Below, piece by piece: positions 1 through 64,000 of a stretch of 64,000 nt of DNA (positions are counted from its first letter, which is position 1; each line of letters begins with the position of its first letter). The stretch comes from Sphingopyxis sp. BE259 (GTDB taxonomy: Bacteria > Pseudomonadota > Alphaproteobacteria > Sphingomonadales > Sphingomonadaceae), in assembly GCF_031457495.1 (NCBI RefSeq), contig NZ_JAVDWM010000001.1, positions 1 through 64,000 on the forward strand, read 5' to 3'. The position numbers were made by a program, and so were the translations under genes. Under the pieces are notes generated by a model that was not told where the DNA came from, did not search any database, and saw only the letters and a list, made by a program, of their open reading frames with translations.

Positions 1-1
1 T

Positions 2-94
2 TCGTCATCCCGGACTTGATCCGGGATCCATGCGCCCTCTCAGCAGCGGGCGGCGCATGGCCTCATGGACCCCGGATCAAGTCCGGGGTGACGA
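2..94. repeat. Dispersed palindromic repeat, family A copy 1
   Basis: Two arms of about 30 bases are inverted repeats of each other: the left arm begins TCGTCATCCCGGACTTGATC and the right arm ends GATCAAGTCCGGGGTGACGA, separated by about 30 bases. A second copy lies at 58678-58766. The element sits just past the 3' end of the leftward CorC-type gene, so it could also act as a transcript end. Intergenic palindromes of this kind are common in sphingomonad genomes. Confidence 0.75.
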
Positions 95-155
95 GTTCAT
101 GAGGGCAGCTTCCCACCCCAATGCTGACGCTCCATCATTAAGCGGTGCGAACGGC

Positions 156-1481
156 CTATCCGTCGTCCGAATCGTTCTGCGGCTTGCGGATTTCGGACAC
201 CAGCAACTTGTCGATCTTGCGCCCGTCCATATCGACAATCTCGAACCGCCAACCCTTGTCGGTGAAGCTCTCACCTTCTTTCGGCAGCCGCTTCAGGATC
301 GCCAGCGCATGGCCCGCCGCGGTCGCATAGTCGCGGTCCTCGGCGAGTTCGATCCCCAGCCGTTCGGCCATCTGGTCGGCGGGCATCGATCCGGCGATCA
401 GCAGGCTGCCGTCGTCGCGTTCGACGACGAACGGCTCGCTGCCGATGTCCTGATCCGACGCAAATTCGCCCGCGATCGCCGCCAGCAAGTCGGCCGGGGT
501 CACCAGCCCTTCGAAATGGCCATATTCGTCGTGGACGAACAGCATCGGCACGTCGGCGGCGCGCAGGGCTTCGAGCGCGTCCATCGCATCGATCTGGTCG
601 TGGATGACCTTTGCCGCGCGCATCAGCTGCTCCAGGTCGAGCGCTTCGCCGCGAAACAGCGCCGCGGCGATGTCGCGCGCCTGCACCACGCCGACGATGT
701 TGTCGACCGACCCGCGCGCCACCGGCAGGCGGCTGTGCGGGCTTTCGACCAGTTTGTCGCGCACCCCTTGGGCATCGAGCGCGATGTCGATCCAGTCGAC
801 ATCCTTGCGCGGCGTCATCACCTCGCGCACCGGACGGTCGGCCAGGCGGACGACGCCCGAAATGATCGCGCGCTCGCTTTCTTCGATCAGCCCCGATTTG
901 GACGCTTCGGCGACGATCAGATGCAATTCCTCGGCGGTCACCCGATCTTCCGATTCCCGGTTCAGGCCGAGAGCGCGAAACACCAGCGCCGAGCTGCGAT
1001 CGAGCAGCCACACCAGCGGCGCGCCGATTTTCGACAGCCACAGCATCGGCAGCGCCATGAAGATCGCGATCGGTTCGGGCGCGCGCAGCGCGAATTGCTT
1101 GGGCACCAGCTCGCCCGCGATCAACGAGAAATAGGTGGTGACCGCGATCACCACCGCAAATCCGGCGGTCAGCGCGGTTTCGTCGTCGAGCCCGAACAGC
1201 GGCTGCAACCGGTCGCCGACCGGCCCGCCCAGACTGGCGCCCGAATAGGCACCCGCCAAGATGCCGATCAGCGTGATGCCGACCTGAACCGTCGATAGAA
1301 ACCGCCCCGGATCGGCGGCGAGTTGGCGCGCGATCGCCGCGCCGCGGCTGCCGCGCTTTTCGGCGGCCTGCAAACGCGGGGCGCGGGCCGACACGATCGC
1401 CAGTTCGGACATCGCGAAAACGCCGTTGAGCAGGATCAGGACGGCGATGATCGCCACGTCGGACCAGGGAAATGGGGTCAT
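156..1481 (-). CDS. CNNM/CorC (HlyC) family membrane transporter
   Basis: This 441-residue protein has the standard layout of the CNNM/CorC family, linked to magnesium or cobalt efflux and once misnamed hemolysin. An N-terminal DUF21 membrane domain (about residues 1-175) carries the typical GELVPK segment near residue 123. Two cytoplasmic CBS domains follow (about 205-340), then a C-terminal CorC_HlyC domain (about 355-435). Length and domain order match the family. The start gives a hydrophobic first helix (VAIIAVLILLNGVFAMSELA) as expected. It is a stand-alone leftward gene, and substrate specificity cannot be read from the sequence. Confidence 0.9.
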   Translation of the reverse strand: MTPFPWSDVAIIAVLILLNGVFAMSELAIVSARAPRLQAAEKRGSRGAAIARQLAADPGRFLSTVQVGITLIGILAGAYSGASLGGPVGDRLQPLFGLDDETALTAGFAVVIAVTTYFSLIAGELVPKQFALRAPEPIAIFMALPMLWLSKIGAPLVWLLDRSSALVFRALGLNRESEDRVTAEELHLIVAEASKSGLIEESERAIISGVVRLADRPVREVMTPRKDVDWIDIALDAQGVRDKLVESPHSRLPVARGSVDNIVGVVQARDIAAALFRGEALDLEQLMRAAKVIHDQIDAMDALEALRAADVPMLFVHDEYGHFEGLVTPADLLAAIAGEFASDQDIGSEPFVVERDDGSLLIAGSMPADQMAERLGIELAEDRDYATAAGHALAILKRLPKEGESFTDKGWRFEIVDMDGRKIDKLLVSEIRKPQNDSDDG

Positions 1482-1711
1482 GCGCGAATCGCGGGGTGGG
1501 CGGTCGGGCGGCGCGTCGGCGCCCCGCCCCTGTCGTCGTCGGTCATGCCGCCGCTATAGGGCAAAGGCGCGGCAATGCACAATGGCGGCTGAACACCTGC
1601 CTCAGCGATGGTTCAGCCGGATTCGGGAACCAGTTCGCCAGCCATATGTTATCGGCATGACCGGCGGTGCGCGCAGGACCAGTTGCGGCCGCCAAAAAAA
1701 GGGAGCGACCA

Positions 1712-2401
1712 ATGAATATCAAGACCATCAAACTCGCCGCAATGGCAACCATCAGCGCCGTGGCGCTGACCGGCTGCGTCACCGATCCGGTGACCGGCGA
1801 GCGCAAGATTTCCAAAGCCGCGATCGGCGGCGTCGGCGGCGCGCTCGGCGGCTATCTGCTCGGCGATCTGATCGGCGGCAAGAACAGCCGGACCGAGGAA
1901 ATCGTCGGCGCGGGCATCGGCGCGGTCGCCGGCGCCGGGGTCGGCTATTATATGGACGAGCAGGAAAAGAAGCTGCGCCAGCGCACCGCAGGCACCGGCA
2001 TCGACGTCGAACGGCAGGGCGACCAGCTGGTGCTCAACATGCCCGGCGATGTCACCTTCGACTATAACAGCGCGCTGGTGAAATCGCAGTTCCGCACCGC
2101 GCTTGACAACGTCGCCTCGACGCTGGCCGAATATCCCAGCACCTATATCGACGTCTATGGCCACACCGATTCGACCGGCAGCGACAGCTATAACCAGGGT
2201 CTGTCCGAACGCCGCGCCTCGTCGGTCGCCGACTATCTCGGCGGCCGCGGCATCCAGCGGGCGCGTATGGCGACGATGGGTTATGGCGAATCGCAGCTGA
2301 AATGTTCGCCCGAACGCGGCGAGGCCGATTATCAGTGCAACCGCCGCGTCGAAATCCGCATCGCGCCGGTCACTCAGGCCGACGTCAACGCCGCCGGCTG
2401 A
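1712..2401 (+). CDS. OmpA-family outer-membrane lipoprotein (YiaD-like)
   Basis: The 229-residue product starts with a lipoprotein signal peptide ending in the lipobox ALTGC, so Cys22 should be lipidated. A glycine-rich stretch follows (about 37-80, glycine-zipper type), then a C-terminal OmpA-like peptidoglycan-binding domain (about 105-220) with the YGHTDSTGSDSYNQGLSERR signature. The family anchors the outer membrane to peptidoglycan. The ATG at 1712 is preferred over the in-frame upstream codons because it begins the signal peptide and follows GGGAG at 1700-1704. A strong terminator follows, so the gene is probably monocistronic. Confidence 0.9.
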   Translation: MNIKTIKLAAMATISAVALTGCVTDPVTGERKISKAAIGGVGGALGGYLLGDLIGGKNSRTEEIVGAGIGAVAGAGVGYYMDEQEKKLRQRTAGTGIDVERQGDQLVLNMPGDVTFDYNSALVKSQFRTALDNVASTLAEYPSTYIDVYGHTDSTGSDSYNQGLSERRASSVADYLGGRGIQRARMATMGYGESQLKCSPERGEADYQCNRRVEIRIAPVTQADVNAAG

Positions 2402-2425
2402 ATTTCCTGCCCGTGGAAGAAAAAA

Positions 2426-2455
2426 GGGCGTCGCCAACCGGCGGCGCCCTTTTTC
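2426..2455 (+). terminator. Rho-independent terminator after the OmpA-type gene
   Basis: A 10-bp stem (GGGCGTCGCC pairing with GGCGGCGCCC, one G-T pair) with a 4-base loop is followed by a run of five T. Confidence 0.9.
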
Positions 2456-2572
2456 ATGCGCCCGCGTCGTCGTAGAGCAACCCGCCGCTAACGCGTCACG
2501 TCACAAAGGTGAGCGGCGCCGACGCCCCAACCCCGCCCCCGCCAGCGCCACGGCGCGCTGCCCCTGGCACAG

Positions 2573-2600
2573 AAAAGGGCCGCGAATTGCTTCGCGGCCC
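2573..2600 (-). terminator. Rho-independent terminator of the tonB-exbB-exbD operon
   Basis: Read leftward, GGGCCGCGAA pairs perfectly with TTCGCGGCCC around a GCAA tetraloop and is followed by TTTT. It lies 28 bases past the last exbD gene and marks the operon end. Confidence 0.9.
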
Positions 2601-2628
2601 CATCCGTTTCCGTACCTTTGATCAGCGA

Positions 2629-3054
2629 TCAGAAGACGCGGGCATATTGTTCGTTGCCGACGAAACCGAGCTTGCCGACGCCGCTGCGCTTGATCACCGC
2701 CATCACATTGTCGACGACGATATAGCGCGAGAAGGGATCGGGCTGGACCTGCAGTTCGGGCTCGACCGGCAAAGCCTTGGTCTGTTCCAGATACTGCGCC
2801 AGCTGCGCCAGATCGACCGGCGTCCCGTTCCAGGTGATCGTCCCGGCGGGGTCGATCATCACCTTGTTCTTTTCGGGGTCGACATTGCTGGCCGCATCGG
2901 TCGGCACCGGCAGATCGATCTTCACCGCGTGGGTCTGGACCGGGATGGTGATGATGAACATGATGAGGAGCACGAGCATGACGTCGATCAACGGCGTCGT
3001 GTTCATGTCCATCATCGGTTCGTTTTCGTCCCGATCTCCAACTGCCATGGACAT
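2629..3054 (-). CDS. exbD: ExbD/TolR-family biopolymer transport protein (short paralogue)
   Basis: This 141-residue protein has a short cytoplasmic N-terminus, one transmembrane helix and a periplasmic domain. The helix contains NTTPLIDVMLVLLI, with the essential membrane aspartate at Asp24. It is the last gene of the leftward tonB-exbB-exbD-exbD operon and supplies part of the proton channel that energises TonB. It begins 35 bases after the longer exbD stops. Two exbD genes in one TonB operon is a known arrangement in Xanthomonas and several alphaproteobacteria. A Tol-system role is less likely because tonB and exbB are adjacent and no tolA, tolB or pal is present. Confidence 0.93.
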   Translation of the reverse strand: MSMAVGDRDENEPMMDMNTTPLIDVMLVLLIMFIITIPVQTHAVKIDLPVPTDAASNVDPEKNKVMIDPAGTITWNGTPVDLAQLAQYLEQTKALPVEPELQVQPDPFSRYIVVDNVMAVIKRSGVGKLGFVGNEQYARVF

Positions 3055-3089
3055 GCGATTATTCCTTCATTCCTAAACGTCGGGCGCCC

Positions 3090-3611
3090 TTACAGGCGGC
3101 CGACCGTGCCCGAGCCAGGAGCCGGTTCCGAAATGAACCCGATCTTCTGGAAGCCGGCATATTGCATCGTATAGATCACCCCGCCGATGCACTGATACGG
3201 CGTGTTGACGTCGCCGCGGATATGCACTTCGGGGAAATTTTCCTCGGTGATATTCTGCGGACCGCCGATATCTTCAAGCAGCTGCTCGAGTTTCGCCTGG
3301 CCACGTTCCAGCAATTGCTTGGAATCGACCGGCGTTTGGCCCCAATAGACTTCACACGCGGTGCTTTCGGCATTGGGTTCGCCATCGCCATCGGTATCGG
3401 CCGAGCGGATCGACAGCAGCACATTTTCAGGCTTGGTCGTCGTCACCTCGAACGCCACGCTCGGCAGCTTGAGGTTCACCGTCTCCAGCACCACGGGAAC
3501 CGTGATGAGGAAGATGATGAGCAACACAAGCATGATATCCACGAGCGGAGTCGTGTTGATCTCGGACATTGGGGCCTCTTCGCCCCCCTTGTCGCCTACA
3601 CTCATCGACAT
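3090..3611 (-). CDS. exbD: ExbD-family protein with acidic DxDxDG loop and two cysteines
   Basis: The 173-residue protein has the ExbD membrane segment NTTPLVDIMLVLLI with Asp25 in the position of the essential ExbD aspartate. Its periplasmic part is about 30 residues longer than that of its neighbour. The extra segment holds ADTDGDGEPN at about 71-80, which resembles a calcium-binding DxDxDG loop, and two cysteines (Cys86, Cys141) that could form a disulfide. It lies between exbB and the shorter exbD. The protonmotive-force role is from the family; metal binding is only inferred. Confidence 0.92.
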   Translation of the reverse strand: MSMSVGDKGGEEAPMSEINTTPLVDIMLVLLIIFLITVPVVLETVNLKLPSVAFEVTTTKPENVLLSIRSADTDGDGEPNAESTACEVYWGQTPVDSKQLLERGQAKLEQLLEDIGGPQNITEENFPEVHIRGDVNTPYQCIGGVIYTMQYAGFQKIGFISEPAPGSGTVGRL

Positions 3612-3736
3612 AGGATTTTATCCTGTCACAAAATTTCTGTCACGGACATCGGGTCGACGCGCCACCGGCGTATCGCCCTGTCCAGCGGACCCCGCCTGCC
3701 GCCACCGGGCGACAGGCAGGGATCCCTTCAGGCCGT

Positions 3737-4543
3737 TCAGGCCTTTTTCGGTGCCGCGACGGGGGCAGCAGCCTTGGGCGCCTGCGCCGCCGGCTTCACC
3801 TGGCCGTTCGACATGATCGAACCAAGCACGTCGTTCGAGAAGGTCGACAGACGGCGGGCGATCGCCTTGTTGCGGCTCTGCAGCCAGTTAAAGGCAAGCA
3901 CCGCGGGAACCGCCACGATCAGGCCGATGGCGGTCATGATCAATGCTTCACCGACCGGACCGGCAACGGTGTCGATCGACGCCTGACCCGACGCACCGAT
4001 TTTCACGAGAGCGCGAAGAATACCGATAACGGTACCGAACAGCCCGACGAACGGTGCGGTCGAACCCACGGTCGCGAGGAACGCGAGGCCGCCGTTGAGC
4101 TTCGAGTTGATGTGGTTCTGCGAACGTTCCAGCGTGCCGTGCATCCAGTCATGCGCTTCGACGGGGTCGGTCAGCTTGTTATGCTCTTCGTTGGCGCGCA
4201 GACCGTCTTCGACGACCTGGCGATAGGCGCTGTTCTTTTCCAGCTTGGCGGCGCCGTCGGCGAGCGTCGGGGCGCGCCAGAAATTGGCATCGACCGCCTT
4301 GCCCTGGCTCATCACCTTATTCTGTTCGAACAGCTTGGTGAACAGGATGTAGAGCGTGCCGATGAACATGATCAGCAGCACCAGGAAGGTGACCTGCGAC
4401 ACGATACCGCCTTCGCACAGCGCGGGGATCATGCCGTACGGGCTCGCGCCCTCTTCTTTGACGCACATCGCGGCGGGCATGAGGCTCAGCCCCGCTTCGT
4501 GTGCCGGTGCCGCAGCAGCGGCATTTGCGATCAGATTAAACAT
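3737..4543 (-). CDS. exbB: ExbB/TolQ/MotA-type proton channel protein
   Basis: The 268-residue membrane protein has an N-terminal hydrophobic helix (about 48-70), a cytoplasmic loop, and the two C-terminal helices carrying the family signature FLATVGSTAPFVGLFGTVIG (about 155-175), followed by a second conserved helix near 200-220. The tail is rich in Ala, Pro and Lys. It lies 60 bases downstream of tonB and ahead of two exbD genes. Together these form the inner-membrane complex that powers TonB-dependent receptors such as the three in this window. Confidence 0.93.
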   Translation of the reverse strand: MFNLIANAAAAAPAHEAGLSLMPAAMCVKEEGASPYGMIPALCEGGIVSQVTFLVLLIMFIGTLYILFTKLFEQNKVMSQGKAVDANFWRAPTLADGAAKLEKNSAYRQVVEDGLRANEEHNKLTDPVEAHDWMHGTLERSQNHINSKLNGGLAFLATVGSTAPFVGLFGTVIGILRALVKIGASGQASIDTVAGPVGEALIMTAIGLIVAVPAVLAFNWLQSRNKAIARRLSTFSNDVLGSIMSNGQVKPAAQAPKAAAPVAAPKKA

Positions 4544-4603
4544 ATTGGATATTCCCTCTCAAGAAATTCGATAAAATTCGAAGCCAGACAGCCGCGCGCC
4601 AAA

Positions 4604-5260
4604 TCAGCGCGGAATCTGCCAACGGATACGATTGCTGTAGCTGCCACCCGTCGGGTTGCCCGCCCGGTCCTTGCCCGGATTGAACCGGCCACGACGCTGG
4701 ATGAGCTTGCAGGTTTCGGCATCAAGGTCAGCATGACCGCTCGACGACGTGACATCGCACGACGTGATACGACCATCGGCCCCATAGGTGACGCGGAAAC
4801 CCGTCGTGCCTTCGCGTTCTTCACGCATGGCACGCGCCGGATAGTCGTCGTTCGTCGCCCAGCGACCCGGATTGCCGCGCGGTGTACCGGCGGCACTGAG
4901 GTCAGGCGACGGCGGTGGTGCGGGCGGAGCCGGCGGCACATAAACGGGCGCAGGCGGACGCGGCGGCGCGACCGGCACCGACTGGACCGTGTTGGTCGTG
5001 ACCGGCGGCGGAATCGGCGACGGCGGCGTCACCACCGGCGGCGGCGGCGGCAGCTGGTTATCCGGCGGCGGCGGCGGCGGCGGTTCTTCCGGTGGCGGCG
5101 GCTCTTCGATGTCCACCACGTCCAATTTTTCGGCGATTTTCTTGACGATGCTGATATTCAGGCCGTTGACCAGGCCGTAGCCCAGAACCGCTGTAAGCAA
5201 ACCAACCAAGACAATCGCCACTACCCTGTTTTTAGGGTCGACATTATCACCATAAGCCAT
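4604..5260 (-). CDS. tonB: TonB energy-transducing protein
   Basis: The 218-residue protein has a short cytoplasmic N-terminus, one membrane helix (about 13-33), a long proline-rich periplasmic linker (about 53-125, mostly P and E with runs of up to seven prolines) and a C-terminal TonB domain (about 130-218). The C-terminal domain includes DYPARAMREEREGTTGFRVT and ends at the native stop. The helix lacks the Ser/His pair seen in the E. coli TonB anchor. It is the first gene of the operon, and an AAGGAG motif lies about 12 bases upstream of the ATG. The 269 bases upstream separate it from a divergent gene and must hold its promoter; no clear iron box is seen there. Confidence 0.93.
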   Translation of the reverse strand: MAYGDNVDPKNRVVAIVLVGLLTAVLGYGLVNGLNISIVKKIAEKLDVVDIEEPPPPEEPPPPPPPDNQLPPPPPVVTPPSPIPPPVTTNTVQSVPVAPPRPPAPVYVPPAPPAPPPSPDLSAAGTPRGNPGRWATNDDYPARAMREEREGTTGFRVTYGADGRITSCDVTSSSGHADLDAETCKLIQRRGRFNPGKDRAGNPTGGSYSNRIRWQIPR

Positions 5261-5529
5261 TCAGGGACGACGCTCCTTGCTAGATCATCCTGACACCAAT
5301 TCCCTGCCGACGGGTTCGGTTGCCAAATGCCCGGATGATTTCCGATGCGTTCCACAGACCCGGCGGCGCTACGTTCGGCTTATTATGTTCTTGCCGGACG
5401 CTTCGACGCCCGTCCTATCGCGGTGGCGGCAAGTTCGCAAACCCTTTATCAGGGGTTAATGTGGCTTGTCCCATGATGGGGACTGATGCACCGCTACCGG
5501 TGTCAACAATGATGGAAAGTCAATCGACC

Positions 5530-6411
5530 ATGCGCGTGTACCTGGCAGCAACGATCGCGGGAATTTTGGCTCTCAGCCCCGGATTCGCTGGCGTTTCCGC
5601 GATGCAACCGGCGGCAACAACGGCGGCGGCGAGCCCGTATAGCTATGCCGACATCGCCGATCTGGCGAGCGCTGCGCCGATGGCGCTCCATGCGCGTATT
5701 CACAGTAGCGTGGCGCTGAAACCCGCGCAGGCGCCGGGCGTCGCAGCGGGTCATAGCCGATTCTATGTCGAGGCTGATGTGATCAGCCTGATTCGCGGCT
5801 CGGGTCCGCTGGCATCGCGCGTTTCCTATCTCGTCGACCTGCCGCTGGACGCCAAGGGCAAACCGGCGAAGCTGAAAAAGAAACAGGCGGTCCTGCTGTT
5901 CGCCCGCCCCGTCGCGGGCGCCGCAGCGGGCAGCAGCAGCACCGGCAGCGTGCGGTTGATCGCCCCCGACGCCCAACTGCCGTGGGACGCGGCGACCGAG
6001 GCGCAATTGCGTGCGATCCTGACCGAACTGGTCAAGCCCGGGGCGCCGCCCGCGATCACCGGCATTGCCAACGGCTTCCACGTTCCCGGTACCTTGCCCG
6101 GCGAGGGCGAAACGCAATTGTTTCTCAACACGCGCACCGGCGAGCCGGTATCGCTGACTATCCTGACCGCGGCCGACGGGTCGCGGCGCTGGGCCGCCGC
6201 GTTCGGCGAAATCGTCGATGGTTCGGCGGCGGTGCCGGCGCGCGGCACCCTGGCCTGGTACCGACTCGCCTGCGGCCTGCCGCGCCAGCTGGCGCTGAAC
6301 AAGCTGGCGGGGACGGCGCCCGAGGATCGCCGCAAGGCAGCGTCGGACTATGGCGTGGTGCTGGGCGCGCTCGGCGAATGCACCCGCACCCGCAAACCGC
6401 CGATGGGTTGA
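5530..6411 (+). CDS. Exported protein of unknown function
   Basis: The 293-residue product begins with a Sec-type signal peptide (MRVYLAATIAGILALSPGFA, cleavage likely near residues 20-25) and is otherwise soluble, with alternating small and charged residues. No family is recognised. The ATG at 5530 is chosen because it starts the signal sequence and follows GGAAAG at 5515-5520; in-frame ATGs at 5509 and 5512 are possible alternatives. It is divergent from tonB and about 110 bases upstream of homoserine dehydrogenase, with no sign of co-regulation with either. Confidence 0.75.
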   Translation: MRVYLAATIAGILALSPGFAGVSAMQPAATTAAASPYSYADIADLASAAPMALHARIHSSVALKPAQAPGVAAGHSRFYVEADVISLIRGSGPLASRVSYLVDLPLDAKGKPAKLKKKQAVLLFARPVAGAAAGSSSTGSVRLIAPDAQLPWDAATEAQLRAILTELVKPGAPPAITGIANGFHVPGTLPGEGETQLFLNTRTGEPVSLTILTAADGSRRWAAAFGEIVDGSAAVPARGTLAWYRLACGLPRQLALNKLAGTAPEDRRKAASDYGVVLGALGECTRTRKPPMG

Positions 6412-6522
6412 TAAAGTTTTGCTTCAACACCCTCTAGGCGTGCCGGGGTTGTTTCCATTGCAAAAGCCGATAGGGCGCTCGCTAGGCGGGGCTTGACCCC
6501 GCGCTTTGCCCGGAGTCTCCCT

Positions 6523-7842
6523 ATGTCGCCTGTTCCCGCCCCGACCGCGCCCCGCCCGCCGCTCCGCGTCGCGCTTGCCGGAATCGGCGTTGTTGGCGGC
6601 GGCGTCGTGCGGCTGCTGGAAACGAACCGCGACCTGATCGCCCGCCGCGCCGGGCGCGCGATCGAAATCGTCGCGGTGTCGGCGCGCGACCGGCACAAGG
6701 ACCGCGGCATCGACCTGGCGCCCTATCGCTGGGAAGATGATATGGACGCGCTGGTCGCGGCGGACGATGTCGATGTTGTCGTCGAGATGATCGGCGGCGC
6801 CGACGGATCGGCGCTCACTCTGGCGCGCCACACGCTCGGCGCGGGCAAGGCGCTGGTCACCGCGAACAAGGCGATGATCGCGCATCATGGGCTGGATCTG
6901 GCGCGACTCGCCGAGGACCGCGACACCCCACTGAAATATGAGGCCGCGGTCGCGGGCGGCATCCCGGTGATCAAGGCGATCCGCGAGGGTGCGTCGGCGA
7001 ACGAAATCGCGCGCGTCTATGGCATCCTCAACGGCACCTGCAATTATATCCTCACGCAAATGGAGCGTAACGGCGCGAGTTTCGCCGACGCCCTCGCCGC
7101 GGCGCAGGCCGAAGGCTATGCCGAAGCCGACCCGAGCTTCGACGTCGACGGGATCGACGCCGCGCACAAGCTGTCGATCCTGGCGGCGCTGTGTTTCGGC
7201 ACCCGGCTCGACATCGCGGCGGTGGCCGCCGACGGCATCCGCGGCCTGATCGCCGCCGACATTCGCGAGGCCGAGGCACTGGGGCACCGTGTCCGCCTGA
7301 TCGGCATGGCCGAGCGTAACGAAACCGGCCTGTATCAGCATGTCCAGCCGTGCCTGGTCCCCGCCGACCATCCGCTCGCCTATGTCCCCGGCGCCTTGAA
7401 CGCCGTGGTCGCCGAGGGCAATTTTGTCGGGCGACTGTTCTTCGAGGGCGCGGGCGCGGGTGCGGGGCCGACGGCATCGGCGATCGTCGCCGACATCATC
7501 GACATTGCGCGCGACGAATATGGCCCTGCCTTTGCGATGCCGGTCGCCTCGCTCGACGCCGCACCGGTCGCCGACGCCGGGGCGCGGGTCGGCAAACATT
7601 ATGTCCGCCTTATCGTCGAGGACCGCATCGGCGTACTTGCCGAAATCGCGGCAGCGATGCGCGATGCCGGGGTGTCGATCGAAAGTTTCATTCAACGCGG
7701 CACCGACGAGGAGGATGGCGTCGTCATCGTGCTGGTTACCCATGAAGGTCCGGCACGGGCAATCCACGCGGCGCTGGCGATGCTGGCCGGATCGGACCAT
7801 ATCGTCGCGGCGCCGATGCTGATGCCGATTCTGGCACTTTAA
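6523..7842 (+). CDS. hom: Homoserine dehydrogenase
   Basis: This enzyme reduces aspartate semialdehyde to homoserine in the branch leading to threonine and methionine. The 439-residue protein has an N-terminal nucleotide-binding loop (GIGVVGGG near residue 18), the central catalytic domain (VTANKAMIAHHG and GGIPVIKAIREG segments) and a C-terminal ACT regulatory domain (about 360-430, VRLIVEDRIGVLAEIAAAM). The ATG at 6523 follows GGAG with a 7-base gap; an upstream TTG at 6493 has no ribosome site. A hom-glpX-recJ order is typical of sphingomonads, and here extra genes are interposed. The ACT domain implies feedback control, as is usual for the family. Confidence 0.95.
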   Translation: MSPVPAPTAPRPPLRVALAGIGVVGGGVVRLLETNRDLIARRAGRAIEIVAVSARDRHKDRGIDLAPYRWEDDMDALVAADDVDVVVEMIGGADGSALTLARHTLGAGKALVTANKAMIAHHGLDLARLAEDRDTPLKYEAAVAGGIPVIKAIREGASANEIARVYGILNGTCNYILTQMERNGASFADALAAAQAEGYAEADPSFDVDGIDAAHKLSILAALCFGTRLDIAAVAADGIRGLIAADIREAEALGHRVRLIGMAERNETGLYQHVQPCLVPADHPLAYVPGALNAVVAEGNFVGRLFFEGAGAGAGPTASAIVADIIDIARDEYGPAFAMPVASLDAAPVADAGARVGKHYVRLIVEDRIGVLAEIAAAMRDAGVSIESFIQRGTDEEDGVVIVLVTHEGPARAIHAALAMLAGSDHIVAAPMLMPILAL

Positions 7843-7898
7843 GCCCGCTTGAAATCGCCGCGCACTTTGTTACCCCGGTCACGGGAGCAGGGGGCGTC

Positions 7899-8735
7899 AT
7901 GGACATCGAAATCAGAAGCGGGCTCGCCGAAGCGCGGGCGCTGGCCGGCGAGCATAAGGGCGCACTCGCCGCCTATGTCGCCATGGGGGTGGTGCTGCCG
8001 TTCCTGCTGTTGTCGAGCGAACCCATCTTCGATCTTCGGACCGTGATCGCGCTGCTCGCCAACCCCTATGGCTCGCACGTCAGCGGCTCGATCGCGGGGC
8101 CGCTCTATCTGCTGGGCATCGTCGCGGCGATCGTCGCGGGCGCCATGCTCGCCGCGTGGAACGCGCTGCTTGCCGAGATGCGCGAAGGCTATGTGTCGGA
8201 GATCATGTACGGGATGGTTGCGGGCGCCGCCTTTCTGATCGCCAATATCCTCGTCTATGTCGGGACAGGTCTGCTGGTCGTGCTGCCGATCATCACGACG
8301 ATCGGCATCTATGAATGGAACGCGCTCGCGGGCGGGTGGATCAGCGAAGCCTATCGCCTGCTGCTGTCCTTGCTCGGAACCTGGATCGGCGCCCGGCTGT
8401 GCCTGACCGGTGCGATCATGGGCGCGTCGTCCAGGCTCGAACCCGTGTCGGCCTTTGCCGAATCCTGGCGGCTGACGCGCGAAGCGCAGTGGCGGCTGTT
8501 CGGCTTTTATTTCCTCGTCGGCCTGCTCGTCGCCGCGGCGTTCGGCGGGCTGGTCCTGCTGCACGGCGCGGTCATCTGGAACAACGCCCATGTGCCGGGC
8601 ACCGTGCTGGAAACGGCGATGAGCTTTGGCTGGGTGCTGTTGTTCGCTGTCTATTTCCTGGCGCAAATCTTGTTCGCCGCAGGGTTCTTGCGCGCCGCCC
8701 GGCCCGGCGCCGCGCCGGCCGAAGTGTTCGCTTGA
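7899..8735 (+). CDS. Polytopic membrane protein of unknown function
   Basis: The 278-residue protein has about six hydrophobic segments (near 25-40, 70-95, 110-145, 160-180, 205-230 and 240-265) and no recognised catalytic motif. It begins 56 bases after hom and ends before a large palindrome that probably terminates transcription. Its general look, with small residues and tandem helices, recalls glycerophosphoryl/YciC-type membrane proteins of unknown role. No firm assignment can be made. Confidence 0.75.
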   Translation: MDIEIRSGLAEARALAGEHKGALAAYVAMGVVLPFLLLSSEPIFDLRTVIALLANPYGSHVSGSIAGPLYLLGIVAAIVAGAMLAAWNALLAEMREGYVSEIMYGMVAGAAFLIANILVYVGTGLLVVLPIITTIGIYEWNALAGGWISEAYRLLLSLLGTWIGARLCLTGAIMGASSRLEPVSAFAESWRLTREAQWRLFGFYFLVGLLVAAAFGGLVLLHGAVIWNNAHVPGTVLETAMSFGWVLLFAVYFLAQILFAAGFLRAARPGAAPAEVFA

Positions 8736-8768
8736 AATCACCTGGCCTTGTAGGTCGGATCAATCATC

Positions 8769-8839
8769 ACCGTAGCCCTGAGCCGGTCGAAGGGCGCCTC
8801 ACTGCGATAGGCGCCCTTCGACAGGCTCAGGGCTACGGT
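8769..8839. repeat. Long intergenic palindrome, likely bidirectional terminator (family B)
   Basis: The left arm (ACCGTAGCCCTGAGCCGG onward, 30 bases) is the near-perfect inverse of the right arm, which ends GGCTCAGGGCTACGGT; the loop is 11 bases. It lies between convergent genes (membrane protein rightward, small exported protein leftward). The motif CCCTGAGC-CGAAGGGCGCC is a dispersed intergenic element commonly seen in sphingomonads. Confidence 0.8.
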
Positions 8840-8860
8840 TCAATCTTTATTGAATAGGCT

Positions 8861-9325
8861 TCAGGGGTCCGGCTCGGGCGGCGGCGGCGTTCCGGTTTCG
8901 GGGTCGGTCGCGCGCTTCGCCATCTCGTAAAGCGCATTATATTCGGGGCCAGGGGCATAACGCCCACCCATCGACATCCAGTTATAGGGCAGCTTGTCGA
9001 GGCTCATCGCCTTTGCCTCGGCGCGCGGCAGTTTGGGCGGGGCGTCGCGGCCCACGCCCGCGATCGCGCGCAATTCGGGGGTCAGCCGGTGCAACTGGGT
9101 GTCGGTGCCGCACACATTGATCGACCCGTCGTCGGCGGGTTTGCAGCGGCGGATCGGATCGACCAGCTCTTTGGCGTTGGCAGCTGCGGTTTCGGCATCG
9201 CGGGGCGGAGGCGGTGCTGGCGGGCCCTGGACCTGTGCGGCGGCTGTCACGGGCAGGACGCACAATAGCGCGACGGCAGCTCCGAATCGGGCGAAGCATC
9301 CTCGACAAGCAGTGCGACCGGCCAT
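8861..9325 (-). CDS. Small exported protein of unknown function
   Basis: The 154-residue product starts with a signal peptide (MAGRTACRGC then FARFGAAVALLCVLPVTAAA), followed by a proline-rich stretch and a soluble domain with two cysteines in RRCKPADDGSINVCGT. The pattern, with a Pro-rich linker, a paired-cysteine segment and a Pro-rich tail, is seen in many short sphingomonad periplasmic proteins without known role. The start at 9325 leaves a 52-base divergent promoter gap to glpX; longer in-frame starts would overlap glpX. Confidence 0.7.
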   Translation of the reverse strand: MAGRTACRGCFARFGAAVALLCVLPVTAAAQVQGPPAPPPPRDAETAAANAKELVDPIRRCKPADDGSINVCGTDTQLHRLTPELRAIAGVGRDAPPKLPRAEAKAMSLDKLPYNWMSMGGRYAPGPEYNALYEMAKRATDPETGTPPPPEPDP

Positions 9326-9377
9326 ATGGCGCGCACCATGCCAACATGGCACAGCAAGTAAAGGCGGAGAGTGACCC

Positions 9378-10349
9378 ATGACGAATAGCGGCAGCAACCT
9401 TGACCGGGTGCTCGTGCTCGAAATGGTGCGCGTCACCGAAGCCGCGGCGATCGCCGCTGCCAAGCTGATCGGTCGCGGCGACGAAAAGGCTGCCGATGCC
9501 GCCGCGGTCGAAGCGATGCGGACCGCGTTCAACACGCTGTATATGGACGGCACCATCGTTATCGGTGAAGGCGAACGCGACGAAGCGCCGATGCTGTATA
9601 TCGGCGAAAAGGTCGGCAATGCGCCCGGCAAAGGCCCGAAAATCGACATCGCGGTCGATCCGCTGGAAGGCACGACGATCACCGCCAAGGCCGGTCCCAA
9701 CGCGCTCGCGGTATTGGCGATCGCCGAAGAAGGCTGCCTGCTCAACGCCCCCGACGTCTATATGGACAAACTGGCGGTCGGCCCGGGCTATTCGCCGGGC
9801 ATCGTCAATTTCGACAACAGCATCCGCCAGAATGTCGAAGCCGTTGCCAGGGAAAAGGGCTGCACCGCCGCCGAGGTGATGGTGTGCGTGCTCGACCGCC
9901 CGCGCCACGAGGCGATGATCGCCGAGCTGCGCGCGCTGGGCTGCGGCGTCGCGCTGATCCCCGATGGTGACGTCGCTGGGGTGATCGCGACGACCAATCC
10001 CGACACCAATATCGACATCTATATGGGCAGCGGCGGTGCCCCGGAAGGCGTGCTGGCAGCGGCGGCGCTGCGCTGCGTCGGCGGCCAGTTCAAGGGCCGG
10101 TTGCTGTTCCGCAACGACGACGAGCGTCGGCGCGCCGCCAAATGGGGGGTCGAGGATCTCGACCGCGTCTACGACCTGGAAGACCTCGCCAAGGGCGACG
10201 TCATTTTCGCCGCTACCGGGGTCACCGACGGGTCGCTGCTGCGCGGCGTCAAGCACCGCCGCGACGGCGTGATGACCACCGAGACGGTGGTGATGCGCGC
10301 GTCGTCAGGCACGGTGCGCTGGGTGCGCGGCGAACACCGCGCGGGATGA
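9378..10349 (+). CDS. glpX: Class II fructose-1,6-bisphosphatase
   Basis: The 323-residue protein matches GlpX, the lithium-sensitive, Mn/Mg-dependent fructose-1,6-bisphosphatase of gluconeogenesis. Diagnostic segments are IGEGERDEAPMLYIGEKVG (about 56-74) and the phosphatase loop VDPLEGTTITAKAGPNAL (about 93-110); both contain the metal-binding acidic residues. Length is normal for the family. The start ATG follows a GGAG motif. Sphingomonads often use GlpX as their main FBPase. Confidence 0.95.
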   Translation: MTNSGSNLDRVLVLEMVRVTEAAAIAAAKLIGRGDEKAADAAAVEAMRTAFNTLYMDGTIVIGEGERDEAPMLYIGEKVGNAPGKGPKIDIAVDPLEGTTITAKAGPNALAVLAIAEEGCLLNAPDVYMDKLAVGPGYSPGIVNFDNSIRQNVEAVAREKGCTAAEVMVCVLDRPRHEAMIAELRALGCGVALIPDGDVAGVIATTNPDTNIDIYMGSGGAPEGVLAAAALRCVGGQFKGRLLFRNDDERRRAAKWGVEDLDRVYDLEDLAKGDVIFAATGVTDGSLLRGVKHRRDGVMTTETVVMRASSGTVRWVRGEHRAG

Positions 10350-10350
10350 G

Positions 10351-10698
10351 CTAGTTCGCCGCCGGGAAGTCGGCGGTCGCGACGCCCGTATCGTCATAGA
10401 CCGGCGCTTCCCGCGCAACCGCGAATTTGCGGCTGACCGCATGGGTTAGCCCGAAGCCCGAGATATGCGCCAGCATACCGCGATATTGCGGCCCGGCGAG
10501 GTGACTGGCCAACGCCGCGGCGTTTTCCCATTCTTCGAACACATGCACGCGCGCTGGATCGTGCGGATCGGCGGTCCAGAAATAACCGAGGCAGCCGGGC
10601 TGCGCCTGCGCGCCTGCGATCCATTGGCGCGCGCCCTCCAGCGCCGCGGCCCGCCGCGCCGGATCAAGATCGACCTTGGCCTCGATGACGATCTTCAT
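10351..10698 (-). CDS. Antibiotic biosynthesis monooxygenase (ABM) domain protein
   Basis: The 115-residue protein has the ferredoxin-like ABM fold pattern: a first strand KIVIEAKVDL, a helix ending with WIAGAQAQPGCLGYFW, then HVFEEWENAAALASHLAGP. Proteins of this family act as small quinol oxygenases, haem-degrading enzymes or structural dimers. The ATG at 10698 is preceded by AGGAGG and overlaps the stop of the upstream NTF2-like gene (ATGA), so the two are translationally coupled. The specific substrate is unknown. A longer in-frame start would lie inside the neighbouring gene. Confidence 0.85.
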   Translation of the reverse strand: MKIVIEAKVDLDPARRAAALEGARQWIAGAQAQPGCLGYFWTADPHDPARVHVFEEWENAAALASHLAGPQYRGMLAHISGFGLTHAVSRKFAVAREAPVYDDTGVATADFPAAN

Positions 10699-11108
10699 GC
10701 CGCGTCCTCCTGGCGATGCAGCGCGCGAAAGCGCCGGCTGACGAAATACCAGCGTCCGTCGATCCTGGCGCATTGGTCGTCATATTCGCCCAGATCGCGA
10801 TGGATCACCCCGCCCCGTCGATAGGTTTCGGCGGTGTAGGACCGCATCGTCGCGCCATCGCCGTCGATCCTCATCGCGCCGGGCCACGCCTGAAAAACCA
10901 GACCGGGAAAGCCCTGCATTGCCGCTGTCCAGGTGTCGACCACCGCCGCCTTGCCCGAAAACGCGCCGAAACCGGGAAGCTCCCATTGGCAGTCGTCGGC
11001 CCATGTCGCGGCCCAAGCGGCGGCGTCATGGCGGCATACCGCATCGGCATAGCTGTCGAGCAGATCGCGCAATGCGATGCGATCTTCCAGCGGCCCCGAA
11101 AAGCCCAT
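10695..11108 (-). CDS. SnoaL/NTF2-like domain protein
   Basis: The 137-residue product has the cone-shaped NTF2/SnoaL pattern: an N-terminal helix IALRDLLDSYADAVCRHDAA, then WADDCQWELPG, and a C-terminal sheet ending GRWYFVSRRF. Members are dehydratases, isomerases or accessory dioxygenase subunits. The ATG at 11108 is preferred because AGGAGGG-type sequence precedes it by 4 bases; an ATG at 11120 overlaps that ribosome site. It is coupled to the ABM protein, suggesting a small two-gene enzymatic unit, perhaps for aromatic or polyketide-like compounds. That function is inferred only. Confidence 0.82.
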   Translation of the reverse strand: MGFSGPLEDRIALRDLLDSYADAVCRHDAAAWAATWADDCQWELPGFGAFSGKAAVVDTWTAAMQGFPGLVFQAWPGAMRIDGDGATMRSYTAETYRRGGVIHRDLGEYDDQCARIDGRWYFVSRRFRALHRQEDAA

Positions 11109-11215
11109 CCGTCCCTCCATTTTCCGATCTGCTGGCAAAGCCGATGCTTCACGCCCGACGGACTATGCCGCGCGCTGCGGCGCAACGGGACTAATCATTG
11201 CGCTAAGCGCGCGGA

Positions 11216-11704
11216 TCAAAAGATTCCGGCCACCAGTCCCTCGGCCAGCGCTGCCCCCAGATCGCGCGCTTCAGCCAGCCGGTCCGTGGCGATCGTCTTG
11301 GGCGCGAGGATCGCTTCGGGTGTCTGCGCCGCGGTGTTGACGATCACCCCTTCGGCCACGCGCTTCAACCGCCACCCCGTCGCGATACGGTCGAGTTGGC
11401 GCTGGGCGTTCTCGCCGTCCGATCCGGCGCAGATGATCGTCGCATAGGGGCGCCCCTCCAACTGGCCGAGGCACGGGTAATAGCAGCGGTCGAACATTTC
11501 CTTCATCGCGCCCGACAGCGCCGCGAGATTTTCGGGACCGACGAACAGATAGCCGCTCGCTGCCCTCAACCGGTCGGGGGTCACGTCCTCGGCGCGGACG
11601 AGCCGGGCCGCCTTGCCCGCCCCCGTCACCGCAGCACGCGCCAGCGCTTCGCTGCCGCCGGTGCGGCTGTGCCAGACGATCAGCAGGGCGGGCGCATCGG
11701 TCAT
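11216..11704 (-). CDS. Flavodoxin-like NAD(P)H-dependent FMN reductase family protein
   Basis: The 162-residue protein has the flavodoxin fold: a first strand and phosphate loop (LLIVWHSRTGGSEALARA), the mid segment YLFVGPENLAALSGAMKEMFDR that lines the flavin in this family, and TIICAGSDGENAQRQLDR. It probably binds FMN and transfers electrons or reduces quinones. It is divergent from the metallo-hydrolase at 11770, with about 65 bases between. The start is the only ATG that begins the first beta strand. Confidence 0.85.
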   Translation of the reverse strand: MTDAPALLIVWHSRTGGSEALARAAVTGAGKAARLVRAEDVTPDRLRAASGYLFVGPENLAALSGAMKEMFDRCYYPCLGQLEGRPYATIICAGSDGENAQRQLDRIATGWRLKRVAEGVIVNTAAQTPEAILAPKTIATDRLAEARDLGAALAEGLVAGIF

Positions 11705-11769
11705 CCGCCATGCTTGCCAAGCGCCGGAGCGCGGCGCAAGCTGGCGTCCAAATATGGGGGAGAGACGAT

Positions 11770-13731
11770 ATGCGCCGACTGACCACCCTGCTGCTTGCCA
11801 GCACCCTGCCCTTCGCCGCCGCCGCGCAGGATGCCGCGAGCGAGGCGACCCGCGCCGCGCAGGCCGAAATCGCCGCGCGCCTGCCGCTCGATGACCCGCG
11901 CGACGAAGCCAATGTGCTGCGCGGCAAGCTGGCCGAGATTCCTGGCGGGGTGATTCTGGGCAAGGATGGGAAGACGGTGTGGGACCGGCGGCCTTATGCA
12001 TTTCTCGACGTCAAGACTGCACCCGATACGGTCAATCCGTCGCTTTGGCGGCAGGCGCGGCTGAACGCGGTGCATGGCTTGTTCGAGGTGGTGCCGGGTC
12101 AGATCTGGCAGCTGCGCGGTTATGATATTTCGGTGATGACGATCATCCGCGGGAAGACGGGATGGATCGTCGTTGATCCCTTGCTGTCCGAAGAGGCCGC
12201 AGCGGCAGGATGGAAGCTGTTCGCCGATACGGTCGAGGCGAAATCGGGTCGGCGGCCGATCAAGGCGGTGATTTTTTCGCACAGCCATAGCGACCATTTC
12301 GGCGGGGTCGGCGGCATCGTGACCCCCGAGCAGGTGAAAAAGGAAAAGATCCGCATCATCGCGCCACACGGCTTTTCGGAAGAAGCGACCGCCGAAAATG
12401 TGCTCGCCGGGACCGCGATGGGACGGCGCGCGCTATATATGTTCGGTGCGATCCTGCCGCCCGGACCGGCGGGGCAGGTCGATACCGGGCTGGGACCGAA
12501 GCTGTCGTCGGGGACGATCGGCTATATGGAGCCGACCGAGGTCGTCGGCGCGAACGGCGGCACCCTGACGATCGACGGGCTGGCGTTCGATTTCCTCGAC
12601 GCGGGCGGAACCGAGGCGCCGTCGGAGTTCGTTTTCTATATCCCGGCGTATAAGGCGCTGCACACGACGGAGGTCGTCACCCACACGCTGCACAATGTGC
12701 TGACCCTGCGCGGGGCGCAGGTGCGCGATGCGCTGCACTGGTCGAAGGTCATCGACGCGACATTGCTGAAATGGGGCGGCAAGGCCGAGGTGGCATTGGC
12801 GTCGCATCACTGGCCGACTTGGGGGGCGGGCGAGGTATCGGCGCTGCTGACGAGCCAGCGCGACATTTATCGCTATGTCCACGACCGCACCCTGTTCCTC
12901 GCGAACCGCGGCGCGACGCTGCACGAGCTGGCCGATGCGACGCCCGAGGCACCGGGGCAGGCCAGCGATTTCAGCGCGCGCGGCTATTATGGCACGGTCA
13001 ACCACGACATGAAGGCGGTGTATCAGCGCTATTTCGGCTGGTGGGACGGCAATCCCGCCAATTTCAACCCGCTGCCCCCCGAAGCGTCGGCGCCCAAATA
13101 TGTCGAACTGGCGGGCGGCACCGACAAGCTGCTCGCGGCGGGGCGGGCAGCGATCAAGGCGGGCGATTATCGCTGGGCAGCCGAGCTGCTGAACAAGCTG
13201 GTGTTCGCCCAGCCCGACAACCAGGCCGCCCGCGCCGCGCTGGCGTCGGCCTACGACCAGATGGGGTATCAGGCCGAATCGGGGGCGTGGCGCAACTATT
13301 ATCTGGCCGGGGCGGCGACGCTGCGCGGCAATGCGGTGCAGAGCCTGTCGGGCAACGGCCAGAGCCGGTCGTTCGTCAGCGCGATCCCGACCGCGGTCTT
13401 TTTCGATGCGCTGGCGACGCGCTTCGACGCCGCCAAGGGCGTGACGCTGAAAGGCACATTCCAGTTCGTCATGCCCGACAGCAAGGAGACGGTGGCGGTG
13501 GTCGTCGGCGGCGGGGTTGAGGTGCCACGCTATGGCGTCAAGGATGCGGCGCCGACCGCGACGATCACGCTGAACCGCACCACGCTCGACGATGTCATGC
13601 TGGGGCAGGCGCAATTTCCGGCGTTGATGCAATCGGGGGCGATCAAGATCGATGGCGACCGCATGGCGTTCCTATCGTGGTTCGCTCTCCACCCGCCCGC
13701 CGACCCGCGCTTCAATATTGTTGTGCCATAG
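11770..13731 (+). CDS. SdsA1-like alkyl sulfatase / MBL-fold hydrolase, exported
   Basis: The 653-residue protein has a signal peptide (MRRLTTLLLASTLPFAAAAQ), an MBL-fold domain with the zinc signature HSHSDHFGG at His171-Gly179, an alkylsulfatase dimerisation region, and a C-terminal SCP2-like domain (about 535-650). This order is that of the class III alkyl sulfatases SdsA1/BDS1, which release sulfate from alkyl sulfates in the periplasm. The GGGGGAGAG ribosome site precedes the ATG by 7 bases. Substrate is inferred from family only; some members act on other esters. Confidence 0.88.
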   Translation: MRRLTTLLLASTLPFAAAAQDAASEATRAAQAEIAARLPLDDPRDEANVLRGKLAEIPGGVILGKDGKTVWDRRPYAFLDVKTAPDTVNPSLWRQARLNAVHGLFEVVPGQIWQLRGYDISVMTIIRGKTGWIVVDPLLSEEAAAAGWKLFADTVEAKSGRRPIKAVIFSHSHSDHFGGVGGIVTPEQVKKEKIRIIAPHGFSEEATAENVLAGTAMGRRALYMFGAILPPGPAGQVDTGLGPKLSSGTIGYMEPTEVVGANGGTLTIDGLAFDFLDAGGTEAPSEFVFYIPAYKALHTTEVVTHTLHNVLTLRGAQVRDALHWSKVIDATLLKWGGKAEVALASHHWPTWGAGEVSALLTSQRDIYRYVHDRTLFLANRGATLHELADATPEAPGQASDFSARGYYGTVNHDMKAVYQRYFGWWDGNPANFNPLPPEASAPKYVELAGGTDKLLAAGRAAIKAGDYRWAAELLNKLVFAQPDNQAARAALASAYDQMGYQAESGAWRNYYLAGAATLRGNAVQSLSGNGQSRSFVSAIPTAVFFDALATRFDAAKGVTLKGTFQFVMPDSKETVAVVVGGGVEVPRYGVKDAAPTATITLNRTTLDDVMLGQAQFPALMQSGAIKIDGDRMAFLSWFALHPPADPRFNIVVP

Positions 13732-13756
13732 GCCTCTAACACGGTAACGAGGGAGG

Positions 13757-14287
13757 ATGATCGACACCCCTGCCGTCCACCCGACCGATCCGTTCGACCC
13801 CGAGGCGCTGAACGCCGCCGAAGGGCTCGATCCGGTCGATCCCGCTTATGCCCAGGCGCTGCGCATCGCGACGGCGCTCAACCTGATCCCGCTGGCGATC
13901 GGGGCGAGCGTGTTCGATTATCTGCTGATCCGCCATATCGAGGGGCCATATGGGCTGATCACCGCGCTGGCGTGGCTGATCGCTCTCATCGTCATCATCA
14001 CCTTTCCGTCGCGGCGCGTGTCGCGCTGGGGGTATAAAATCGGCGACGGGCAGCTGCGCGTCGCGCGCGGCTGGCTGTTCCGCACCGACACCATCGTGCC
14101 GTTCGTGCGCGTCCAGCATATCGACGTCGGACAGGGGCCGATCGAACGCTGGTTCGGGTTGTCGCACCTGATCGTCCACACGTCGGGGACGCATAACAGC
14201 ACCGTCACCCTGCCCGGCCTGCCCGCCGACCTGGCCGCCGCGATGCGCGAGACGATCCGGCGCCACATCCAGACCGATTTCGCATGA
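13757..14287 (+). CDS. bPH2 (YdbS-like) membrane protein
   Basis: The 176-residue protein has two close membrane helices (about 45-80) followed by a bacterial PH domain with YKIGDGQLRVARGWLFRTDTIVPF and VRVQHIDVGQGPIERWFGL. This is the DUF304/bPH_2 pattern of B. subtilis YdbS. It overlaps the next bPH2 gene by 4 bases (ATGA). Pairs of one-domain and multi-domain bPH2 proteins often form membrane complexes. A GGGAGG motif abuts the ATG directly, so the true start might be a few codons away. Confidence 0.85.
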   Translation: MIDTPAVHPTDPFDPEALNAAEGLDPVDPAYAQALRIATALNLIPLAIGASVFDYLLIRHIEGPYGLITALAWLIALIVIITFPSRRVSRWGYKIGDGQLRVARGWLFRTDTIVPFVRVQHIDVGQGPIERWFGLSHLIVHTSGTHNSTVTLPGLPADLAAAMRETIRRHIQTDFA

Positions 14288-15810
14288 GCCAGACCGCCGC
14301 GGCTGTGGCCGTTCCGATCAGCGACGATGACGCGGGCTGGCAGCGGCTGCACCCGGCGACGCTGGCGCTGGCGATCGTCAAGCTCGGGCCGCGATCGCTC
14401 CAGTTCCTGCCCGCCGTCGCGGCGCTCGGTTTCACTGGAAACTGGGTCTATATCGTCCCGGCGATCCTCGCCTTCCTGCTGTTCTCGCTGGTTGCCGCCT
14501 GGTTCCATTGGCTACGTTTTCGCTTCCGCGTCGGCGACGACGAAGTCGTGATCGAAAGCGGGGTCCTGTCGCGCCAGCACCGCACCATCCCCTTCGACCG
14601 CATCCAGGACGTCAGCATCGAACAGGGGCTGGTGTCGCGCGCGCTGGGCATCGCCAAGGTCGGGTTCGAAACCGGGGCGGGCGGCAAGGAGAATGACGCG
14701 AGCCTCGACGCCATCGGCCTCGACGCGGCGCAGGCGCTGCGGACGACGATTCGCGCCCACCGCAGCGGCGAGGCCGCGGTCGTGGCAACGGCGACGGATA
14801 CCCCTGACGCCGCGCCGGTCGCCGCCGACCGCTTGCTGTTCGCGATGACGCCGCGCCAGCTGCTGGTCGCCGGGCTGTTCAACTTCTCGCTCGCCGCGCT
14901 CGCCGTGGTCGGCGCGGGCATGCAGTTTTTCGACAATCTGCTGCCGTTCGATTTCAACGTCTTTAACCCGCGGGACTGGATCGACATCGCCGAAGATTAT
15001 GGCCTCGACCAATGGCTGCTCGCGCATCGGTGTATCGCGGGGGTCGGCGCGGCCATTTCGCTCCTCTTCATCGGCTTTGCGAGCGGCATCGCGACGATGG
15101 TCTTTGCCAACTGGAATTTCCGCCTGACCCGCGAGCCCCGCACGCTGCGCCGCACCCGCGGGTTGACGACGCGCACCGACGTCGCCGTGCCGGTCAAGCG
15201 GGTGCAGGCGGCGATCCTGATCACCGGCTGGTTTCGGCGGCGCTTCGGCTGGCACGAACTACGGTTGCAAAGTCTGGCGAGCGACGGTGAGAAGGAACGC
15301 GACCATCAGGTCGTGCCGTTCGCCAAGCTGACCGCAATCGACCCGGTGCTGGACGAGGTTGCGATCGCGCGTCCTGACGCCGCCGCGCCGTGGCAGCACA
15401 GCCACCGCGTCATCGCGCTGGGCGGGCTGATCGGCGCGCTGGGGGCGACCACAGGCGGGCTGGTCGCGGTCGGCTTCGGGCAGGCGCTCGGCTGGTTCGG
15501 GCCGGGCATCGGCGTGTTGATCGGCGCGGTGTCGCTGTTCGGCGCGCGCTTTCACCGCTGGACCGACATGGGCGAGCAGGTCGCGATCCGCCGCGGCTTC
15601 TGGAAACCCAAACTGACCCTGCTGCCGCACGCATCGGTGCAGAGCGTCGACCTCAAGACCGACTTCATCCTGCGTCCGCTGGGCCTCGCGACCTTGGTGT
15701 TCGGGGTTCCCGGCGGCAGTTCGCTGGCCAGCCACGAGATTCCTGCCATCCCGCTGGCGACCGCACAGGATTTGCGCGCCCGTATCCTGGCTGCACGAGC
15801 GCGGGCATGA
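14284..15810 (+). CDS. Multi-domain bPH2 (YdbT-like) membrane protein
   Basis: The 508-residue protein contains repeated bPH2 domains separated by membrane-helix pairs. The clearest repeats are RVGDDEVVIESGVLSRQHRT with IQDVSIEQGLVSRALG (about 80-130), and a second round with TRTDVAVPVKRVQAAILITG (about 295-325). This matches YdbT, the partner of YdbS in Bacillus, where the pair protects against a bacteriocin; the role in proteobacteria is not established. It overlaps both neighbours by 4 bases, so bPH2-bPH2-recJ forms a translationally coupled run. Confidence 0.85.
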   Translation: MSQTAAAVAVPISDDDAGWQRLHPATLALAIVKLGPRSLQFLPAVAALGFTGNWVYIVPAILAFLLFSLVAAWFHWLRFRFRVGDDEVVIESGVLSRQHRTIPFDRIQDVSIEQGLVSRALGIAKVGFETGAGGKENDASLDAIGLDAAQALRTTIRAHRSGEAAVVATATDTPDAAPVAADRLLFAMTPRQLLVAGLFNFSLAALAVVGAGMQFFDNLLPFDFNVFNPRDWIDIAEDYGLDQWLLAHRCIAGVGAAISLLFIGFASGIATMVFANWNFRLTREPRTLRRTRGLTTRTDVAVPVKRVQAAILITGWFRRRFGWHELRLQSLASDGEKERDHQVVPFAKLTAIDPVLDEVAIARPDAAAPWQHSHRVIALGGLIGALGATTGGLVAVGFGQALGWFGPGIGVLIGAVSLFGARFHRWTDMGEQVAIRRGFWKPKLTLLPHASVQSVDLKTDFILRPLGLATLVFGVPGGSSLASHEIPAIPLATAQDLRARILAARARA

Positions 15811-17576
15811 GCGAGACAGCACTCGGCATTACCCGGTCGATTCTGGGCCAGCCATGGCATTGGCGCCGTGCCAGCGCCGATATGGCCAGCGAAAATCTCG
15901 CCCCCGACGATCTGGTCACCCAGCTGCTGCTGGCGCGCGGGGTTGCCCGCGACGATCTCGATCGCCAGCGCGCGCCTACGCTGCGCGGTTTCATGCCCGA
16001 TCCGTCGCGGTTCCGCGATATGGACGCCGCTGCGGCGCGGCTCGCCGATGCGGTCGAGCGGCGCGAGGCGGTGACGATCTTCGGCGACTATGACGTCGAT
16101 GGCGCGACCTCTGCGGCGTTGCTCGTCCGCCTGCTGCGCGGGCTCGGGCTGCCCGCGGGCGCCTATATCCCTGACCGGTTGATGGAAGGCTATGGCCCGT
16201 CGGGCGCCGCGCTGGTCAAGATCGGCGAAGCCGGGTCGAAACTGATCGTCACCGTCGATTGCGGTGCGCAGGCGTTCGAGGCGATCGCCGAGGCCAATGC
16301 CGCGGGGGTCGAGGTCATCGTCGTCGATCACCACCAATGCGCCACCACCCTGCCTAAGGCGCTGGCGCTGGTGAACCCCAACCGGCTCGACGAAGCCCCC
16401 GACGCCGCGATCCACGGCAATCTGGCCGCGGTCGGAGTCGCGTTCCTGCTCGGCGCTGCGCTGCTCCGCACCTTACGCGGGCGCGGCTTTTTCGCGAGCC
16501 GCGACGAGCCCGCGCTGATCGACCTACTCGATCTGGTCGCATTGGGCACCGTCGCCGATGTAGCGCGGCTGACCGGGTTCAACCGCGCGCTGGTGACGCA
16601 AGGGCTGAAGGTGATGGCGCGGCGCGGCAACACCGGGCTGGCGGCGTTGATGGACGCGGCGCGGCTGACCAAACCGCCGACCGCCAGCGACATGGGCTTT
16701 GCCCTCGGCCCGCGGATCAACGCGGGCGGGCGGGTCGGCAAATCGGACCTGGGCGTGCGGCTGCTGACGACATCGGACCCGCAGGAAGCCGCCGACATAT
16801 CGCTGGAACTCAACCGATTGAACGAGGAACGCCGCGCGATCGAGGCGGGGGTGCTCGACGAAGCCATCGCCGCCAGCACCGCGTGCGGCAACGCTCCGGT
16901 GGCGATCGTCGCCGGGCAGGGTTGGCATCCCGGGGTGATCGGTATCGTCGCCGGACGTCTGAAGGAACGGCTGCACCGCCCGGCAATCGTCATTGCCATC
17001 GATGACGCGGGGGTCGGCAAGGGATCGGGACGCTCGATCAGCGGCGTCGATCTGGGCGCCGCGATCCTCGCCGCCAAGGAAAACGGGCTGCTGGTCGCGG
17101 GCGGCGGTCATGCGATGGCGGCGGGGCTGACCGTCGCCGCCGATCAGGTCGATGCCCTGGGCGCGTTCCTCAATGACCGGCTCGCCGCCGATGTGGCGCG
17201 CGCCAGCGGCGACAAATCACTGCTCATCGATGCGGTGCTGGCGCCGCGCGGCATCTCGCCGCTCTGGTGCGAGGCAATCGAAAGCGCCGGACCCTATGGC
17301 GCCGGTTGGCCCGCGCCGCGCGTTGCCACCGGGCCGGTGCGAATCGTCGAGGCCAGCATCGTCGGCACCGACCACGTCCGGCTGATCGTGGCGGGCGACG
17401 ACGGCGCGCGGTTCAAGGCGGTCGCCTTTCGCAGCGCCGAAACCGAACTGGGCCAGACCCTGCTCCACGCGCGCGGCGGCCGCAAACTATGGCTTGCAGG
17501 CCGCGCCAAACGCGACGATTGGGGCAGCCGCCCCGCGGCCGAGCTCCACTTGGAGGACGCGGCGTGGGCGGATTGA
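15807..17576 (+). CDS. recJ: Single-strand-specific 5'-3' exonuclease RecJ
   Basis: The 589-residue protein has the DHH phosphoesterase motifs FGDYDVDGATSAALL (about 90-104) and VVDHHQCA (about 172-179), and the DHHA1 motif GGGHAMAAGLTV (about 432-443), followed by the RecJ OB domain. RecJ degrades single-stranded DNA in recombination and mismatch repair. The ATG at 15807 overlaps the upstream stop (ATGA). An open frame extends further upstream but overlaps the bPH2 coding region and is rejected. Length is normal for the family. Confidence 0.96.
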   Translation: MSETALGITRSILGQPWHWRRASADMASENLAPDDLVTQLLLARGVARDDLDRQRAPTLRGFMPDPSRFRDMDAAAARLADAVERREAVTIFGDYDVDGATSAALLVRLLRGLGLPAGAYIPDRLMEGYGPSGAALVKIGEAGSKLIVTVDCGAQAFEAIAEANAAGVEVIVVDHHQCATTLPKALALVNPNRLDEAPDAAIHGNLAAVGVAFLLGAALLRTLRGRGFFASRDEPALIDLLDLVALGTVADVARLTGFNRALVTQGLKVMARRGNTGLAALMDAARLTKPPTASDMGFALGPRINAGGRVGKSDLGVRLLTTSDPQEAADISLELNRLNEERRAIEAGVLDEAIAASTACGNAPVAIVAGQGWHPGVIGIVAGRLKERLHRPAIVIAIDDAGVGKGSGRSISGVDLGAAILAAKENGLLVAGGGHAMAAGLTVAADQVDALGAFLNDRLAADVARASGDKSLLIDAVLAPRGISPLWCEAIESAGPYGAGWPAPRVATGPVRIVEASIVGTDHVRLIVAGDDGARFKAVAFRSAETELGQTLLHARGGRKLWLAGRAKRDDWGSRPAAELHLEDAAWAD

Positions 17577-17689
17577 TGGCCGATTGAACGCAGCCCGCGC
17601 AACATTTTACGCGCGGCGCCCTGCGAGCGTGTCGAACGGCGCTTGACCGCATCAAGATGCCCGTCTAATGCGCCGCTTCACCGAACGAC

Positions 17690-17765
17690 GGCCCCTTCGT
17701 CTAGCGGTCTAGGACGTCGCCCTTTCACGGCGAAAACACGGGTTCGAGTCCCGTAGGGGTCACCA
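17690..17765 (+). tRNA. tRNA-Glu (anticodon TTC)
   Basis: A 76-base cloverleaf with acceptor stem GGCCCCT/AGGGGTC, anticodon arm TCGCC-CTTTCAC-GGCGA (anticodon TTC), T arm ACGGG-TTCGAGT-CCCGT and an encoded CCA end. The tRNA would read GAA/GAG. Confidence 0.96.
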
Positions 17766-17816
17766 CGGTCAAGCGCGCGGTCGGCGGGCTTTCTTTCCGA
17801 AAATTTCCGACCCTGC

Positions 17817-17891
17817 GGCCCCTTCGTCTAGCGGTCAGGACGTCGCCCTCTCACGGCGAAAACACGGGTTCGATTCCCGTAGGGGTCACCA
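17817..17891 (+). tRNA. tRNA-Glu (anticodon CTC)
   Basis: A 75-base cloverleaf nearly identical to the tRNA 51 bases upstream. It differs by one base less in the D loop, by a single T-loop change and by the anticodon (CTC, reading GAG). CCA is encoded. The tandem pair looks like a duplication followed by anticodon change. The remaining space to the next gene (17892-18028) holds nothing recognisable. Confidence 0.96.
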
Positions 17892-18028
17892 GCGCCACGT
17901 CCCGCTTAAACTATCCTTCACAGCAACTCCGGGCATCCTGCCGCTCCGGCAGCAGCACCGGAAAATGGCGCGCCGAAGGGGTTGGCGACGACCCGTGCAC
18001 GCCGCCTTAACCCATCGCTCCCCCCCGA

Positions 18029-19111
18029 TTAATCGAGCGTCAGCGGCCCATGGTCGAGATGCGGCAGGACATGGCGCGCGAACAGGTCGCATTCGGCAGC
18101 GTGCGGATAGCCCGACAGGATGAAGGCATCGATGCCTTCGGCCTGATAGGCGCGCAGCTTGGCGAGTACCTGATCGGGATCGCCGACGATCGCCGCGCCG
18201 CAGCCCGAACGCGCCCTGCCGATCCCGGTCCACAGATTATCCTCCACAAATCCGTCGTCGCCCGCCGAGGCGCGCAATTCGGTCTGGCGCGCGACCCCGG
18301 CGGTCGCGGTATCGAGCGATTTCTGGCGAATCGCCTCGCCGACCCCGGCGTCGAGTTTCGAGAGCAGGCGGCCCGCGTAGGCGCGGGCTTCGGCCTCGGT
18401 CTCGCGGACGATGACATGGGCGCGATAGCCGAATTTCAGCTGGCGCCCTTTGGCCGCCGCACGCGCGGTCAGGTCGCCGACGACGTCGCGCACCTTGTCC
18501 ATCGTGTCAGGCCACATCAGATACACGTCCGCCGCTTCCGCCGCCGCGTCGCGCGCCGCGGGGCTGAGCCCGCCGAAATAGAGCGGCGGGCAGCGGCCCG
18601 ACACCGTCGTCATCCGCGGCGGGTCGAGCTCGAGATCGTAAAATTCGCCATGGTGCGACAGATGCTGCCCCGACAGCATCGTCTTCAGGATTTTCATCAC
18701 CTCGACCGTGCGTGCATAGCGCGGTTCGCTGTCGAGCGTCTGGCCCGGCAGGTCCGATGAGATGATGTTGACGGTCAGGCGGCCGCCCAGGATACGATCG
18801 AGGGTGGCGATGCGCCGCGCCAGCTGCGGCGGCCAGTCCTCGCCGATCCGCACCGCCATCAGCAGGCGCATCCGGTCGAGGAACGGCGCGATCGCCGCAG
18901 CGAACACCGTGGTGTCGAGCCCGAGCTGATAGCCCGACGGCAGCAATATATTGTCGAAACCGCCCTTTTCGGCGGTCAGAACGATATTGCGGCAATGCTC
19001 CCAGCTCGATTGCAGCATCGGATCGGGCTGGCCCAGAAATTCATAATCATCGTCGCACAGCGCCGAAAACCAGCTCACCTCGCACGGACGATGCGCTTCA
19101 CCCTGGGTCAT
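18029..19111 (-). CDS. FMNH2-dependent alkanesulfonate-type monooxygenase (probable sulfoquinovose monooxygenase)
   Basis: The 360-residue protein is a bacterial luciferase-like TIM-barrel monooxygenase of the SsuD group. Shared segments include AARRIATLDRILGGRL-like LARRIATLDRILGGR (about 98-110), PPLYFGGLS (about 175-183), FGYRAHVIVRETEAEA (about 227-242) and NLWTGIGRARSG, where Arg301 aligns with the flavin/substrate arginine of SsuD. The SsuD active-site cysteine position is Leu63, so the substrate pocket differs. It is the last gene of a GH31-lacI-aldo/keto reductase-monooxygenase operon and overlaps the previous stop by 4 bases. In the sulfo-SMO type pathways this enzyme turns sulfoquinovose into 6-oxo-glucose and sulfite. 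That function here is inferred from context. Confidence 0.88.
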   Translation of the reverse strand: MTQGEAHRPCEVSWFSALCDDDYEFLGQPDPMLQSSWEHCRNIVLTAEKGGFDNILLPSGYQLGLDTTVFAAAIAPFLDRMRLLMAVRIGEDWPPQLARRIATLDRILGGRLTVNIISSDLPGQTLDSEPRYARTVEVMKILKTMLSGQHLSHHGEFYDLELDPPRMTTVSGRCPPLYFGGLSPAARDAAAEAADVYLMWPDTMDKVRDVVGDLTARAAAKGRQLKFGYRAHVIVRETEAEARAYAGRLLSKLDAGVGEAIRQKSLDTATAGVARQTELRASAGDDGFVEDNLWTGIGRARSGCGAAIVGDPDQVLAKLRAYQAEGIDAFILSGYPHAAECDLFARHVLPHLDHGPLTLD

Positions 19112-20013
19112 GGCAATTTCTCTCCTCGCGCCGCGACGAACACGTCGTACCAGCTGGTCCGCGTCCAGCCGACGGCAAAGGCGTCGGCCGCCTCGGCGAT
19201 CCGCGCGACATTCTGCGTCCCGACGATCGGGATGGGCCGCGCCGGATGCGCCATCAGCCAGCTATACGCCGCCGCGGTGCGGCTGACCCCATGCGCCGCG
19301 GCCACGGCATCGAGCGCCGCGACGACCGCGCGTTCGCGGTCATTGGTCGGTTCGGCCAGACGCCCGCCGCCCAGCGGCGACCAGGCGAGCACCGCCATGC
19401 CCATCTGCATCGCCTGATCCAGTTCGCCATTTTCGAACGGGTCGATCCGCAAGGGAGACAGTTCGGGCTGGGTGCTGGCGAGCGGCACGTCGAGGAAATG
19501 CTGGAGCGCCGCGATCTGTGCCGGGGTGCAGTTGGACACGCCGATCGCACGGATTTTCCCGGCGGCCAGCGCCTTGTGCACCGCGCCCGCGACCTCCTGC
19601 GGATGGGTCAATATGTCGGGCCGGTGGACCTGCCACAGGTCGATGACGTCGGTCTGGAGCCGCTGCAGCGACGCATCGATCGCCTGCACCAGATAGGCGG
19701 CGCTGCTGTCGTACGGCAGCGGCGGCATGATCCCGCCCTTGCTGGCCAGCACCATGCGCCCGCGCAGGCCGGGATCGGCGGCGAACAGTTCGCCGAGCAG
19801 GCTTTCGGCGTCGCCAAAGCCGCCGCTGCCGTCAAAGCCATAGATGTCGGCAGTGTCGAACAGCGTAATCCCGATGTCGAGCGCCGCATCGACCAGTTGG
19901 CGGGCGGCGGCGGCGGGTCCGGCAAAGCGCCACATGCCCCACGCAAGCGAGGATATGGTGATGCCGCTCTGGCCGAGGGCGCGGGTGGTGGGGACGGCGG
20001 GAAGGTCGCTCAT
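19108..20013 (-). CDS. Aldo/keto reductase (probable 6-oxo-glucose reductase)
   Basis: The 301-residue TIM-barrel enzyme has the full AKR catalytic set: Asp53 and Tyr58 in FDTADIYGF, Lys92 in LASKGG, and His130 in WQVHRPD. The NADP-binding end is GTQNVARIAEAADAF. It belongs to the YdhF-like branch. It lies between the lacI regulator (15 bases upstream) and the monooxygenase (4-base overlap). In sulfoquinovose monooxygenase pathways an AKR reduces the aldehyde product to glucose; this assignment is by context. A general carbonyl reductase cannot be excluded. Confidence 0.87.
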   Translation of the reverse strand: MSDLPAVPTTRALGQSGITISSLAWGMWRFAGPAAAARQLVDAALDIGITLFDTADIYGFDGSGGFGDAESLLGELFAADPGLRGRMVLASKGGIMPPLPYDSSAAYLVQAIDASLQRLQTDVIDLWQVHRPDILTHPQEVAGAVHKALAAGKIRAIGVSNCTPAQIAALQHFLDVPLASTQPELSPLRIDPFENGELDQAMQMGMAVLAWSPLGGGRLAEPTNDRERAVVAALDAVAAAHGVSRTAAAYSWLMAHPARPIPIVGTQNVARIAEAADAFAVGWTRTSWYDVFVAARGEKLP

Positions 20014-20028
20014 ATACCAATCTATTCC

Positions 20029-21045
20029 TTATTGGGTCGCAGGATCGCGCACGCGGACCGAATCGCGCTCGACAAGGTCGTGTTGCAGACGGCGGTGGAC
20101 AAGATTTTGGCCGGTCAGCAGCAGGTCGGTGGCGGTGTGCGCCAGATCGAACACCGGCTGGCGGATCGTGGTCAGCGCAGGCCACACCATCCGCGCCAGT
20201 GTCGTATCGTCGAACCCCGCCACCGACAGGTCGTTTGGCAGATCGAACCCGGCACGGTGCGCCGCGGCCAGTACCCCGGCCGCCATATCGTCGTTTGCGG
20301 CAAAAATGGCGGTGGGGCGGTGCGGCATCAGCAAAAACCGCTCGCACGCCGCATAACCACTGTCGAAATCGAACAATCCGTCGGCGATCATCTGCGGTTC
20401 GAAAGGCAGCCCGGCGCGGTCGAGGGCGCGGCGATACCCGAACAATCGTTCGTCCGACGCCATATGATTGGGATGGCCCTTGATAAAGCCGATGCGGCGG
20501 TGCCCCATGTTGATGAGGTGGGTGGTCATGTCGTCGGCCGCCTGCGCGTCGTCCATGAACACCGACGACGTCATCGCGTGGTTGGTGCCCGGCGAGATGC
20601 GGACAAAGGGGATGCCAAGCTGTTCCAGCGTTCGCAGCACCGGGTCGCAATCGGTCACCGGCGACGACAGGATGATGCCGTCGACATGGGTTTCGCTGAC
20701 CAGTCCGCGCACCTGATCGCCGACGTCGGGATCGTCGACATCGACCGGCTGGCCAAGCAGGCGGATACCGTCCTGATGACAGCGCGCCCAGCACCCGGCC
20801 TGGATCTGGTTGATGTAATAGGGGCTGTGGTTGTCATAGATCAGCGCAATCTGCGCCGACTTGGTCCCGGCCAGGATGCGCGCCGCAACGCTGGGGCGAA
20901 ATTCCAGATCGCGGATCGCGGCTTCGACCTTTTTGCGGGTATCCTGGCTGACATAGGGATGGTCGTTGAGCACCCGGCTGACCGTCTTGACCGACACCCC
21001 GGCGCGCGCCGACACATCGCGGATATTGCTGCGCTGGCTCATCAA
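20029..21045 (-). CDS. LacI-family transcriptional regulator of the sulfosugar island
   Basis: The 338-residue protein has a LacI helix-turn-helix at its N-terminus (IRDVSARAGVSVKTVSRVLN, about 8-27), the hinge segment VAARILAGTKS, and a periplasmic-binding-protein-like effector domain ending near VAGFDDTTLARMVWPALTTI. It overlaps the GH31 gene by 4 bases (ATGATGAG; an ATG 3 bases downstream is also possible). Being inside the operon, it is likely to control it. The near-identical 19-bp palindromes at 23155 and 27244 are candidate operators. Confidence 0.92.
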   Translation of the reverse strand: MMSQRSNIRDVSARAGVSVKTVSRVLNDHPYVSQDTRKKVEAAIRDLEFRPSVAARILAGTKSAQIALIYDNHSPYYINQIQAGCWARCHQDGIRLLGQPVDVDDPDVGDQVRGLVSETHVDGIILSSPVTDCDPVLRTLEQLGIPFVRISPGTNHAMTSSVFMDDAQAADDMTTHLINMGHRRIGFIKGHPNHMASDERLFGYRRALDRAGLPFEPQMIADGLFDFDSGYAACERFLLMPHRPTAIFAANDDMAAGVLAAAHRAGFDLPNDLSVAGFDDTTLARMVWPALTTIRQPVFDLAHTATDLLLTGQNLVHRRLQHDLVERDSVRVRDPATQ

Positions 21046-23126
21046 ACAAGCTCCCCCCGCTGCACGGATAGCGACTCGAACACCGACGTAAAGGCGCTAC
21101 CGGCGCGATAAAAGACCGGCGGGGCACCAAAGGGCGCGGCGACGTTGTGCCATCCGGCGGCCATCGCCTCCCCGGTCCATACATCGATCCATGTCTCGCC
21201 CGCGGGGATCAGGACGTCGCGGTCAACCGCACCTTCGTGAAGGATCGGGGCCACCAGCAGATCGCCGCCGAGCAGATACTGATCCTCGCAGGCGTAGCAG
21301 GCTTCGGTCGGGTAATGCAGGAACAACGGGCGTTGCACGGGCAGTCCCAGGTCGGCGGCGTCATCGCACAGCGACCGCATATACGGGGCGAGCGCCGCGT
21401 GGACCCGCGTCATCGCCGCGAAATGATGCAGAATGTCGTCACTGCTGTCGATTTGCAGATTGTCGTCGGGGCGGTTGCCCTCATGCGTCCGCATCACCGG
21501 CGAAAATGCCCCCAGTTCGGCCCACCGCTTGAGCAGGTCGGCGGTGCGGACCAACCCGTGGAGCGACGTGTAGCCGCCGACGTCGCCGTGGCTATAGGCG
21601 TTGCCGACCAGCCCCGCGGACAGCGCCGCGGTGATCACTGTGCCGATCCCGTCGTGGCGCGAAAAATCGACGCACTGGTCGCCCGCCCACAGCAACGGAC
21701 AATGTGCCTGCACCCCACTATGCCCGGCGCGCATGAAGAACAGCGCCTCGCCGGTGAGCCCCCTGGCGGCGATCGCGCGGGCGTTGACCTCGGCCCACAG
21801 CACCGGCCAGCGATTATGCGCCAGCATCGGATCGCTGCCGTCGTAAAGCCGCAGGTCAGTCGGCAGATATTCGCCGAAATCGGCCATCCAGCCCGTCATG
21901 CCAATGTCCAGCATCTCGCGCCCGATGACCCGGTCGGCAAACCAGGCGGCGGCGGCGGGGTTGGTGAAATCGACGATCCCGCAGTCGAATTCGCCGAAAT
22001 CGACGACATAGACCTCGTCGCAGTCCAGCCGCAGCGCCAGCAGTCCCAGATCGCGCGCCTCGGCGAACATGCCGCCGTCAATCGCCAGATAAGGGTTCAC
22101 ATAGCCCAGAAAACGGACGCCGTCGGCGCGCAGCTTGGCGATCCGTTCGGGGAGGTCGGGGTAGCGCGCCGCGCTCCAGCGCCAGTCCCAGAACAGGCGG
22201 CGGCCAAAGCTGGTTTCGCGGATGCCGACCCAATCCTCACACCACAGCCCGGAAACCACCGCACCCGCGTCGCGAATGCGTTGCAGCCGGTCAAAACTCT
22301 GGATCCCCTGCTTCAGACCGATGATCGCGCCTTCCATCGCCCAATCGGGCAATTTCGGTTGCCGGCCAAAGCGGCTCGACACGATGCCGACCAGATCGGG
22401 CAAGCTGCTCGCAAAGCTGAACTCGATCCGACCGCGCCCTTCCCACCATGCGATCCGGTTCACCGCCGGATCGGTAAAATCGAGCACCGCATGAGCGGTG
22501 CTGGTCAAATGGCAGGCATAATGGTGCGACGACAGAAAGGTTGGCTGGGGGTAGTTGGTGGTCCAATAATCGCCGCCCGCCATCCCCTCGCGGTCCATGA
22601 TCTGCGTCAATTCGCGATCCTTGTCACGCCCCACCCCGGGTTCGCTGGTCCAGATCGGAAAACGGCGACCATTCAGGCGCAGATAACTCATCTGCTCGCC
22701 GCCGCCCCAAATATGTTCATCCGGCAGCGCCGCCAGATCGAGGGCCAGGCGATTGCAGGCCGGATCGTGGCTTTCGACGTCCAGCGCGAAGCCTTCGCCG
22801 AGCGGGACAAGGCTGAGCGTCACGCCCGGCGCCGCCCCCGCCTGCGGTCGCAGTTCGACCCGGTCGGGCAAGACATCGACGATCGGCAGGGACGCCAGAT
22901 CGGTGCACCTATCGTCCATCCGGAAATTGCCACGCACCATGACGACATCGGGGTCACCGATGGCGGCGGCAATCGCCGGGTCGGCGGCGCGGTGGCGCAG
23001 CAGGGTCATCGTGCCCGCGACCAGGTCGAACCCGCCTTTCTGTACTCGAAACTCCGCGTTCACGGTCGCTTCCCATCCCCCATCACCATGTTGCCATCGC
23101 GCCACAGGTCCCAAACAAAAGGCCAT
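21042..23126 (-). CDS. GH31 sulfoquinovosidase (YihQ/SmoI-like)
   Basis: The 694-residue protein is a glycoside hydrolase family 31 enzyme. It shows the residues that define sulfoquinovosidases: Arg310 and Trp313 in GRRLFWDWRW (YihQ Arg301/Trp304), nucleophile Asp416 in WMADFGEYLPTD (YihQ Asp405), acid/base Asp483 in WAGDQCVDF (Asp472) and Tyr519 in GDVGGYTSL (Tyr508). The offset from E. coli YihQ is a constant 9 then 11 residues. No signal peptide is seen, so it should work in the cytoplasm and release sulfoquinovose from its glycosides. It heads the leftward operon. The alternative calls of alpha-glucosidase or alpha-xylosidase are disfavoured by the sulfonate-binding triad. Confidence 0.93.
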   Translation of the reverse strand: MAFCLGPVARWQHGDGGWEATVNAEFRVQKGGFDLVAGTMTLLRHRAADPAIAAAIGDPDVVMVRGNFRMDDRCTDLASLPIVDVLPDRVELRPQAGAAPGVTLSLVPLGEGFALDVESHDPACNRLALDLAALPDEHIWGGGEQMSYLRLNGRRFPIWTSEPGVGRDKDRELTQIMDREGMAGGDYWTTNYPQPTFLSSHHYACHLTSTAHAVLDFTDPAVNRIAWWEGRGRIEFSFASSLPDLVGIVSSRFGRQPKLPDWAMEGAIIGLKQGIQSFDRLQRIRDAGAVVSGLWCEDWVGIRETSFGRRLFWDWRWSAARYPDLPERIAKLRADGVRFLGYVNPYLAIDGGMFAEARDLGLLALRLDCDEVYVVDFGEFDCGIVDFTNPAAAAWFADRVIGREMLDIGMTGWMADFGEYLPTDLRLYDGSDPMLAHNRWPVLWAEVNARAIAARGLTGEALFFMRAGHSGVQAHCPLLWAGDQCVDFSRHDGIGTVITAALSAGLVGNAYSHGDVGGYTSLHGLVRTADLLKRWAELGAFSPVMRTHEGNRPDDNLQIDSSDDILHHFAAMTRVHAALAPYMRSLCDDAADLGLPVQRPLFLHYPTEACYACEDQYLLGGDLLVAPILHEGAVDRDVLIPAGETWIDVWTGEAMAAGWHNVAAPFGAPPVFYRAGSAFTSVFESLSVQRGELV

Positions 23127-23154
23127 ATCGCGTCGTTACAACGGTCATTGTCTA

Positions 23155-23173
23155 TATGACACCGCTTGACATA
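23155..23173. promoter_or_regulatory. Candidate LacI-family operator, copy 1
   Basis: The 19-mer TATGACACCGCTTGACATA is an imperfect palindrome (arms TATG and CATA, plus the C/G and A/T pairs inside). It lies between the divergent GH31 operon (starting at 23126) and the TonB-dependent receptor gene (23267). It matches the site at 27244 at 16 of 19 positions, and the central CG is typical of LacI-family operators. The second half, TTGACA at 23166, could also serve as a -35 element. Confidence 0.65.
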
Positions 23174-23266
23174 TCAATCGTCATATTTCATTTCAGCAGC
23201 GGTTGAAGGCCAACAGGCCGCCGCCCGCGACATTCGCTCGGGCACCGATATTGGGAGGGATATGAC

Positions 23267-25579
23267 ATGAATCGCAAGTCCGAAATCACGACCCGCGCGC
23301 GCAAATTCTGGCTCGCCGGATCGGCGTCGCTGCTCGCGATCGGCGTGGCAACCCCCGCCGCGGCCCAGGTCGAAGAAATCATCGTAACGGCACAAAAAGT
23401 CGAGGAAAATGTGCAGGATGTGCCGATTTCGATCACCGCCGTCACCGGCGATCGGCTGATCCAGAGCGGCACCAGCAGCCTCGAGAATATCGGCGATCTG
23501 GTTCCTTCGGTCACCTTCCGCAAGGGCACGACCAGCGCCAACAGTGCGATCATCATGCGCGGCGTCGGCACCATCACCTTTTCGGTCGCGGCCGAACCCA
23601 GTGTGTCCACCGTTGTCGACGGCGTCGTGCTGAGTCGGTCGGGACAGGCGTTCAGCGATCTGCTCGACATCGACCGGATCGAGGTGCTGCGCGGGCCGCA
23701 GGGGACGCTGTTCGGCAAGAATGCGTCGGCCGGCCTCGTCAACATCGTGTCGAAAGGCGGCACCGACACACTCGAAGCCGATTTGCGCGGCGAATATTAT
23801 GAAGGCAGCGAATATCGCATCAAGGGATCGGTGTCGGGCCCGCTCGCGCCCGACCTGTCGGCGCGCGTCACCGGTTTTTACGGCAGCTATGACGGCAATA
23901 TCCGCAACGTCTTTTTCGACACCGACGTCAACGGCTATGAACATTATGGCGCGCGCGGCATCCTGGATTATGATGGCGACGGCGCCCGGCTGCGCTTCAT
24001 CGCCGATTATTTCAAGGCCAACGACGATTGCTGCGCCGACGTCACCGGGGTTAGCCGCGGCGCCGTGCTCGATGCCGAGCTGGGCTTTCCGGTCGCGCTT
24101 GGCACCGACCAGCGCACGGTCAATCACAATCTGATCACCCGCACCCGCGACAAGCAGTGGAGCCTGACCGGCAGCCTCGACCTCGACGTCCCCGGCGAGC
24201 ATGTGCTGAGCGTCATCCTGGGCTATCGCAACTGGCAGAACACCGAAATCCGCGAGGGCGATTTCCTGCCGCGCGCGATCGTCGGGACCAACGAACTGCA
24301 CGACAATGGCTTTGTCAAAACCGACCAGATGTCGGCGGAAATCCGCCTGTCGTCGGATCAGGCGATGCCGTTTTTCTATCAGGTCGGCACCTTCATCTGG
24401 CATTCGAACAACCAACAGGATTTCACCCGCCGCGACATCGTTTGCGCATCATCGACCCTGCCGCTGGCATCCAGCGGGGCGCGGCCGTGCAACCTTAATG
24501 ACCCGGTCAACACCACATATCCGACCGCGACGTCGTTCAGCGACGTCAACAGCAACAATTTCGCGGTGTTCGGCCAGGCAACCTATCGCCTGACCGAGCA
24601 GCTCAGCCTGACCGGCGGGCTGCGCTGGACGCGCGACACGCTGAGCTACACCCACACCCGCGCGCCCGGGGTCAACGCCGCCACAGGCCTGCCCCTGTCG
24701 GGGCCGGGCGTGTCGGGCAGCCCGGCGGGCGGCACCATCGCGGGCGGCGGCACGGGGCTCAACACCTCGAGCGGCAGCACCCAGAACAACAATATCTCGG
24801 GCAAGGCGTCGATCCAGTTCGAACCGAGTGACGACCTGTTATTCTATGGCAGTTTTACCCGCGGCTATAAGGGGCCGGCGTTCAATATCTTCTTCAACTA
24901 CACCGCGCCGACCAACGCGGTGCCGATCGACGAAGAATCGTCCGACGCCTATGAAGTGGGCGTGAAATCGCAGTTCTGGGATCGCCGTATCCAGTTCAAC
25001 GCCGCGTTGTTCCAGGCGACCTATGACGGGTTTCAGGCGAACAACTTCGTCCTCTTGAACGGCCAGATCATCACCAACCTGACCAACGCCGGGACGGTGC
25101 GGACCAAGGGCTTCGAAGTCGATACGATCATCGCGCCGGTCGATGGGCTGACCCTGCGCGGCAGCGTCGCCTATGCCGATGCCAAGGTACGCCGCTTCAA
25201 CCCCAATCCGCTGACCAACGCCCCCGACGCGCGCGACGGGACGCGCTTGCCGCTGGCTCCGAAGTGGAGCTGGAACGTCGGCGCCGATTATGAAACCCCG
25301 ATCGGCAGCGCGCTGAAATTCTTCGCCGGGACCAGCTACAGCTACACCGGCAAGCAATTTTCGGACCTGGGCGAAGGCGGGCCGCTGGACAGCTATGGCA
25401 TCTGGAATGCGTCGGTCGGGTTCAGCGACGCCGAAGAACTGTACCGCCTGACGTTCCATGCCCGCAACATCGGCGACAAAAGCTACGCGTTGCTGAACGT
25501 CGGCAATGGCCAACGCTATCAGATCCCGCGCGACGCCGACCGCTATTTCGGGGTCAGCCTAAGCGCCAAGATCCGCTGA
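23267..25579 (+). CDS. TonB-dependent outer-membrane receptor of the sulfosugar island
   Basis: The 770-residue protein has a signal peptide (cleavage near ATPAAAQ, residue 34), a TonB box-like EEIIVTAQK, a plug domain with EVLRGPQGTLFGKNASAGLV, and a 22-strand barrel ending in FGVSLSAKIR. GGGAGGG precedes the ATG by 8 bases. It is transcribed away from the GH31 operon with a shared 140-base regulatory gap. The expected role is uptake of sulfoquinovose glycosides (for example the glycerol form) across the outer membrane. Specificity is inferred from location. Confidence 0.92.
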   Translation: MNRKSEITTRARKFWLAGSASLLAIGVATPAAAQVEEIIVTAQKVEENVQDVPISITAVTGDRLIQSGTSSLENIGDLVPSVTFRKGTTSANSAIIMRGVGTITFSVAAEPSVSTVVDGVVLSRSGQAFSDLLDIDRIEVLRGPQGTLFGKNASAGLVNIVSKGGTDTLEADLRGEYYEGSEYRIKGSVSGPLAPDLSARVTGFYGSYDGNIRNVFFDTDVNGYEHYGARGILDYDGDGARLRFIADYFKANDDCCADVTGVSRGAVLDAELGFPVALGTDQRTVNHNLITRTRDKQWSLTGSLDLDVPGEHVLSVILGYRNWQNTEIREGDFLPRAIVGTNELHDNGFVKTDQMSAEIRLSSDQAMPFFYQVGTFIWHSNNQQDFTRRDIVCASSTLPLASSGARPCNLNDPVNTTYPTATSFSDVNSNNFAVFGQATYRLTEQLSLTGGLRWTRDTLSYTHTRAPGVNAATGLPLSGPGVSGSPAGGTIAGGGTGLNTSSGSTQNNNISGKASIQFEPSDDLLFYGSFTRGYKGPAFNIFFNYTAPTNAVPIDEESSDAYEVGVKSQFWDRRIQFNAALFQATYDGFQANNFVLLNGQIITNLTNAGTVRTKGFEVDTIIAPVDGLTLRGSVAYADAKVRRFNPNPLTNAPDARDGTRLPLAPKWSWNVGADYETPIGSALKFFAGTSYSYTGKQFSDLGEGGPLDSYGIWNASVGFSDAEELYRLTFHARNIGDKSYALLNVGNGQRYQIPRDADRYFGVSLSAKIR

Positions 25580-25603
25580 CCACGCAAGGTCGGCCAACAT
25601 AAA

Positions 25604-25641
25604 AGGGGCGCCGTGGTCACAAACCGCGGCGCCCCCTTTTT
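25604..25641 (+). terminator. Rho-independent terminator after the TonB-dependent receptor
   Basis: A 13-bp stem (GGGGCGCCGTGGT pairing with ACCGCGGCGCCCC, one G-T pair) with a CACAA loop is followed by six T. Confidence 0.93.
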
Positions 25642-25725
25642 TATGTGTGATGGCCAAACCACGCGAAGCGAAGCCATGACGATACCAGCTTAAGGTTGGC
25701 AGCTATCCCTTCGATCACGTATCTG

Positions 25726-25809
25726 TTCCCCGGCGAAAGCCGGTGGCCCAGAGCGTCAGAAACCGGCGTCCGCTTGCCAACGCCTTGGGCCCCGGCTTTC
25801 GCCGCGGAA
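25726..25809. repeat. Dispersed palindromic repeat (CCCCGGCGAAAGCCGG type, family D)
   Basis: The left arm TTCCCCGGCGAAAGCCGG and the right arm CCGGCTTTCGCCGCGGAA are inverse copies, separated by about 40 bases. It fills much of the 240-base gap between convergent genes; nothing else recognisable is in that gap. Confidence 0.7.
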
Positions 25810-25883
25810 TGGTCGCCTATTTGGCTCAAGGGGACAATTGCCGATAAGGTCACCCTTAATTGCCCCGTCATCAGCCGGAGGCG

Positions 25884-27143
25884 TTAACCCTCCTCGCTGT
25901 TCACCACCACCAGCCGCGGCTGCATCAGATGGATCCAGCCCAGCGCCAGCAGATAGGCACTCGCCGACATCAGGAACATCGGCGCATAGCCAAGCCCGGT
26001 ATCGAGCGCCCAACCGGTGAATTCCAGCATCGCCGCGCCCGACAGATTGCCCGCCAGCGCCCCCATCGCGATCACGCTGCCGACCTGACGCGCCGGGACG
26101 ATGTCGGCGGTCATGCCGAAAATGTTGGTCGAAAAGCCCTGATGCGCGAACAGTCCAAGGCCGATCACCAGGGCCGCGATCCACTGGTTCGGCGCCATCA
26201 GCGCCAGCGGCAGCGGCAGGATGAGCAGCGCATAAAAGAACATCGACGATTTGCGCGCCCGGTTCTCGCTGAGGCCGCGGCTGAGCAGCGCCGGAAACAG
26301 GAAGCCGCTCGACAGCGCGCCGGCCGCCGCCATGACATAGACGATCGCGGTCGGATAACCGATCTCCGCCTGCCCCAGCGAGAATTGGCGGGCAAAGAAA
26401 TCGGGGGCCCAGAACAGGATGAACCACCACACCAGATCGGTCAGCGTCTTGGCTCCGATGACCGCCAGGGTGCGCCGGTCCTTTATCAGCTTGCGCCACG
26501 GATCGGCGCGCTCCTGCGCCGCATCCGCCGTCGTTGGCGTGCCCACCGGGCGCAGCTTGGCGGTGCCGAGCCACCAGAAGAACAGCCAGACAAAGCCCAG
26601 CGCGCCGGTGATCAGGAACGCCGCCTGCCAGCCGAGCGCCAAGGCCAGCACCGGGACCGCCAGCGGCGCCAGAATCGCCCCAATGTTCGACGCGCTGTTG
26701 ATCACGCCAAGCCCGACCGAACGTTCCTTGACCGGCAGATAGGTTGCCGCCGCCTTGATCGCCGCGGGGGTGTTGACCGATTCCGCCACCGCCAGCGCAA
26801 CGCGTGCCGCGACAAATTGCTGGACGCTGGCCGCCAGCGCATGGGCCATCCCCGCCAGACTCCAGATACCGACGGCAAGGCCATAGCCCCAGCGGACCCC
26901 GACCCGGTCGATGAACCAGCCGACGCCGAGCAGCGAAAATGCCGCCGCAATCTGGAACGACGAGCCAAAATGCGCGAAATCCTGGTCGCTCCACTGGAAG
27001 TCGGCCTGCAACATCGGCTTGAGCAGCGCGAGCACCTGGCGGTCGAGATAATTGAGCGCAGTGCCGAAAAAGATCAGTGCGATCAGGCCGATACGAATGG
27101 CACGCTGTGCTGCGTCGGTTCTCGATACGCTAGTGTCAGCCAT
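25884..27143 (-). CDS. MFS transporter, anion:cation symporter type (probable sulfosugar importer)
   Basis: The 419-residue protein has the twelve-helix major-facilitator layout. Family motifs include NYLDRQVLALLKPML (first helix and loop), GWFIDRVGVRWGYGLAVGIW (about 75-94) and a helix beginning ARVALAVAESVNTPAAIKAAATYLP. The pattern is that of the hexuronate/galactonate (ACS) branch, which carries acidic sugars. It is divergent from the FMN reductase operon; the gap holds the second 19-bp palindrome. Sulfoquinovose or its glycosyl glycerol form is a plausible substrate by context only. Confidence 0.88.
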   Translation of the reverse strand: MADTSVSRTDAAQRAIRIGLIALIFFGTALNYLDRQVLALLKPMLQADFQWSDQDFAHFGSSFQIAAAFSLLGVGWFIDRVGVRWGYGLAVGIWSLAGMAHALAASVQQFVAARVALAVAESVNTPAAIKAAATYLPVKERSVGLGVINSASNIGAILAPLAVPVLALALGWQAAFLITGALGFVWLFFWWLGTAKLRPVGTPTTADAAQERADPWRKLIKDRRTLAVIGAKTLTDLVWWFILFWAPDFFARQFSLGQAEIGYPTAIVYVMAAAGALSSGFLFPALLSRGLSENRARKSSMFFYALLILPLPLALMAPNQWIAALVIGLGLFAHQGFSTNIFGMTADIVPARQVGSVIAMGALAGNLSGAAMLEFTGWALDTGLGYAPMFLMSASAYLLALGWIHLMQPRLVVVNSEEG

Positions 27144-27243
27144 GTCGGCCCTCCCTCTCAGGGCCGCACGCTATGGGCTGCGCGTCGACCGTTCTAGCCC
27201 AATTAAGGCTTGCGTTGCGCCATTTCAAAGGCCTAGAGAATCG

Positions 27244-27262
27244 TATGACACCGTGAGACATA
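27244..27262. promoter_or_regulatory. Candidate LacI-family operator, copy 2
   Basis: The 19-mer TATGACACCGTGAGACATA is an imperfect palindrome that shares its first ten and last six bases with the site at 23155. It lies in the divergent gap between the MFS gene (27143, leftward) and the FMN reductase gene (27322, rightward). The shared site suggests that the LacI regulator controls all four transcripts of the island. Confidence 0.65.
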
Positions 27263-27321
27263 AGGCAAGCCGCTTTGCCGTCCGCGTTGGCGCGTTACCG
27301 ACGAAAGCAGGAGCCCGGACC

Positions 27322-27876
27322 ATGAGATCGATCGTTGCGCTTGGCGGCACGCCGCGTCCCGGGTCATCGACCGAAAAGATACTGGAGATCTGCTGCCGCG
27401 CCGCCGCAGCGGAGGGCGCTGCGATCACCCGGTTTGATGGCGCCTATATGAGCGCCCTGCCCTATTACCGCGGCCCGGGCCACAATGACCAGGCGGGTGC
27501 CGAAATGGTCGCCGCCGTCCGCGATGCCGACGGTTTGATCATCGCCTCGCCCGGCTATCACGGCAGCATTTCAGGGCTGGTCAAAAACGCCCTCGACTAT
27601 TTCGAGGATCTATCGACCGACGCGCGCCCCTATTTCCACGGTCGCCCGGTCGGTCTGATCGCGACCGCGTTCGGCCATCAGGCCGCGATGAGCACCTTGC
27701 TGACCCTACGCAGCATCACTCATGCTCTGCGCGGGTGGCCGACACCGATCGGCGCCGCGATCCGCACGACCCCTGAAACCTTTGACGACCTGGGCGAAAT
27801 CCTGGACGTCGGGGCGCGGATGCAGCTGGAATTGGTCGGCAAACAGGTCGTCGGAGCGGCGGGCATCCTGTCATGA
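27322..27876 (+). CDS. NADPH-dependent FMN reductase (SmoA/SsuE-type)
   Basis: The 184-residue flavodoxin-fold enzyme has the phosphate loop GGTPRPGSSTEKILEICC (about 8-25) and the flavin-binding segment ASPGYHGSISGLVKNALDYF (about 75-94) typical of FMN reductases. It would supply FMNH2 to the luciferase-type monooxygenase of the island. An AGGAG site precedes the ATG by 8 bases. Its last codons overlap the RibB-like gene (ATGA). Confidence 0.92.
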   Translation: MRSIVALGGTPRPGSSTEKILEICCRAAAAEGAAITRFDGAYMSALPYYRGPGHNDQAGAEMVAAVRDADGLIIASPGYHGSISGLVKNALDYFEDLSTDARPYFHGRPVGLIATAFGHQAAMSTLLTLRSITHALRGWPTPIGAAIRTTPETFDDLGEILDVGARMQLELVGKQVVGAAGILS

Positions 27877-28478
27877 ACGCCTTCGGCGACAGCGCGCTGG
27901 ACGCCATTGGCCAGCATCTGGCGGACGGCGGGCTGATCATATTGGCGGGCGACGCGCTGCGCGATGGCGACCTCGACTTTGCGATGGCGGCAAGCCGGGT
28001 GACACCGCAGGCGATCAATTTCATGGCGCGCCATGGCCGCGGCCTGATCTGCCTGGGACTGACCCAGCCGCGGGCGTGGAAATTGGGGATCACACCACAA
28101 AACAGCGGCGAAGGCGGCGACAGCGGGCGACCGTTCGGGGTGTCGATCGAAGCACGACATGGTGTCGAAACCGGAATTTCGGCGCATGATCGCGCGCACA
28201 CCATCGCGGTCGCCATGGCGCCCGATGCGCGCGCCGCCGATCTGGTCAAACCCGGCCATGTCTTTCCGCTGATCGCGAATCCGGAGGGCCTTGCCGCCCG
28301 ACGCTCGACGCTCGAGGCGGGGATCGCGCTATGCGATCGTTTCGATCTGGGGGAAGGCGTCGTGCTGTGCGCGATCATGCGCGACGACGGCACGATGGCG
28401 CGCCGCGCCGACATGGAAGGTTTCGCCACCGAGCATGACACGCCGATCGTCGACATCGGCAATCTGCTCGTTGGATAG
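27873..28478 (+). CDS. RibB-like (DHBP synthase fold) protein lacking catalytic residues
   Basis: The 201-residue product aligns along its whole length with 3,4-dihydroxy-2-butanone 4-phosphate synthase (RibB). Matching segments include TPQAINFMARHGRGLICLGL, TGISAHDRAHTI, KPGHVFPL and RDDGTMAR. Yet the catalytic sites differ. The acidic ENEGD loop reads LRDGD (Glu to Asp31), the His of the GHTEA motif is Thr146, and the Glu of the final ICE-type motif is Ala167. It is therefore unlikely to make DHBP, at least by the normal mechanism. It is coupled to the FMN reductase upstream and the exporter downstream, so it could bind flavin precursors, or act on a sugar intermediate. Function unknown. 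Confidence 0.85.
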   Translation: MNAFGDSALDAIGQHLADGGLIILAGDALRDGDLDFAMAASRVTPQAINFMARHGRGLICLGLTQPRAWKLGITPQNSGEGGDSGRPFGVSIEARHGVETGISAHDRAHTIAVAMAPDARAADLVKPGHVFPLIANPEGLAARRSTLEAGIALCDRFDLGEGVVLCAIMRDDGTMARRADMEGFATEHDTPIVDIGNLLVG

Positions 28479-29541
28479 CAAGCGTCGGACGGCGCGGGTC
28501 GGCGCCGACCTTTACGGCGAAATCTGGCTCGCCGACGCGACGTCCCGCGCGGCACGATCGTCGGTCAAATTGTGGCTTCCCGGCCTTTGCGTCATCGCCA
28601 TCGCAGCGGCGGCGGCGGCGTGGCTGTCCGACCATTATGCCATGCCGATCATTCTGGCCGGTTTGCTGATCGGACTCGCACTCAATTTTCTGGCCGCCAA
28701 TCCGCGCCTGCATCCCGGCATGGACCTGTGCGGCACGGCGGGACTGCGGTGGGGGATTGTGCTGCTCGGCACGCAGGTGACGGCGGCGCAAATCGCCACG
28801 CTGGGAGTCGCCAGCTTTGTCGCCTTGATCGTGATCGTAGCGCTGGTCCTTGCCGCTGGTCTGGTCGGGGCGCGGCTGAGCGGCGACAGCCGCTTCGTCG
28901 GCCTGCTGGCGGGCGGCGCGACCGCGATCTGCGGCGCATCGGCGGCCTTGGCGATCTACGCCGTGATCGGGCGCGAGCGGCTGGACCAGCACCGCTTTAC
29001 CTTTACCTTGGTTGGGATTTCGCTCGCCAGTGCCATTGCAATGTCCTTTTATCCCGTGCTCGCAGCGCAATTTCACTTCACCGACCGCCAGGCCGGATTT
29101 CTGATGGGCGCCGCCATTCACGACGTCGCCCAGTCGCTGGGCGCGGGATACAATTATTCGGCGGGGGCCGGCGAAGTGGCGGCGATCGTCAAGCTCACCC
29201 GGGTGGCTTTGCTGGCGCCGGTGGTGGCGGTGCTGGCGCTGATCGTCGGCCGCTCAGATCAAGCGGTGCGGCGGCGTTTCGAACCGCTGGGGATGCCATG
29301 GTTCATCTGGGCCTTTTTGGCGGTGGTCTTGGCCGGATCGCTTTTCCCACTGCCCGCATGGCTCAAGGATTATGGCCTGTTGGCGTCGAAAGCGCTGCTG
29401 TTGTTTGCGGTCATCGCGACGGCGATGCGGTCCCGGCTCGACACCTTGCTGTCGGACGGTTGGCGGGGGCTTATCCCGATCCTGGTCGCGACCCTGGTCT
29501 CGCTGTTCGCCGCATTCGGTTTTGCGTGGCGATACCTCTGA
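28471..29541 (+). CDS. YeiH/UPF0324 family exporter (possible sulfite exporter)
   Basis: The 356-residue protein has about ten membrane helices and the family signatures GGATAICGASAALAI (about 150-164) and AIHDVAQSLGAGYNYS (about 213-228). The family is annotated as putative sulfate exporters. In this operon the expected toxic product is sulfite, so export of sulfite is a reasonable guess. The start is uncertain: TTG at 28471 overlaps the previous stop by 8 bases and gives a family-normal length, while an ATG at 28435 would add 12 residues. Confidence 0.82.
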   Translation: MDSKRRTARVGADLYGEIWLADATSRAARSSVKLWLPGLCVIAIAAAAAAWLSDHYAMPIILAGLLIGLALNFLAANPRLHPGMDLCGTAGLRWGIVLLGTQVTAAQIATLGVASFVALIVIVALVLAAGLVGARLSGDSRFVGLLAGGATAICGASAALAIYAVIGRERLDQHRFTFTLVGISLASAIAMSFYPVLAAQFHFTDRQAGFLMGAAIHDVAQSLGAGYNYSAGAGEVAAIVKLTRVALLAPVVAVLALIVGRSDQAVRRRFEPLGMPWFIWAFLAVVLAGSLFPLPAWLKDYGLLASKALLLFAVIATAMRSRLDTLLSDGWRGLIPILVATLVSLFAAFGFAWRYL

Positions 29542-29569
29542 CCTCAGTGTTGGCGGAGCCTATGACAAT

Positions 29570-30217
29570 TTACGGCCGCTCATAGCGATTGTCGGCGACG
29601 AGTTGCCAGCAGGTTTCGGTCGGATAGAGCAAGAGCTGGCCATCAACCCGGCCACCAGCGTCATAGGGTTGACCGTCCAGATCGACAGCTTGGCCCAGAT
29701 CGTCGCCGCCTTCCGATTTCCCGTCATAATGGACGCGCGTCCACTCGACCGAAATCTGGTTGCTCTGGCTCTGGTTGAATTGCAGGATGACATGCTCGTC
29801 GGTGTCACCGGGGCGCGCCGGAACGACGCTTTGGCGATAATGATCCACCATCTTGATCGGAAAGTCGCTGTAGTCGGACGCCGCGATCTTTTTCGTTTCG
29901 ATCGCGGTGTAGGGCGTTCGCGCCGCATCGTAACGGACGACGTCGATCTTCGCCGCCGAATAGGTCCGGCGCACCGCCACCGACGCGATCATCGCATCGA
30001 AAAAGGCCTTATAGTCTTCCGCTTTGCACGCCGAACCGGCCGCGGCGAGCATGATCGCGTCGGTTTCGTCCGGAGCGGTTGGCGCAGGAGCCGTTGGCGC
30101 AGCCGACACAGTGGCGGCGACAGGCACCATTTCGTCGTCGTCGGCCGCCGCCGCGCCACCGGGTGCGCCGCACGCGGCAAGGGTAATCAGCGTCAGGGCG
30201 GCAAGCGTGGGGCGCAT
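29570..30217 (-). CDS. Lipoprotein of unknown function
   Basis: The 215-residue protein starts with a lipoprotein signal (LITLAAC, lipid Cys16), followed by an Ala/Pro/Thr-rich linker (about 20-48) and a soluble domain of unknown family with two further cysteines (Cys65 region and Cys near LYPTETCWQL). The domain has alternating strands, such as VILQFNQSQSNQISVEWTRV. It is convergent with the exporter and divergent from the LuxR-type gene. It is probably not part of the sulfosugar island. Confidence 0.75.
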   Translation of the reverse strand: MRPTLAALTLITLAACGAPGGAAAADDDEMVPVAATVSAAPTAPAPTAPDETDAIMLAAAGSACKAEDYKAFFDAMIASVAVRRTYSAAKIDVVRYDAARTPYTAIETKKIAASDYSDFPIKMVDHYRQSVVPARPGDTDEHVILQFNQSQSNQISVEWTRVHYDGKSEGGDDLGQAVDLDGQPYDAGGRVDGQLLLYPTETCWQLVADNRYERP

Positions 30218-30445
30218 GGTCGCGATACTCCTTCATATTTCAGACAAGGCTATGACGTTGAACGCGAAATGAAAAGCGCTGGCGGCCGCGGATGTATCGG
30301 TACGGCCACGCGCCAATCGTCGCGAACTCCCCAGCGCTGGGCAATCGCGGCCCGCGCACCGGTTCATTTCAACTCGATCCGCATCGGCGCCGATGCCGCG
30401 CGATCCGCGCTGTTCGCGGTCGCGCGGTCGCGCCAGACGGGACGT

Positions 30446-31099
30446 GTGAGCGATTTCGCGGCCCATATCCACCTTGTCCTGCCCGACCCGACCGAGCGCA
30501 CCGCCTGTTTTCGCGCGCTGTCGGGGGACGGGAACCGCATCGTGCGCAGCTTTGCCAACGGCGATGCATGGCTGGATGCTGATGGCGATAGCGGCGGCGC
30601 GATTCTGGTCTTTCGCTGGTACCAACCGGGCCGGATCGACGGCGCGGCGCTGCTCGACAGGATCGCCGCGCGTGACGACATCGCCGCCTTTGTCGTCGCC
30701 GAACAGCTGAGCATCGCCGAATCGCGCGCGATCCTGCGCGGCGGTGCGCGCGATCTGCTGCCCGCGCCGCTCGATCCGCGCGTTGTTTGCCGCGCCATCG
30801 ATGCCCAACTGGGGGACTGGACGGCGCAGCGCGCGGCGCAGCGCAAGCGCCGCGACGCCGCGGCGCGGCTGGCGGCGCTGACCCCGCGTGAGCGCGACAT
30901 ATTGGAGGCGATCGCGGCGGGGCTGGGGAACAAGGCGATCGCGCGGCAACTGGATTTGAGCCCGCGGACGGTCGAGGTGCACCGCGCCAACATCATGCGG
31001 CGCGCCGGGGCGAGCAATGTCGCCGAACTGCTGCGGTTGCAGTTTACCGCCGAACAGGCGCGCGGCGCGGCAGGCAATCCGGTCCATTATGGCGCATGA
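30446..31099 (+). CDS. LuxR-type response regulator with degenerate receiver domain
   Basis: The 217-residue protein has a receiver-like N-terminal half and a LuxR helix-turn-helix at about 145-205 (LTPRERDILEAIAAGLGNKA and LSPRTVEVHRANIMRRAG). In the receiver the phosphate-accepting aspartate position reads Arg57 (ILVFRWYQPG), the Thr position reads Val84 and the Lys position Ala107. It should therefore not be phosphorylated in the normal way. The GTG start at 30446 is chosen because it begins just before the first receiver strand; an ATG at 30269 would add a 59-residue basic extension. The target genes are unknown. Confidence 0.72.
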   Translation: MSDFAAHIHLVLPDPTERTACFRALSGDGNRIVRSFANGDAWLDADGDSGGAILVFRWYQPGRIDGAALLDRIAARDDIAAFVVAEQLSIAESRAILRGGARDLLPAPLDPRVVCRAIDAQLGDWTAQRAAQRKRRDAAARLAALTPRERDILEAIAAGLGNKAIARQLDLSPRTVEVHRANIMRRAGASNVAELLRLQFTAEQARGAAGNPVHYGA

Positions 31100-31239
31100 T
31101 CCACCGACCGCGCGGCCAAGGTCGCGCCATGCCGTCTATAAGGACGATGAACGGCGCCCCGCCCTTGTGTTGGTCCCCATGGGCGCTGCCGTTCATCCGC
31201 AACGGGTCAACCCCACCTGACCCCGCGCAACCGACAGGG

Positions 31240-31268
31240 CCGGCAGAGGATGTTCCTTCCTCTGCCGG
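31240..31268. terminator. Stem-loop between convergent genes, possible terminator
   Basis: CCGGCAGAGGA and TCCTCTGCCGG pair perfectly over 11 bases with a 7-base loop. No clear T run follows on either strand, so termination is only inferred from its place between the rightward LuxR-type gene and the leftward acyltransferase gene. Confidence 0.5.
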
Positions 31269-31286
31269 TTCTATCCGTGGCCGCCT

Positions 31287-32336
31287 TTACGCCCCAACGA
31301 CCATCGCGCGCTGATCGGCGCGGCCCATCGCGAGCACGACCGGATCGGTCGCCTGTCGCGCCGCGAAATCGGCCTTGCTGGCGATCCCCTGCCAGCCGAT
31401 GCCGATCAGCGCCTGCGCGATCGCGCCGCCCAGCGTGTCGCCGGGGCCGGGCAGGATGATGACGTCGGGGGCAAATTCCCTGACCGCGACCTGCACGGAT
31501 AGCGCAAAGTCATAAGGCGCGAGGATCTGGTCGCCGAAGGTATAATCCCACACGGCGGCCGGGTCTGACGCGAAACGGCGCCAGATATGGCCGCGGCCAT
31601 CGACCATCGGCAGCGTCGGCGCGCCGAACAGCGCGGGCGGCAATTCGGCCTTTGCCTTGTCTGAGCTGCCGAACATCAGCGGGGTGTGGAACGGGCCATG
31701 CCCCGCGAGGCGCAGCGGATCGCGGCCGGGGATCGACGGCGCTTCGGCGAGCAGCGCGGCGAGGCCCGCCTCATTGCCCGCGAAGACGAGCATCCCGGCG
31801 AGGTCGATCGACAGCGCGAGGGCGTTGTCGGGGCGCGACGCGATGGCAGCGGCGAGGTTGAGGAGCTGCTCGCGAAGGCCGGGAACGGGGCGCCAATCCT
31901 CATCGACGACTTGCAGCAAAATCTGGCCGCCGGGGCCGTGCGTCTGGCTGTTAAGCCCCATCGCGTTGCTGATGCGGAAACCATCCTCGACCGACACCGC
32001 ACCGCCGAGCGCCAGCGCGCTGTACCACCCCATCGAATTGCCCGCGACGCCGACGATGTCATAGGCGTCGCGGTCGATGCTGAGAAAATCGAGCGCGGTC
32101 GCGGTGTAGATCAGCGGCGCCGCGACATCGCCGCGCATATGCGTCGCGACGCTGAAGCGGTCGGCACCGTCAAGTTCGGTCACCGTCGGCTGGCCGCGTT
32201 CACGGCGCTGGGTATCGAAATTGGCAATGAGGTCCGCGAAGCGCGCGCCATGAAGCCGCGCGATGCTGCCGAGCTCGTTCTTGCCATAGGTGCCGCGCCC
32301 CGGAGCGACGACGAGCGCAGTTTTGCGGGCGCTCAT
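31287..32336 (-). CDS. FabD-like (malonyl-CoA:ACP) acyltransferase domain protein
   Basis: The 349-residue protein has the FabD-type alpha/beta hydrolase core with nucleophile Ser101 in VAGNSMGWYSAL and the catalytic histidine around residue 216 in GHGPFHTPLMF. It would transfer acyl groups from CoA to a carrier. It differs from housekeeping FabD in being larger and in its location: the ATG overlaps the stop of the fused E1 dehydrogenase gene (ATGA), so both are made together. No acyl-carrier or ketosynthase gene is nearby, so the acceptor is unknown. Confidence 0.85.
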   Translation of the reverse strand: MSARKTALVVAPGRGTYGKNELGSIARLHGARFADLIANFDTQRRERGQPTVTELDGADRFSVATHMRGDVAAPLIYTATALDFLSIDRDAYDIVGVAGNSMGWYSALALGGAVSVEDGFRISNAMGLNSQTHGPGGQILLQVVDEDWRPVPGLREQLLNLAAAIASRPDNALALSIDLAGMLVFAGNEAGLAALLAEAPSIPGRDPLRLAGHGPFHTPLMFGSSDKAKAELPPALFGAPTLPMVDGRGHIWRRFASDPAAVWDYTFGDQILAPYDFALSVQVAVREFAPDVIILPGPGDTLGGAIAQALIGIGWQGIASKADFAARQATDPVVLAMGRADQRAMVVGA

Positions 32337-34540
32337 GCCAAGAGCTCCTGCGCCGCGGCAACGATGCTGTCGCGGCTGGGCAGGGTCAGCGTCGCGGCCT
32401 TGCCCAGCGGGATGAAGCTGTCGTCGGCGGCAAGACGCGCCACCTTCTTGTCCGGCGTGCGCTCGACGAACAGCGCCATCAGCGCCTCGCTCTGCGAACC
32501 CGTGATGCGGCATTCGTCGACGATCAGGATGCGCTTGGCGTCCCCGACCGCCGCCACCAACTTGTCCTCGTCAACCGGGCCGAGCCAGCGCAGGTCGATC
32601 ACGCGCGCCTTGACGCCATCGGCCGCGAGGAGTTTTTCGGCCTGGCGAGAGAGGTAATAGCCATTGCCATAGGTCACGATCGCGAGGTCGCTCCCGTCGC
32701 CGTGCACGCCGACATCGCCGAAGGCGATCGGCGCACCCTCGCCCGGCGTCTCATAGACACTGGTCCACAGGCCATCGCCTTCCTCATTGAGGTCGCGGGT
32801 CATGTAGAGCGCGATCGGTTCGACAAAGACGACCACCCGCTGCTCCTCGCGCGCCAGCCTTACGCATTCGCGCAGCATTGCGACCGCATCGTGCCCGTTC
32901 GAAGGCACCGCGAGGATGACGCCCGGAATATCGCGGAAGACCGCCAGGCTGTTGTCATTATGGAAATGACCGCCGAAACCCTTTTGGTACCCAAGCCCCG
33001 CGATGCGCAGCACCATCGGGTTGGTATATTGCCCGTCCGAGAAGAAGCTGAGCGTCGCTGCCTCGCCGCGAATCTGGTCCTCGGCATTGTGGACATAGGC
33101 GAGGAACTGGATTTCAGGCATCGGCAGGAAGCCGTTGTGCGCCATACCGATTGCGAGCCCGAGGATCGCCTGTTCGTCGAGCAGCGTGTTGACGACGCGC
33201 GCCGATCCGAAACGCTGATGCAGCTTTGCGGTGACGTTATAGACGCCGCCCTTGGGGCCGACATCCTCGCCCGCGACGACTATCTCCTTGTGCGCGAGCA
33301 TCAAGTCGGCAAGCGCCCAACTGAGGAGCCGCGCCATATGCTGCGGCTTGTCCATCGCGCCCGCGTCGCTGCCGAACATCGTGCGGCGATCCTCGTCCGA
33401 CGGGGTGTTGGCGCGGGCAAGCTCGCGCCTGGGCGGGACGATGCTTTGCATGACATGCGCGGGGGTGGTTATCTTGGGGCGCAGGATTGCCGCCTCGGCT
33501 TGCCGTGCCAGCGTGGCGCCGATGTCCTCATAGGCATCGGCGATCTCGGCGGGGGTCATCCAGCCTTGCTGGGCCATCAGCGCCGCGCCGGCGAGCAAGG
33601 GGTCGCGCGCCTCGTCGGCCTCGATCAGCGCCTTGGGCAGATAGGCGCCCTGCACGTCGGACCCGGCATGGCCATAAAGCCTTACCGTCGCCATGTGGAG
33701 GAACACCGGTTTGCGGAACCGCCGCGCATAGTCGGCCGCTTCGCACGCGCCGGCATAGGCCGAGACAAGGTCGCTGCCGTCGCACTGAATATAATGCAGC
33801 CCGGCGCGGTGGCGGAATTGCGCCTCGATCCAGCCCGTCGGGGTGCGCGTCGAGATGCCGATACCATTGTCTTCGCAGAGGAAAATCAGCGGCATCGGCG
33901 ACCCTTGGAACGCTGCCCAGCCCGCGGTGTTGAACGCGCCCTGCGCGGTGGAATGATTCGCCGAGGCGTCGCCGAAGCTGGTCAGCACGACCGCATCGTC
34001 GGGCAGCGGCAGCCCGGTCATGCCCAGCCGGCGCGCGATGCCGATCGAAAAGGCAGCGCCGACCGCCTTCGGCAGGTGCGAGGCGATGGTCGAGGTCTGC
34101 GGCGGAATATTGAGCGGTTTCGACCCGATCACCTTGTGTCGTCCGCCCGAGATCGGGTCTTCGCTCGACGCGGCAAAGCTGAGCAGCATGTCCCAAGTCG
34201 GGGTCTGCCCCGGCACCTGCCGCGCGCGGTGCAACTGGAAGGCGTTCGAGCGATAGTGGAGAAACGCCATGTCGGTGACGCGCAGCGCCGCGGCGACCGC
34301 GGCATTGCCCTCGTGCCCCGACGATCCGATCGTATAAAACCCCTCGCCGCGCGCTTGCAGCGTGCGCGACAGCCGGTCCATCTGGCGGCTGGTCAGCTGC
34401 GACAGGAAAATATCGGTGGCGTCGGCGCGCGACAGTCCGATCGCGGCGGGATCGGGCGCGTCGCCGCGGTCGGGCAGCTTGTTATTCGCCAGCGCGGCGA
34501 GGAATTTTTCATGTACTGCCTGCGCCGCGTCCACCGACAT
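32333..34540 (-). CDS. 2-oxoacid dehydrogenase E1, alpha-beta fusion (TPP-dependent)
   Basis: The 735-residue protein joins an E1 alpha module (about 1-360) and an E1 beta module (about 395-735). The alpha half has the thiamine-diphosphate motif FGDASANHSTAQGAFNTAGW (around 188) and the conserved EDNGIGISTRT. The beta half shows VAGEDVGPKGGVYNVT and TLLDEQAILGLAIGMAHNG. Fused E1 forms occur in branched-chain and other 2-oxoacid dehydrogenases. The partner genes are unusual: no E2 or E3 gene lies nearby, and the only coupled gene is the FabD-like transferase. This suggests a stand-alone decarboxylase or acyl-donor system. Substrate unknown. Confidence 0.9.
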   Translation of the reverse strand: MSVDAAQAVHEKFLAALANNKLPDRGDAPDPAAIGLSRADATDIFLSQLTSRQMDRLSRTLQARGEGFYTIGSSGHEGNAAVAAALRVTDMAFLHYRSNAFQLHRARQVPGQTPTWDMLLSFAASSEDPISGGRHKVIGSKPLNIPPQTSTIASHLPKAVGAAFSIGIARRLGMTGLPLPDDAVVLTSFGDASANHSTAQGAFNTAGWAAFQGSPMPLIFLCEDNGIGISTRTPTGWIEAQFRHRAGLHYIQCDGSDLVSAYAGACEAADYARRFRKPVFLHMATVRLYGHAGSDVQGAYLPKALIEADEARDPLLAGAALMAQQGWMTPAEIADAYEDIGATLARQAEAAILRPKITTPAHVMQSIVPPRRELARANTPSDEDRRTMFGSDAGAMDKPQHMARLLSWALADLMLAHKEIVVAGEDVGPKGGVYNVTAKLHQRFGSARVVNTLLDEQAILGLAIGMAHNGFLPMPEIQFLAYVHNAEDQIRGEAATLSFFSDGQYTNPMVLRIAGLGYQKGFGGHFHNDNSLAVFRDIPGVILAVPSNGHDAVAMLRECVRLAREEQRVVVFVEPIALYMTRDLNEEGDGLWTSVYETPGEGAPIAFGDVGVHGDGSDLAIVTYGNGYYLSRQAEKLLAADGVKARVIDLRWLGPVDEDKLVAAVGDAKRILIVDECRITGSQSEALMALFVERTPDKKVARLAADDSFIPLGKAATLTLPSRDSIVAAAQELLA

Positions 34541-34714
34541 CCTCCCCTTCGGCCCTGCCTAAGTGTGGCGGCTGGTTACCCGCGCGACCATCGGACCCGT
34601 GCGTCCGCGCGCTATAACGGGGCAGACCGGTACGCAAGCATCTCTTGCCTTGGCGCGCCGCCTCGCGCTACCAACGGTGCTGATGAGCGACCGGGGCGGA
34701 ACCAATATTTCAAC

Positions 34715-35410
34715 ATGATATCGCTGTGGATCGCTCAGGCGTCGGCAGCCGCCGACACGTCCGACCGGGGGTGGCTGGTCGATCCCGAGCTGGTCGATCC
34801 GGCCTATAGCCAGACGATCGCCGGCGGCGAGATCCAGACCGGCTTTCCGCCCCCCGAACTGCCGAGCCCGCCGCCCGAATGGCTGGCATCGCTGTTCGAC
34901 GCGATCGCGAGCTTTTTTCGGTGGAGCGCGCCGGCTGCCAAGCCGCTGCTATGGCTGTTTGTCGCGCTGGTGGCGCTGTTCCTGCTCTATCATTTCGTGC
35001 CCGCCTTTGCGCGCTGGGTCGACAATCTGCCGTTTCGGCGCAAGGCGGGCGATGATGATGCGGCGGACGACATCGGGCTGGCCGAAGCGGGGGCGGCGCG
35101 CGCGCTGCTCGCCGAGGCCGACGCGTTGGCCGCGGCGGGACGCTTTGGCGAAGCGGTGCATCTGCTGCTCTATCGCAGCGTTGAGGACATCGAGGGCCGC
35201 CGTCCCGGACTGGTCAAACCCGCGATGACGTCGCGCGACCTGGCCGAGGCGCGCGACCTGCCGGTGGCGGCGCAGGGCGCGTTCAGCCGCATCGCGCGCG
35301 CGGTCGAAATCAGCCTGTTCGGCGGCCGCTCGATCGACGCCGGGGCGTGGGACCAGTGCCGCGCCGCCTATGCCGAACTGACCGTGCCGAAGAATTGGGC
35401 GCGCACATGA
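34715..35410 (+). CDS. DUF4129 domain membrane protein
   Basis: The 231-residue protein has a short N-terminus, one membrane helix (about 75-100) and a C-terminal DUF4129-type cytoplasmic region with AGRFGEAVHLLLYRSVEDIE (about 148-167). It heads an operon of DUF4129-DUF4350-MoxR-DUF58-SpoIIM-RDD in which neighbours overlap by 4-14 bases. The long open frame upstream of the ATG is antisense to the E1 gene and is not coding; the ATG at 34715 begins a hydrophobic segment. The 174-base gap upstream is shared with the E1 gene. Confidence 0.85.
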   Translation: MISLWIAQASAAADTSDRGWLVDPELVDPAYSQTIAGGEIQTGFPPPELPSPPPEWLASLFDAIASFFRWSAPAAKPLLWLFVALVALFLLYHFVPAFARWVDNLPFRRKAGDDDAADDIGLAEAGAARALLAEADALAAAGRFGEAVHLLLYRSVEDIEGRRPGLVKPAMTSRDLAEARDLPVAAQGAFSRIARAVEISLFGGRSIDAGAWDQCRAAYAELTVPKNWART

Positions 35411-36645
35411 GCGGGAACGCGGCAAGCGACGGCGGTTTCAATCCGCGGCTGGTCGCAGGCGTCGTCGCCATCGGCATCGTCGCATTTATCGCACTCTGGG
35501 CGCTGATCGCGCTCGGACCCCAGCTTAGCAGCGGCAATGACGGCGGCGGCCACGCGCTGTCGAAAGCGGCGCCCGGCTATGCCGGGATCGTCGATCTGCT
35601 CGAACGCAGCGACGCGCTGGTTGACCTGCGGCGCAGCGAAGAGGCGCCCGAATATGACGATGACTGGCGCGAGTTGCTGGTGCTGACCCCGACGCACAAC
35701 ACCAAGCCCGACGATCTGGCACGGTTGATCAAGGGGAATCGCGGCGGCCCGATCCTGATCGTGCTGCCAAAATGGCAGACCGGACGGCATCCGGAAAAGG
35801 CGGGCTGGTCGGGAAATGCTGCGCCCATCAGCCCGTCGCCCAAGCTGTTGCCGGCGACCGTCGGTTCGATCGACAAAATCGTCAGCGAGCCACATGCGCG
35901 CGGCGCCACGGCGACGGGGTTTGTCGGGGGACGCAATATTGCGCTGCCGCTGCGCGGGCTCCGCGCGCAGGTGATGATGTCCGACGGCTTTGACACGATG
36001 ATCGGCTTCCCGCACGGCGGCACGCTGCTCGCCAAGCGGACGCGCGACGACGTCTACATCCTGTCCGACCCGGATTTCGTCAACAATCTGGCCTTTGCGA
36101 GCCGCGACAGCGCGCGCGCCGCGGCGATGCTGGTTGATGCGGTGGCCGAGGATGCCGACGCCGACGGGCTCGCTTTCGACCTGACACTAAACGGCTTCGG
36201 CAGTCAGCGTTCGCTGCTGCGCTTTGCCTTTGTGCCGCCGTTCATCGGGATCACCCTGTGCCTGATCGCCGCCGGGCTGCTCGCCTTGTGGCAGGCGTGG
36301 ATGCGCTTTGGTCCGGCGCTGAAACCGGCGCGCGCGATTGCGGTGTCGAAGGCGGCATTGATCGCCAACAGCGCCGACCTGATCAAGCAGGCGCGGCGCG
36401 AACTCGACGGCGCCGACGCCTATGTCCGCAGCCAGCGCAGCGCGATCGCGCGGCGGCTGCACGCGCCCGGCGGGCTCGACGAGGCGGCGACCGACCGCTG
36501 GATCGACAAGCATCTGCGCGGCGGCAGCGAATTGTTTTCGGCGCTCGCGCGGCGGCTGCCGCTCGCACGCAACACCCACGAATTTTTGGCAGACGCACAG
36601 GCGCTGCACGACATCAGGAAGGATCTACTGCGTGACAGCCAATAA
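35407..36645 (+). CDS. DUF4350 domain membrane protein
   Basis: The 412-residue protein has an N-terminal membrane helix (about 15-42), an extracytoplasmic GATase-like domain (about 60-255, with [15 protein letters not shown]), and a second helix (about 280-300) followed by a cytoplasmic helical tail. This is the DUF4350 pattern of MoxR-linked operons. The ATG overlaps the previous stop (ATGA). Confidence 0.85.
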
Positions 36646-37600
36646 TGACATCGCGAGCGTTCAGGCGCTCGGCGCCGCGATCGAGGCCGAGGTCGCCAAG
36701 GTCGTGTTCGGGCAGGGACCGCTGACCCGCATGGTGACGATCGCGCTGCTCGCGGGCGGCCATGTCCTGCTCGAAGGCCCGCCGGGGACGGCCAAGACCT
36801 TACTGGCGCAGGCCTTTGCCCGCGCCACCGGGCTGGATTTCGGGCGCATCCAGTTCACCCCCGATCTGATGCCCGGCGACATTTTGGGATCGAACCTGTT
36901 CAATTTCCAGACGTCGAGCTTCACCCTGACCAAGGGGCCGATCTTTACCGAACTGCTGCTCGCCGACGAAATCAACCGCACCCCGCCGAAGACGCAGGCC
37001 GCGCTGCTGGAAGCGATGCAGGAGCGGCGGGTGACGATCAACGGCGAGGCGCATGTGATGAGCCCGCGCTTTACCGTGCTGGCGACGCAGAACCCGATCG
37101 AACAGCAGGGCGTCTATCCGCTGCCCGAAGCGCAGCTCGACCGCTTCCTGTTCAAACTGGTCGTCGATTACCCTGCCGCCGACGAGGAACGGCGCATCGT
37201 CGCCGACCATGGCGGGCGCTTCAAAAGCCCCGCGGTCGCCGATTTCGGCGTGACGCAGGTCGCCGACGCCAAGACGATCGGCGAAGCGATCGACGCCATC
37301 GCGACCGTCCGGCTGGCCGACGAGATCGTCGATTATATCGTCCGCCTGGTCCGCGCGACGCGCGAGAGCGCCGATCTGGAATGCGGCGCCAGCCCCCGCG
37401 CCGCGACGCTGCTGGCGCGCGCTGCCTGCGCCGCGGCGGCCCTCGACGGGCGCGACTATGTGATCCCCGATGACATCCAGCGGCTGGCATCGGGCGTGCT
37501 GCGCCACCGCGTCATCCTGTCGGCGGCCGCCGAGATCGAAGGCCGCAACGTCGAACAGGTCGTCGCCGCACTGCTCGATCGCGAGGAAGTGCCGCGGTGA
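36632..37600 (+). CDS. MoxR-family AAA+ ATPase
   Basis: The 322-residue chaperone-like ATPase has Walker A GPPGTAKT (about 50-57) and Walker [23 protein letters not shown]-like LLLADEINR (about 107-115), followed by sensor [21 protein letters not shown] (cut here to its key part NPIEQQG). MoxR proteins pair with DUF58 and von Willebrand-type partners to mature protein complexes. The GTG at 36632, preceded by AGGAAGGA, is preferred; the frame continues upstream but overlaps the previous gene. Together with DUF58 it is the core of the operon. Confidence 0.93.
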
Positions 37601-38925
37601 TCTACCCAACCCGGCGAGCGATCTATCTGCTGCTGCTCGGCGCGCCGATGGCGCTCGCGCTGGGGCTGGTGCGGCCCGAGCTGTGGCTTGTCGCGCCCGG
37701 CTGGATCGGCGTCATCGCCGCCTGCCTGATCCTCGACGCGATTGCCGGCGCCAATCCGCGCCACCTCAGTCTCGACGCCCGTTTTCCGGACCAGGTCGGG
37801 GTCGGCGACGCCTTCGGCCTCTCGCTTGCTGCCAGCGGCGGCGCGGTGCCGCCGCGCGCCGAACTGGCGCTCGCGCTCGACGATCGGCTCGCCGAGGGCG
37901 GACGGCTGGCGGGCGACATGCGCGCCGTCGCGGTCGACAGCGGCGCCCCTCACACGCTGGCCCGCACGCTTTCGCTCACTGCGTCGCGGCGCGGTCAGGC
38001 GCTGGTCGAGGCGCTGTGGATCCGCTGGGCCGGGCCGCTCGGTCTGGTCTGGAAGCAGCGCAAGTTTGCGATCGGCGGCACGATCAGCGTCGTCCCCAGC
38101 CTGCGCGCGGTGACCGAGGAAGGCAGCCGGTTGTTCCAGCGCGACAGCTGGTTCGGGCTACGCCAGCAACGGTTGCGCGGCGAAGGCACCGAGTTCGAGG
38201 CGCTGGCCGAATATCAGCCGGGGATGGACCGGCGCGCGATCGACTGGAACGCGTCGGCGCGCCACGTCAAATTGCTGGCCAAGGAATATCGCGTCGAGCG
38301 CGACAACCGCGTGGTGCTGGCGATCGACAGCGGACGGACGATGGCCGAGCCGGTCGGCGGGATGCCGCGTGTCGACCGCGCCGTATCGGCGGCGCTGCTG
38401 CTTGCCTATGTCGGGCTGAAGCTGAACGACCGGATCAGCCTGTTTTCCTTCGCGGCCAAGCCGCAGGCGCTGACTCCCGCCTATATGCACACCCAGGATT
38501 TCCCGGCGTTGCAGCGCGCCGCGAGCCTGATCGACTATGCTCATGTCGAAAGCAATTTCATCCTCGCCCTCACCACCTTGTCGGCGCAGCTCAGCCGCCG
38601 TTCGCTGATCATCCTGTTCACGGAATTCACCGATGCAACAAGCGCCGACCTGATGATCCGCGCCGCCGGACGGCTGGTGAAGAAACACCGGCTGCTGTTC
38701 GTCGTCATCAAGGACGAAGAGGTCGAGAGTGAGGAGCGCCGCCGCCCCGAAACCGGCGCCGACGTCACCCGGTCGAACGTCGCCGCGGCGATGCTGCGCG
38801 ACCGCCAGCTGGTGATCGCGCGGCTCCAGCGGCTGGGCGCCGATGTCGTTGAAGTGCCCGCCGACGCGATGGGCGCCAGCGCGGTCGAGGCCTATCTGGG
38901 CATCAAGCGGGCGGGCACCTTATGA
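37597..38925 (+). CDS. DUF58 domain protein (MoxR partner)
   Basis: The 442-residue protein has two N-terminal membrane helices (about 8-50) and a DUF58 motif with [18 protein letters not shown] (about 206-223), followed by a VWA-like fold including [10 protein letters not shown] (metal-ion site DxSxx). It starts with GTG overlapping the MoxR stop (GTGA). DUF58 proteins are the usual MoxR partners. Confidence 0.9.
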
Positions 38926-39962
38926 TCGCGGCCACTCCCACCATGCGCGCGCTCGACGCGCCGAGTTTTTCGACCAGCCGCTTTCGCGCCGAACGCGAGG
39001 CCGACTGGATCGCGTTCGACCTGTTGCTGACGACGCTGGAAAAAAAGGGCGCCAAGGCGCTGACCAGCGACGAACTGCTGCAACTGCCTTTGCTCTATCG
39101 GGCTACGCTGTCGTCGCTGTCGATCGCGCGGGCGACCAGCCTCGACAAGGCGCTGCTCGATCATCTCGAGGCGCTCTCGATCCGCGGCTATTTCCTGGTT
39201 TACGGCGTGCGCGAGACGCGGCTCAACCGTCTGCGCCGCTTCTTCCTCTACGACTGGCCTGCGGCGGTGCGGTCGGTGTGGAAAGAGACGATCATCATCG
39301 CGCTGGTCATCTTGTTGGGGGCGCTGACCAGCTATTCGCTCGTCGCCAGCAACCCCGAATGGTATTTCAATTTCGTCGACGAGGAGATGGCGGGCGGGCG
39401 CGATCCGCGCGCGACAAAGGAATTTCTGCAATCGACGCTGGGACATGGCAAGGCGGCGGCGGGCAACAGCGAAAGCGGCCTCCACGTCTTTGCGACCTAT
39501 CTCTTCACCCACAACAGCCGGGTGTCGATCCTGTCCTTTGCGCTGGGCTTTGCCTTTGGCGTCCCGACGATGATGCTCGAATATTATCAGGGCATCGGGC
39601 TGGGGGCGATGATCGCGGTGTTCGCAGGCAAAGGGCTGGGTTTCGATTTCGGCGGCTGGCTGTTCATCCACGGCACCACCGAGCTGTTCGCGGCGGCGCT
39701 ATCGGGGGCCGCGGGCCTTAGAATCGGGACCGCAGTCGTCTTTCCCGGCGCCAAGGGCCGGTTGCAGGCTGCCGCCGATGCCGGGCGGACCGCGGGCAAA
39801 GTGATGGTCGGGGTCATTTTGATGCTGTTCGCGGCGGGGCTGCTCGAAGGATTCGGGCGCCAGCTGATTACCGATACGATGCTGCGCTATGCGATCGGGT
39901 CGCTAATGCTGCTCGCGTGGATCGCCTATTATTACATTCCGCGGCGCGAGGATGTCGCATGA
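38922..39962 (+). CDS. SpoIIM-family membrane protein (DUF95)
   Basis: The 346-residue protein has an N-terminal soluble helical region and a C-terminal membrane domain with about five helices. It includes FATYLFTHNSRVSILSFALG (about 188-207) and FIHGTTELFAAALSGAAG, the conserved SpoIIM/DUF95 elements. In bacteria without sporulation this family accompanies RDD and MoxR-DUF58 genes. It overlaps its neighbours on both sides by 4 bases. Confidence 0.88.
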   Translation: MIAATPTMRALDAPSFSTSRFRAEREADWIAFDLLLTTLEKKGAKALTSDELLQLPLLYRATLSSLSIARATSLDKALLDHLEALSIRGYFLVYGVRETRLNRLRRFFLYDWPAAVRSVWKETIIIALVILLGALTSYSLVASNPEWYFNFVDEEMAGGRDPRATKEFLQSTLGHGKAAAGNSESGLHVFATYLFTHNSRVSILSFALGFAFGVPTMMLEYYQGIGLGAMIAVFAGKGLGFDFGGWLFIHGTTELFAAALSGAAGLRIGTAVVFPGAKGRLQAAADAGRTAGKVMVGVILMLFAAGLLEGFGRQLITDTMLRYAIGSLMLLAWIAYYYIPRREDVA

Positions 39963-40828
39963 CCGCCGCCGCCAGCAATGCCCGGCGCCATGCATCCGAT
40001 GCCAAGAAAATCCGCCAGTTCATCACCCCGGAGGGGGTCGATCTGGAGTTGAAAATCGCGAGTTCGGGGCTACGGTTCGGCGCCCTGATGATCGATCTGG
40101 GCATCATCCTGATCGCGCTTATCCTGTTCACGCTGCTCGTTGCCTGGTTTGCGCCGGGGGCGGGCGACGACATCAGTACGATTATCTGGATGCTCGGCTT
40201 TTTCATCCTGCGGACCTTCTGGTTCATCGGTTTCGAGCTGGGTTCACGCGCCGCGACGCCGGGCAAGCGGTTGATGGGTATTCGCGTCGTGGCGCGCGAC
40301 GGTGGCCGCCTGACCGCTGATGCGGTGGTCGCGCGCAACCTGATCCGCGAGCTGGAGCTGTTCCTGCCTCTGATGATGCTGGGCGTCAGCGCCGCCGAAG
40401 ATATGGCGTCGACCTGGACCATCGTCGCCGGGGTGGCGTGGTCGCTGACGCTCAGCCTGTTCCTGCTGTTCAATCGCGACCGGATGCGGATGGGCGACCT
40501 GATCGCCGGCACCTGGGTGGTGATGGCGCGGCGCGCCAAGCTGGACGCCGACATTGCCGTCGATGCAGCGGGCGATGCGATGATGTTCAGCGAGACCGAA
40601 CTGGCGGTCTACGGCATTTTCGAATTACAGGAGCTCGAACGGGTATTGCGCGGCCGCGACCCGCGCGCGATGCGCGAGGTCGCCGACGCGATCCGCGGCA
40701 AGATCGGCCGCCCGGTCGCCGAAGAGGATGACGTCTTCCTGCTCAGCTACTATCGCCAGCTCAAATCCCGGCTCGAACGCAAATTGCTGTTCGGCAAACG
40801 GCGCGAGGATAAATATGCCAGTGACTGA
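39959..40828 (+). CDS. RDD-family membrane protein
   Basis: The 289-residue protein has the RDD membrane domain (about 35-195) with LRFGALMIDLGIILIALI, the family Arg-Asp pattern, and PGKRLMGIRVVARDGGRLT (about 101-119). A soluble C-terminal helical tail follows. The ATG at 39959 overlaps the SpoIIM stop. It is the final member of the MoxR-DUF58 operon core. Confidence 0.88.
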   Translation: MTAAASNARRHASDAKKIRQFITPEGVDLELKIASSGLRFGALMIDLGIILIALILFTLLVAWFAPGAGDDISTIIWMLGFFILRTFWFIGFELGSRAATPGKRLMGIRVVARDGGRLTADAVVARNLIRELELFLPLMMLGVSAAEDMASTWTIVAGVAWSLTLSLFLLFNRDRMRMGDLIAGTWVVMARRAKLDADIAVDAAGDAMMFSETELAVYGIFELQELERVLRGRDPRAMREVADAIRGKIGRPVAEEDDVFLLSYYRQLKSRLERKLLFGKRREDKYASD

Positions 40829-41504
40829 CCCGCTTTCCGTAACCGCCGCCCTGCACCAGCGACGATCGATCCGCAAATTCACCGATCAGGCGGTCGATGA
40901 GGCGCTGCTCCGCGACATTTTCGCCGCGGCGCAGCGCGCGCCGTCGGGCGGCAATCTTCAGCCGTGGCAAGCGGTGGTGGTCACCGGCGATCGCTGGGCG
41001 GCGGTCAAGGACGCGGTCGCGGCGCGGCTGGCGATGGGGCGCGAAGGCTATCAGCCCGAATATGATATTTATCCCAAGGGGCTGACCGACCCGTGGGAAG
41101 CGCGGCGCTTCGGGGTCGGCGAGGGGCTTTATGCGGCGCTCGGCATCCCGCGCGAGGACAAGGCGGGGCGGCTGGCTCAGTTCGTGGAGAATTACCGGGG
41201 TTTCGGCGCACCGGTGATGCTTTTCCTCCACTGCTCGCGCATCATGGGGCCGCCGCAATGGTCGGACATGGGCATGTGGCTGCAATCGGTGATGCTGCTA
41301 CTCGTCGAGGCCGGTCTGGCCAGTTGCCCGCAGGAATGCTGGGCGATGTATGGGGCGACAGTGCGGCAGGCGCTGGCGCTGGGCGACGACCAGATTTTGT
41401 TTACCGGGCTGGCGATCGGCTATGCTGACGAGGGTGCTTCGGTGAACCAGTGGCCAGTGCCGCGCGTATCGCTGGATGACGTGATTGATTGGCAGGGATT
41501 TTGA
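40815..41504 (+). CDS. Nitroreductase-family FMN oxidoreductase
   Basis: The 229-residue protein has the nitroreductase start RRSIRKFTDQAVDEALLRDI (about 15-34), the FMN segment QRAPSGGNLQPWQ (about 40-52) and the C-terminal GLAIGYAD. It reduces nitro or quinone compounds with NAD(P)H in the family. The ATG at 40815 follows GAGG with a 6-base gap and overlaps the RDD gene by 14 bases, so it is probably co-transcribed. Confidence 0.9.
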   Translation: MPVTDPLSVTAALHQRRSIRKFTDQAVDEALLRDIFAAAQRAPSGGNLQPWQAVVVTGDRWAAVKDAVAARLAMGREGYQPEYDIYPKGLTDPWEARRFGVGEGLYAALGIPREDKAGRLAQFVENYRGFGAPVMLFLHCSRIMGPPQWSDMGMWLQSVMLLLVEAGLASCPQECWAMYGATVRQALALGDDQILFTGLAIGYADEGASVNQWPVPRVSLDDVIDWQGF

Positions 41505-41506
41505 GG

Positions 41507-42013
41507 ATGAAGCGGCAGGCGATGTGGACAGGATATGGGCTGGTGGTGCCGGTGATGCTGGCGGTCGCAGGTTGCGCCGCTGTCCCGACCCCTGCGCCGC
41601 CACCGCCACGCCCGGCACCGGTCGCGGCTGCGCCGACCCCCGCCCCGCTGCCAACCCCGACCCAAGGCTGGGAGGACCGCGCCGTCGATGCCGGTGCTTG
41701 GCGCTATGATGCTGGCAGCCGCACCGCGGCGTTCGTGCCGACGGGCGCCGCGAGCCCGTTGCTGACGATGGCGTGCAGCGGCGGCGGCATCCGCCTGACC
41801 TCGACGCTGTCGGGCAATGTCAGCTTGCGGACCAGCGCCGGAACCGATCAGATCCGCTTCGACGGCGGCAGCGCGAGTTTGGCAAACCGCGACCCACGGC
41901 TCGACCGCATTGCCTTCAGCCGCGGGCGCTTTGCGCTCGAGACGCCGGGTGGCGGCGCGTTGACGCTGCCAGTGCAGTCGGAAATCGGCCGAGTGATCGA
42001 GGATTGCCGGTAA
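41507..42013 (+). CDS. Lipoprotein of unknown function (COG3650-like heat-shock type not certain)
   Basis: The 168-residue product has a lipoprotein signal with lipobox AVAGC (Cys23), a proline-rich linker (about 27-48), and a beta-rich domain with a conserved-looking TMACSGGGIRLTSTLSG segment. No family is certain. The ATG at 41507 follows AGGGA by 8 bases and starts 2 bases after the nitroreductase stop, suggesting co-transcription. Confidence 0.75.
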   Translation: MKRQAMWTGYGLVVPVMLAVAGCAAVPTPAPPPPRPAPVAAAPTPAPLPTPTQGWEDRAVDAGAWRYDAGSRTAAFVPTGAASPLLTMACSGGGIRLTSTLSGNVSLRTSAGTDQIRFDGGSASLANRDPRLDRIAFSRGRFALETPGGGALTLPVQSEIGRVIEDCR

Positions 42014-42051
42014 CGCAGCGGCGCCCCGCCTGAGCAAGGTGACGGCTGGAC

Positions 42052-42498
42052 TTACCCGCCCAACTGCACCGTGCCGCCCTTGATCCAGCCCCAGCGGCAT
42101 GGGCCCTGATATTCGCGGGCGTTGCGGACCGATTTGCCGACCCCGCACATATCGGGATCGGTCCCCGGAGCGGCAAAGACGATGCCGAACCACGCGTCGC
42201 TCTCGGCCGCCTCGCACAGCGACACATTGGCGCCGCCGGCGAGCTTCGCTTTGACCGCGCGCGTTTCGCCGGGCGCCCAAAACACGTCAGTGCCGCCGGG
42301 CTTGACCCGGCTGATGCTGGAACAGGCAGGGAGGCTGGGTCCTTCGGTGCCGACCATTACCGCGCGGGTCGCCAGCGGCTCGCCCCCGACGGCGGGAGCG
42401 TTTTCGGCGGGCGGCGCGGGCTGGCTGCACGCGGCGAGCGGCAGGGCCAGCACGGCGATCAGCGGCAGCGACAGGCGAGGGGGTAATAGGGTTTTCAT
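42052..42498 (-). CDS. Lipoprotein of unknown function
   Basis: The 148-residue protein has a clear lipoprotein signal (LALPLAAC, lipid Cys24), a Pro/Ala-rich linker, and a small domain with three further cysteines (in LPACSSISRV, VSLCEAAESD and PDMCGVGKSV) that may form disulfides. It is convergent with the previous lipoprotein gene and divergent from gyrB. Confidence 0.75.
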   Translation of the reverse strand: MKTLLPPRLSLPLIAVLALPLAACSQPAPPAENAPAVGGEPLATRAVMVGTEGPSLPACSSISRVKPGGTDVFWAPGETRAVKAKLAGGANVSLCEAAESDAWFGIVFAAPGTDPDMCGVGKSVRNAREYQGPCRWGWIKGGTVQLGG

Positions 42499-42511
42499 GC
42501 CCTGAATCTAG

Positions 42512-45181
<2,670 letters not shown>

Positions 45182-45200
45182 CGGCTCGGCAACGCCGGTC

Positions 45201-46742
45201 GTGGCCGCCGTTACGCTAGTTCTGATCCTCGGCGACCAGCTGAGCACGGAGATCAGCAGTCTTGCTGGCGCCGACCCTGCGACGTCGATCATTCTGATGG
45301 CCGAGGTAGCGGCGGAGGCCGACTATGTGTGGCACCACCGCAAGAAACTGGCGTTCGTGTTCAGTGCGATGCGGCACCATGCCGATGCGCTGCGCGCCGC
45401 AGGCTGGACGGTCGATTACGTCCGCCTCGACGATCCGCAGAACCGTGGCAGTTTGGAGGGCGAGGTCGCGCGGGCGCTGACGCGCCACGACGCTGAGCGG
45501 TTGATCGTCACCGAAGCGGGCGAATGGCGGTTGCGACGGGCGATGGCTGGTTGGGCGGCGGCGCTCGCGGTGCCGGTGGAGATTCGCGCCGACGACCGCT
45601 TTTTCGCCGACGACGCCGATTTCGCCGCATGGGCCAACGGGCGCAAGGCGCTGCGGATGGAATATTTCTATCGCCAAATGCGGCGCGCCACCGGATTGCT
45701 GATGGAGGGCGACGATCCGGCAGGCGGCCGCTGGAATTTCGACAGCGAGAACCGCAAACCCGCAGCGCGCGACCTGCTGATGCCGCGCCCGCGGCGGACC
45801 ACGCCCGACCCGATCACGCAGGACGTGCTAACCACGGTCGCGGCGCACTTTGCCGATCGCTTCGGCAGTCTTGACGATTTCTGGTTCGCGGTGACCGCGG
45901 AAGATGCCGAGGCGCAGTTCGATGCCTTCGTCGCCGAGGCGCTGCCGCGGTTCGGCGATTATCAGGACGCGATGCTGGTCGGCGAACCCTGGCTCTATCA
46001 CAGCGTCATCGCGCTCTACCTCAACATCGGCTTGCTCGACGCCCGCGCTGTGTGCTGGCGTGTCGATGCAGCATGGCGCGCGGGCGATGTGCCGATCAAC
46101 GCCGCCGAAGGCTTTATCCGGCAGATTTTGGGCTGGCGCGAATATGTCCGCGGCATTTATTGGCGCGAGGGGGCGGATTATGCGCAGCGCAATGCGCTGG
46201 ATGCCCGCCATCCACTGCCCGATTTTTATTGGACCGCCGACACCGACATGGCGTGCGTGCGCGCTTGCGTCGAACAAACGCGCGATACCGCTTATGCCCA
46301 TCATATCCAGCGGCTCATGGTCACGGGCAATTTTGCACTGCTGGCGGGGATCGATCCGCACGCGCTGCATCTTTGGTATCTGGCGGTCTATGCCGATGCC
46401 TATGAATGGGTCGAGCTGCCCAATACGGTGGGGATGAGCCAGTTCGCCGACGGCGGGCTGCTGGCGTCAAAGCCCTATGCGGCGAGCGGCGCCTATATCG
46501 ACCGCATGTCGGATTATTGCCGCGGTTGCCGCTATGATGTGAAGGCGAAAACGGGTTCCGGTGCCTGCCCGTTCAACCGCCTGTACTGGCCGTTCCTGAT
46601 CCGTCACCAGCGGCTGTTGAGTGGCAATCCCCGTATGGCGCCGATGTACCGCACCCTGGCGAAATGGGACGCCGGACGGCGCGCGGCGCTGGTCGCCGAC
46701 GGCGAAGCCTGTCTGGCCGAATTGGGGATCGGTGGCGCCTGA
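45201..46742 (+). CDS. FeS-type bacterial (6-4) photolyase / cryptochrome-related protein (PhrB-like)
   Basis: The 513-residue flavoprotein belongs to the FeS-BCP group. Conserved parts are LILGDQLSTEISSL at the start, GWREYVRGIYWREG, and NTVGMSQFADGG near the end. The four cysteines of the [4Fe-4S] cluster are visible: Cys352 (or Cys356), Cys440 and Cys443 in YCRGC, and Cys456 in GACPFN. In Agrobacterium this type repairs UV (6-4) photoproducts. The start is uncertain; GTG at 45201 precedes the first strand but has a weak ribosome site. Confidence 0.9.
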   Translation: MAAVTLVLILGDQLSTEISSLAGADPATSIILMAEVAAEADYVWHHRKKLAFVFSAMRHHADALRAAGWTVDYVRLDDPQNRGSLEGEVARALTRHDAERLIVTEAGEWRLRRAMAGWAAALAVPVEIRADDRFFADDADFAAWANGRKALRMEYFYRQMRRATGLLMEGDDPAGGRWNFDSENRKPAARDLLMPRPRRTTPDPITQDVLTTVAAHFADRFGSLDDFWFAVTAEDAEAQFDAFVAEALPRFGDYQDAMLVGEPWLYHSVIALYLNIGLLDARAVCWRVDAAWRAGDVPINAAEGFIRQILGWREYVRGIYWREGADYAQRNALDARHPLPDFYWTADTDMACVRACVEQTRDTAYAHHIQRLMVTGNFALLAGIDPHALHLWYLAVYADAYEWVELPNTVGMSQFADGGLLASKPYAASGAYIDRMSDYCRGCRYDVKAKTGSGACPFNRLYWPFLIRHQRLLSGNPRMAPMYRTLAKWDAGRRAALVADGEACLAELGIGGA

Positions 46743-46844
46743 GCCCGCGCGCCCGACCGCAATTTCGGCGCGGCATGTCGCTGCCCGCTTGCATCAAGCG
46801 CATCTGCGGCGAAGAAGCGGCCCCGCAATTTGGGGGATGACATC

Positions 46845-47243
46845 ATGCGCCGTCTTGTCGCTTTCGCGCTGCCGCTTTTGCTGGCCCTTCCGGTAGCCGC
46901 GCAGGATCTGCCGGGCGAAGAAGGGATCGAAGAGACCGCCGAACACACCGAAATTGGCGGCGGCATGGCCAGCTATTACGGCCGCGAACTTGCCGGAAAT
47001 CGCACCGCCAGCGGCGAACGCTTCGACCCCGCCCAGCTCACCGCCGCACATCGCACGCTACCCTTTGGCAGCCTCGTCCGCGTGACCAACGTTGCCAACG
47101 GCGACAGCGTCATCGTCCGCATCAACGACCGCGGCCCCTTTTCGCACGGCCGGGTGATCGACGTCAGCCACGCCGCGGCGCGCGAAATCGGCATGCACCG
47201 CAGCGGTACGGCGCGGGTGAAACTGGCGCTGCTGGACGATTGA
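46845..47243 (+). CDS. RlpA-like double-psi beta-barrel protein, exported
   Basis: The 132-residue product has a signal peptide (ends near PVAAQ), then the RlpA domain: GMASYYGRELAGNRTASGE (about 43-61), AAHRTLPFGSLVRVTN and IRINDRGPFSHGRVIDVSH-type NDRGPF. RlpA-family proteins bind or cleave denuded glycan strands of peptidoglycan; this one lacks a SPOR domain. The ATG at 46845 follows TGGGGGA by 8 bases. Confidence 0.9.
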   Translation: MRRLVAFALPLLLALPVAAQDLPGEEGIEETAEHTEIGGGMASYYGRELAGNRTASGERFDPAQLTAAHRTLPFGSLVRVTNVANGDSVIVRINDRGPFSHGRVIDVSHAAAREIGMHRSGTARVKLALLDD

Positions 47244-47306
47244 GCTAGGCGCCGGCCCGCCCGCCCCCCTTCTGGCGGGCCGGTGTCGTTTCCCGATCAG
47301 CCAGAA

Positions 47307-48233
47307 TCAATCGAACACCGACCACCCCGCCGCATAAGCGAAATGTTCGAGTGCCACCGCCCCCGCCAGCGACGTCCCCGCCTCGTTGAGCCCCGGCGAC
47401 CATACCGCGATCGATCCCTGCCCCGGCGCGATGCACAAGATGCCGCCGCCGACGCCGCTCTTGCCCGGCAGGCCGACGCGGAAGGCGAATTCGCCGCTAT
47501 TGTCGTAGTGACCGCACAGCATCATGATCGCGTTGATGCGCCGCGCCCGGTGCGGTTCGACCAGCTGCTCGCCGGTGAGCGGATCGCGCCCCTCCATCGC
47601 CAGGAACAGCCCGGCGCGAGCCAATTGGCGGCAGGACATCGCAATCGCGCATTGACGGAAATAGACCCCGACGACGGTTTCAACCGGATGCTGCAAATTG
47701 CCGAAGGCATCCATGAAATGCGCCAGGCTGCGGTTGCGGGCGCCCGTGGCGGATTCGGAAAAAGCGACGTCGAAATCGATGGCGACACCCTCATCGCCCG
47801 CCCGCGCCCGCATGAAATCGACGATTTCGTCCGCCACCGCATCGCCCTCGCGGCCATCGATCAGCCGGTCGGTCGTGGCGATCGCCCCGGCGTTGATCAG
47901 CGGATTGCGCGGGATGCCACCCTCGTTTTCGAGCTGGACGATCGAATTGAACGCGCTGCCCGATGGTTCGCGCCCGACGCTGGTCCACAGGTCGCTGCCA
48001 ACGCGGCGCAGCGCCAGCGCCAACGTAAACACCTTCGACACCGACTGGATCGAAAACGCTTCGTCGGCGTCGCCCGCAGTGTGGACGGTGCCATCGGGAA
48101 GCGCGAGCGCAAAGCCGAGCTTGTGCGGGTCGACCTGTGCCAGGGCGGGGATATAATCGGCGACGCGGCCTTGGCCAAGCTGCGCGGCGGCGAGCCGCAT
48201 CGCTTCGTCGATATGCTGTGCAAGATCGGTCAT
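47307..48233 (-). CDS. glsA: Glutaminase A
   Basis: The 308-residue serine-dependent beta-lactamase-fold enzyme converts glutamine to glutamate and ammonia. The SxxK catalytic motif appears in [16 protein letters not shown] (about 60-75). Other family signatures are [15 protein letters not shown] (about 114-128) and GKSGVGGGI (about 258-266). Length is normal. It is divergent from the Lhr-type helicase gene. Confidence 0.94.
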
Positions 48234-48286
48234 GCCCGGTGCCTAGCATAGTTGCCGACGCGATGCGCCTGTGACACGACAGCCCC

Positions 48287-50695
48287 ATGGCCCTCCCCGC
48301 CCCCTTCACCGACTGGTTCGCGGCGCGCGGGTGGCGGCTGCGGCGGCATCAGGCCGACATGCTGCGGGCGGGCGAGCGCGGCGAACACGCCTTGCTGGTC
48401 GCCGCGACGGGGGCGGGCAAAACGCTGTCGGGGTTTCTGCCGACGTTGGTCGATCTGGCCCAAAGCCCGACCGACCGGCTGCACACGCTCTATGTCTCGC
48501 CGCTGAAGGCCTTGGCCGCCGACGTCGAGCGCAATCTGCTCGGCCCGATCGCCGACATGGTCCTCGATATCAGCGTCGAGAGCCGCAGCGGCGACACCTC
48601 GTCGGACAAGAAGGCGCGTCAGCGCAGCAGGCCGCCGAACATCCTCCTGACCACCCCCGAATCGCTGTCGCTGCTCATTTCCTATCCCGACAGCTTCACG
48701 ATGTTCGCCGACCTGAAGACGGTGGTGATTGACGAAATCCACGCCTTTGCGCCGGGCAAGCGCGGCGATTTGCTCAGCCTCGCGCTGGCAAGGCTGCAAC
48801 GGATCGCGCCCGGACTGCGCCGCGTCGGCCTGTCGGCGACGATCGCCGACACCGACGCCTATTGCACGTGGCTGGCGCCGGAAAGCAATGCCGAAAGCGT
48901 GACGCTGGTCGAAGGCGAGGCGGGCGCCGATCCCGACATCCAGATCTTGCTGCCCGAAGGCGCGGTGCCATGGGCCGGCCATTCGGGGCGCTATGCGGTG
49001 CATCAGGTGATGGCCGAGGTCGCGAAGAACCGCACCACGATCATCTTTTGCAACACCCGCGGGCTGGCCGAGTTGATCTTTCAGGAGCTGTGGAAGGTCA
49101 ACGACCTGTCGCTCCCGATCGGCATCCATCATGGCAGCCTCGACCGCGAAGCCCGCCAGCGCGCCGAGGCGGCGATGGCCGAGGGGCGTTTGCGCGCGCT
49201 CGTCGCGACCTCCAGCCTCGACCTCGGGCTCGATTGGGGCAACGTCGATTGCGTGATCCAGATGGGCGCGCCGAAGGGGTCGTCGCGGCTGCTCCAGCGC
49301 ATTGGGCGCGCCAATCACCGGCTCGACGAACCGAGCAAGGCGCTGATCGTACCGGGCAACCGCTTCGAGTATCTCGAGGCGCAGGCAGCATTGGATGCGG
49401 TCGAGGCGGGCGAGCGCGACGCCGACCGCTTCCGCCCCGGCGCGCTCGACGTGCTGGCGCAGCATGTCATGGCGCTGGCCTGCGCGGCGCCGTTCAAGGA
49501 AGACGACCTGCTCGCCGAAATCCGCAGCGCCGCCCCCTATGCCTGGGTCGATGCCGCGCTGTTCACCCGGCTGCTGGGGTTTGTCCGTGACGGCGGCTAT
49601 GCGCTCAAAAGCTATGACCGCTTTCGCCGCCTTGCCCCCGACGGACAAGGTGGGTGGCGCATCGCGCACCCGCGGCTGGCCGCGCAGCACCGGCTGAACG
49701 CCGGGATCATCGTCGATGCCCCGACGCTCGACGTGCGGTTCAGGAACGGCCGGCGGCTGGGCACCGTCGAGGAATATTTCGCCAGTAGCTTGAGCCCCGG
49801 CGACACCATCGCATTCGCGGGGCTCAGCCTGGAGGTCGAAGGCATCCGCGACACCGACATCCTGGTTCGCGCGACGAGCAAGCCGGCGCGCATCCCATCC
49901 TACGTCGGCGCGCGCATGGCGCTATCGACGCGGCTCGCCGACCGCGTGCGCCGTTTCCTTGCCGATCCGGCGAGCTGGGCGCGCTTTCCTGCCGATGTGC
50001 GCTTCTGGCTGGAAATGCAGGCACTGCGCTCGGTGCTGCCGCGTCCCGGCGAGCTGCTCGTCGAGACCTTTCCGCACGAGGGCAATCATTATCTGGTCGC
50101 CTATCCTTTCGAGGGGTGGAACGCGCATCAGTCGCTGGGCATGTTGATCACCAAGCGGATGGAGCGCGCCGGGTTGCAGCCGCTGGGCTTCGTCGCCTCC
50201 GACTATGCGCTGGCGATCTGGTCGCTGCGCCCGGTCACCGATCCGGCGGCGCTGTTCGACCCGGCGATCCTTGAGGCTGAATTTGTGGAATGGGTCGAGG
50301 GATCGCACCTGCTGAAGCGAGCATTTCGTGAGGTCGCGGTGATCGGCGGGCTGATCGAACGCCAGCACCCCGGCAAGCGCAAGACCGGCAAGCAGGTGAC
50401 CTTTTCGACCGACCTGATTTTCGACGTGCTGCGCAAATATGAGCCCGATCATTTGCTGCTGGAGGCGGCGTGGGCCGATGCGCGCGAGCGGTTGACCGAT
50501 GTGGCGCGATTGGGAGACCTGCTCGACCGCGCGGCGGGAACGATGCTCCACCAAAAACTTCCGCGGATCAGCCCGCTGGCGATCCCGGTGCTGGTGCTGA
50601 TCGGCCGCGAAAGCGTCGCGGGCGCCGATGTCGACGATGCGCTGCTCGGCGAGATGGCCGACAGCTTGGCTGAGCAGGCGATGGGGCCAGCGTAG
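48287..50695 (+). CDS. Ligase-associated DNA damage response DEXH helicase (Lhr-like)
   Basis: The 802-residue superfamily-2 helicase has Walker A AATGAGKTLSGFLPTL (about 35-50), the DEIH box in VVIDEIHAFAPG (about 147), the motif III-like SATIADTDAY, motif VI QRIGRANHR, and the winged-helix/DUF4145-type C-terminal domain. In alphaproteobacteria this helicase forms a DNA-repair set with an ATP-dependent ligase, an exonuclease and PdeM. Here PdeM lies two genes downstream. Confidence 0.93.
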   Translation: MALPAPFTDWFAARGWRLRRHQADMLRAGERGEHALLVAATGAGKTLSGFLPTLVDLAQSPTDRLHTLYVSPLKALAADVERNLLGPIADMVLDISVESRSGDTSSDKKARQRSRPPNILLTTPESLSLLISYPDSFTMFADLKTVVIDEIHAFAPGKRGDLLSLALARLQRIAPGLRRVGLSATIADTDAYCTWLAPESNAESVTLVEGEAGADPDIQILLPEGAVPWAGHSGRYAVHQVMAEVAKNRTTIIFCNTRGLAELIFQELWKVNDLSLPIGIHHGSLDREARQRAEAAMAEGRLRALVATSSLDLGLDWGNVDCVIQMGAPKGSSRLLQRIGRANHRLDEPSKALIVPGNRFEYLEAQAALDAVEAGERDADRFRPGALDVLAQHVMALACAAPFKEDDLLAEIRSAAPYAWVDAALFTRLLGFVRDGGYALKSYDRFRRLAPDGQGGWRIAHPRLAAQHRLNAGIIVDAPTLDVRFRNGRRLGTVEEYFASSLSPGDTIAFAGLSLEVEGIRDTDILVRATSKPARIPSYVGARMALSTRLADRVRRFLADPASWARFPADVRFWLEMQALRSVLPRPGELLVETFPHEGNHYLVAYPFEGWNAHQSLGMLITKRMERAGLQPLGFVASDYALAIWSLRPVTDPAALFDPAILEAEFVEWVEGSHLLKRAFREVAVIGGLIERQHPGKRKTGKQVTFSTDLIFDVLRKYEPDHLLLEAAWADARERLTDVARLGDLLDRAAGTMLHQKLPRISPLAIPVLVLIGRESVAGADVDDALLGEMADSLAEQAMGPA

Positions 50696-50784
50696 CGGCC
50701 ACCGCATTCGTCATTAGGGCGTTTCGCTTGCTGCGCCGGGGGATGAGGCGTAGATTGCGCCAAAATACATAGAGGATGCCCGCG

Positions 50785-51831
50785 ATGAACCACCCTTTCA
50801 GGCGGTCGATGGTCTGGACGGCACTACTCGCCGCGCCGGTGCTGATCGGCGCCACCCAAGTCCCACCTGCGCCGCCCGCCGTTGCGGTGCCAGCCGCGTC
50901 CGATGCAATCGACGAGGTCGTCGAACCGGGCATGGCGAGCGACATCGTCCCGTTCATTCAGCCCTTCGACCTTGATGCGACACGGCGGATGTCGGTGAAG
51001 GTCATGGTCGGCGGCAAAGGGCCGTTCGCCTTTCTGGTCGATACCGGCGCCGAACGGACGGTGATCGCGCGCGAACTCGCCGCGCGGCTCGACCTGATCG
51101 AGGGCGCGAAATTGCGGCTGGCGACGATCGGCGGATCGGCGACGGTGCCCAGTTTCCGCATAGCAGCCCTCCAAATGTCAAACCTGCACCTCGCCGCAGT
51201 CGACGCCCCGGCGTTTTACGGTCGCCACATCGGGGCGGCGGGGCTGATTGGCGTCGACATGCTCGAAGAGCGGCGGGTGCTGATCGATTTCCGCAAGGAG
51301 ACGATGCAGGTGCTGGAAACGCGCAAGCGCGCGCAGCCGATCATCCGCGATGACGACGCGATCGTCGTCACGGCGCGCAATTCGGCGGGGCGCCTGATCC
51401 TGTCCGACGCGCGGCTGAACGGCAAACGCATCGACGTCATCGTCGATACCGGCGCCCAGACCAGCGTGGGCAACATGGCGCTGCAAAAATTGGTCGCCAG
51501 CAAACGCGCCAACCGTTTCCCCTTTTTCCCCACCGAATTGATGGCGGTGACTGGCGAAGACGTTCCGGCACTCCGCACCGCGATCAAACGGATCGTCATC
51601 AATGGCATGGACGTCAACGACCTGCCGGTCAGCTTTGCCGACAGTCAGGCGTTCCGCGCGCTGGGGCTCGAAGACCGGCCGGCCATGCTGCTCGGCATGG
51701 ACAGCCTGTCGCTGTTCGACCGGGTCGAGATCGACTTCCCCAACCGCCGCGTCGTTTTCGACCTGCCCGATGCAGCGGGCCGCCAGAGCGGACAGCGGAT
51801 GGCGCTGAATATCGTCGCCAGCGGCGGTTAG
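50785..51831 (+). CDS. Retropepsin-like aspartic protease, two active-site motifs, exported
   Basis: The 348-residue protein has an N-terminal signal sequence (about 1-25) and two aspartyl-protease motifs: LVDTGAERTVI (Asp86) and IVDTGAQTSVG (Asp221). This gives both catalytic halves in one chain. The GAGG motif precedes the ATG at 50785 by 9 bases; an ATG at 50776 abuts it. It is inserted between the Lhr-type helicase and PdeM genes but has no evident link to DNA repair; it is probably periplasmic. Confidence 0.88.
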   Translation: MNHPFRRSMVWTALLAAPVLIGATQVPPAPPAVAVPAASDAIDEVVEPGMASDIVPFIQPFDLDATRRMSVKVMVGGKGPFAFLVDTGAERTVIARELAARLDLIEGAKLRLATIGGSATVPSFRIAALQMSNLHLAAVDAPAFYGRHIGAAGLIGVDMLEERRVLIDFRKETMQVLETRKRAQPIIRDDDAIVVTARNSAGRLILSDARLNGKRIDVIVDTGAQTSVGNMALQKLVASKRANRFPFFPTELMAVTGEDVPALRTAIKRIVINGMDVNDLPVSFADSQAFRALGLEDRPAMLLGMDSLSLFDRVEIDFPNRRVVFDLPDAAGRQSGQRMALNIVASGG

Positions 51832-51871
51832 GGCGCTTGTCGGCGGCGAAGCGCGGCGGCATAGCAGCGCA

Positions 51872-52588
51872 ATGACCGCCGCCGCCGCTTTCGATTTTGC
51901 CGACCAGAAATTTTTCATGCTGGCCGACCGGGCGCTGTTCTGGCCGCGCCACGCCGCGCTGATCGTCGCCGACCTGCATCTGGAAAAGGGCAGCTGGTAT
52001 GCGGCGCTCGGCCAGCCGCTACCCCCCTATGACAGCCACGATACGCTCGACCGGCTCGCACTACTGGCCGCCGAAACCGGCGCTCAGGCGATCTGGTGCC
52101 TGGGTGACAGTTTTCACGACCGCGACGCCGCCAGTCGCATCGCCCCCACGATCGCGGCGCGCCTGCACGGACAGGCGGCAGCGACGCGGTTGCTGTGGAT
52201 CGCGGGCAACCATGACGGGCTGACCGCCGGTGCCTGGGGCGGCGAAATCGCCGATGAACATATCGTCGATGGCATCGTCTTTCGCCACCAGAGCCGGGCC
52301 AGCGAGATACGGCCCGAAATTTCGGGGCATTTTCACCCCAAGCTGCGGCTGACGGTCCGCGGCCGCAACGTCTCGCGCCCGTGCTTTGCAGGCGATGAAC
52401 AGCGCTTGATTCTGCCCGCCTTCGGCAGTCTGACCGGCGGACTCGCCGCCACCGACCCGGTGATCGCCGAAAATTTCACCGGTCCCTATCGGGCGATGCT
52501 CGTCGCAGGCGGGCGGCAACTTTGCTTCCCCTGCCCCGGCCGCGGGCGCGATGACGCTACGGCAACCCGCCTCCTCCGCGCGAACTAG
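51872..52588 (+). CDS. pdeM: Ligase-associated DNA damage response metallo-phosphoesterase PdeM
   Basis: The 238-residue calcineurin-like phosphoesterase has the metal-binding motifs DLHLEKGSW (about 32-40), LGDSFHDRDA (about 76-85), AGNHDG (about 111-116) and a final GHFHPK (about 149). It belongs to the PdeM family of the ligase-associated repair set, a proposed endonuclease. It lies 40 bases after the retropepsin-like gene. Confidence 0.92.
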   Translation: MTAAAAFDFADQKFFMLADRALFWPRHAALIVADLHLEKGSWYAALGQPLPPYDSHDTLDRLALLAAETGAQAIWCLGDSFHDRDAASRIAPTIAARLHGQAAATRLLWIAGNHDGLTAGAWGGEIADEHIVDGIVFRHQSRASEIRPEISGHFHPKLRLTVRGRNVSRPCFAGDEQRLILPAFGSLTGGLAATDPVIAENFTGPYRAMLVAGGRQLCFPCPGRGRDDATATRLLRAN

Positions 52589-52593
52589 CCGCT

Positions 52594-52619
52594 AAGCATC
52601 ACCGAACGGGTGCTTTTTT
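52594..52619 (+). terminator. Probable terminator after pdeM
   Basis: AAGCA(TC)ACC pairs with GGGTGCTT with a small bulge and is followed by a T run. A second palindrome TTTTTGGC-TGTG-GCCAAAAA overlaps its 3' side. The remaining sequence to 52747 holds the promoter region of the receptor gene; nothing else is recognised. Confidence 0.55.
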
Positions 52620-52747
52620 GGCTGTGGCCAAAAAGCATCACACTGCCAAAAACGACGCAAATGCGGGCCTCCAGCTAGATCGCGCACGCAATTGAGTTAT
52701 GTTCCGGCGGCAACAAAAATAATGAAATGTTGAGAGGAGTGCCCGAC

Positions 52748-55522
52748 ATGAAATCATCTTCCCTTTGTGCTGCCCGATTTATGCGCACCAGCGCGCTCGG
52801 TGTTTCGCTGGCGATCGCGGTCGTTGCCGCGCCCGCCTTCGCGCAGGATGCACCGGCTGACGAGACTGTCGTCGATGACAGCGACAACACCCCGATCATC
52901 GTCACCGCGCAGGGCCGCTCGCAGCTCTTGTCCGACGTGCCGGTCGCCATTTCGGCGGTGAACGCCGAAACGCTGCAGAACAGCGGCGCGAACGACATTC
53001 GTCAGCTCAACCAGGTCGCGCCGTCGCTGCTCGTGTCGTCGACCGGTTCGGAAGCCAATGGTTCGGCGCGTATCCGCGGTATCGGTACCGTCGGCGACAA
53101 CCCCGGCCTCGAAAGTTCGGTCCCGGTGTTCATTGACGGCGTGTATCGCTCGCGTTCGGGCATCGGCCTCAACGAACTCGGCGAAATCGACCGCGTCGAA
53201 GTGCAGCGCGGCCCGCAGGGCACACTGGGCGGTCGCAACTCGTCGGCGGGTCTGATCAGCATCTATTCGAAAAAGCCCGAGTTTGATTTCGGCGCCAATG
53301 GCGAAATCACTTACGGCAACTATGACTTCCTGCGCTTCACCGGCAGCGTCACCGGCCCGATCAGCGAAACGATCGCGGCACGGCTCGACGGTGTTTATGT
53401 CCAACGCGACGGGTTCTATCGCGACACGACGAACAACACCGACGTCAACGACCGCGACCGCTATTTCCTGCGCGGCCAGATCCTGTTCGAACCGACCGAC
53501 GCGCTGTCGATCCGGTTGATCGCCGACTATACCTATCGCGACGAGAAATGCTGCGCCGCGACCTATGTCGACAACAGCGTCAACCCGTTCATCGGCAATC
53601 TGAACAACCCGTCGACGCCGCTGGCGCCGCTGCAAACCACCGGCAATAACATCATCAACGTGCTGCGCGATCTGGGCCAGCCGCTGTCGGCGTTTAACCA
53701 AGGCTATGCCCGCAATATTTCGGTCAGCCCCGGTCGCAGCTATGCCGGTCAGACCAAGGATTACGGCTTTTCGGGCCAGATCGATTATGATTTCGGCGGC
53801 GCGACGCTGACCTCGATCACCGCGTACCGCGAATATCGTTCGGGTCAGGCGGGTGACGTCGATTACGGCTCGGTTGATATCCTCTATCGCGGCGAAAGCG
53901 ACGACGCCTATCGCCAGTTCCACACCTTTACCCAGGAGCTGCGGTTGCAGGGCGAAGCGTTCGACGGGACGCTCGACTGGCTGGTCGGCGGTTTCTACGC
54001 CAATGAAAAGCTGACCGTGCAGGACAATCTGCGTTTCGGCAGTCAATATGGCCGCTTCGCAAACTGCCGCATCGTGTCGGGCGGCGCGCTGGCCGCCGGT
54101 TATTCGCCGACCTCGCAAAGCTGCCTTGCCGCGCCGGTGCGCGGCCTGATTGCCAGCGGCGGCTCGGCGCTCGGCGCGGGCGGGCCGGCAATCCTTGCCG
54201 CACTCGACCGGCTCGACACGCTGAACGACCGGGGGAGCACCATCGACCGCTATTTCCAGAATGGCACGAACTGGGCACTGTTCACCCACAATATCATCCA
54301 CATTACCGACCAGCTCGATCTGACGCTGGGGCTGCGGTATACCAACGACAAGAAGAAGTTCGACGCGACCTTCGGCAACGACAATAACATCTGCACCGCC
54401 AACCAGGCGGCGCTGGCGCCGTTCCTCGCAGGCCCCCTCGCTGCCACCGCAGGCGGCATCATCGGGCTGTCGTGCCAAGGCAATTCGACCGCCGAGCTGA
54501 ACGGTGTGTCGATCAACGACGAACGGAGCGAGGACGAATGGACCGGTACTGCGATCCTGTCGTACAAGCCCACCGACGATCTGCTGCTCTACGCCAGCTT
54601 TGCCCGCGGGTATAAAGCGGGCGGGTTCAACCTGGATCGCTCGGCGCTCAAGAACCCGGTGGTCACCTTTGCCTCGGCAGGTGGAGCTCAGGCACTGGTC
54701 GGCAATCTGCAATTCGACCCCGAGCTGGTCGACAGTTATGAAGTCGGCGCCAAATATTCGACCGGTCCGTTCAGCCTGAGCTTGTCGGGTTTCCGGTCGG
54801 ATTTCAGCAATTTTCAGCTGAACACGTTTAACGGCACCGTCTTTCTGGTCGCGACCGTCAACGGCTGTGACAATCTGATCGGGGGGTCCGGGGCCGATAG
54901 CGACTTCGGGACGACCGCCAACGCCACCGGCGCCTGCGCGCCGGGTGATGTGACTTATGGCGTGCGCACGCAGGGCGTCGAGATCGAAGCCCAGCTGGTT
55001 CCAGCCCCCAACTTCCGCCTTGCGGCCGGTCTGACCTATGCGCGCACCAAATATCGCAGCGACCTGATCGGCAATAAAAATGGCACGCCGCTCGACCAGG
55101 CGCTGCGTAAATTGCCCGGCGACAATCTGTCGAACGCGCCCGAACTGGTCGCCACCGGCAGCGTGACCTGGACCCCCGACATCGGCAGCAGCGGCCTGAG
55201 CGGCCTGGTCTATATCGATGGCCGCATGACCAGCGATTACAACACCGGGTCCGATCTGTTCCCGCAAAAGGCGCAGGACGGCTACGCCCTGTTTAACGCT
55301 CGCGTCGGGGTGCGCGGCCCCGATGAGAAATGGGGCGTCGAATTGTGGGCGCAGAATATCTTCAACAAGAACTACGCTCAGGTCGCGTTCAACTCGCCGT
55401 TCCAGGCAGGGACGACGTCGGCCCCGTTCACCGACCCGCAATATCCGGGCGGCCGCCAGATTTTCTCGCAGTTCCTGGCCGAACCGCGGACCTATGGCGT
55501 GACGCTACGCGGCAAATTCTGA
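52748..55522 (+). CDS. TonB-dependent outer-membrane receptor (tandem copy 1)
   Basis: The 924-residue protein has a signal peptide (cleavage near VAAPAFAQ), a TonB box-type TPIIVTAQG, a plug with ARIRGIGTVGDNPGLESSVP and RVEQRGPQGTLGG-type VQRGPQGTL, and a barrel ending with RTYGVTLRGKF. AGAGGAG precedes the ATG by 8 bases. It shares its organisation and many segments with the next receptor gene (for example LRLQGEAFDGTLDWLVGG). The substrate is unknown. Ends with a strong terminator. Confidence 0.93.
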   Translation: MKSSSLCAARFMRTSALGVSLAIAVVAAPAFAQDAPADETVVDDSDNTPIIVTAQGRSQLLSDVPVAISAVNAETLQNSGANDIRQLNQVAPSLLVSSTGSEANGSARIRGIGTVGDNPGLESSVPVFIDGVYRSRSGIGLNELGEIDRVEVQRGPQGTLGGRNSSAGLISIYSKKPEFDFGANGEITYGNYDFLRFTGSVTGPISETIAARLDGVYVQRDGFYRDTTNNTDVNDRDRYFLRGQILFEPTDALSIRLIADYTYRDEKCCAATYVDNSVNPFIGNLNNPSTPLAPLQTTGNNIINVLRDLGQPLSAFNQGYARNISVSPGRSYAGQTKDYGFSGQIDYDFGGATLTSITAYREYRSGQAGDVDYGSVDILYRGESDDAYRQFHTFTQELRLQGEAFDGTLDWLVGGFYANEKLTVQDNLRFGSQYGRFANCRIVSGGALAAGYSPTSQSCLAAPVRGLIASGGSALGAGGPAILAALDRLDTLNDRGSTIDRYFQNGTNWALFTHNIIHITDQLDLTLGLRYTNDKKKFDATFGNDNNICTANQAALAPFLAGPLAATAGGIIGLSCQGNSTAELNGVSINDERSEDEWTGTAILSYKPTDDLLLYASFARGYKAGGFNLDRSALKNPVVTFASAGGAQALVGNLQFDPELVDSYEVGAKYSTGPFSLSLSGFRSDFSNFQLNTFNGTVFLVATVNGCDNLIGGSGADSDFGTTANATGACAPGDVTYGVRTQGVEIEAQLVPAPNFRLAAGLTYARTKYRSDLIGNKNGTPLDQALRKLPGDNLSNAPELVATGSVTWTPDIGSSGLSGLVYIDGRMTSDYNTGSDLFPQKAQDGYALFNARVGVRGPDEKWGVELWAQNIFNKNYAQVAFNSPFQAGTTSAPFTDPQYPGGRQIFSQFLAEPRTYGVTLRGKF

Positions 55523-55545
55523 CCGCACGTCATCTTGAAAAGATT

Positions 55546-55579
55546 GAGGGCGGGGCCATTGGTCCCGCCCTCTTTTTTT
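55546..55579 (+). terminator. Rho-independent terminator between the tandem receptors
   Basis: GAGGGCGGGGCC pairs with GGTCCCGCCCTC (one G-T pair) around an ATT loop and is followed by seven T. The two receptor genes are thus separately transcribed. Confidence 0.93.
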
Positions 55580-55772
55580 CCATTGCGCGCCGCGGCAAGT
55601 CGATTTTTCGCGTTGGACAGCTGTGACCAAAAAGCCGCGCTTGCGCAGCAATCCTATCATGTCGGCGGCTGGCGCTAGCGTCCCACCACGATGTCGTGAT
55701 ACGTTCATTTTCAAATATAAAGTCACGCTGCTCTCCCGCGAAAAACAGAACCGTTTGAGGAGGGCCAGATCC

Positions 55773-58580
55773 ATGCAAACCAATTCCTATCGTGCCGCCC
55801 GCTTGCTGCGCGCCAGCGCCGCCGGCCTGTCACTGTCATTCGCCATGCTGGCACCGCCCGCCATGGCGCAGGACGCCGGGGCCGAGGCCAGCGACGAAAC
55901 GATCATCGTCACCGCCACCCGGCGCAGCGAAGCATTGTCCGATGTGCCGATCGCCGTATCGGCGGTCACCGGCGAAACGCTGGAAAAGACGGGCGCGACC
56001 GATGTCCGCGCCCTGGGCCAGGTCGCGCCGTCGCTGCTGGTGTCGGGGGCGACCAGCGAGGTCAATTTTTCGGCGCGCATCCGCGGCATCGGCACGGTAG
56101 GGGAAAATCCCGGACTGGAATCGTCGGTCGGGCTGTTCATCGACGGGGTGTATCGCAGCCGCACCGGGGTCGGCCTGTCCGAACTGGGCGACATCGAACG
56201 CGTCGAAGTGCTGCGCGGCCCGCAAGGCACTTTGTTCGGCCGCAACTCGACCGCGGGTCTGATCAACATCGTCACCAAAGGCCCCGATCTTGGCGCATTC
56301 GGCGCCAAGGGGTCGATCAGCTATGGAAATTATGACTATTGGCGCATCGACGGCATGGTCAACGCGCCGCTGGGCGAAAAGGCCGCGGTGCGCGTTGATG
56401 GGGTGTGGCAGCGCCGCGACGGCTTTATCGAGAATGCAACCGCGGGCGAGCCCGACATCAACGACCGCGACCGCTGGCTGGCGCGCGGCCAGTTGCTGCT
56501 CGAACCGAGCGAGACGGTGAAGCTGCGCCTGATCGCCGATTATAGCGAGCGCAGCGAAAATTGCTGCGGCGGCGTGCTGCTCAATCCCGTTCGCAACCTG
56601 ACCCGCGGCGCCGACGGTTTTCCGGTCGCGTCGGCGAACACATTGCTGCCGGTGCTGCAAGCGCTGGGCGCCAACCATCAGGTGCCGCCCGCCGGCACCA
56701 GCTTTATCCGGAGCCAGGCGACCACGCCCGGCGTGACCTATCGGTCGGACACCAAGGATTGGGGCGTTTCGGGCGAGGTCAATTGGGATCTGGGGGCGGC
56801 GTCGCTAACCGCGATCACCGCCTATCGCGATTACAAGAATGCGCAGGGTCAGGACGCCGATTTCAGCGCGCTCGACATCCTGCGCCGTACCGATCTCGAC
56901 CGACGGTTCCGCCTGTTCACGCAGGAATTGCGGCTACAGGGTGAAGCGTTCGACGGGCGGCTCGACTGGCTGGTCGGCGGCTATTACGCCAACGAAAAGC
57001 TCAACGTCGACGACGACATCGTCTACGGCAATAATTACGAGCAATTCGCCAATTGCCTGCTGTTCGCCAGCGCGCTGCCGACCGCGGTGCTGCCGTCGAA
57101 CCCGCAATGCGTGAATGTGCCGGTCGTGCAAGGAACGATCGCCGGGCTGAACGCCTTACCCGTCGGCGACCCGCGCCGTGCGTCGATTCCGCTGCTGTCC
57201 GCGCTGATCGCCAATCCGGCGCGCCCCGGCTTCGGCTCGCTCGCCGCGGCATTGGGTCAACCGGCGCTGGCGATCAACGGCACCGGTAACCAGGGATCGA
57301 CCTTCGCCCAAAAAAGCCGCAACTTCGCGATCTTCACCCACAACAGCTTCGACATTGTCCAGGACGTGCTGACCCTGACCGTCGGTGCGCGCTATACCAG
57401 CGAGCGCAAGACGCTGGATGCTGACGCCAATTTCAACAACGGCATCTGTTCGCTGGTGGTCAATTCGCCGTTCCAGTCGCTCGCGACTTTGCCCTGCGTC
57501 ATCAACGGTACTGCGCCCGACCTGCCGCGCGGCACCGCCGGGACCAAGTTCAAGGACAATGAATGGACCGGCACCGCGGTGCTCAGCTGGAAACCAACCC
57601 CCGACGTGCTGGTCTACGGCTCGGTGTCCAAGGGGTATAAGGCCGGGGGGTTCAACCTCGACTTCTCGGCGCTCGACCGCACCTGCAACGCCGCCTTTGA
57701 CACCGCCTGCGCAGCGCGGCTGGCGCTGCCCGCGAACACCAGCGGCAATGGCCGTCCCGAGGCGAGCGACCTGCAATTCGCCAGCGAAAAGGTCGATGCC
57801 TATGAACTCGGGGTCAAATATGACGGCCCCGGTTTTGACCTCAACGTCGCCGCCTTTTTTCAGGAATATAGCAATTACCAGCTCAACACCTTCAACGGGG
57901 TCAATTTCGAAGTCACCAACATCCAGGCGTGCAAGGACGATCTGAACGGCGCCGATGCCGACGGGTCGGCGACCACCGGCGGCTGTGCCGCCGATCGGCT
58001 GAAACCCGGGGTGCGGTCGAAGGGGGTCGAGATCGAGGCGTTTATTCGCCCCGCCCGCTATCTGTCGGTGAACATGGGGCTGACCTATGTCGACACCCTC
58101 TATCGCCGCAATCTGGTCGGCACCGGTGGACGACCGCTGTCGCCGGTGTTGTTCCAGCTGCCCGGCCGCGGGGTATCGAACGCGCCGCGCTATGTGGCGA
58201 CGGCGGGGATCAGCTGGACGCCGCCGATCGGCAGCTCGGGGATGAGCGCGCTCGTCTATTTCGACACCCGCCTGCAAAGCGACACCAACACCGGGTCCGA
58301 CCTCGACATCGAAAAGGTGCAGGACGGTTTTGCAATCTTTAACGGGCGCATCGGCCTCTATGGTCCAGATCGGCGCTGGGGCATCGAGCTGTGGGGCCAG
58401 AATTTGTTCAACAAGCGTTATTACCAGATCGGCGCCGATATGCCGTTGCAGGGCGGCGGCACCTTCCGCGCCGTCGCGGCCCCGGCATCAAGCGGACTCA
58501 GCGGCACCGCCAACCAGCTGTTCGTCGGCTTCCCCGGCGAGCCGCGCACCTATGGGGTGACGCTTCGCGGCCAGTTCTGA
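55773..58580 (+). CDS. TonB-dependent outer-membrane receptor (tandem copy 2)
   Basis: The 935-residue protein has a signal peptide (cleavage near APPAMAQ), the TonB box-like ETIIVTATR, the plug motif EVLRGPQGTLFGRNSTAGL and a barrel ending RTYGVTLRGQF. GAGGAGGG precedes the ATG. Paralogous to the receptor upstream throughout. The 190-base gap before it holds a CACGATGTCGTG palindrome and an A/T-rich AAATATAAAG stretch that may be its promoter. Confidence 0.93.
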   Translation: MQTNSYRAARLLRASAAGLSLSFAMLAPPAMAQDAGAEASDETIIVTATRRSEALSDVPIAVSAVTGETLEKTGATDVRALGQVAPSLLVSGATSEVNFSARIRGIGTVGENPGLESSVGLFIDGVYRSRTGVGLSELGDIERVEVLRGPQGTLFGRNSTAGLINIVTKGPDLGAFGAKGSISYGNYDYWRIDGMVNAPLGEKAAVRVDGVWQRRDGFIENATAGEPDINDRDRWLARGQLLLEPSETVKLRLIADYSERSENCCGGVLLNPVRNLTRGADGFPVASANTLLPVLQALGANHQVPPAGTSFIRSQATTPGVTYRSDTKDWGVSGEVNWDLGAASLTAITAYRDYKNAQGQDADFSALDILRRTDLDRRFRLFTQELRLQGEAFDGRLDWLVGGYYANEKLNVDDDIVYGNNYEQFANCLLFASALPTAVLPSNPQCVNVPVVQGTIAGLNALPVGDPRRASIPLLSALIANPARPGFGSLAAALGQPALAINGTGNQGSTFAQKSRNFAIFTHNSFDIVQDVLTLTVGARYTSERKTLDADANFNNGICSLVVNSPFQSLATLPCVINGTAPDLPRGTAGTKFKDNEWTGTAVLSWKPTPDVLVYGSVSKGYKAGGFNLDFSALDRTCNAAFDTACAARLALPANTSGNGRPEASDLQFASEKVDAYELGVKYDGPGFDLNVAAFFQEYSNYQLNTFNGVNFEVTNIQACKDDLNGADADGSATTGGCAADRLKPGVRSKGVEIEAFIRPARYLSVNMGLTYVDTLYRRNLVGTGGRPLSPVLFQLPGRGVSNAPRYVATAGISWTPPIGSSGMSALVYFDTRLQSDTNTGSDLDIEKVQDGFAIFNGRIGLYGPDRRWGIELWGQNLFNKRYYQIGADMPLQGGGTFRAVAAPASSGLSGTANQLFVGFPGEPRTYGVTLRGQF

Positions 58581-58677
58581 TCCGGCCTCTCCCCCTCCCC
58601 GACCGGGGAGGGTGTCGGAGGGCCTGCCGCAACCGGGCACTGTTGCGGTGGGCTCTCTTGCTTTAGGGAACCCATCT

Positions 58678-58766
58678 CGTCATCCCGGACTAGATCCGGG
58701 ATCCATCCGCTCTCTCGGAATAGGGGGGCAAGGGGTCGTGAATCGCGGATCAAGTCCGGGATGACG
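58678..58766. repeat. Dispersed palindromic repeat, family A copy 2
   Basis: The arm CGTCATCCCGGACTAGATCC is inverse to GGATCAAGTCCGGGATGACG, separated by about 45 bases. It is the same element as at 2-94 and lies between the receptor gene and the leftward holA gene. Confidence 0.75.
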
Positions 58767-58806
58767 AAGGTGTCGGTCTGCGTCCGGCTATCAACCGCTC
58801 CAGTTC

Positions 58807-59838
58807 CTACCGCGCGCGCGCTGCCTGATGCGCGATGTCGGTCATCAACTTGCGGAACAAGATCCCGCCGGGCGTCCCCGATGATTTGAGCGCGCGCTCG
58901 CAGTCGATCAGGCGGCTCATCAATCGCGCGACGCGCACCGAATCCCAGATACGCAGCTGCGCGGTCACCGCGTCGCGCTCTTTCCAGAAAATTCCGCTGG
59001 TGCGCGCCGCGACGACGGTCGCGGGATGCGCTCCGGCATCGACCTCGGCGCGCAACCGCGCAAGCGCCATTGCCCGGATCGCCAGCGCGCGGATGATGCG
59101 GATTTCGGCGACGCCGACGGCGGTCGCCTTCGCCAGCATCGCAGGCAGGTCGCGCACTTTTCCGCCTAGGGCGACGTTGATGCACTCGCTGACGTCTTCC
59201 TCATGGGTTGCGGCGCCCAGCGCGGCGATGTCGGCGGCGGTGACCTGCCGCTGGCGATCGGCGGCGGCGTCGAGATACAGCGCCATTTTCTCTATTTCGC
59301 GACGCATCAACGCCTGATCGCCCGACACCAGATCGATCAGTAATTGCGCCTCGGCATTGGCCAGCCGCAGACCCTGCTCCTGCGCGGCCGCCATCGCGAT
59401 GCCGACCAGTGCGCGGCGATCGGGCTGGTAACAGATCGCGGCGACGGCGTGGTTCGATCCTTCGACCAGCTTGACCAGTTTCGATTTGGCGGTGACCGAC
59501 GCGCCGGTGGCGATCACCGGGTTGATGACGATGTCGGCGGCTAGCAGCGCCTCGACCGCCGCCAGGCTGTCATCGCCGCTGCCAGCGAGTTCGAGCCGGA
59601 TGACCCGCGCCGAAGAAAAGAGCGACATTGATGCGGCTTCGGCGGCGAGCAGCGAGGGATCCTGCGCCAGCTGCGATCCCGACAGGTCGAGCCGTTCGGC
59701 ATCCTTGCCCGCGAGACCGACCAGATGATTCGCAACTGCGGCCATCGTCGCCTCGTCGGGACCAGTCAGCAGGATGAAGCGGACCGCAGGTTCGAGGCGC
59801 GACTGGCGTTCGAGGTCGGCGGGCTTGACCGTCTTCAT
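58807..59838 (-). CDS. holA: DNA polymerase III subunit delta
   Basis: The 343-residue clamp-loader subunit has the HolA domain order: an N-terminal domain I with FILLTGPDEATMAAVANHLV (about 20-40) that includes the non-catalytic AAA fold, and the C-terminal collar with GDQALMRREIEKMALYLDA (about 180-198). It helps load the beta clamp. It follows lptE by 6 bases and is the last gene of the leftward run, an order common in alphaproteobacteria. Confidence 0.9.
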   Translation of the reverse strand: MKTVKPADLERQSRLEPAVRFILLTGPDEATMAAVANHLVGLAGKDAERLDLSGSQLAQDPSLLAAEAASMSLFSSARVIRLELAGSGDDSLAAVEALLAADIVINPVIATGASVTAKSKLVKLVEGSNHAVAAICYQPDRRALVGIAMAAAQEQGLRLANAEAQLLIDLVSGDQALMRREIEKMALYLDAAADRQRQVTAADIAALGAATHEEDVSECINVALGGKVRDLPAMLAKATAVGVAEIRIIRALAIRAMALARLRAEVDAGAHPATVVAARTSGIFWKERDAVTAQLRIWDSVRVARLMSRLIDCERALKSSGTPGGILFRKLMTDIAHQAARAR

Positions 59839-59844
59839 CGCCGG

Positions 59845-60405
59845 TTACGGGGTTGGCGCGGGCATCGCCGGTGGCAGGGCCGATGTTCGCCCGCCGCCGC
59901 GATCGGCATAGACGGCGAGCCGCGCGACAATCTGATCCGAGATTCCAGAGGCAAGCCGCTCGAGCACCGACGATTCGGCAGCGATCGTCGCATATTCGCT
60001 GCCGACGACATCGATCCCGGCATCTTGCGCCGCGGTCGCGTCGAGCAGCACCTCGCCCGATGCGGCATCGACGAGCTGATAGCGCGCGCGCAACGTCCGG
60101 CGTTCGCGGGTGACCGCATCATCGGCGCGGACCCCGAAACCAGTGATCGAATCTTCGAGCCGGACGTCGAGCCGCAGCCGCTTGCCGGCGCCTTGGCCGC
60201 CCTGCGTCGCCTGCAACCGGTCGCGCAGCGCGTTGCGGACCAGCCAGCCGCTATGCCCCTCGATCGCAGCGACATCGACGTCGGCCAGCACCTGCGCCAC
60301 CGCGCCCTGACTGCCGTTGGCATACAAGGGACGCAGCCCGCAACCGCCAAGGGTCAGCGAGGCGGCGACAAGGGTGGAGGTTAGGAGGCTGCGCATCTTG
60401 GACAC
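59845..60405 (-). CDS. lptE: LPS assembly lipoprotein LptE
   Basis: The 186-residue lipoprotein has a signal ending with LTLGGC (lipid Cys22), followed by GLRPLYANG, a typical LptE start, and a domain with ALRDRLQAT and RTLRARYQLVDAASG. LptE is the outer-membrane plug of LptD. The GTG at 60405 follows AAGGG by 6 bases; an ATG at 60396 is also possible. The gap to leuS holds a palindromic repeat. Confidence 0.87.
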   Translation of the reverse strand: MSKMRSLLTSTLVAASLTLGGCGLRPLYANGSQGAVAQVLADVDVAAIEGHSGWLVRNALRDRLQATQGGQGAGKRLRLDVRLEDSITGFGVRADDAVTRERRTLRARYQLVDAASGEVLLDATAAQDAGIDVVGSEYATIAAESSVLERLASGISDQIVARLAVYADRGGGRTSALPPAMPAPTP

Positions 60406-60418
60406 TAATGACCCTTAT

Positions 60419-60500
60419 TCCGTTCGTGTCGAGCGAAGTCGAGACACCTCGACGGCGTGCACGAACGATTGGCATCTCGACTTCGCTCGATGCGAACGGA
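60419..60500. repeat. Palindromic repeat within the leuS-lptE gap (family C)
   Basis: TCCGTTCGTGTCGAGCGAAG and its inverse at 60475-60500 (24 of 26 pairs) flank a 30-base centre. The motif TCGAGCGAAGTCGAGA is a common sphingomonad intergenic element. It lies inside what otherwise looks like one leftward operon. Confidence 0.8.
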
Positions 60501-60528
60501 GTTGGCGAGATGCGTTTGAAACCATCTT

Positions 60529-63111
60529 CTAAGGTACGATATTCACCAAACGGTCGGGGACCACAATCACCTTCTTCGGCACTGCGCCGCCCAGCAGTTC
60601 GGCGATGCGTGGGCGCGACAGCGCTGCGGCTTCGATCGCGTCCTTGTCGAGCCCTTTGGCGAGCGTCATCGTGTCGCGCAGCTTGCCCGCCATCTGGATC
60701 GCGATGGTCACCTCGTCATCGACGAGCAGCGCCGGATCGGCGGCGGGCCATGCGGCATCGGCGATCATCGCGGTCGTCCGCTGCGCCGGGGGCAGCGCCG
60801 CCCACGCTTCCTCGGCGAGATGCGGCAGCATCGGCGCGACGAGGCGGATCAGCGTCAGACAGGCTTCGGCGCGGGTCGCCGACGGTTTCGCCTTTTCGAT
60901 GTCGTTGGCAAGCGCGTGGATCTTCGCCACCGCCTTGTTGAAGCCAAGCGATTCGATGTCCGCTGCGACGCCAGCGATCGCTTGGTGCAGCTTGCGGGCG
61001 AGACCCTTGTCTTCACCGCCGTCGCCGATGTTTTCGGTGTCGCCGAACAGCCGCCATAGACGCTGGACGAAACGCCAGGCGCCCTCGATGCCGGCCTCGC
61101 TCCACGGCAGGTCACGCTCGGGTGGGCTGTCGGACAGCATGAACCACCGCGCCGCGTCGGCGCCGTACTGGTCGAGGATGGCGTCGGGATCGACGACATT
61201 CTTCTTCGACTTCGACATCTTGATCACGCGGCCGACATTGAGTGGGGCTTGCGGATAATTGCCTTCAACATAAGGCTTTCCATCGTGCCACTCGATTTCG
61301 GCAGGGCTAAAAAACACCTCTCTGTCGCCGACATCCTCTTGCATGAGCATCGAATAGGTTTCGTGCGTCACCATGCCCTGCGTGAACAGGCTGGCGAAGG
61401 GTTCCTTGATATCGATCATCCCCAGCTTGTTCAGCGCGCGCGTCCAGAAGCGCGCGTAGAGCAGGTGGAGAATCGCATGTTCGATGCCGCCGATATATTG
61501 GTCGACGGGCAGCCAGCGGCGGATGACGTCGGGATCGAAAGGCTTGTCCGACGGCGCGCTGGCGAAGCGCAGGAAATACCAGGACGAATCGACGAAGGTG
61601 TCGAGCGTGTCGGTTTCGCGCACCGCCGCACCGCCGCAAGTCGGGCATTGGGCGTGCTTCCATGTCGGATGGCGGTCGAGCGGATTGCCGGGGACCGAAA
61701 AATCAGCGTCCTCGGGCAGCACGATCGGCAGCTGGCTCTTTGGCACCGGCACCAGGCCGCAGGCGTCGCAATGGATGAAGGGGATGGGCGTGCCCCAGTA
61801 ACGCTGGCGCGACACGCCCCAGTCGCGCAGGCGCCAGACAGTCGTGCCCTTGCCCCAGCCCTCATGCTCGGCACGCGCGATCACCGCGGCCTTCGCCTCG
61901 TCGATGCTCATGCCATCGAGGAAATGACTGTTCACCAGCTTGCCGGGGCCGGTATAGGCCTCGGTGCCGGTGAAATGCTGGGCGGTTTCGTCGCTCCCCG
62001 CTTTCGCGAGGGCAGGCTCGGCAATCACGCGGTGAACCTGCAGGCCATATTTATGTGCGAAATCAAGGTCGCGCTGGTCGTGCGCCGGGCAACCGAAAAT
62101 CGCGCCGGTACCATAATCCATCAGCACATAGTTCACCACCCAGACCGGCATATGCCAGTTCGGATCGAGCGGATGTTCGACCGCCAGGCCGGTGTCGAAA
62201 CCCATCTTCTCGGCGGTGTCGATCTGTTCAGCGGCGGTGCCCTGACGGCGGCATTCCGCGATGAACGCCGCCAGTTCGGGCGAATCCTTCGCCAGTTTCT
62301 CCGCCAGCGGATGGTCGGGCGAAATCGCGGCGAAGCTCGCGCCATAGAGCGTGTCGGGGCGCGTCGTGAAGACGTCGAATCCCGGTGCACCGCCCGCGAG
62401 TTTGAACGAGAACTCCAGCCCCTGCGACTTGCCGATCCAGTTTTCCTGCATCAGCCGAACCTTGTCGGGCCAGCTTTCGAGGCTGTCCAGCCCCTCAAGC
62501 AATTCCTCGGCAAAGTCGGTGATCTTCAGGAACCACTGCGACAGCTTTTTCTTTTCGACCAGCGCGCCCGATCGCCAGCCGCGACCGTCGATCACCTGCT
62601 CATTGGCGAGCACGGTCATGTCGACCGGGTCCCAATTGACATAGCTGTGCTTGCGCGTGACCAGACCCGCGGCGAACAGATCGAGGAACAGCGCCTGTTC
62701 CTGGCCGTAATAATCGGGCTCGCACGTCGCGAGTTCGCGGCTCCAGTCGATCGCCAGGCCGAGGCGTTTGAGTTGCCCGCGCATCGCCGCGATATTGTCG
62801 CGGGTCCAGCCGCCCGGATGGACGCCCTTTTCCATCGCGGCATTTTCGGCGGGCATACCGAAGGCGTCCCAGCCCATCGGGTGGAGCACGTCGTGGCCGG
62901 TCATCCGCTTGAAGCGCGCCAGCACGTCGCCCATCGCATAGTTGCGGACATGCCCCATATGGATGCGCCCCGACGGATAGGGGAACATCTCGAGGATGTA
63001 GGCTTTCGGCCGATCTGCGCTGTCGGTCGTGGCAAAGCTGTTCGCCGCCTCCCACGCCTTTTGCCAGCGGGCGTCAGCGGCGAGGGCGCCAAAGCGCGGT
63101 TCGCGGGTCAT
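60529..63111 (-). CDS. leuS: Leucine--tRNA ligase
   Basis: The 860-residue class I aminoacyl-tRNA synthetase has the HIGH motif as HMGH at residues 51-54 ([11 protein letters not shown]), the KMSKS motif as MSKSKKN at about 630, and a zinc-binding CDACGLVP-type CysxxCys segment. The editing domain and the C-terminal anticodon-binding region are present. Length is normal for a bacterial LeuRS. It starts 50 bases after the DUF3576 gene. Confidence 0.97.
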
Positions 63112-63161
63112 TCGTCGGTTACCCCGTTCGTCTGTCGTGTCGGCGCGGGCGCGCCGCCGGA

Positions 63162-63635
63162 TTAGCCCTCGATGGCGCTACGGCGCAGGTCGCGGGCGCG
63201 GGTGAGGATGATTTCCTCGAGCTTTTGCACGGTCGCCGCCTGCACCGGGGCATCGACCCAGGCGCCGCCCTGGGCGACCTGGCGCGATGCCGCGACGCGC
63301 AGCGCATCGGCCCGAAGATCGCGGTCGAGGATCGACACGGTGACCTTCATCCGCTCGCCCGGATTGCCGGGGTTCGCATACCAGTCGGTAATGATGACGC
63401 CGCCCGACGAATCGGCCTGGAGCAGCGGCATGAACGACAAGGCGTCGAGCGAGGCGCGCCACAAATAGCTGTTCACGCCGATGGTCGTGACCTGGCTGGC
63501 GGCGAGGTCGGCGCGCGGCCGGTCCTTGCTGGCGCAGGCCGAAAGCCCGAGCGCCGCGAGCCCGAGCAGCACGAACTGGGCCGGACGGCGACCACGTGCG
63601 GCAGTGCGCTGGGCAAAGACGGAAAGCTGGGACAT
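63162..63635 (-). CDS. DUF3576 domain lipoprotein
   Basis: The 157-residue protein has a lipoprotein signal with lipobox ALGLSAC (Cys34) and a DUF3576 domain with [20 protein letters not shown] (about 52-71) and [19 protein letters not shown]-type [10 protein letters not shown]. The family is widespread upstream of leuS in alphaproteobacteria; its role is unknown. It heads the leftward run DUF3576-leuS-lptE-holA. Confidence 0.9.
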
Positions 63636-63915
63636 GCCGATAACACCTTATATTATAGGCGCCGCCGGATCATAAGATCCGCGCCGCGCAGAACGGAATT
63701 GCCAGCGTCTCTATCGTCGTTGCCGCCGCCGGGCAAGCGCGGCAATTTCGGTGGGGTGGCGGTTCAGATTCTGGTCAGATTGAGGACCGACTGTGGTGAT
63801 CGCGCAACAATTTTACCCAAAAACGGTTTTGCCATAATAATTTGCCGGGATTCACTGGCAAAATCATGCCAGGAGGCCTATCTCCTGAATCACTTGGGGT
63901 TGGAGTCGCAGGGTC

Positions 63916-64000
63916 ATGGCGCGGAAATCGCGACATTTTTGGAAGGGCAGTCTCACCGCTTTGGCGGTGGTTTCGCTTGCCTTGCCGCCTGCTCTCGCTG
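63916..64000 (+). CDS. Exported protein, 5' part only (window ends)
   Basis: The visible 28 codons start at an ATG at 63916 and read as a signal peptide (basic start MARKSR, then a hydrophobic stretch ending LPPALA). The rest of the gene lies beyond the window, so its function cannot be given. The 280 bases upstream (63636-63915) are non-coding, with an A/T-rich CATAAT at 63833-63838 that may be its -10 region. Confidence 0.6.
   Translation, partial: MARKSRHFWKGSLTALAVVSLALPPALA

Follow-up and report, generated by a model that had tools for sequence, protein, structure and literature searches.

In Agrobacterium tumefaciens, the genes of sulfo-SMO, an oxygen-dependent pathway for the plant sugar sulfoquinovose (SQ), are, as we understand the nomenclature, named SmoA to SmoI, with SmoA presumably a member of PF01613. 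The route by which reduced flavin reaches two-component monooxygenases is still debated. The related sulfo-ASMO pathway of the sphingomonad Novosphingobium aromaticivorans was reportedly described by Liu et al. in 2021. In the available text of PMC9594981 and PMC12890257, this pathway (SquD, SquF) is a published system that was found through sulfoquinovosidase gene clusters, and the first-pass annotation of the DNA studied here was naming a host already in print (PMC9594981) when it pointed to Novosphingobium. The same portion of PMC9594981 reports the N. aromaticivorans cluster to be without SsuE and the A. tumefaciens pathway to use an ABC transporter. As far as the accessible text of PMC13372026 goes, a genome is SMO-positive when SmoB and SmoC are both found.

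The window, that is, the whole stretch of 64,000 nucleotides that was analysed, comprises positions 1-64,000 of contig NZ_JAVDWM010000001.1 (GCF_031457495.1) from Sphingopyxis sp. BE259 (Sphingomonadaceae). We describe an island at 18029-29541 that is almost certainly a sulfo-SMO (sulfo-ASMO) SQ pathway of an already known type, together with its predicted operator and a conserved RibB-like protein, RibBL. Substrates, directions of transport and repression are predictions from sequence throughout.

Results

An ORF check of the window showed nine intact open reading frames at 18029-29541, and each of the nine products scored above its family cut-off in a Pfam profile search, which bears out the nine-gene SQ island proposed in the first-pass annotation. 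The SmoC-aldo/keto reductase, LacI-GH31 and FMN reductase-RibBL gene pairs each overlap by 4 bp. The gene at 18029..19111 (- strand) encodes a Bac_luciferase protein resembling SmoC/SquD, with 53-55% identity to 7olf and 7oh2, which we take to be the SQ monooxygenases of Rhizobium and Agrobacterium; its bit scores were 367 (7olf) and 353 (7oh2) versus 208 for 7jv3, presumably MsuD, and 186 for SsuD (1nqk/1m41). Grouping with unrelated luciferase-like families, which had been named beforehand as grounds for giving up the pathway reading, was therefore not what the bit scores showed. The overlapping gene at 19108..20013 (-) encodes a SmoB/SquF-like aldo/keto reductase (Aldo_ket_red, PF00248) whose best solved relatives, with a moderate match of 176 bits, are 7bbz/7bby, which we assume to be Agrobacterium SmoB. 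The island accordingly holds a SmoC-type monooxygenase with an adjoining SmoB-type aldo/keto reductase, the pair by which PMC13372026 scores a genome as SMO-positive. The GH31 protein (21042..23126, -) matched 5ohs/5ohy, in our understanding the Agrobacterium SQase, at 818-820 bits (820 to 5ohy), exceeded the NF007746 cut-off (841.6 vs 553 bits), and was identical at all seven residues checked: K245, E270, R283, W286 and Y491, the acid/base D455 and the nucleophile Asp, where we take the first five to be the sulfonate-binding set and the numbering to be that of the Agrobacterium SQase. Both its designation as a sulfoquinovosidase and, with the monooxygenase nearest to 7olf/7oh2, the sulfo-SMO/ASMO reading were upheld.

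In the predicted pathway, the GH31 enzyme would free SQ from SQ glycosides, the SmoC-type monooxygenase and the FMN reductase would convert SQ to 6-dehydroglucose and sulfite by C-S cleavage, and the aldo/keto reductase would convert 6-dehydroglucose to glucose. It is very improbable that the island acts on another sulfonate (sulfofucose or an alkanesulfonate): the monooxygenase family accepts many sulfonates, and the best NCBIfam match of this member is TIGR03565 (SsuD), albeit far under cut-off (248.7 vs 518.2), but its closest relatives are 7olf/7oh2 and the GH31 protein retains the entire sulfoquinovosidase residue set and passes NF007746.

SQ glycosides would enter through a predicted outer-membrane TonB-dependent receptor (23267..25579, +) and then a predicted inner-membrane MFS carrier (25884..27143, -), which in NCBIfam comes closest to sugar-acid and organophosphate carriers, always below cut-off. 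The YeiH-type membrane protein (28498..29541, +; alternative start TTG at 28471) lies above the PF03601 cut-off, with 100 bits against TIGR00698 (cut-off 232.6), and would export sulfite; CuyZ, we believe, belongs to PF03601 as well. In the accessible part of PMC4334477, cuyZ is annotated as a sulfite exporter.

Gene content was counted in the 46 named loci whose monooxygenase gene is flanked by 9 kb or more on each side. The aldo/keto reductase and the TonB receptor were present in 46/46, LacI in 41, GH31 in 38, MFS in 29, YeiH in 24, the FMN reductase in 10 and RibBL in 8; because the gene set recurs across these loci, its clustering is not due to chance. The receptor and the MFS carrier occurred together in 29/46, so the earlier statement that they take the place of an ABC importer stands as to their presence, but not as a peculiarity of the strain, the arrangement being a common sphingomonad layout. 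Culturable relatives that share the gene set of the island include Sphingopyxis jiangsuensis (L062), Tsuneonella litorea (L038), Novosphingobium kunmingense (L063) and Parerythrobacter lacustris (L054).

The island begins, in a variable locus, at the 3' end (17891) of the second of two tRNA genes, tRNA-Glu(ttc) and tRNA-Glu(ctc), at 17690..17891 (+). Matches were found in 37 genus relatives, and the best one ended at 17891-17893 in 17 of them, at 17765-17768 (the end of the first tRNA) in 15 and earlier in 5; locus L001 has no tRNA gene but does have 17 nt from the 3' end of the tRNA. Synteny with relatives resumes at 30378-30457; the island probably extends from 17892 to about 30.4 kb, and a hypothetical protein (29570..30217, -) with no family over cut-off in Pfam or NCBIfam is probably inside its right end. 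An exact repeat of the tRNA end bounding the island on the right was rejected, as 17601-18030 and 29401-45000 have no 14-mer in common. A horizontally variable sulfo-SMO (sulfo-ASMO) island is the best explanation of this locus.

A 19-bp operator of the pattern TATGACACCG-N3-GACATA was found in two copies, copy A (TATGACACCGCTTGACATA, 23155..23173, +) between GH31 and the TonB receptor, and copy B (TATGACACCGTGAGACATA, 27244..27262, +) between MFS and the FMN reductase. Exact matches to TATGACA-N6-GACATA in the 3.67 Mb genome begin at 23155 and 27244 only. These two matches are no test, because the pattern was read from them; the actual test came from relatives, where, with no more than two mismatches allowed, the operator recurred in 66/70 distinct GH31/TonB-receptor regions and in 23/26 MFS/YeiH-or-FMN-reductase regions (counts inflated by close genomes), while the backwards pattern, used as a control, had at least four mismatches throughout. 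Each copy sits in a divergent region, and between them these two regions serve the four transcripts, so that a common operator lies upstream of every transcript. The LacI-family regulator (20029..21045, -), the gene for which is conserved in clusters bearing the operator, is the predicted binder of both copies; one such repressor would act on both and therefore control all four transcripts, and very probably this predicted LacI/operator regulon covers all of them.

The predicted supplier of FMNH2 is an NAD(P)H:FMN reductase (27322..27876, +). Its first-pass description holds at the level of family (PF03358, FMN_red, over cut-off) and is refined by its score of 37.9 bits against the SsuE equivalog, far below the cut-off of 164. 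No flavin reductase of SmoA type (PF01613) or SsuE type is clustered in the island, the genome's sole PF01613 copy lying at 2.08 Mb; such a reductase is not defining for the pathway, because N. aromaticivorans is reported without SsuE. A PF01613 reductase as the neighbouring partner of SmoC was ruled out in 20 genomes chosen from the 78 with SmoC: three encode no PF01613 protein, and among the other 17 the shortest distance from one to SmoC is about 65 kb (G012). Four genomes carry the high-scoring FMN reductase but neither SmoC nor RibBL, with GlpD beside it in three, so the FMN reductase is not strictly SmoC's partner; at these four loci the operator search gave just three matches, each with four mismatches and none directly upstream of GlpD or the reductase. 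Genomes G112 and G010 have a related FMN reductase near SmoC, with no RibBL.

RibBL (27873..28478, +) had been annotated as RibB-like. Its place in the DHBP_synthase family and the fold were confirmed, the predicted structure (pLDDT 86.9) aligning to 7uez with TM 0.83/0.85, but the catalytic residues of RibB are lost. Across 37 aligned rows, which count at least one genome twice (L054/L208), H153, E174 and N39 are lost in 37/37 and E38 in 36/37, whereas R37, R150, H136, D113, R114 and T117 are kept in 37/37 and D42 in 36/37; Thr154 is kept in just two. Arginine was gained at residues 86 (36/36) and 170 (35/36) of the window protein, versus 0 and 1 of 31 canonical rows. In the available text of PMC12268802, R34 and R147 of ZtDHBPS are phosphonate-binding residues and E35 and H150 are metal ligands, and the Thr of the fungal DHBP synthase equivalent to RibBL position 154 also contacts the phosphonate. 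Because the metal ligands Glu38 and His153 are lost, RibBL is not classed as a DHBP synthase. The RibBL sequences form one clade (100/100), and dN/dS was 0.09-0.12 in seven of nine pairs, with dS above 1.5 in five of those seven; one remaining pair was saturated, and window/L219 gave 0.46, a pair in which other genes were also high (0.23-0.45). A decaying passenger was rejected on dN/dS near 0.1 in 7/9 pairs (many with high dS) and on retention in 24 genomes. Judged by its residues, RibBL is very likely a conserved, monophyletic pseudoenzyme.

RibBL was present in 24/298 genomes of the family, all 24 of which carry SmoC, compared with 78/298 overall (P = 5e-16, kinship ignored). SmoC and RibBL share one stretch in 23 of them, whereas SmoC is on another contig in G116; the match in G007 is 135 aa long, in a broken assembly. 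The FMN reductase adjoins RibBL in all 24 genomes, and RibBL follows it in 36/36 loci across three operon contexts, its start overlapping the reductase gene by 4 bp in 30/36. Because 54 of the 78 SmoC genomes are without RibBL at the threshold used, at which a few may be missed, the SQ pathway does not need it. In a class-level search (385 genomes), the score fell from 328 bits for the window to 224 for the runner-up genome, and the 29 top loci that were aligned grouped with canonical RibB; in a phylum-level search (388 genomes, threshold 1e-68), the sole three matches were members of the host's family. On these two thin samples, the idea that RibBL partners flavin monooxygenases in general was rejected. 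A plasmid search gave 296 records, all below 60% identity, and the annotated ones among those listed were RibB, RibBA or bifunctional synthase. No open-access paper joining sulfoquinovose with dihydroxy-2-butanone was found, and RibB is unmentioned in the accessible text of PMC13372026.

The most likely role that we can propose for RibBL, still a tentative one, is to aid the transfer of flavin by binding FMN at its ribityl phosphate. RibBL would have kept the arginines that held the phosphate of ribulose-5-phosphate in the ancestral pocket while losing the metal site and gaining arginines; FMN or FMNH2 would be bound by its ribityl-phosphate end, and RibBL would help with the loading or retention of flavin, or with its handover between reductase and monooxygenase. 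The rarity of Thr154 in RibBL counts against this role. A more specific version, put forward with greater hesitation, is that a biosynthetic enzyme for a flavin precursor has become a dedicated dead carrier, which would grip FMN/FMNH2 in the old ribulose-5-phosphate pocket and carry reduced flavin, protected against oxygen on the way, from reductase to SQ monooxygenase.

A doubtful alternative is that the ligand of RibBL is SQ, 6-dehydroglucose or some other sugar bearing a sulfonate or phosphate group; the protein would then be a mutarotase, isomerase or scavenger in which sulfonate replaces phosphate, and its tie to the reductase would be operon history only. The retained phosphate-binding arginines and the further ones acquired, the sulfate in solved DHBP synthases (3lrj and 3ls6, by their titles) and the restriction of RibBL to SmoC genomes (24/24) agree with this; its position after the FMN reductase in every locus and operon context, and its absence from most SmoC genomes, argue against it. 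Less probable again is a sulfite/sulfate-binding or regulatory subunit tied to exporter or reductase activity, with no flavin involved: sulfate-bound DHBP synthase structures exist, and RibBL directly precedes YeiH in the window and in L001, L205, L214, L217 and L223, but in the remaining RibBL loci compared, YeiH either lies upstream or at another place or was not seen. An active second RibB boosting riboflavin for a flavin-dependent pathway fits the family, the fold and a plausible flavin demand, but is rejected as extremely improbable, the metal site being gone and a canonical RibB already lying at 75288.

Discussion

Taken as one statement, leaving aside any flavin role, a pathway island under LacI/operator control with a pseudoenzyme RibBL is highly likely. 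The island itself is one more member of a known pathway, and its new parts are the operator, with which sphingomonad genomes can be searched for the SQ regulon, and the conserved pseudoenzyme. RibBL is a concrete candidate for reduced-flavin delivery to two-component monooxygenases and, if the proposed carrier role is true, would be a third component for enzymes known as two-component.

RibBL shares with DHBP synthases the fold (7uez) and the phosphate-binding arginines, but has lost the metal ligands and conserved acidic residues and gained arginines. In contrast to the GH188 sulfoquinovosidase clusters (SqgA, PMC10755693), the window has GH31; those clusters resemble SmoC loci lacking GH31: of the 10 named ones whose sequence extends 9 kb upstream of SmoC, 8 contain a GFO/IDH/MocA-family protein (PF01408, one member Pfam-tested). 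The sulfo-SMO pathway of A. tumefaciens has a homologous monooxygenase, aldo/keto reductase and GH31; however, its ABC transporter is replaced in the island by the TonB receptor and MFS carrier, and the island's flavin reductase comes from a different family (PF03358). The N. aromaticivorans sulfo-ASMO pathway is likewise from a sphingomonad and has the same flavin-dependent C-S cleavage to sulfite and 6-dehydroglucose, followed by an aldo/keto reductase that yields glucose; whereas that cluster is reported without SsuE, the island has a PF03358 FMN reductase and RibBL.

RibBL is a predicted pseudoenzyme

The RibB-like protein of the island (RibBL; 27873..28478, + strand) is a member of PF00926 (181 bits, vs 280 bits for the canonical copy in the same genome), and its predicted model (pLDDT 86.9) has DHBP synthases as its structural matches. 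A residue survey was performed on 37 rows, namely the window and 36 loci of relatives, using what we take to be E. coli numbering. Across these rows His153 is replaced by Ala or Thr, Glu174 by Ser or Ala and Asn39 by Gly, and Glu38 is lost in 36 of the 37; Arg37, Arg150, His136, Asp113, Arg114 and Thr117 are kept in all 37, Asp42 in 36, and Thr154 in only two. For the fungal enzyme, an excerpt of PMC12268802 describes a phosphonate held by R34 and R147, with which Thr151 (equivalent to Thr154 of RibBL) is also in contact, and magnesium ions held by E35 and H150; by motif, R34, R147, E35 and H150 would correspond to Arg37, Arg150, Glu38 and His153. When 36 RibBL rows were compared with 31 canonical rows, window residue 86 was Arg in 36/36 RibBL rows and Thr in 31/31 canonical rows, and Arg at window residue 170 was present in 35/36 vs 1/31; the model loop that holds Arg86 (78-88) has a pLDDT under 50. 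Phylogenetic analysis placed 35 RibBL rows on one side of a branch with support of 100/100, from a bootstrap that had not settled. The dN/dS ratio was 0.09-0.12 in seven of nine RibBL pairs (dS 0.27 to 1.83, and >1.5 in five); of the other two pairs, L205/L217 showed saturation and window/L219 had a ratio of 0.46. Altogether, RibBL is a conserved protein with the residue pattern of a putative pseudoenzyme. Separately, RibBL proteins encoded directly before YeiH (those of the window, L001, L205, L214 and L217) group together as a clade whose branch is long (1.3).

RibBL is linked to SmoC and the FMN reductase

RibBL was detected in 24 of 298 genomes of the family (E <= 1e-70), all 24 of which encode the SQ monooxygenase SmoC (18029-19111, - strand, in the window) and a high-scoring FMN reductase (27322-27876, + strand). 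SmoC lies in the same stretch as RibBL in 23 of them (the window and 22 fetched regions), and in G116 the genes are split over contigs. No RibBL-like score was found outside the family in samples of 385 class and 388 phylum genomes, both of which include family members. In 30/36 loci RibBL could start 4 bp inside the reductase gene, and in 35/36 within -4 to +1.

RibB acts on ribulose-5-phosphate, which the ribityl phosphate of FMN resembles. Because the phosphate-binding arginines are kept, the metals are lost, and RibBL is predicted to be made alongside the FMN reductase, we infer that RibBL would most simply be a flavin-binding helper. The main rivals are that RibBL binds SQ or sulfite instead of flavin, since a phosphate site can take sulfonate or sulfate. 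A strict role for RibBL is counted against by 54 SmoC genomes that lack it at E <= 1e-70 (G007 has a partial match), by four genomes with the FMN reductase and no SmoC, and by G112 and G010, in which a reductase lies near SmoC without RibBL.

A conserved putative operator is shared by the island's predicted transcription units

All nine adjacent genes of the first-pass annotation are present as described, in the families named. Gene layout predicts four transcription units: GH31-LacI-AKR-SmoC (-; AKR, aldo/keto reductase), the TonB receptor (+), MFS (-), and FMN reductase-RibBL-YeiH (+; YeiH at 28498..29541, or with a start at 28471). Overlaps of 4 bp occur at SmoC/AKR, LacI/GH31 and FMN reductase/RibBL. 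Both divergent intergenic regions share TATGACACCG-N3-GACATA, at 23155..23173 (site A, GH31/TonB receptor) and 27244..27262 (site B, MFS/FMN reductase). The looser form TATGACA-N6-GACATA has exact genome-wide matches only at these two sites, and allowing <=2 mismatches gave 17 matches across the whole genome, one being the reverse reading of site A, vs 8 for the control. In relatives, a site with <=2 mismatches was present in 66/70 distinct GH31/TonB-receptor regions (none in L007, L008, L017 and L020) and in 23/26 MFS/YeiH-or-FMN-reductase regions (none in L007, L008 and L023); as a control, the same pattern read backwards never had fewer than 4 mismatches. Three placements of RibBL occur, following SmoC, following YeiH-GlpD, or immediately ahead of YeiH, and these appear to fit units carrying the operator (the L221 contig ends too soon for a judgement). 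No site with <4 mismatches was found at any of the four reductase-without-SmoC loci.

Distribution and content of SmoC clusters

The monooxygenase was found in 78 of 298 genomes sampled from the family (E <= 1e-60). Cluster content was counted on the best 80 named loci, 46 of which have >=9 kb on both sides; among these 46, a TonB receptor and an aldo/keto reductase were present in all, a TonB receptor together with an MFS protein in 29, GH31 in 38 and YeiH in 24. Of the GH31-less loci whose sequence reaches 9 kb upstream of SmoC, 8/10 encode a GFO/IDH/MocA protein (one member Pfam-tested); an excerpt of PMC10755693 describes SMO clusters that contain GH188 enzymes. Several clusters include a GlpD, GlpK or sulfite-oxidase-type protein, which is compatible with SQ-glycerol as a substrate; the GlpD homologue of the window's genome sits outside the island, at 3201900.

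GlpD lies directly 5' of FMN reductase-RibBL in most RibBL clusters (L200-L223 and L231; not the window, L204 or L205), some of which carry GlpK or sulfite-oxidase-type genes. GlpD-FMN reductase pairs also occur at L197, L198 and L199, in genomes without SmoC or RibBL, and the L199 pair, with YeiH, adjoins PAPS-reductase, APS-kinase/GTPase and inositol-phosphatase-family genes.

The island lies at a variable tRNA-Glu locus

The left border of the island is the 3' end of tRNA-Glu(ctc), and the tRNA-Glu pair (17690-17891), preceded by a gene that we take from its sequence to be recJ-like, is a locus with variable insertions across the genus. Sequence to the left of the island was matched in 38/40 genus genomes, the window's own included; among 37 relatives the best match ended at 17891-17893 in 17, at the first tRNA end in 15, and earlier in 5. 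The right flank resumes at 30378-30457 in five of seven regions taken from relatives, after 1.2, 3.1, 6.2, 11.4 or 12.0 kb of different DNA, and no resumption was seen in L250 or the short L255. In Sphingopyxis sp. L1A2A (L001:11216-11234) the SmoC end adjoins 17 nt of the tRNA-Glu 3' end, part of a 19-nt identical stretch; no tRNA gene was found at this border, and the copy resembles an attachment-site remnant. Another copy of the tRNA end occurs in L250, at 2528. No integrase is among the annotated island genes, and GC content is 64.7% vs 66.1 and 65.6 in the flanks.

The island's predicted pathway is a known one

The best solved relatives of the window monooxygenase are 7olf (367 bits; 53% identity over 342 residues) and 7oh2 (353 bits; 54.5% over the 244 residues compared), the next scoring 208 and 186. 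Their PDB titles name a methanesulfonate sulfonatase and an alkanesulfonate monooxygenase, and we take them to be the Rhizobium and Agrobacterium enzymes that act on SQ. The GH31 protein matched 5ohy with 820 bits, passed NCBIfam NF007746 (841.6 vs a cut-off of 553), and kept 7/7 sulfoquinovosidase residues checked, in a numbering that we assumed for the sulfonate set and acid/base. The nearest solved relatives of the aldo/keto reductase are 7bbz/7bby (176 bits). SmoC relatives on at least six Rhizobium plasmids among the matches listed have 68-72% identity and are nearer to the window SmoC than 7oh2 is; a second luciferase-family protein is encoded in the window's genome at G000:C1:1953192-1954046.

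The monooxygenase, GH31 and AKR matches confirm the earlier proposal of a known sulfo-SMO/ASMO-type pathway. Because reviews (excerpts of PMC9594981 and PMC12890257) record this pathway in Agrobacterium and Novosphingobium aromaticivorans, the island is one more case of it; what is new here is a conserved, predicted pseudoenzyme, RibBL, and a strongly conserved operator.
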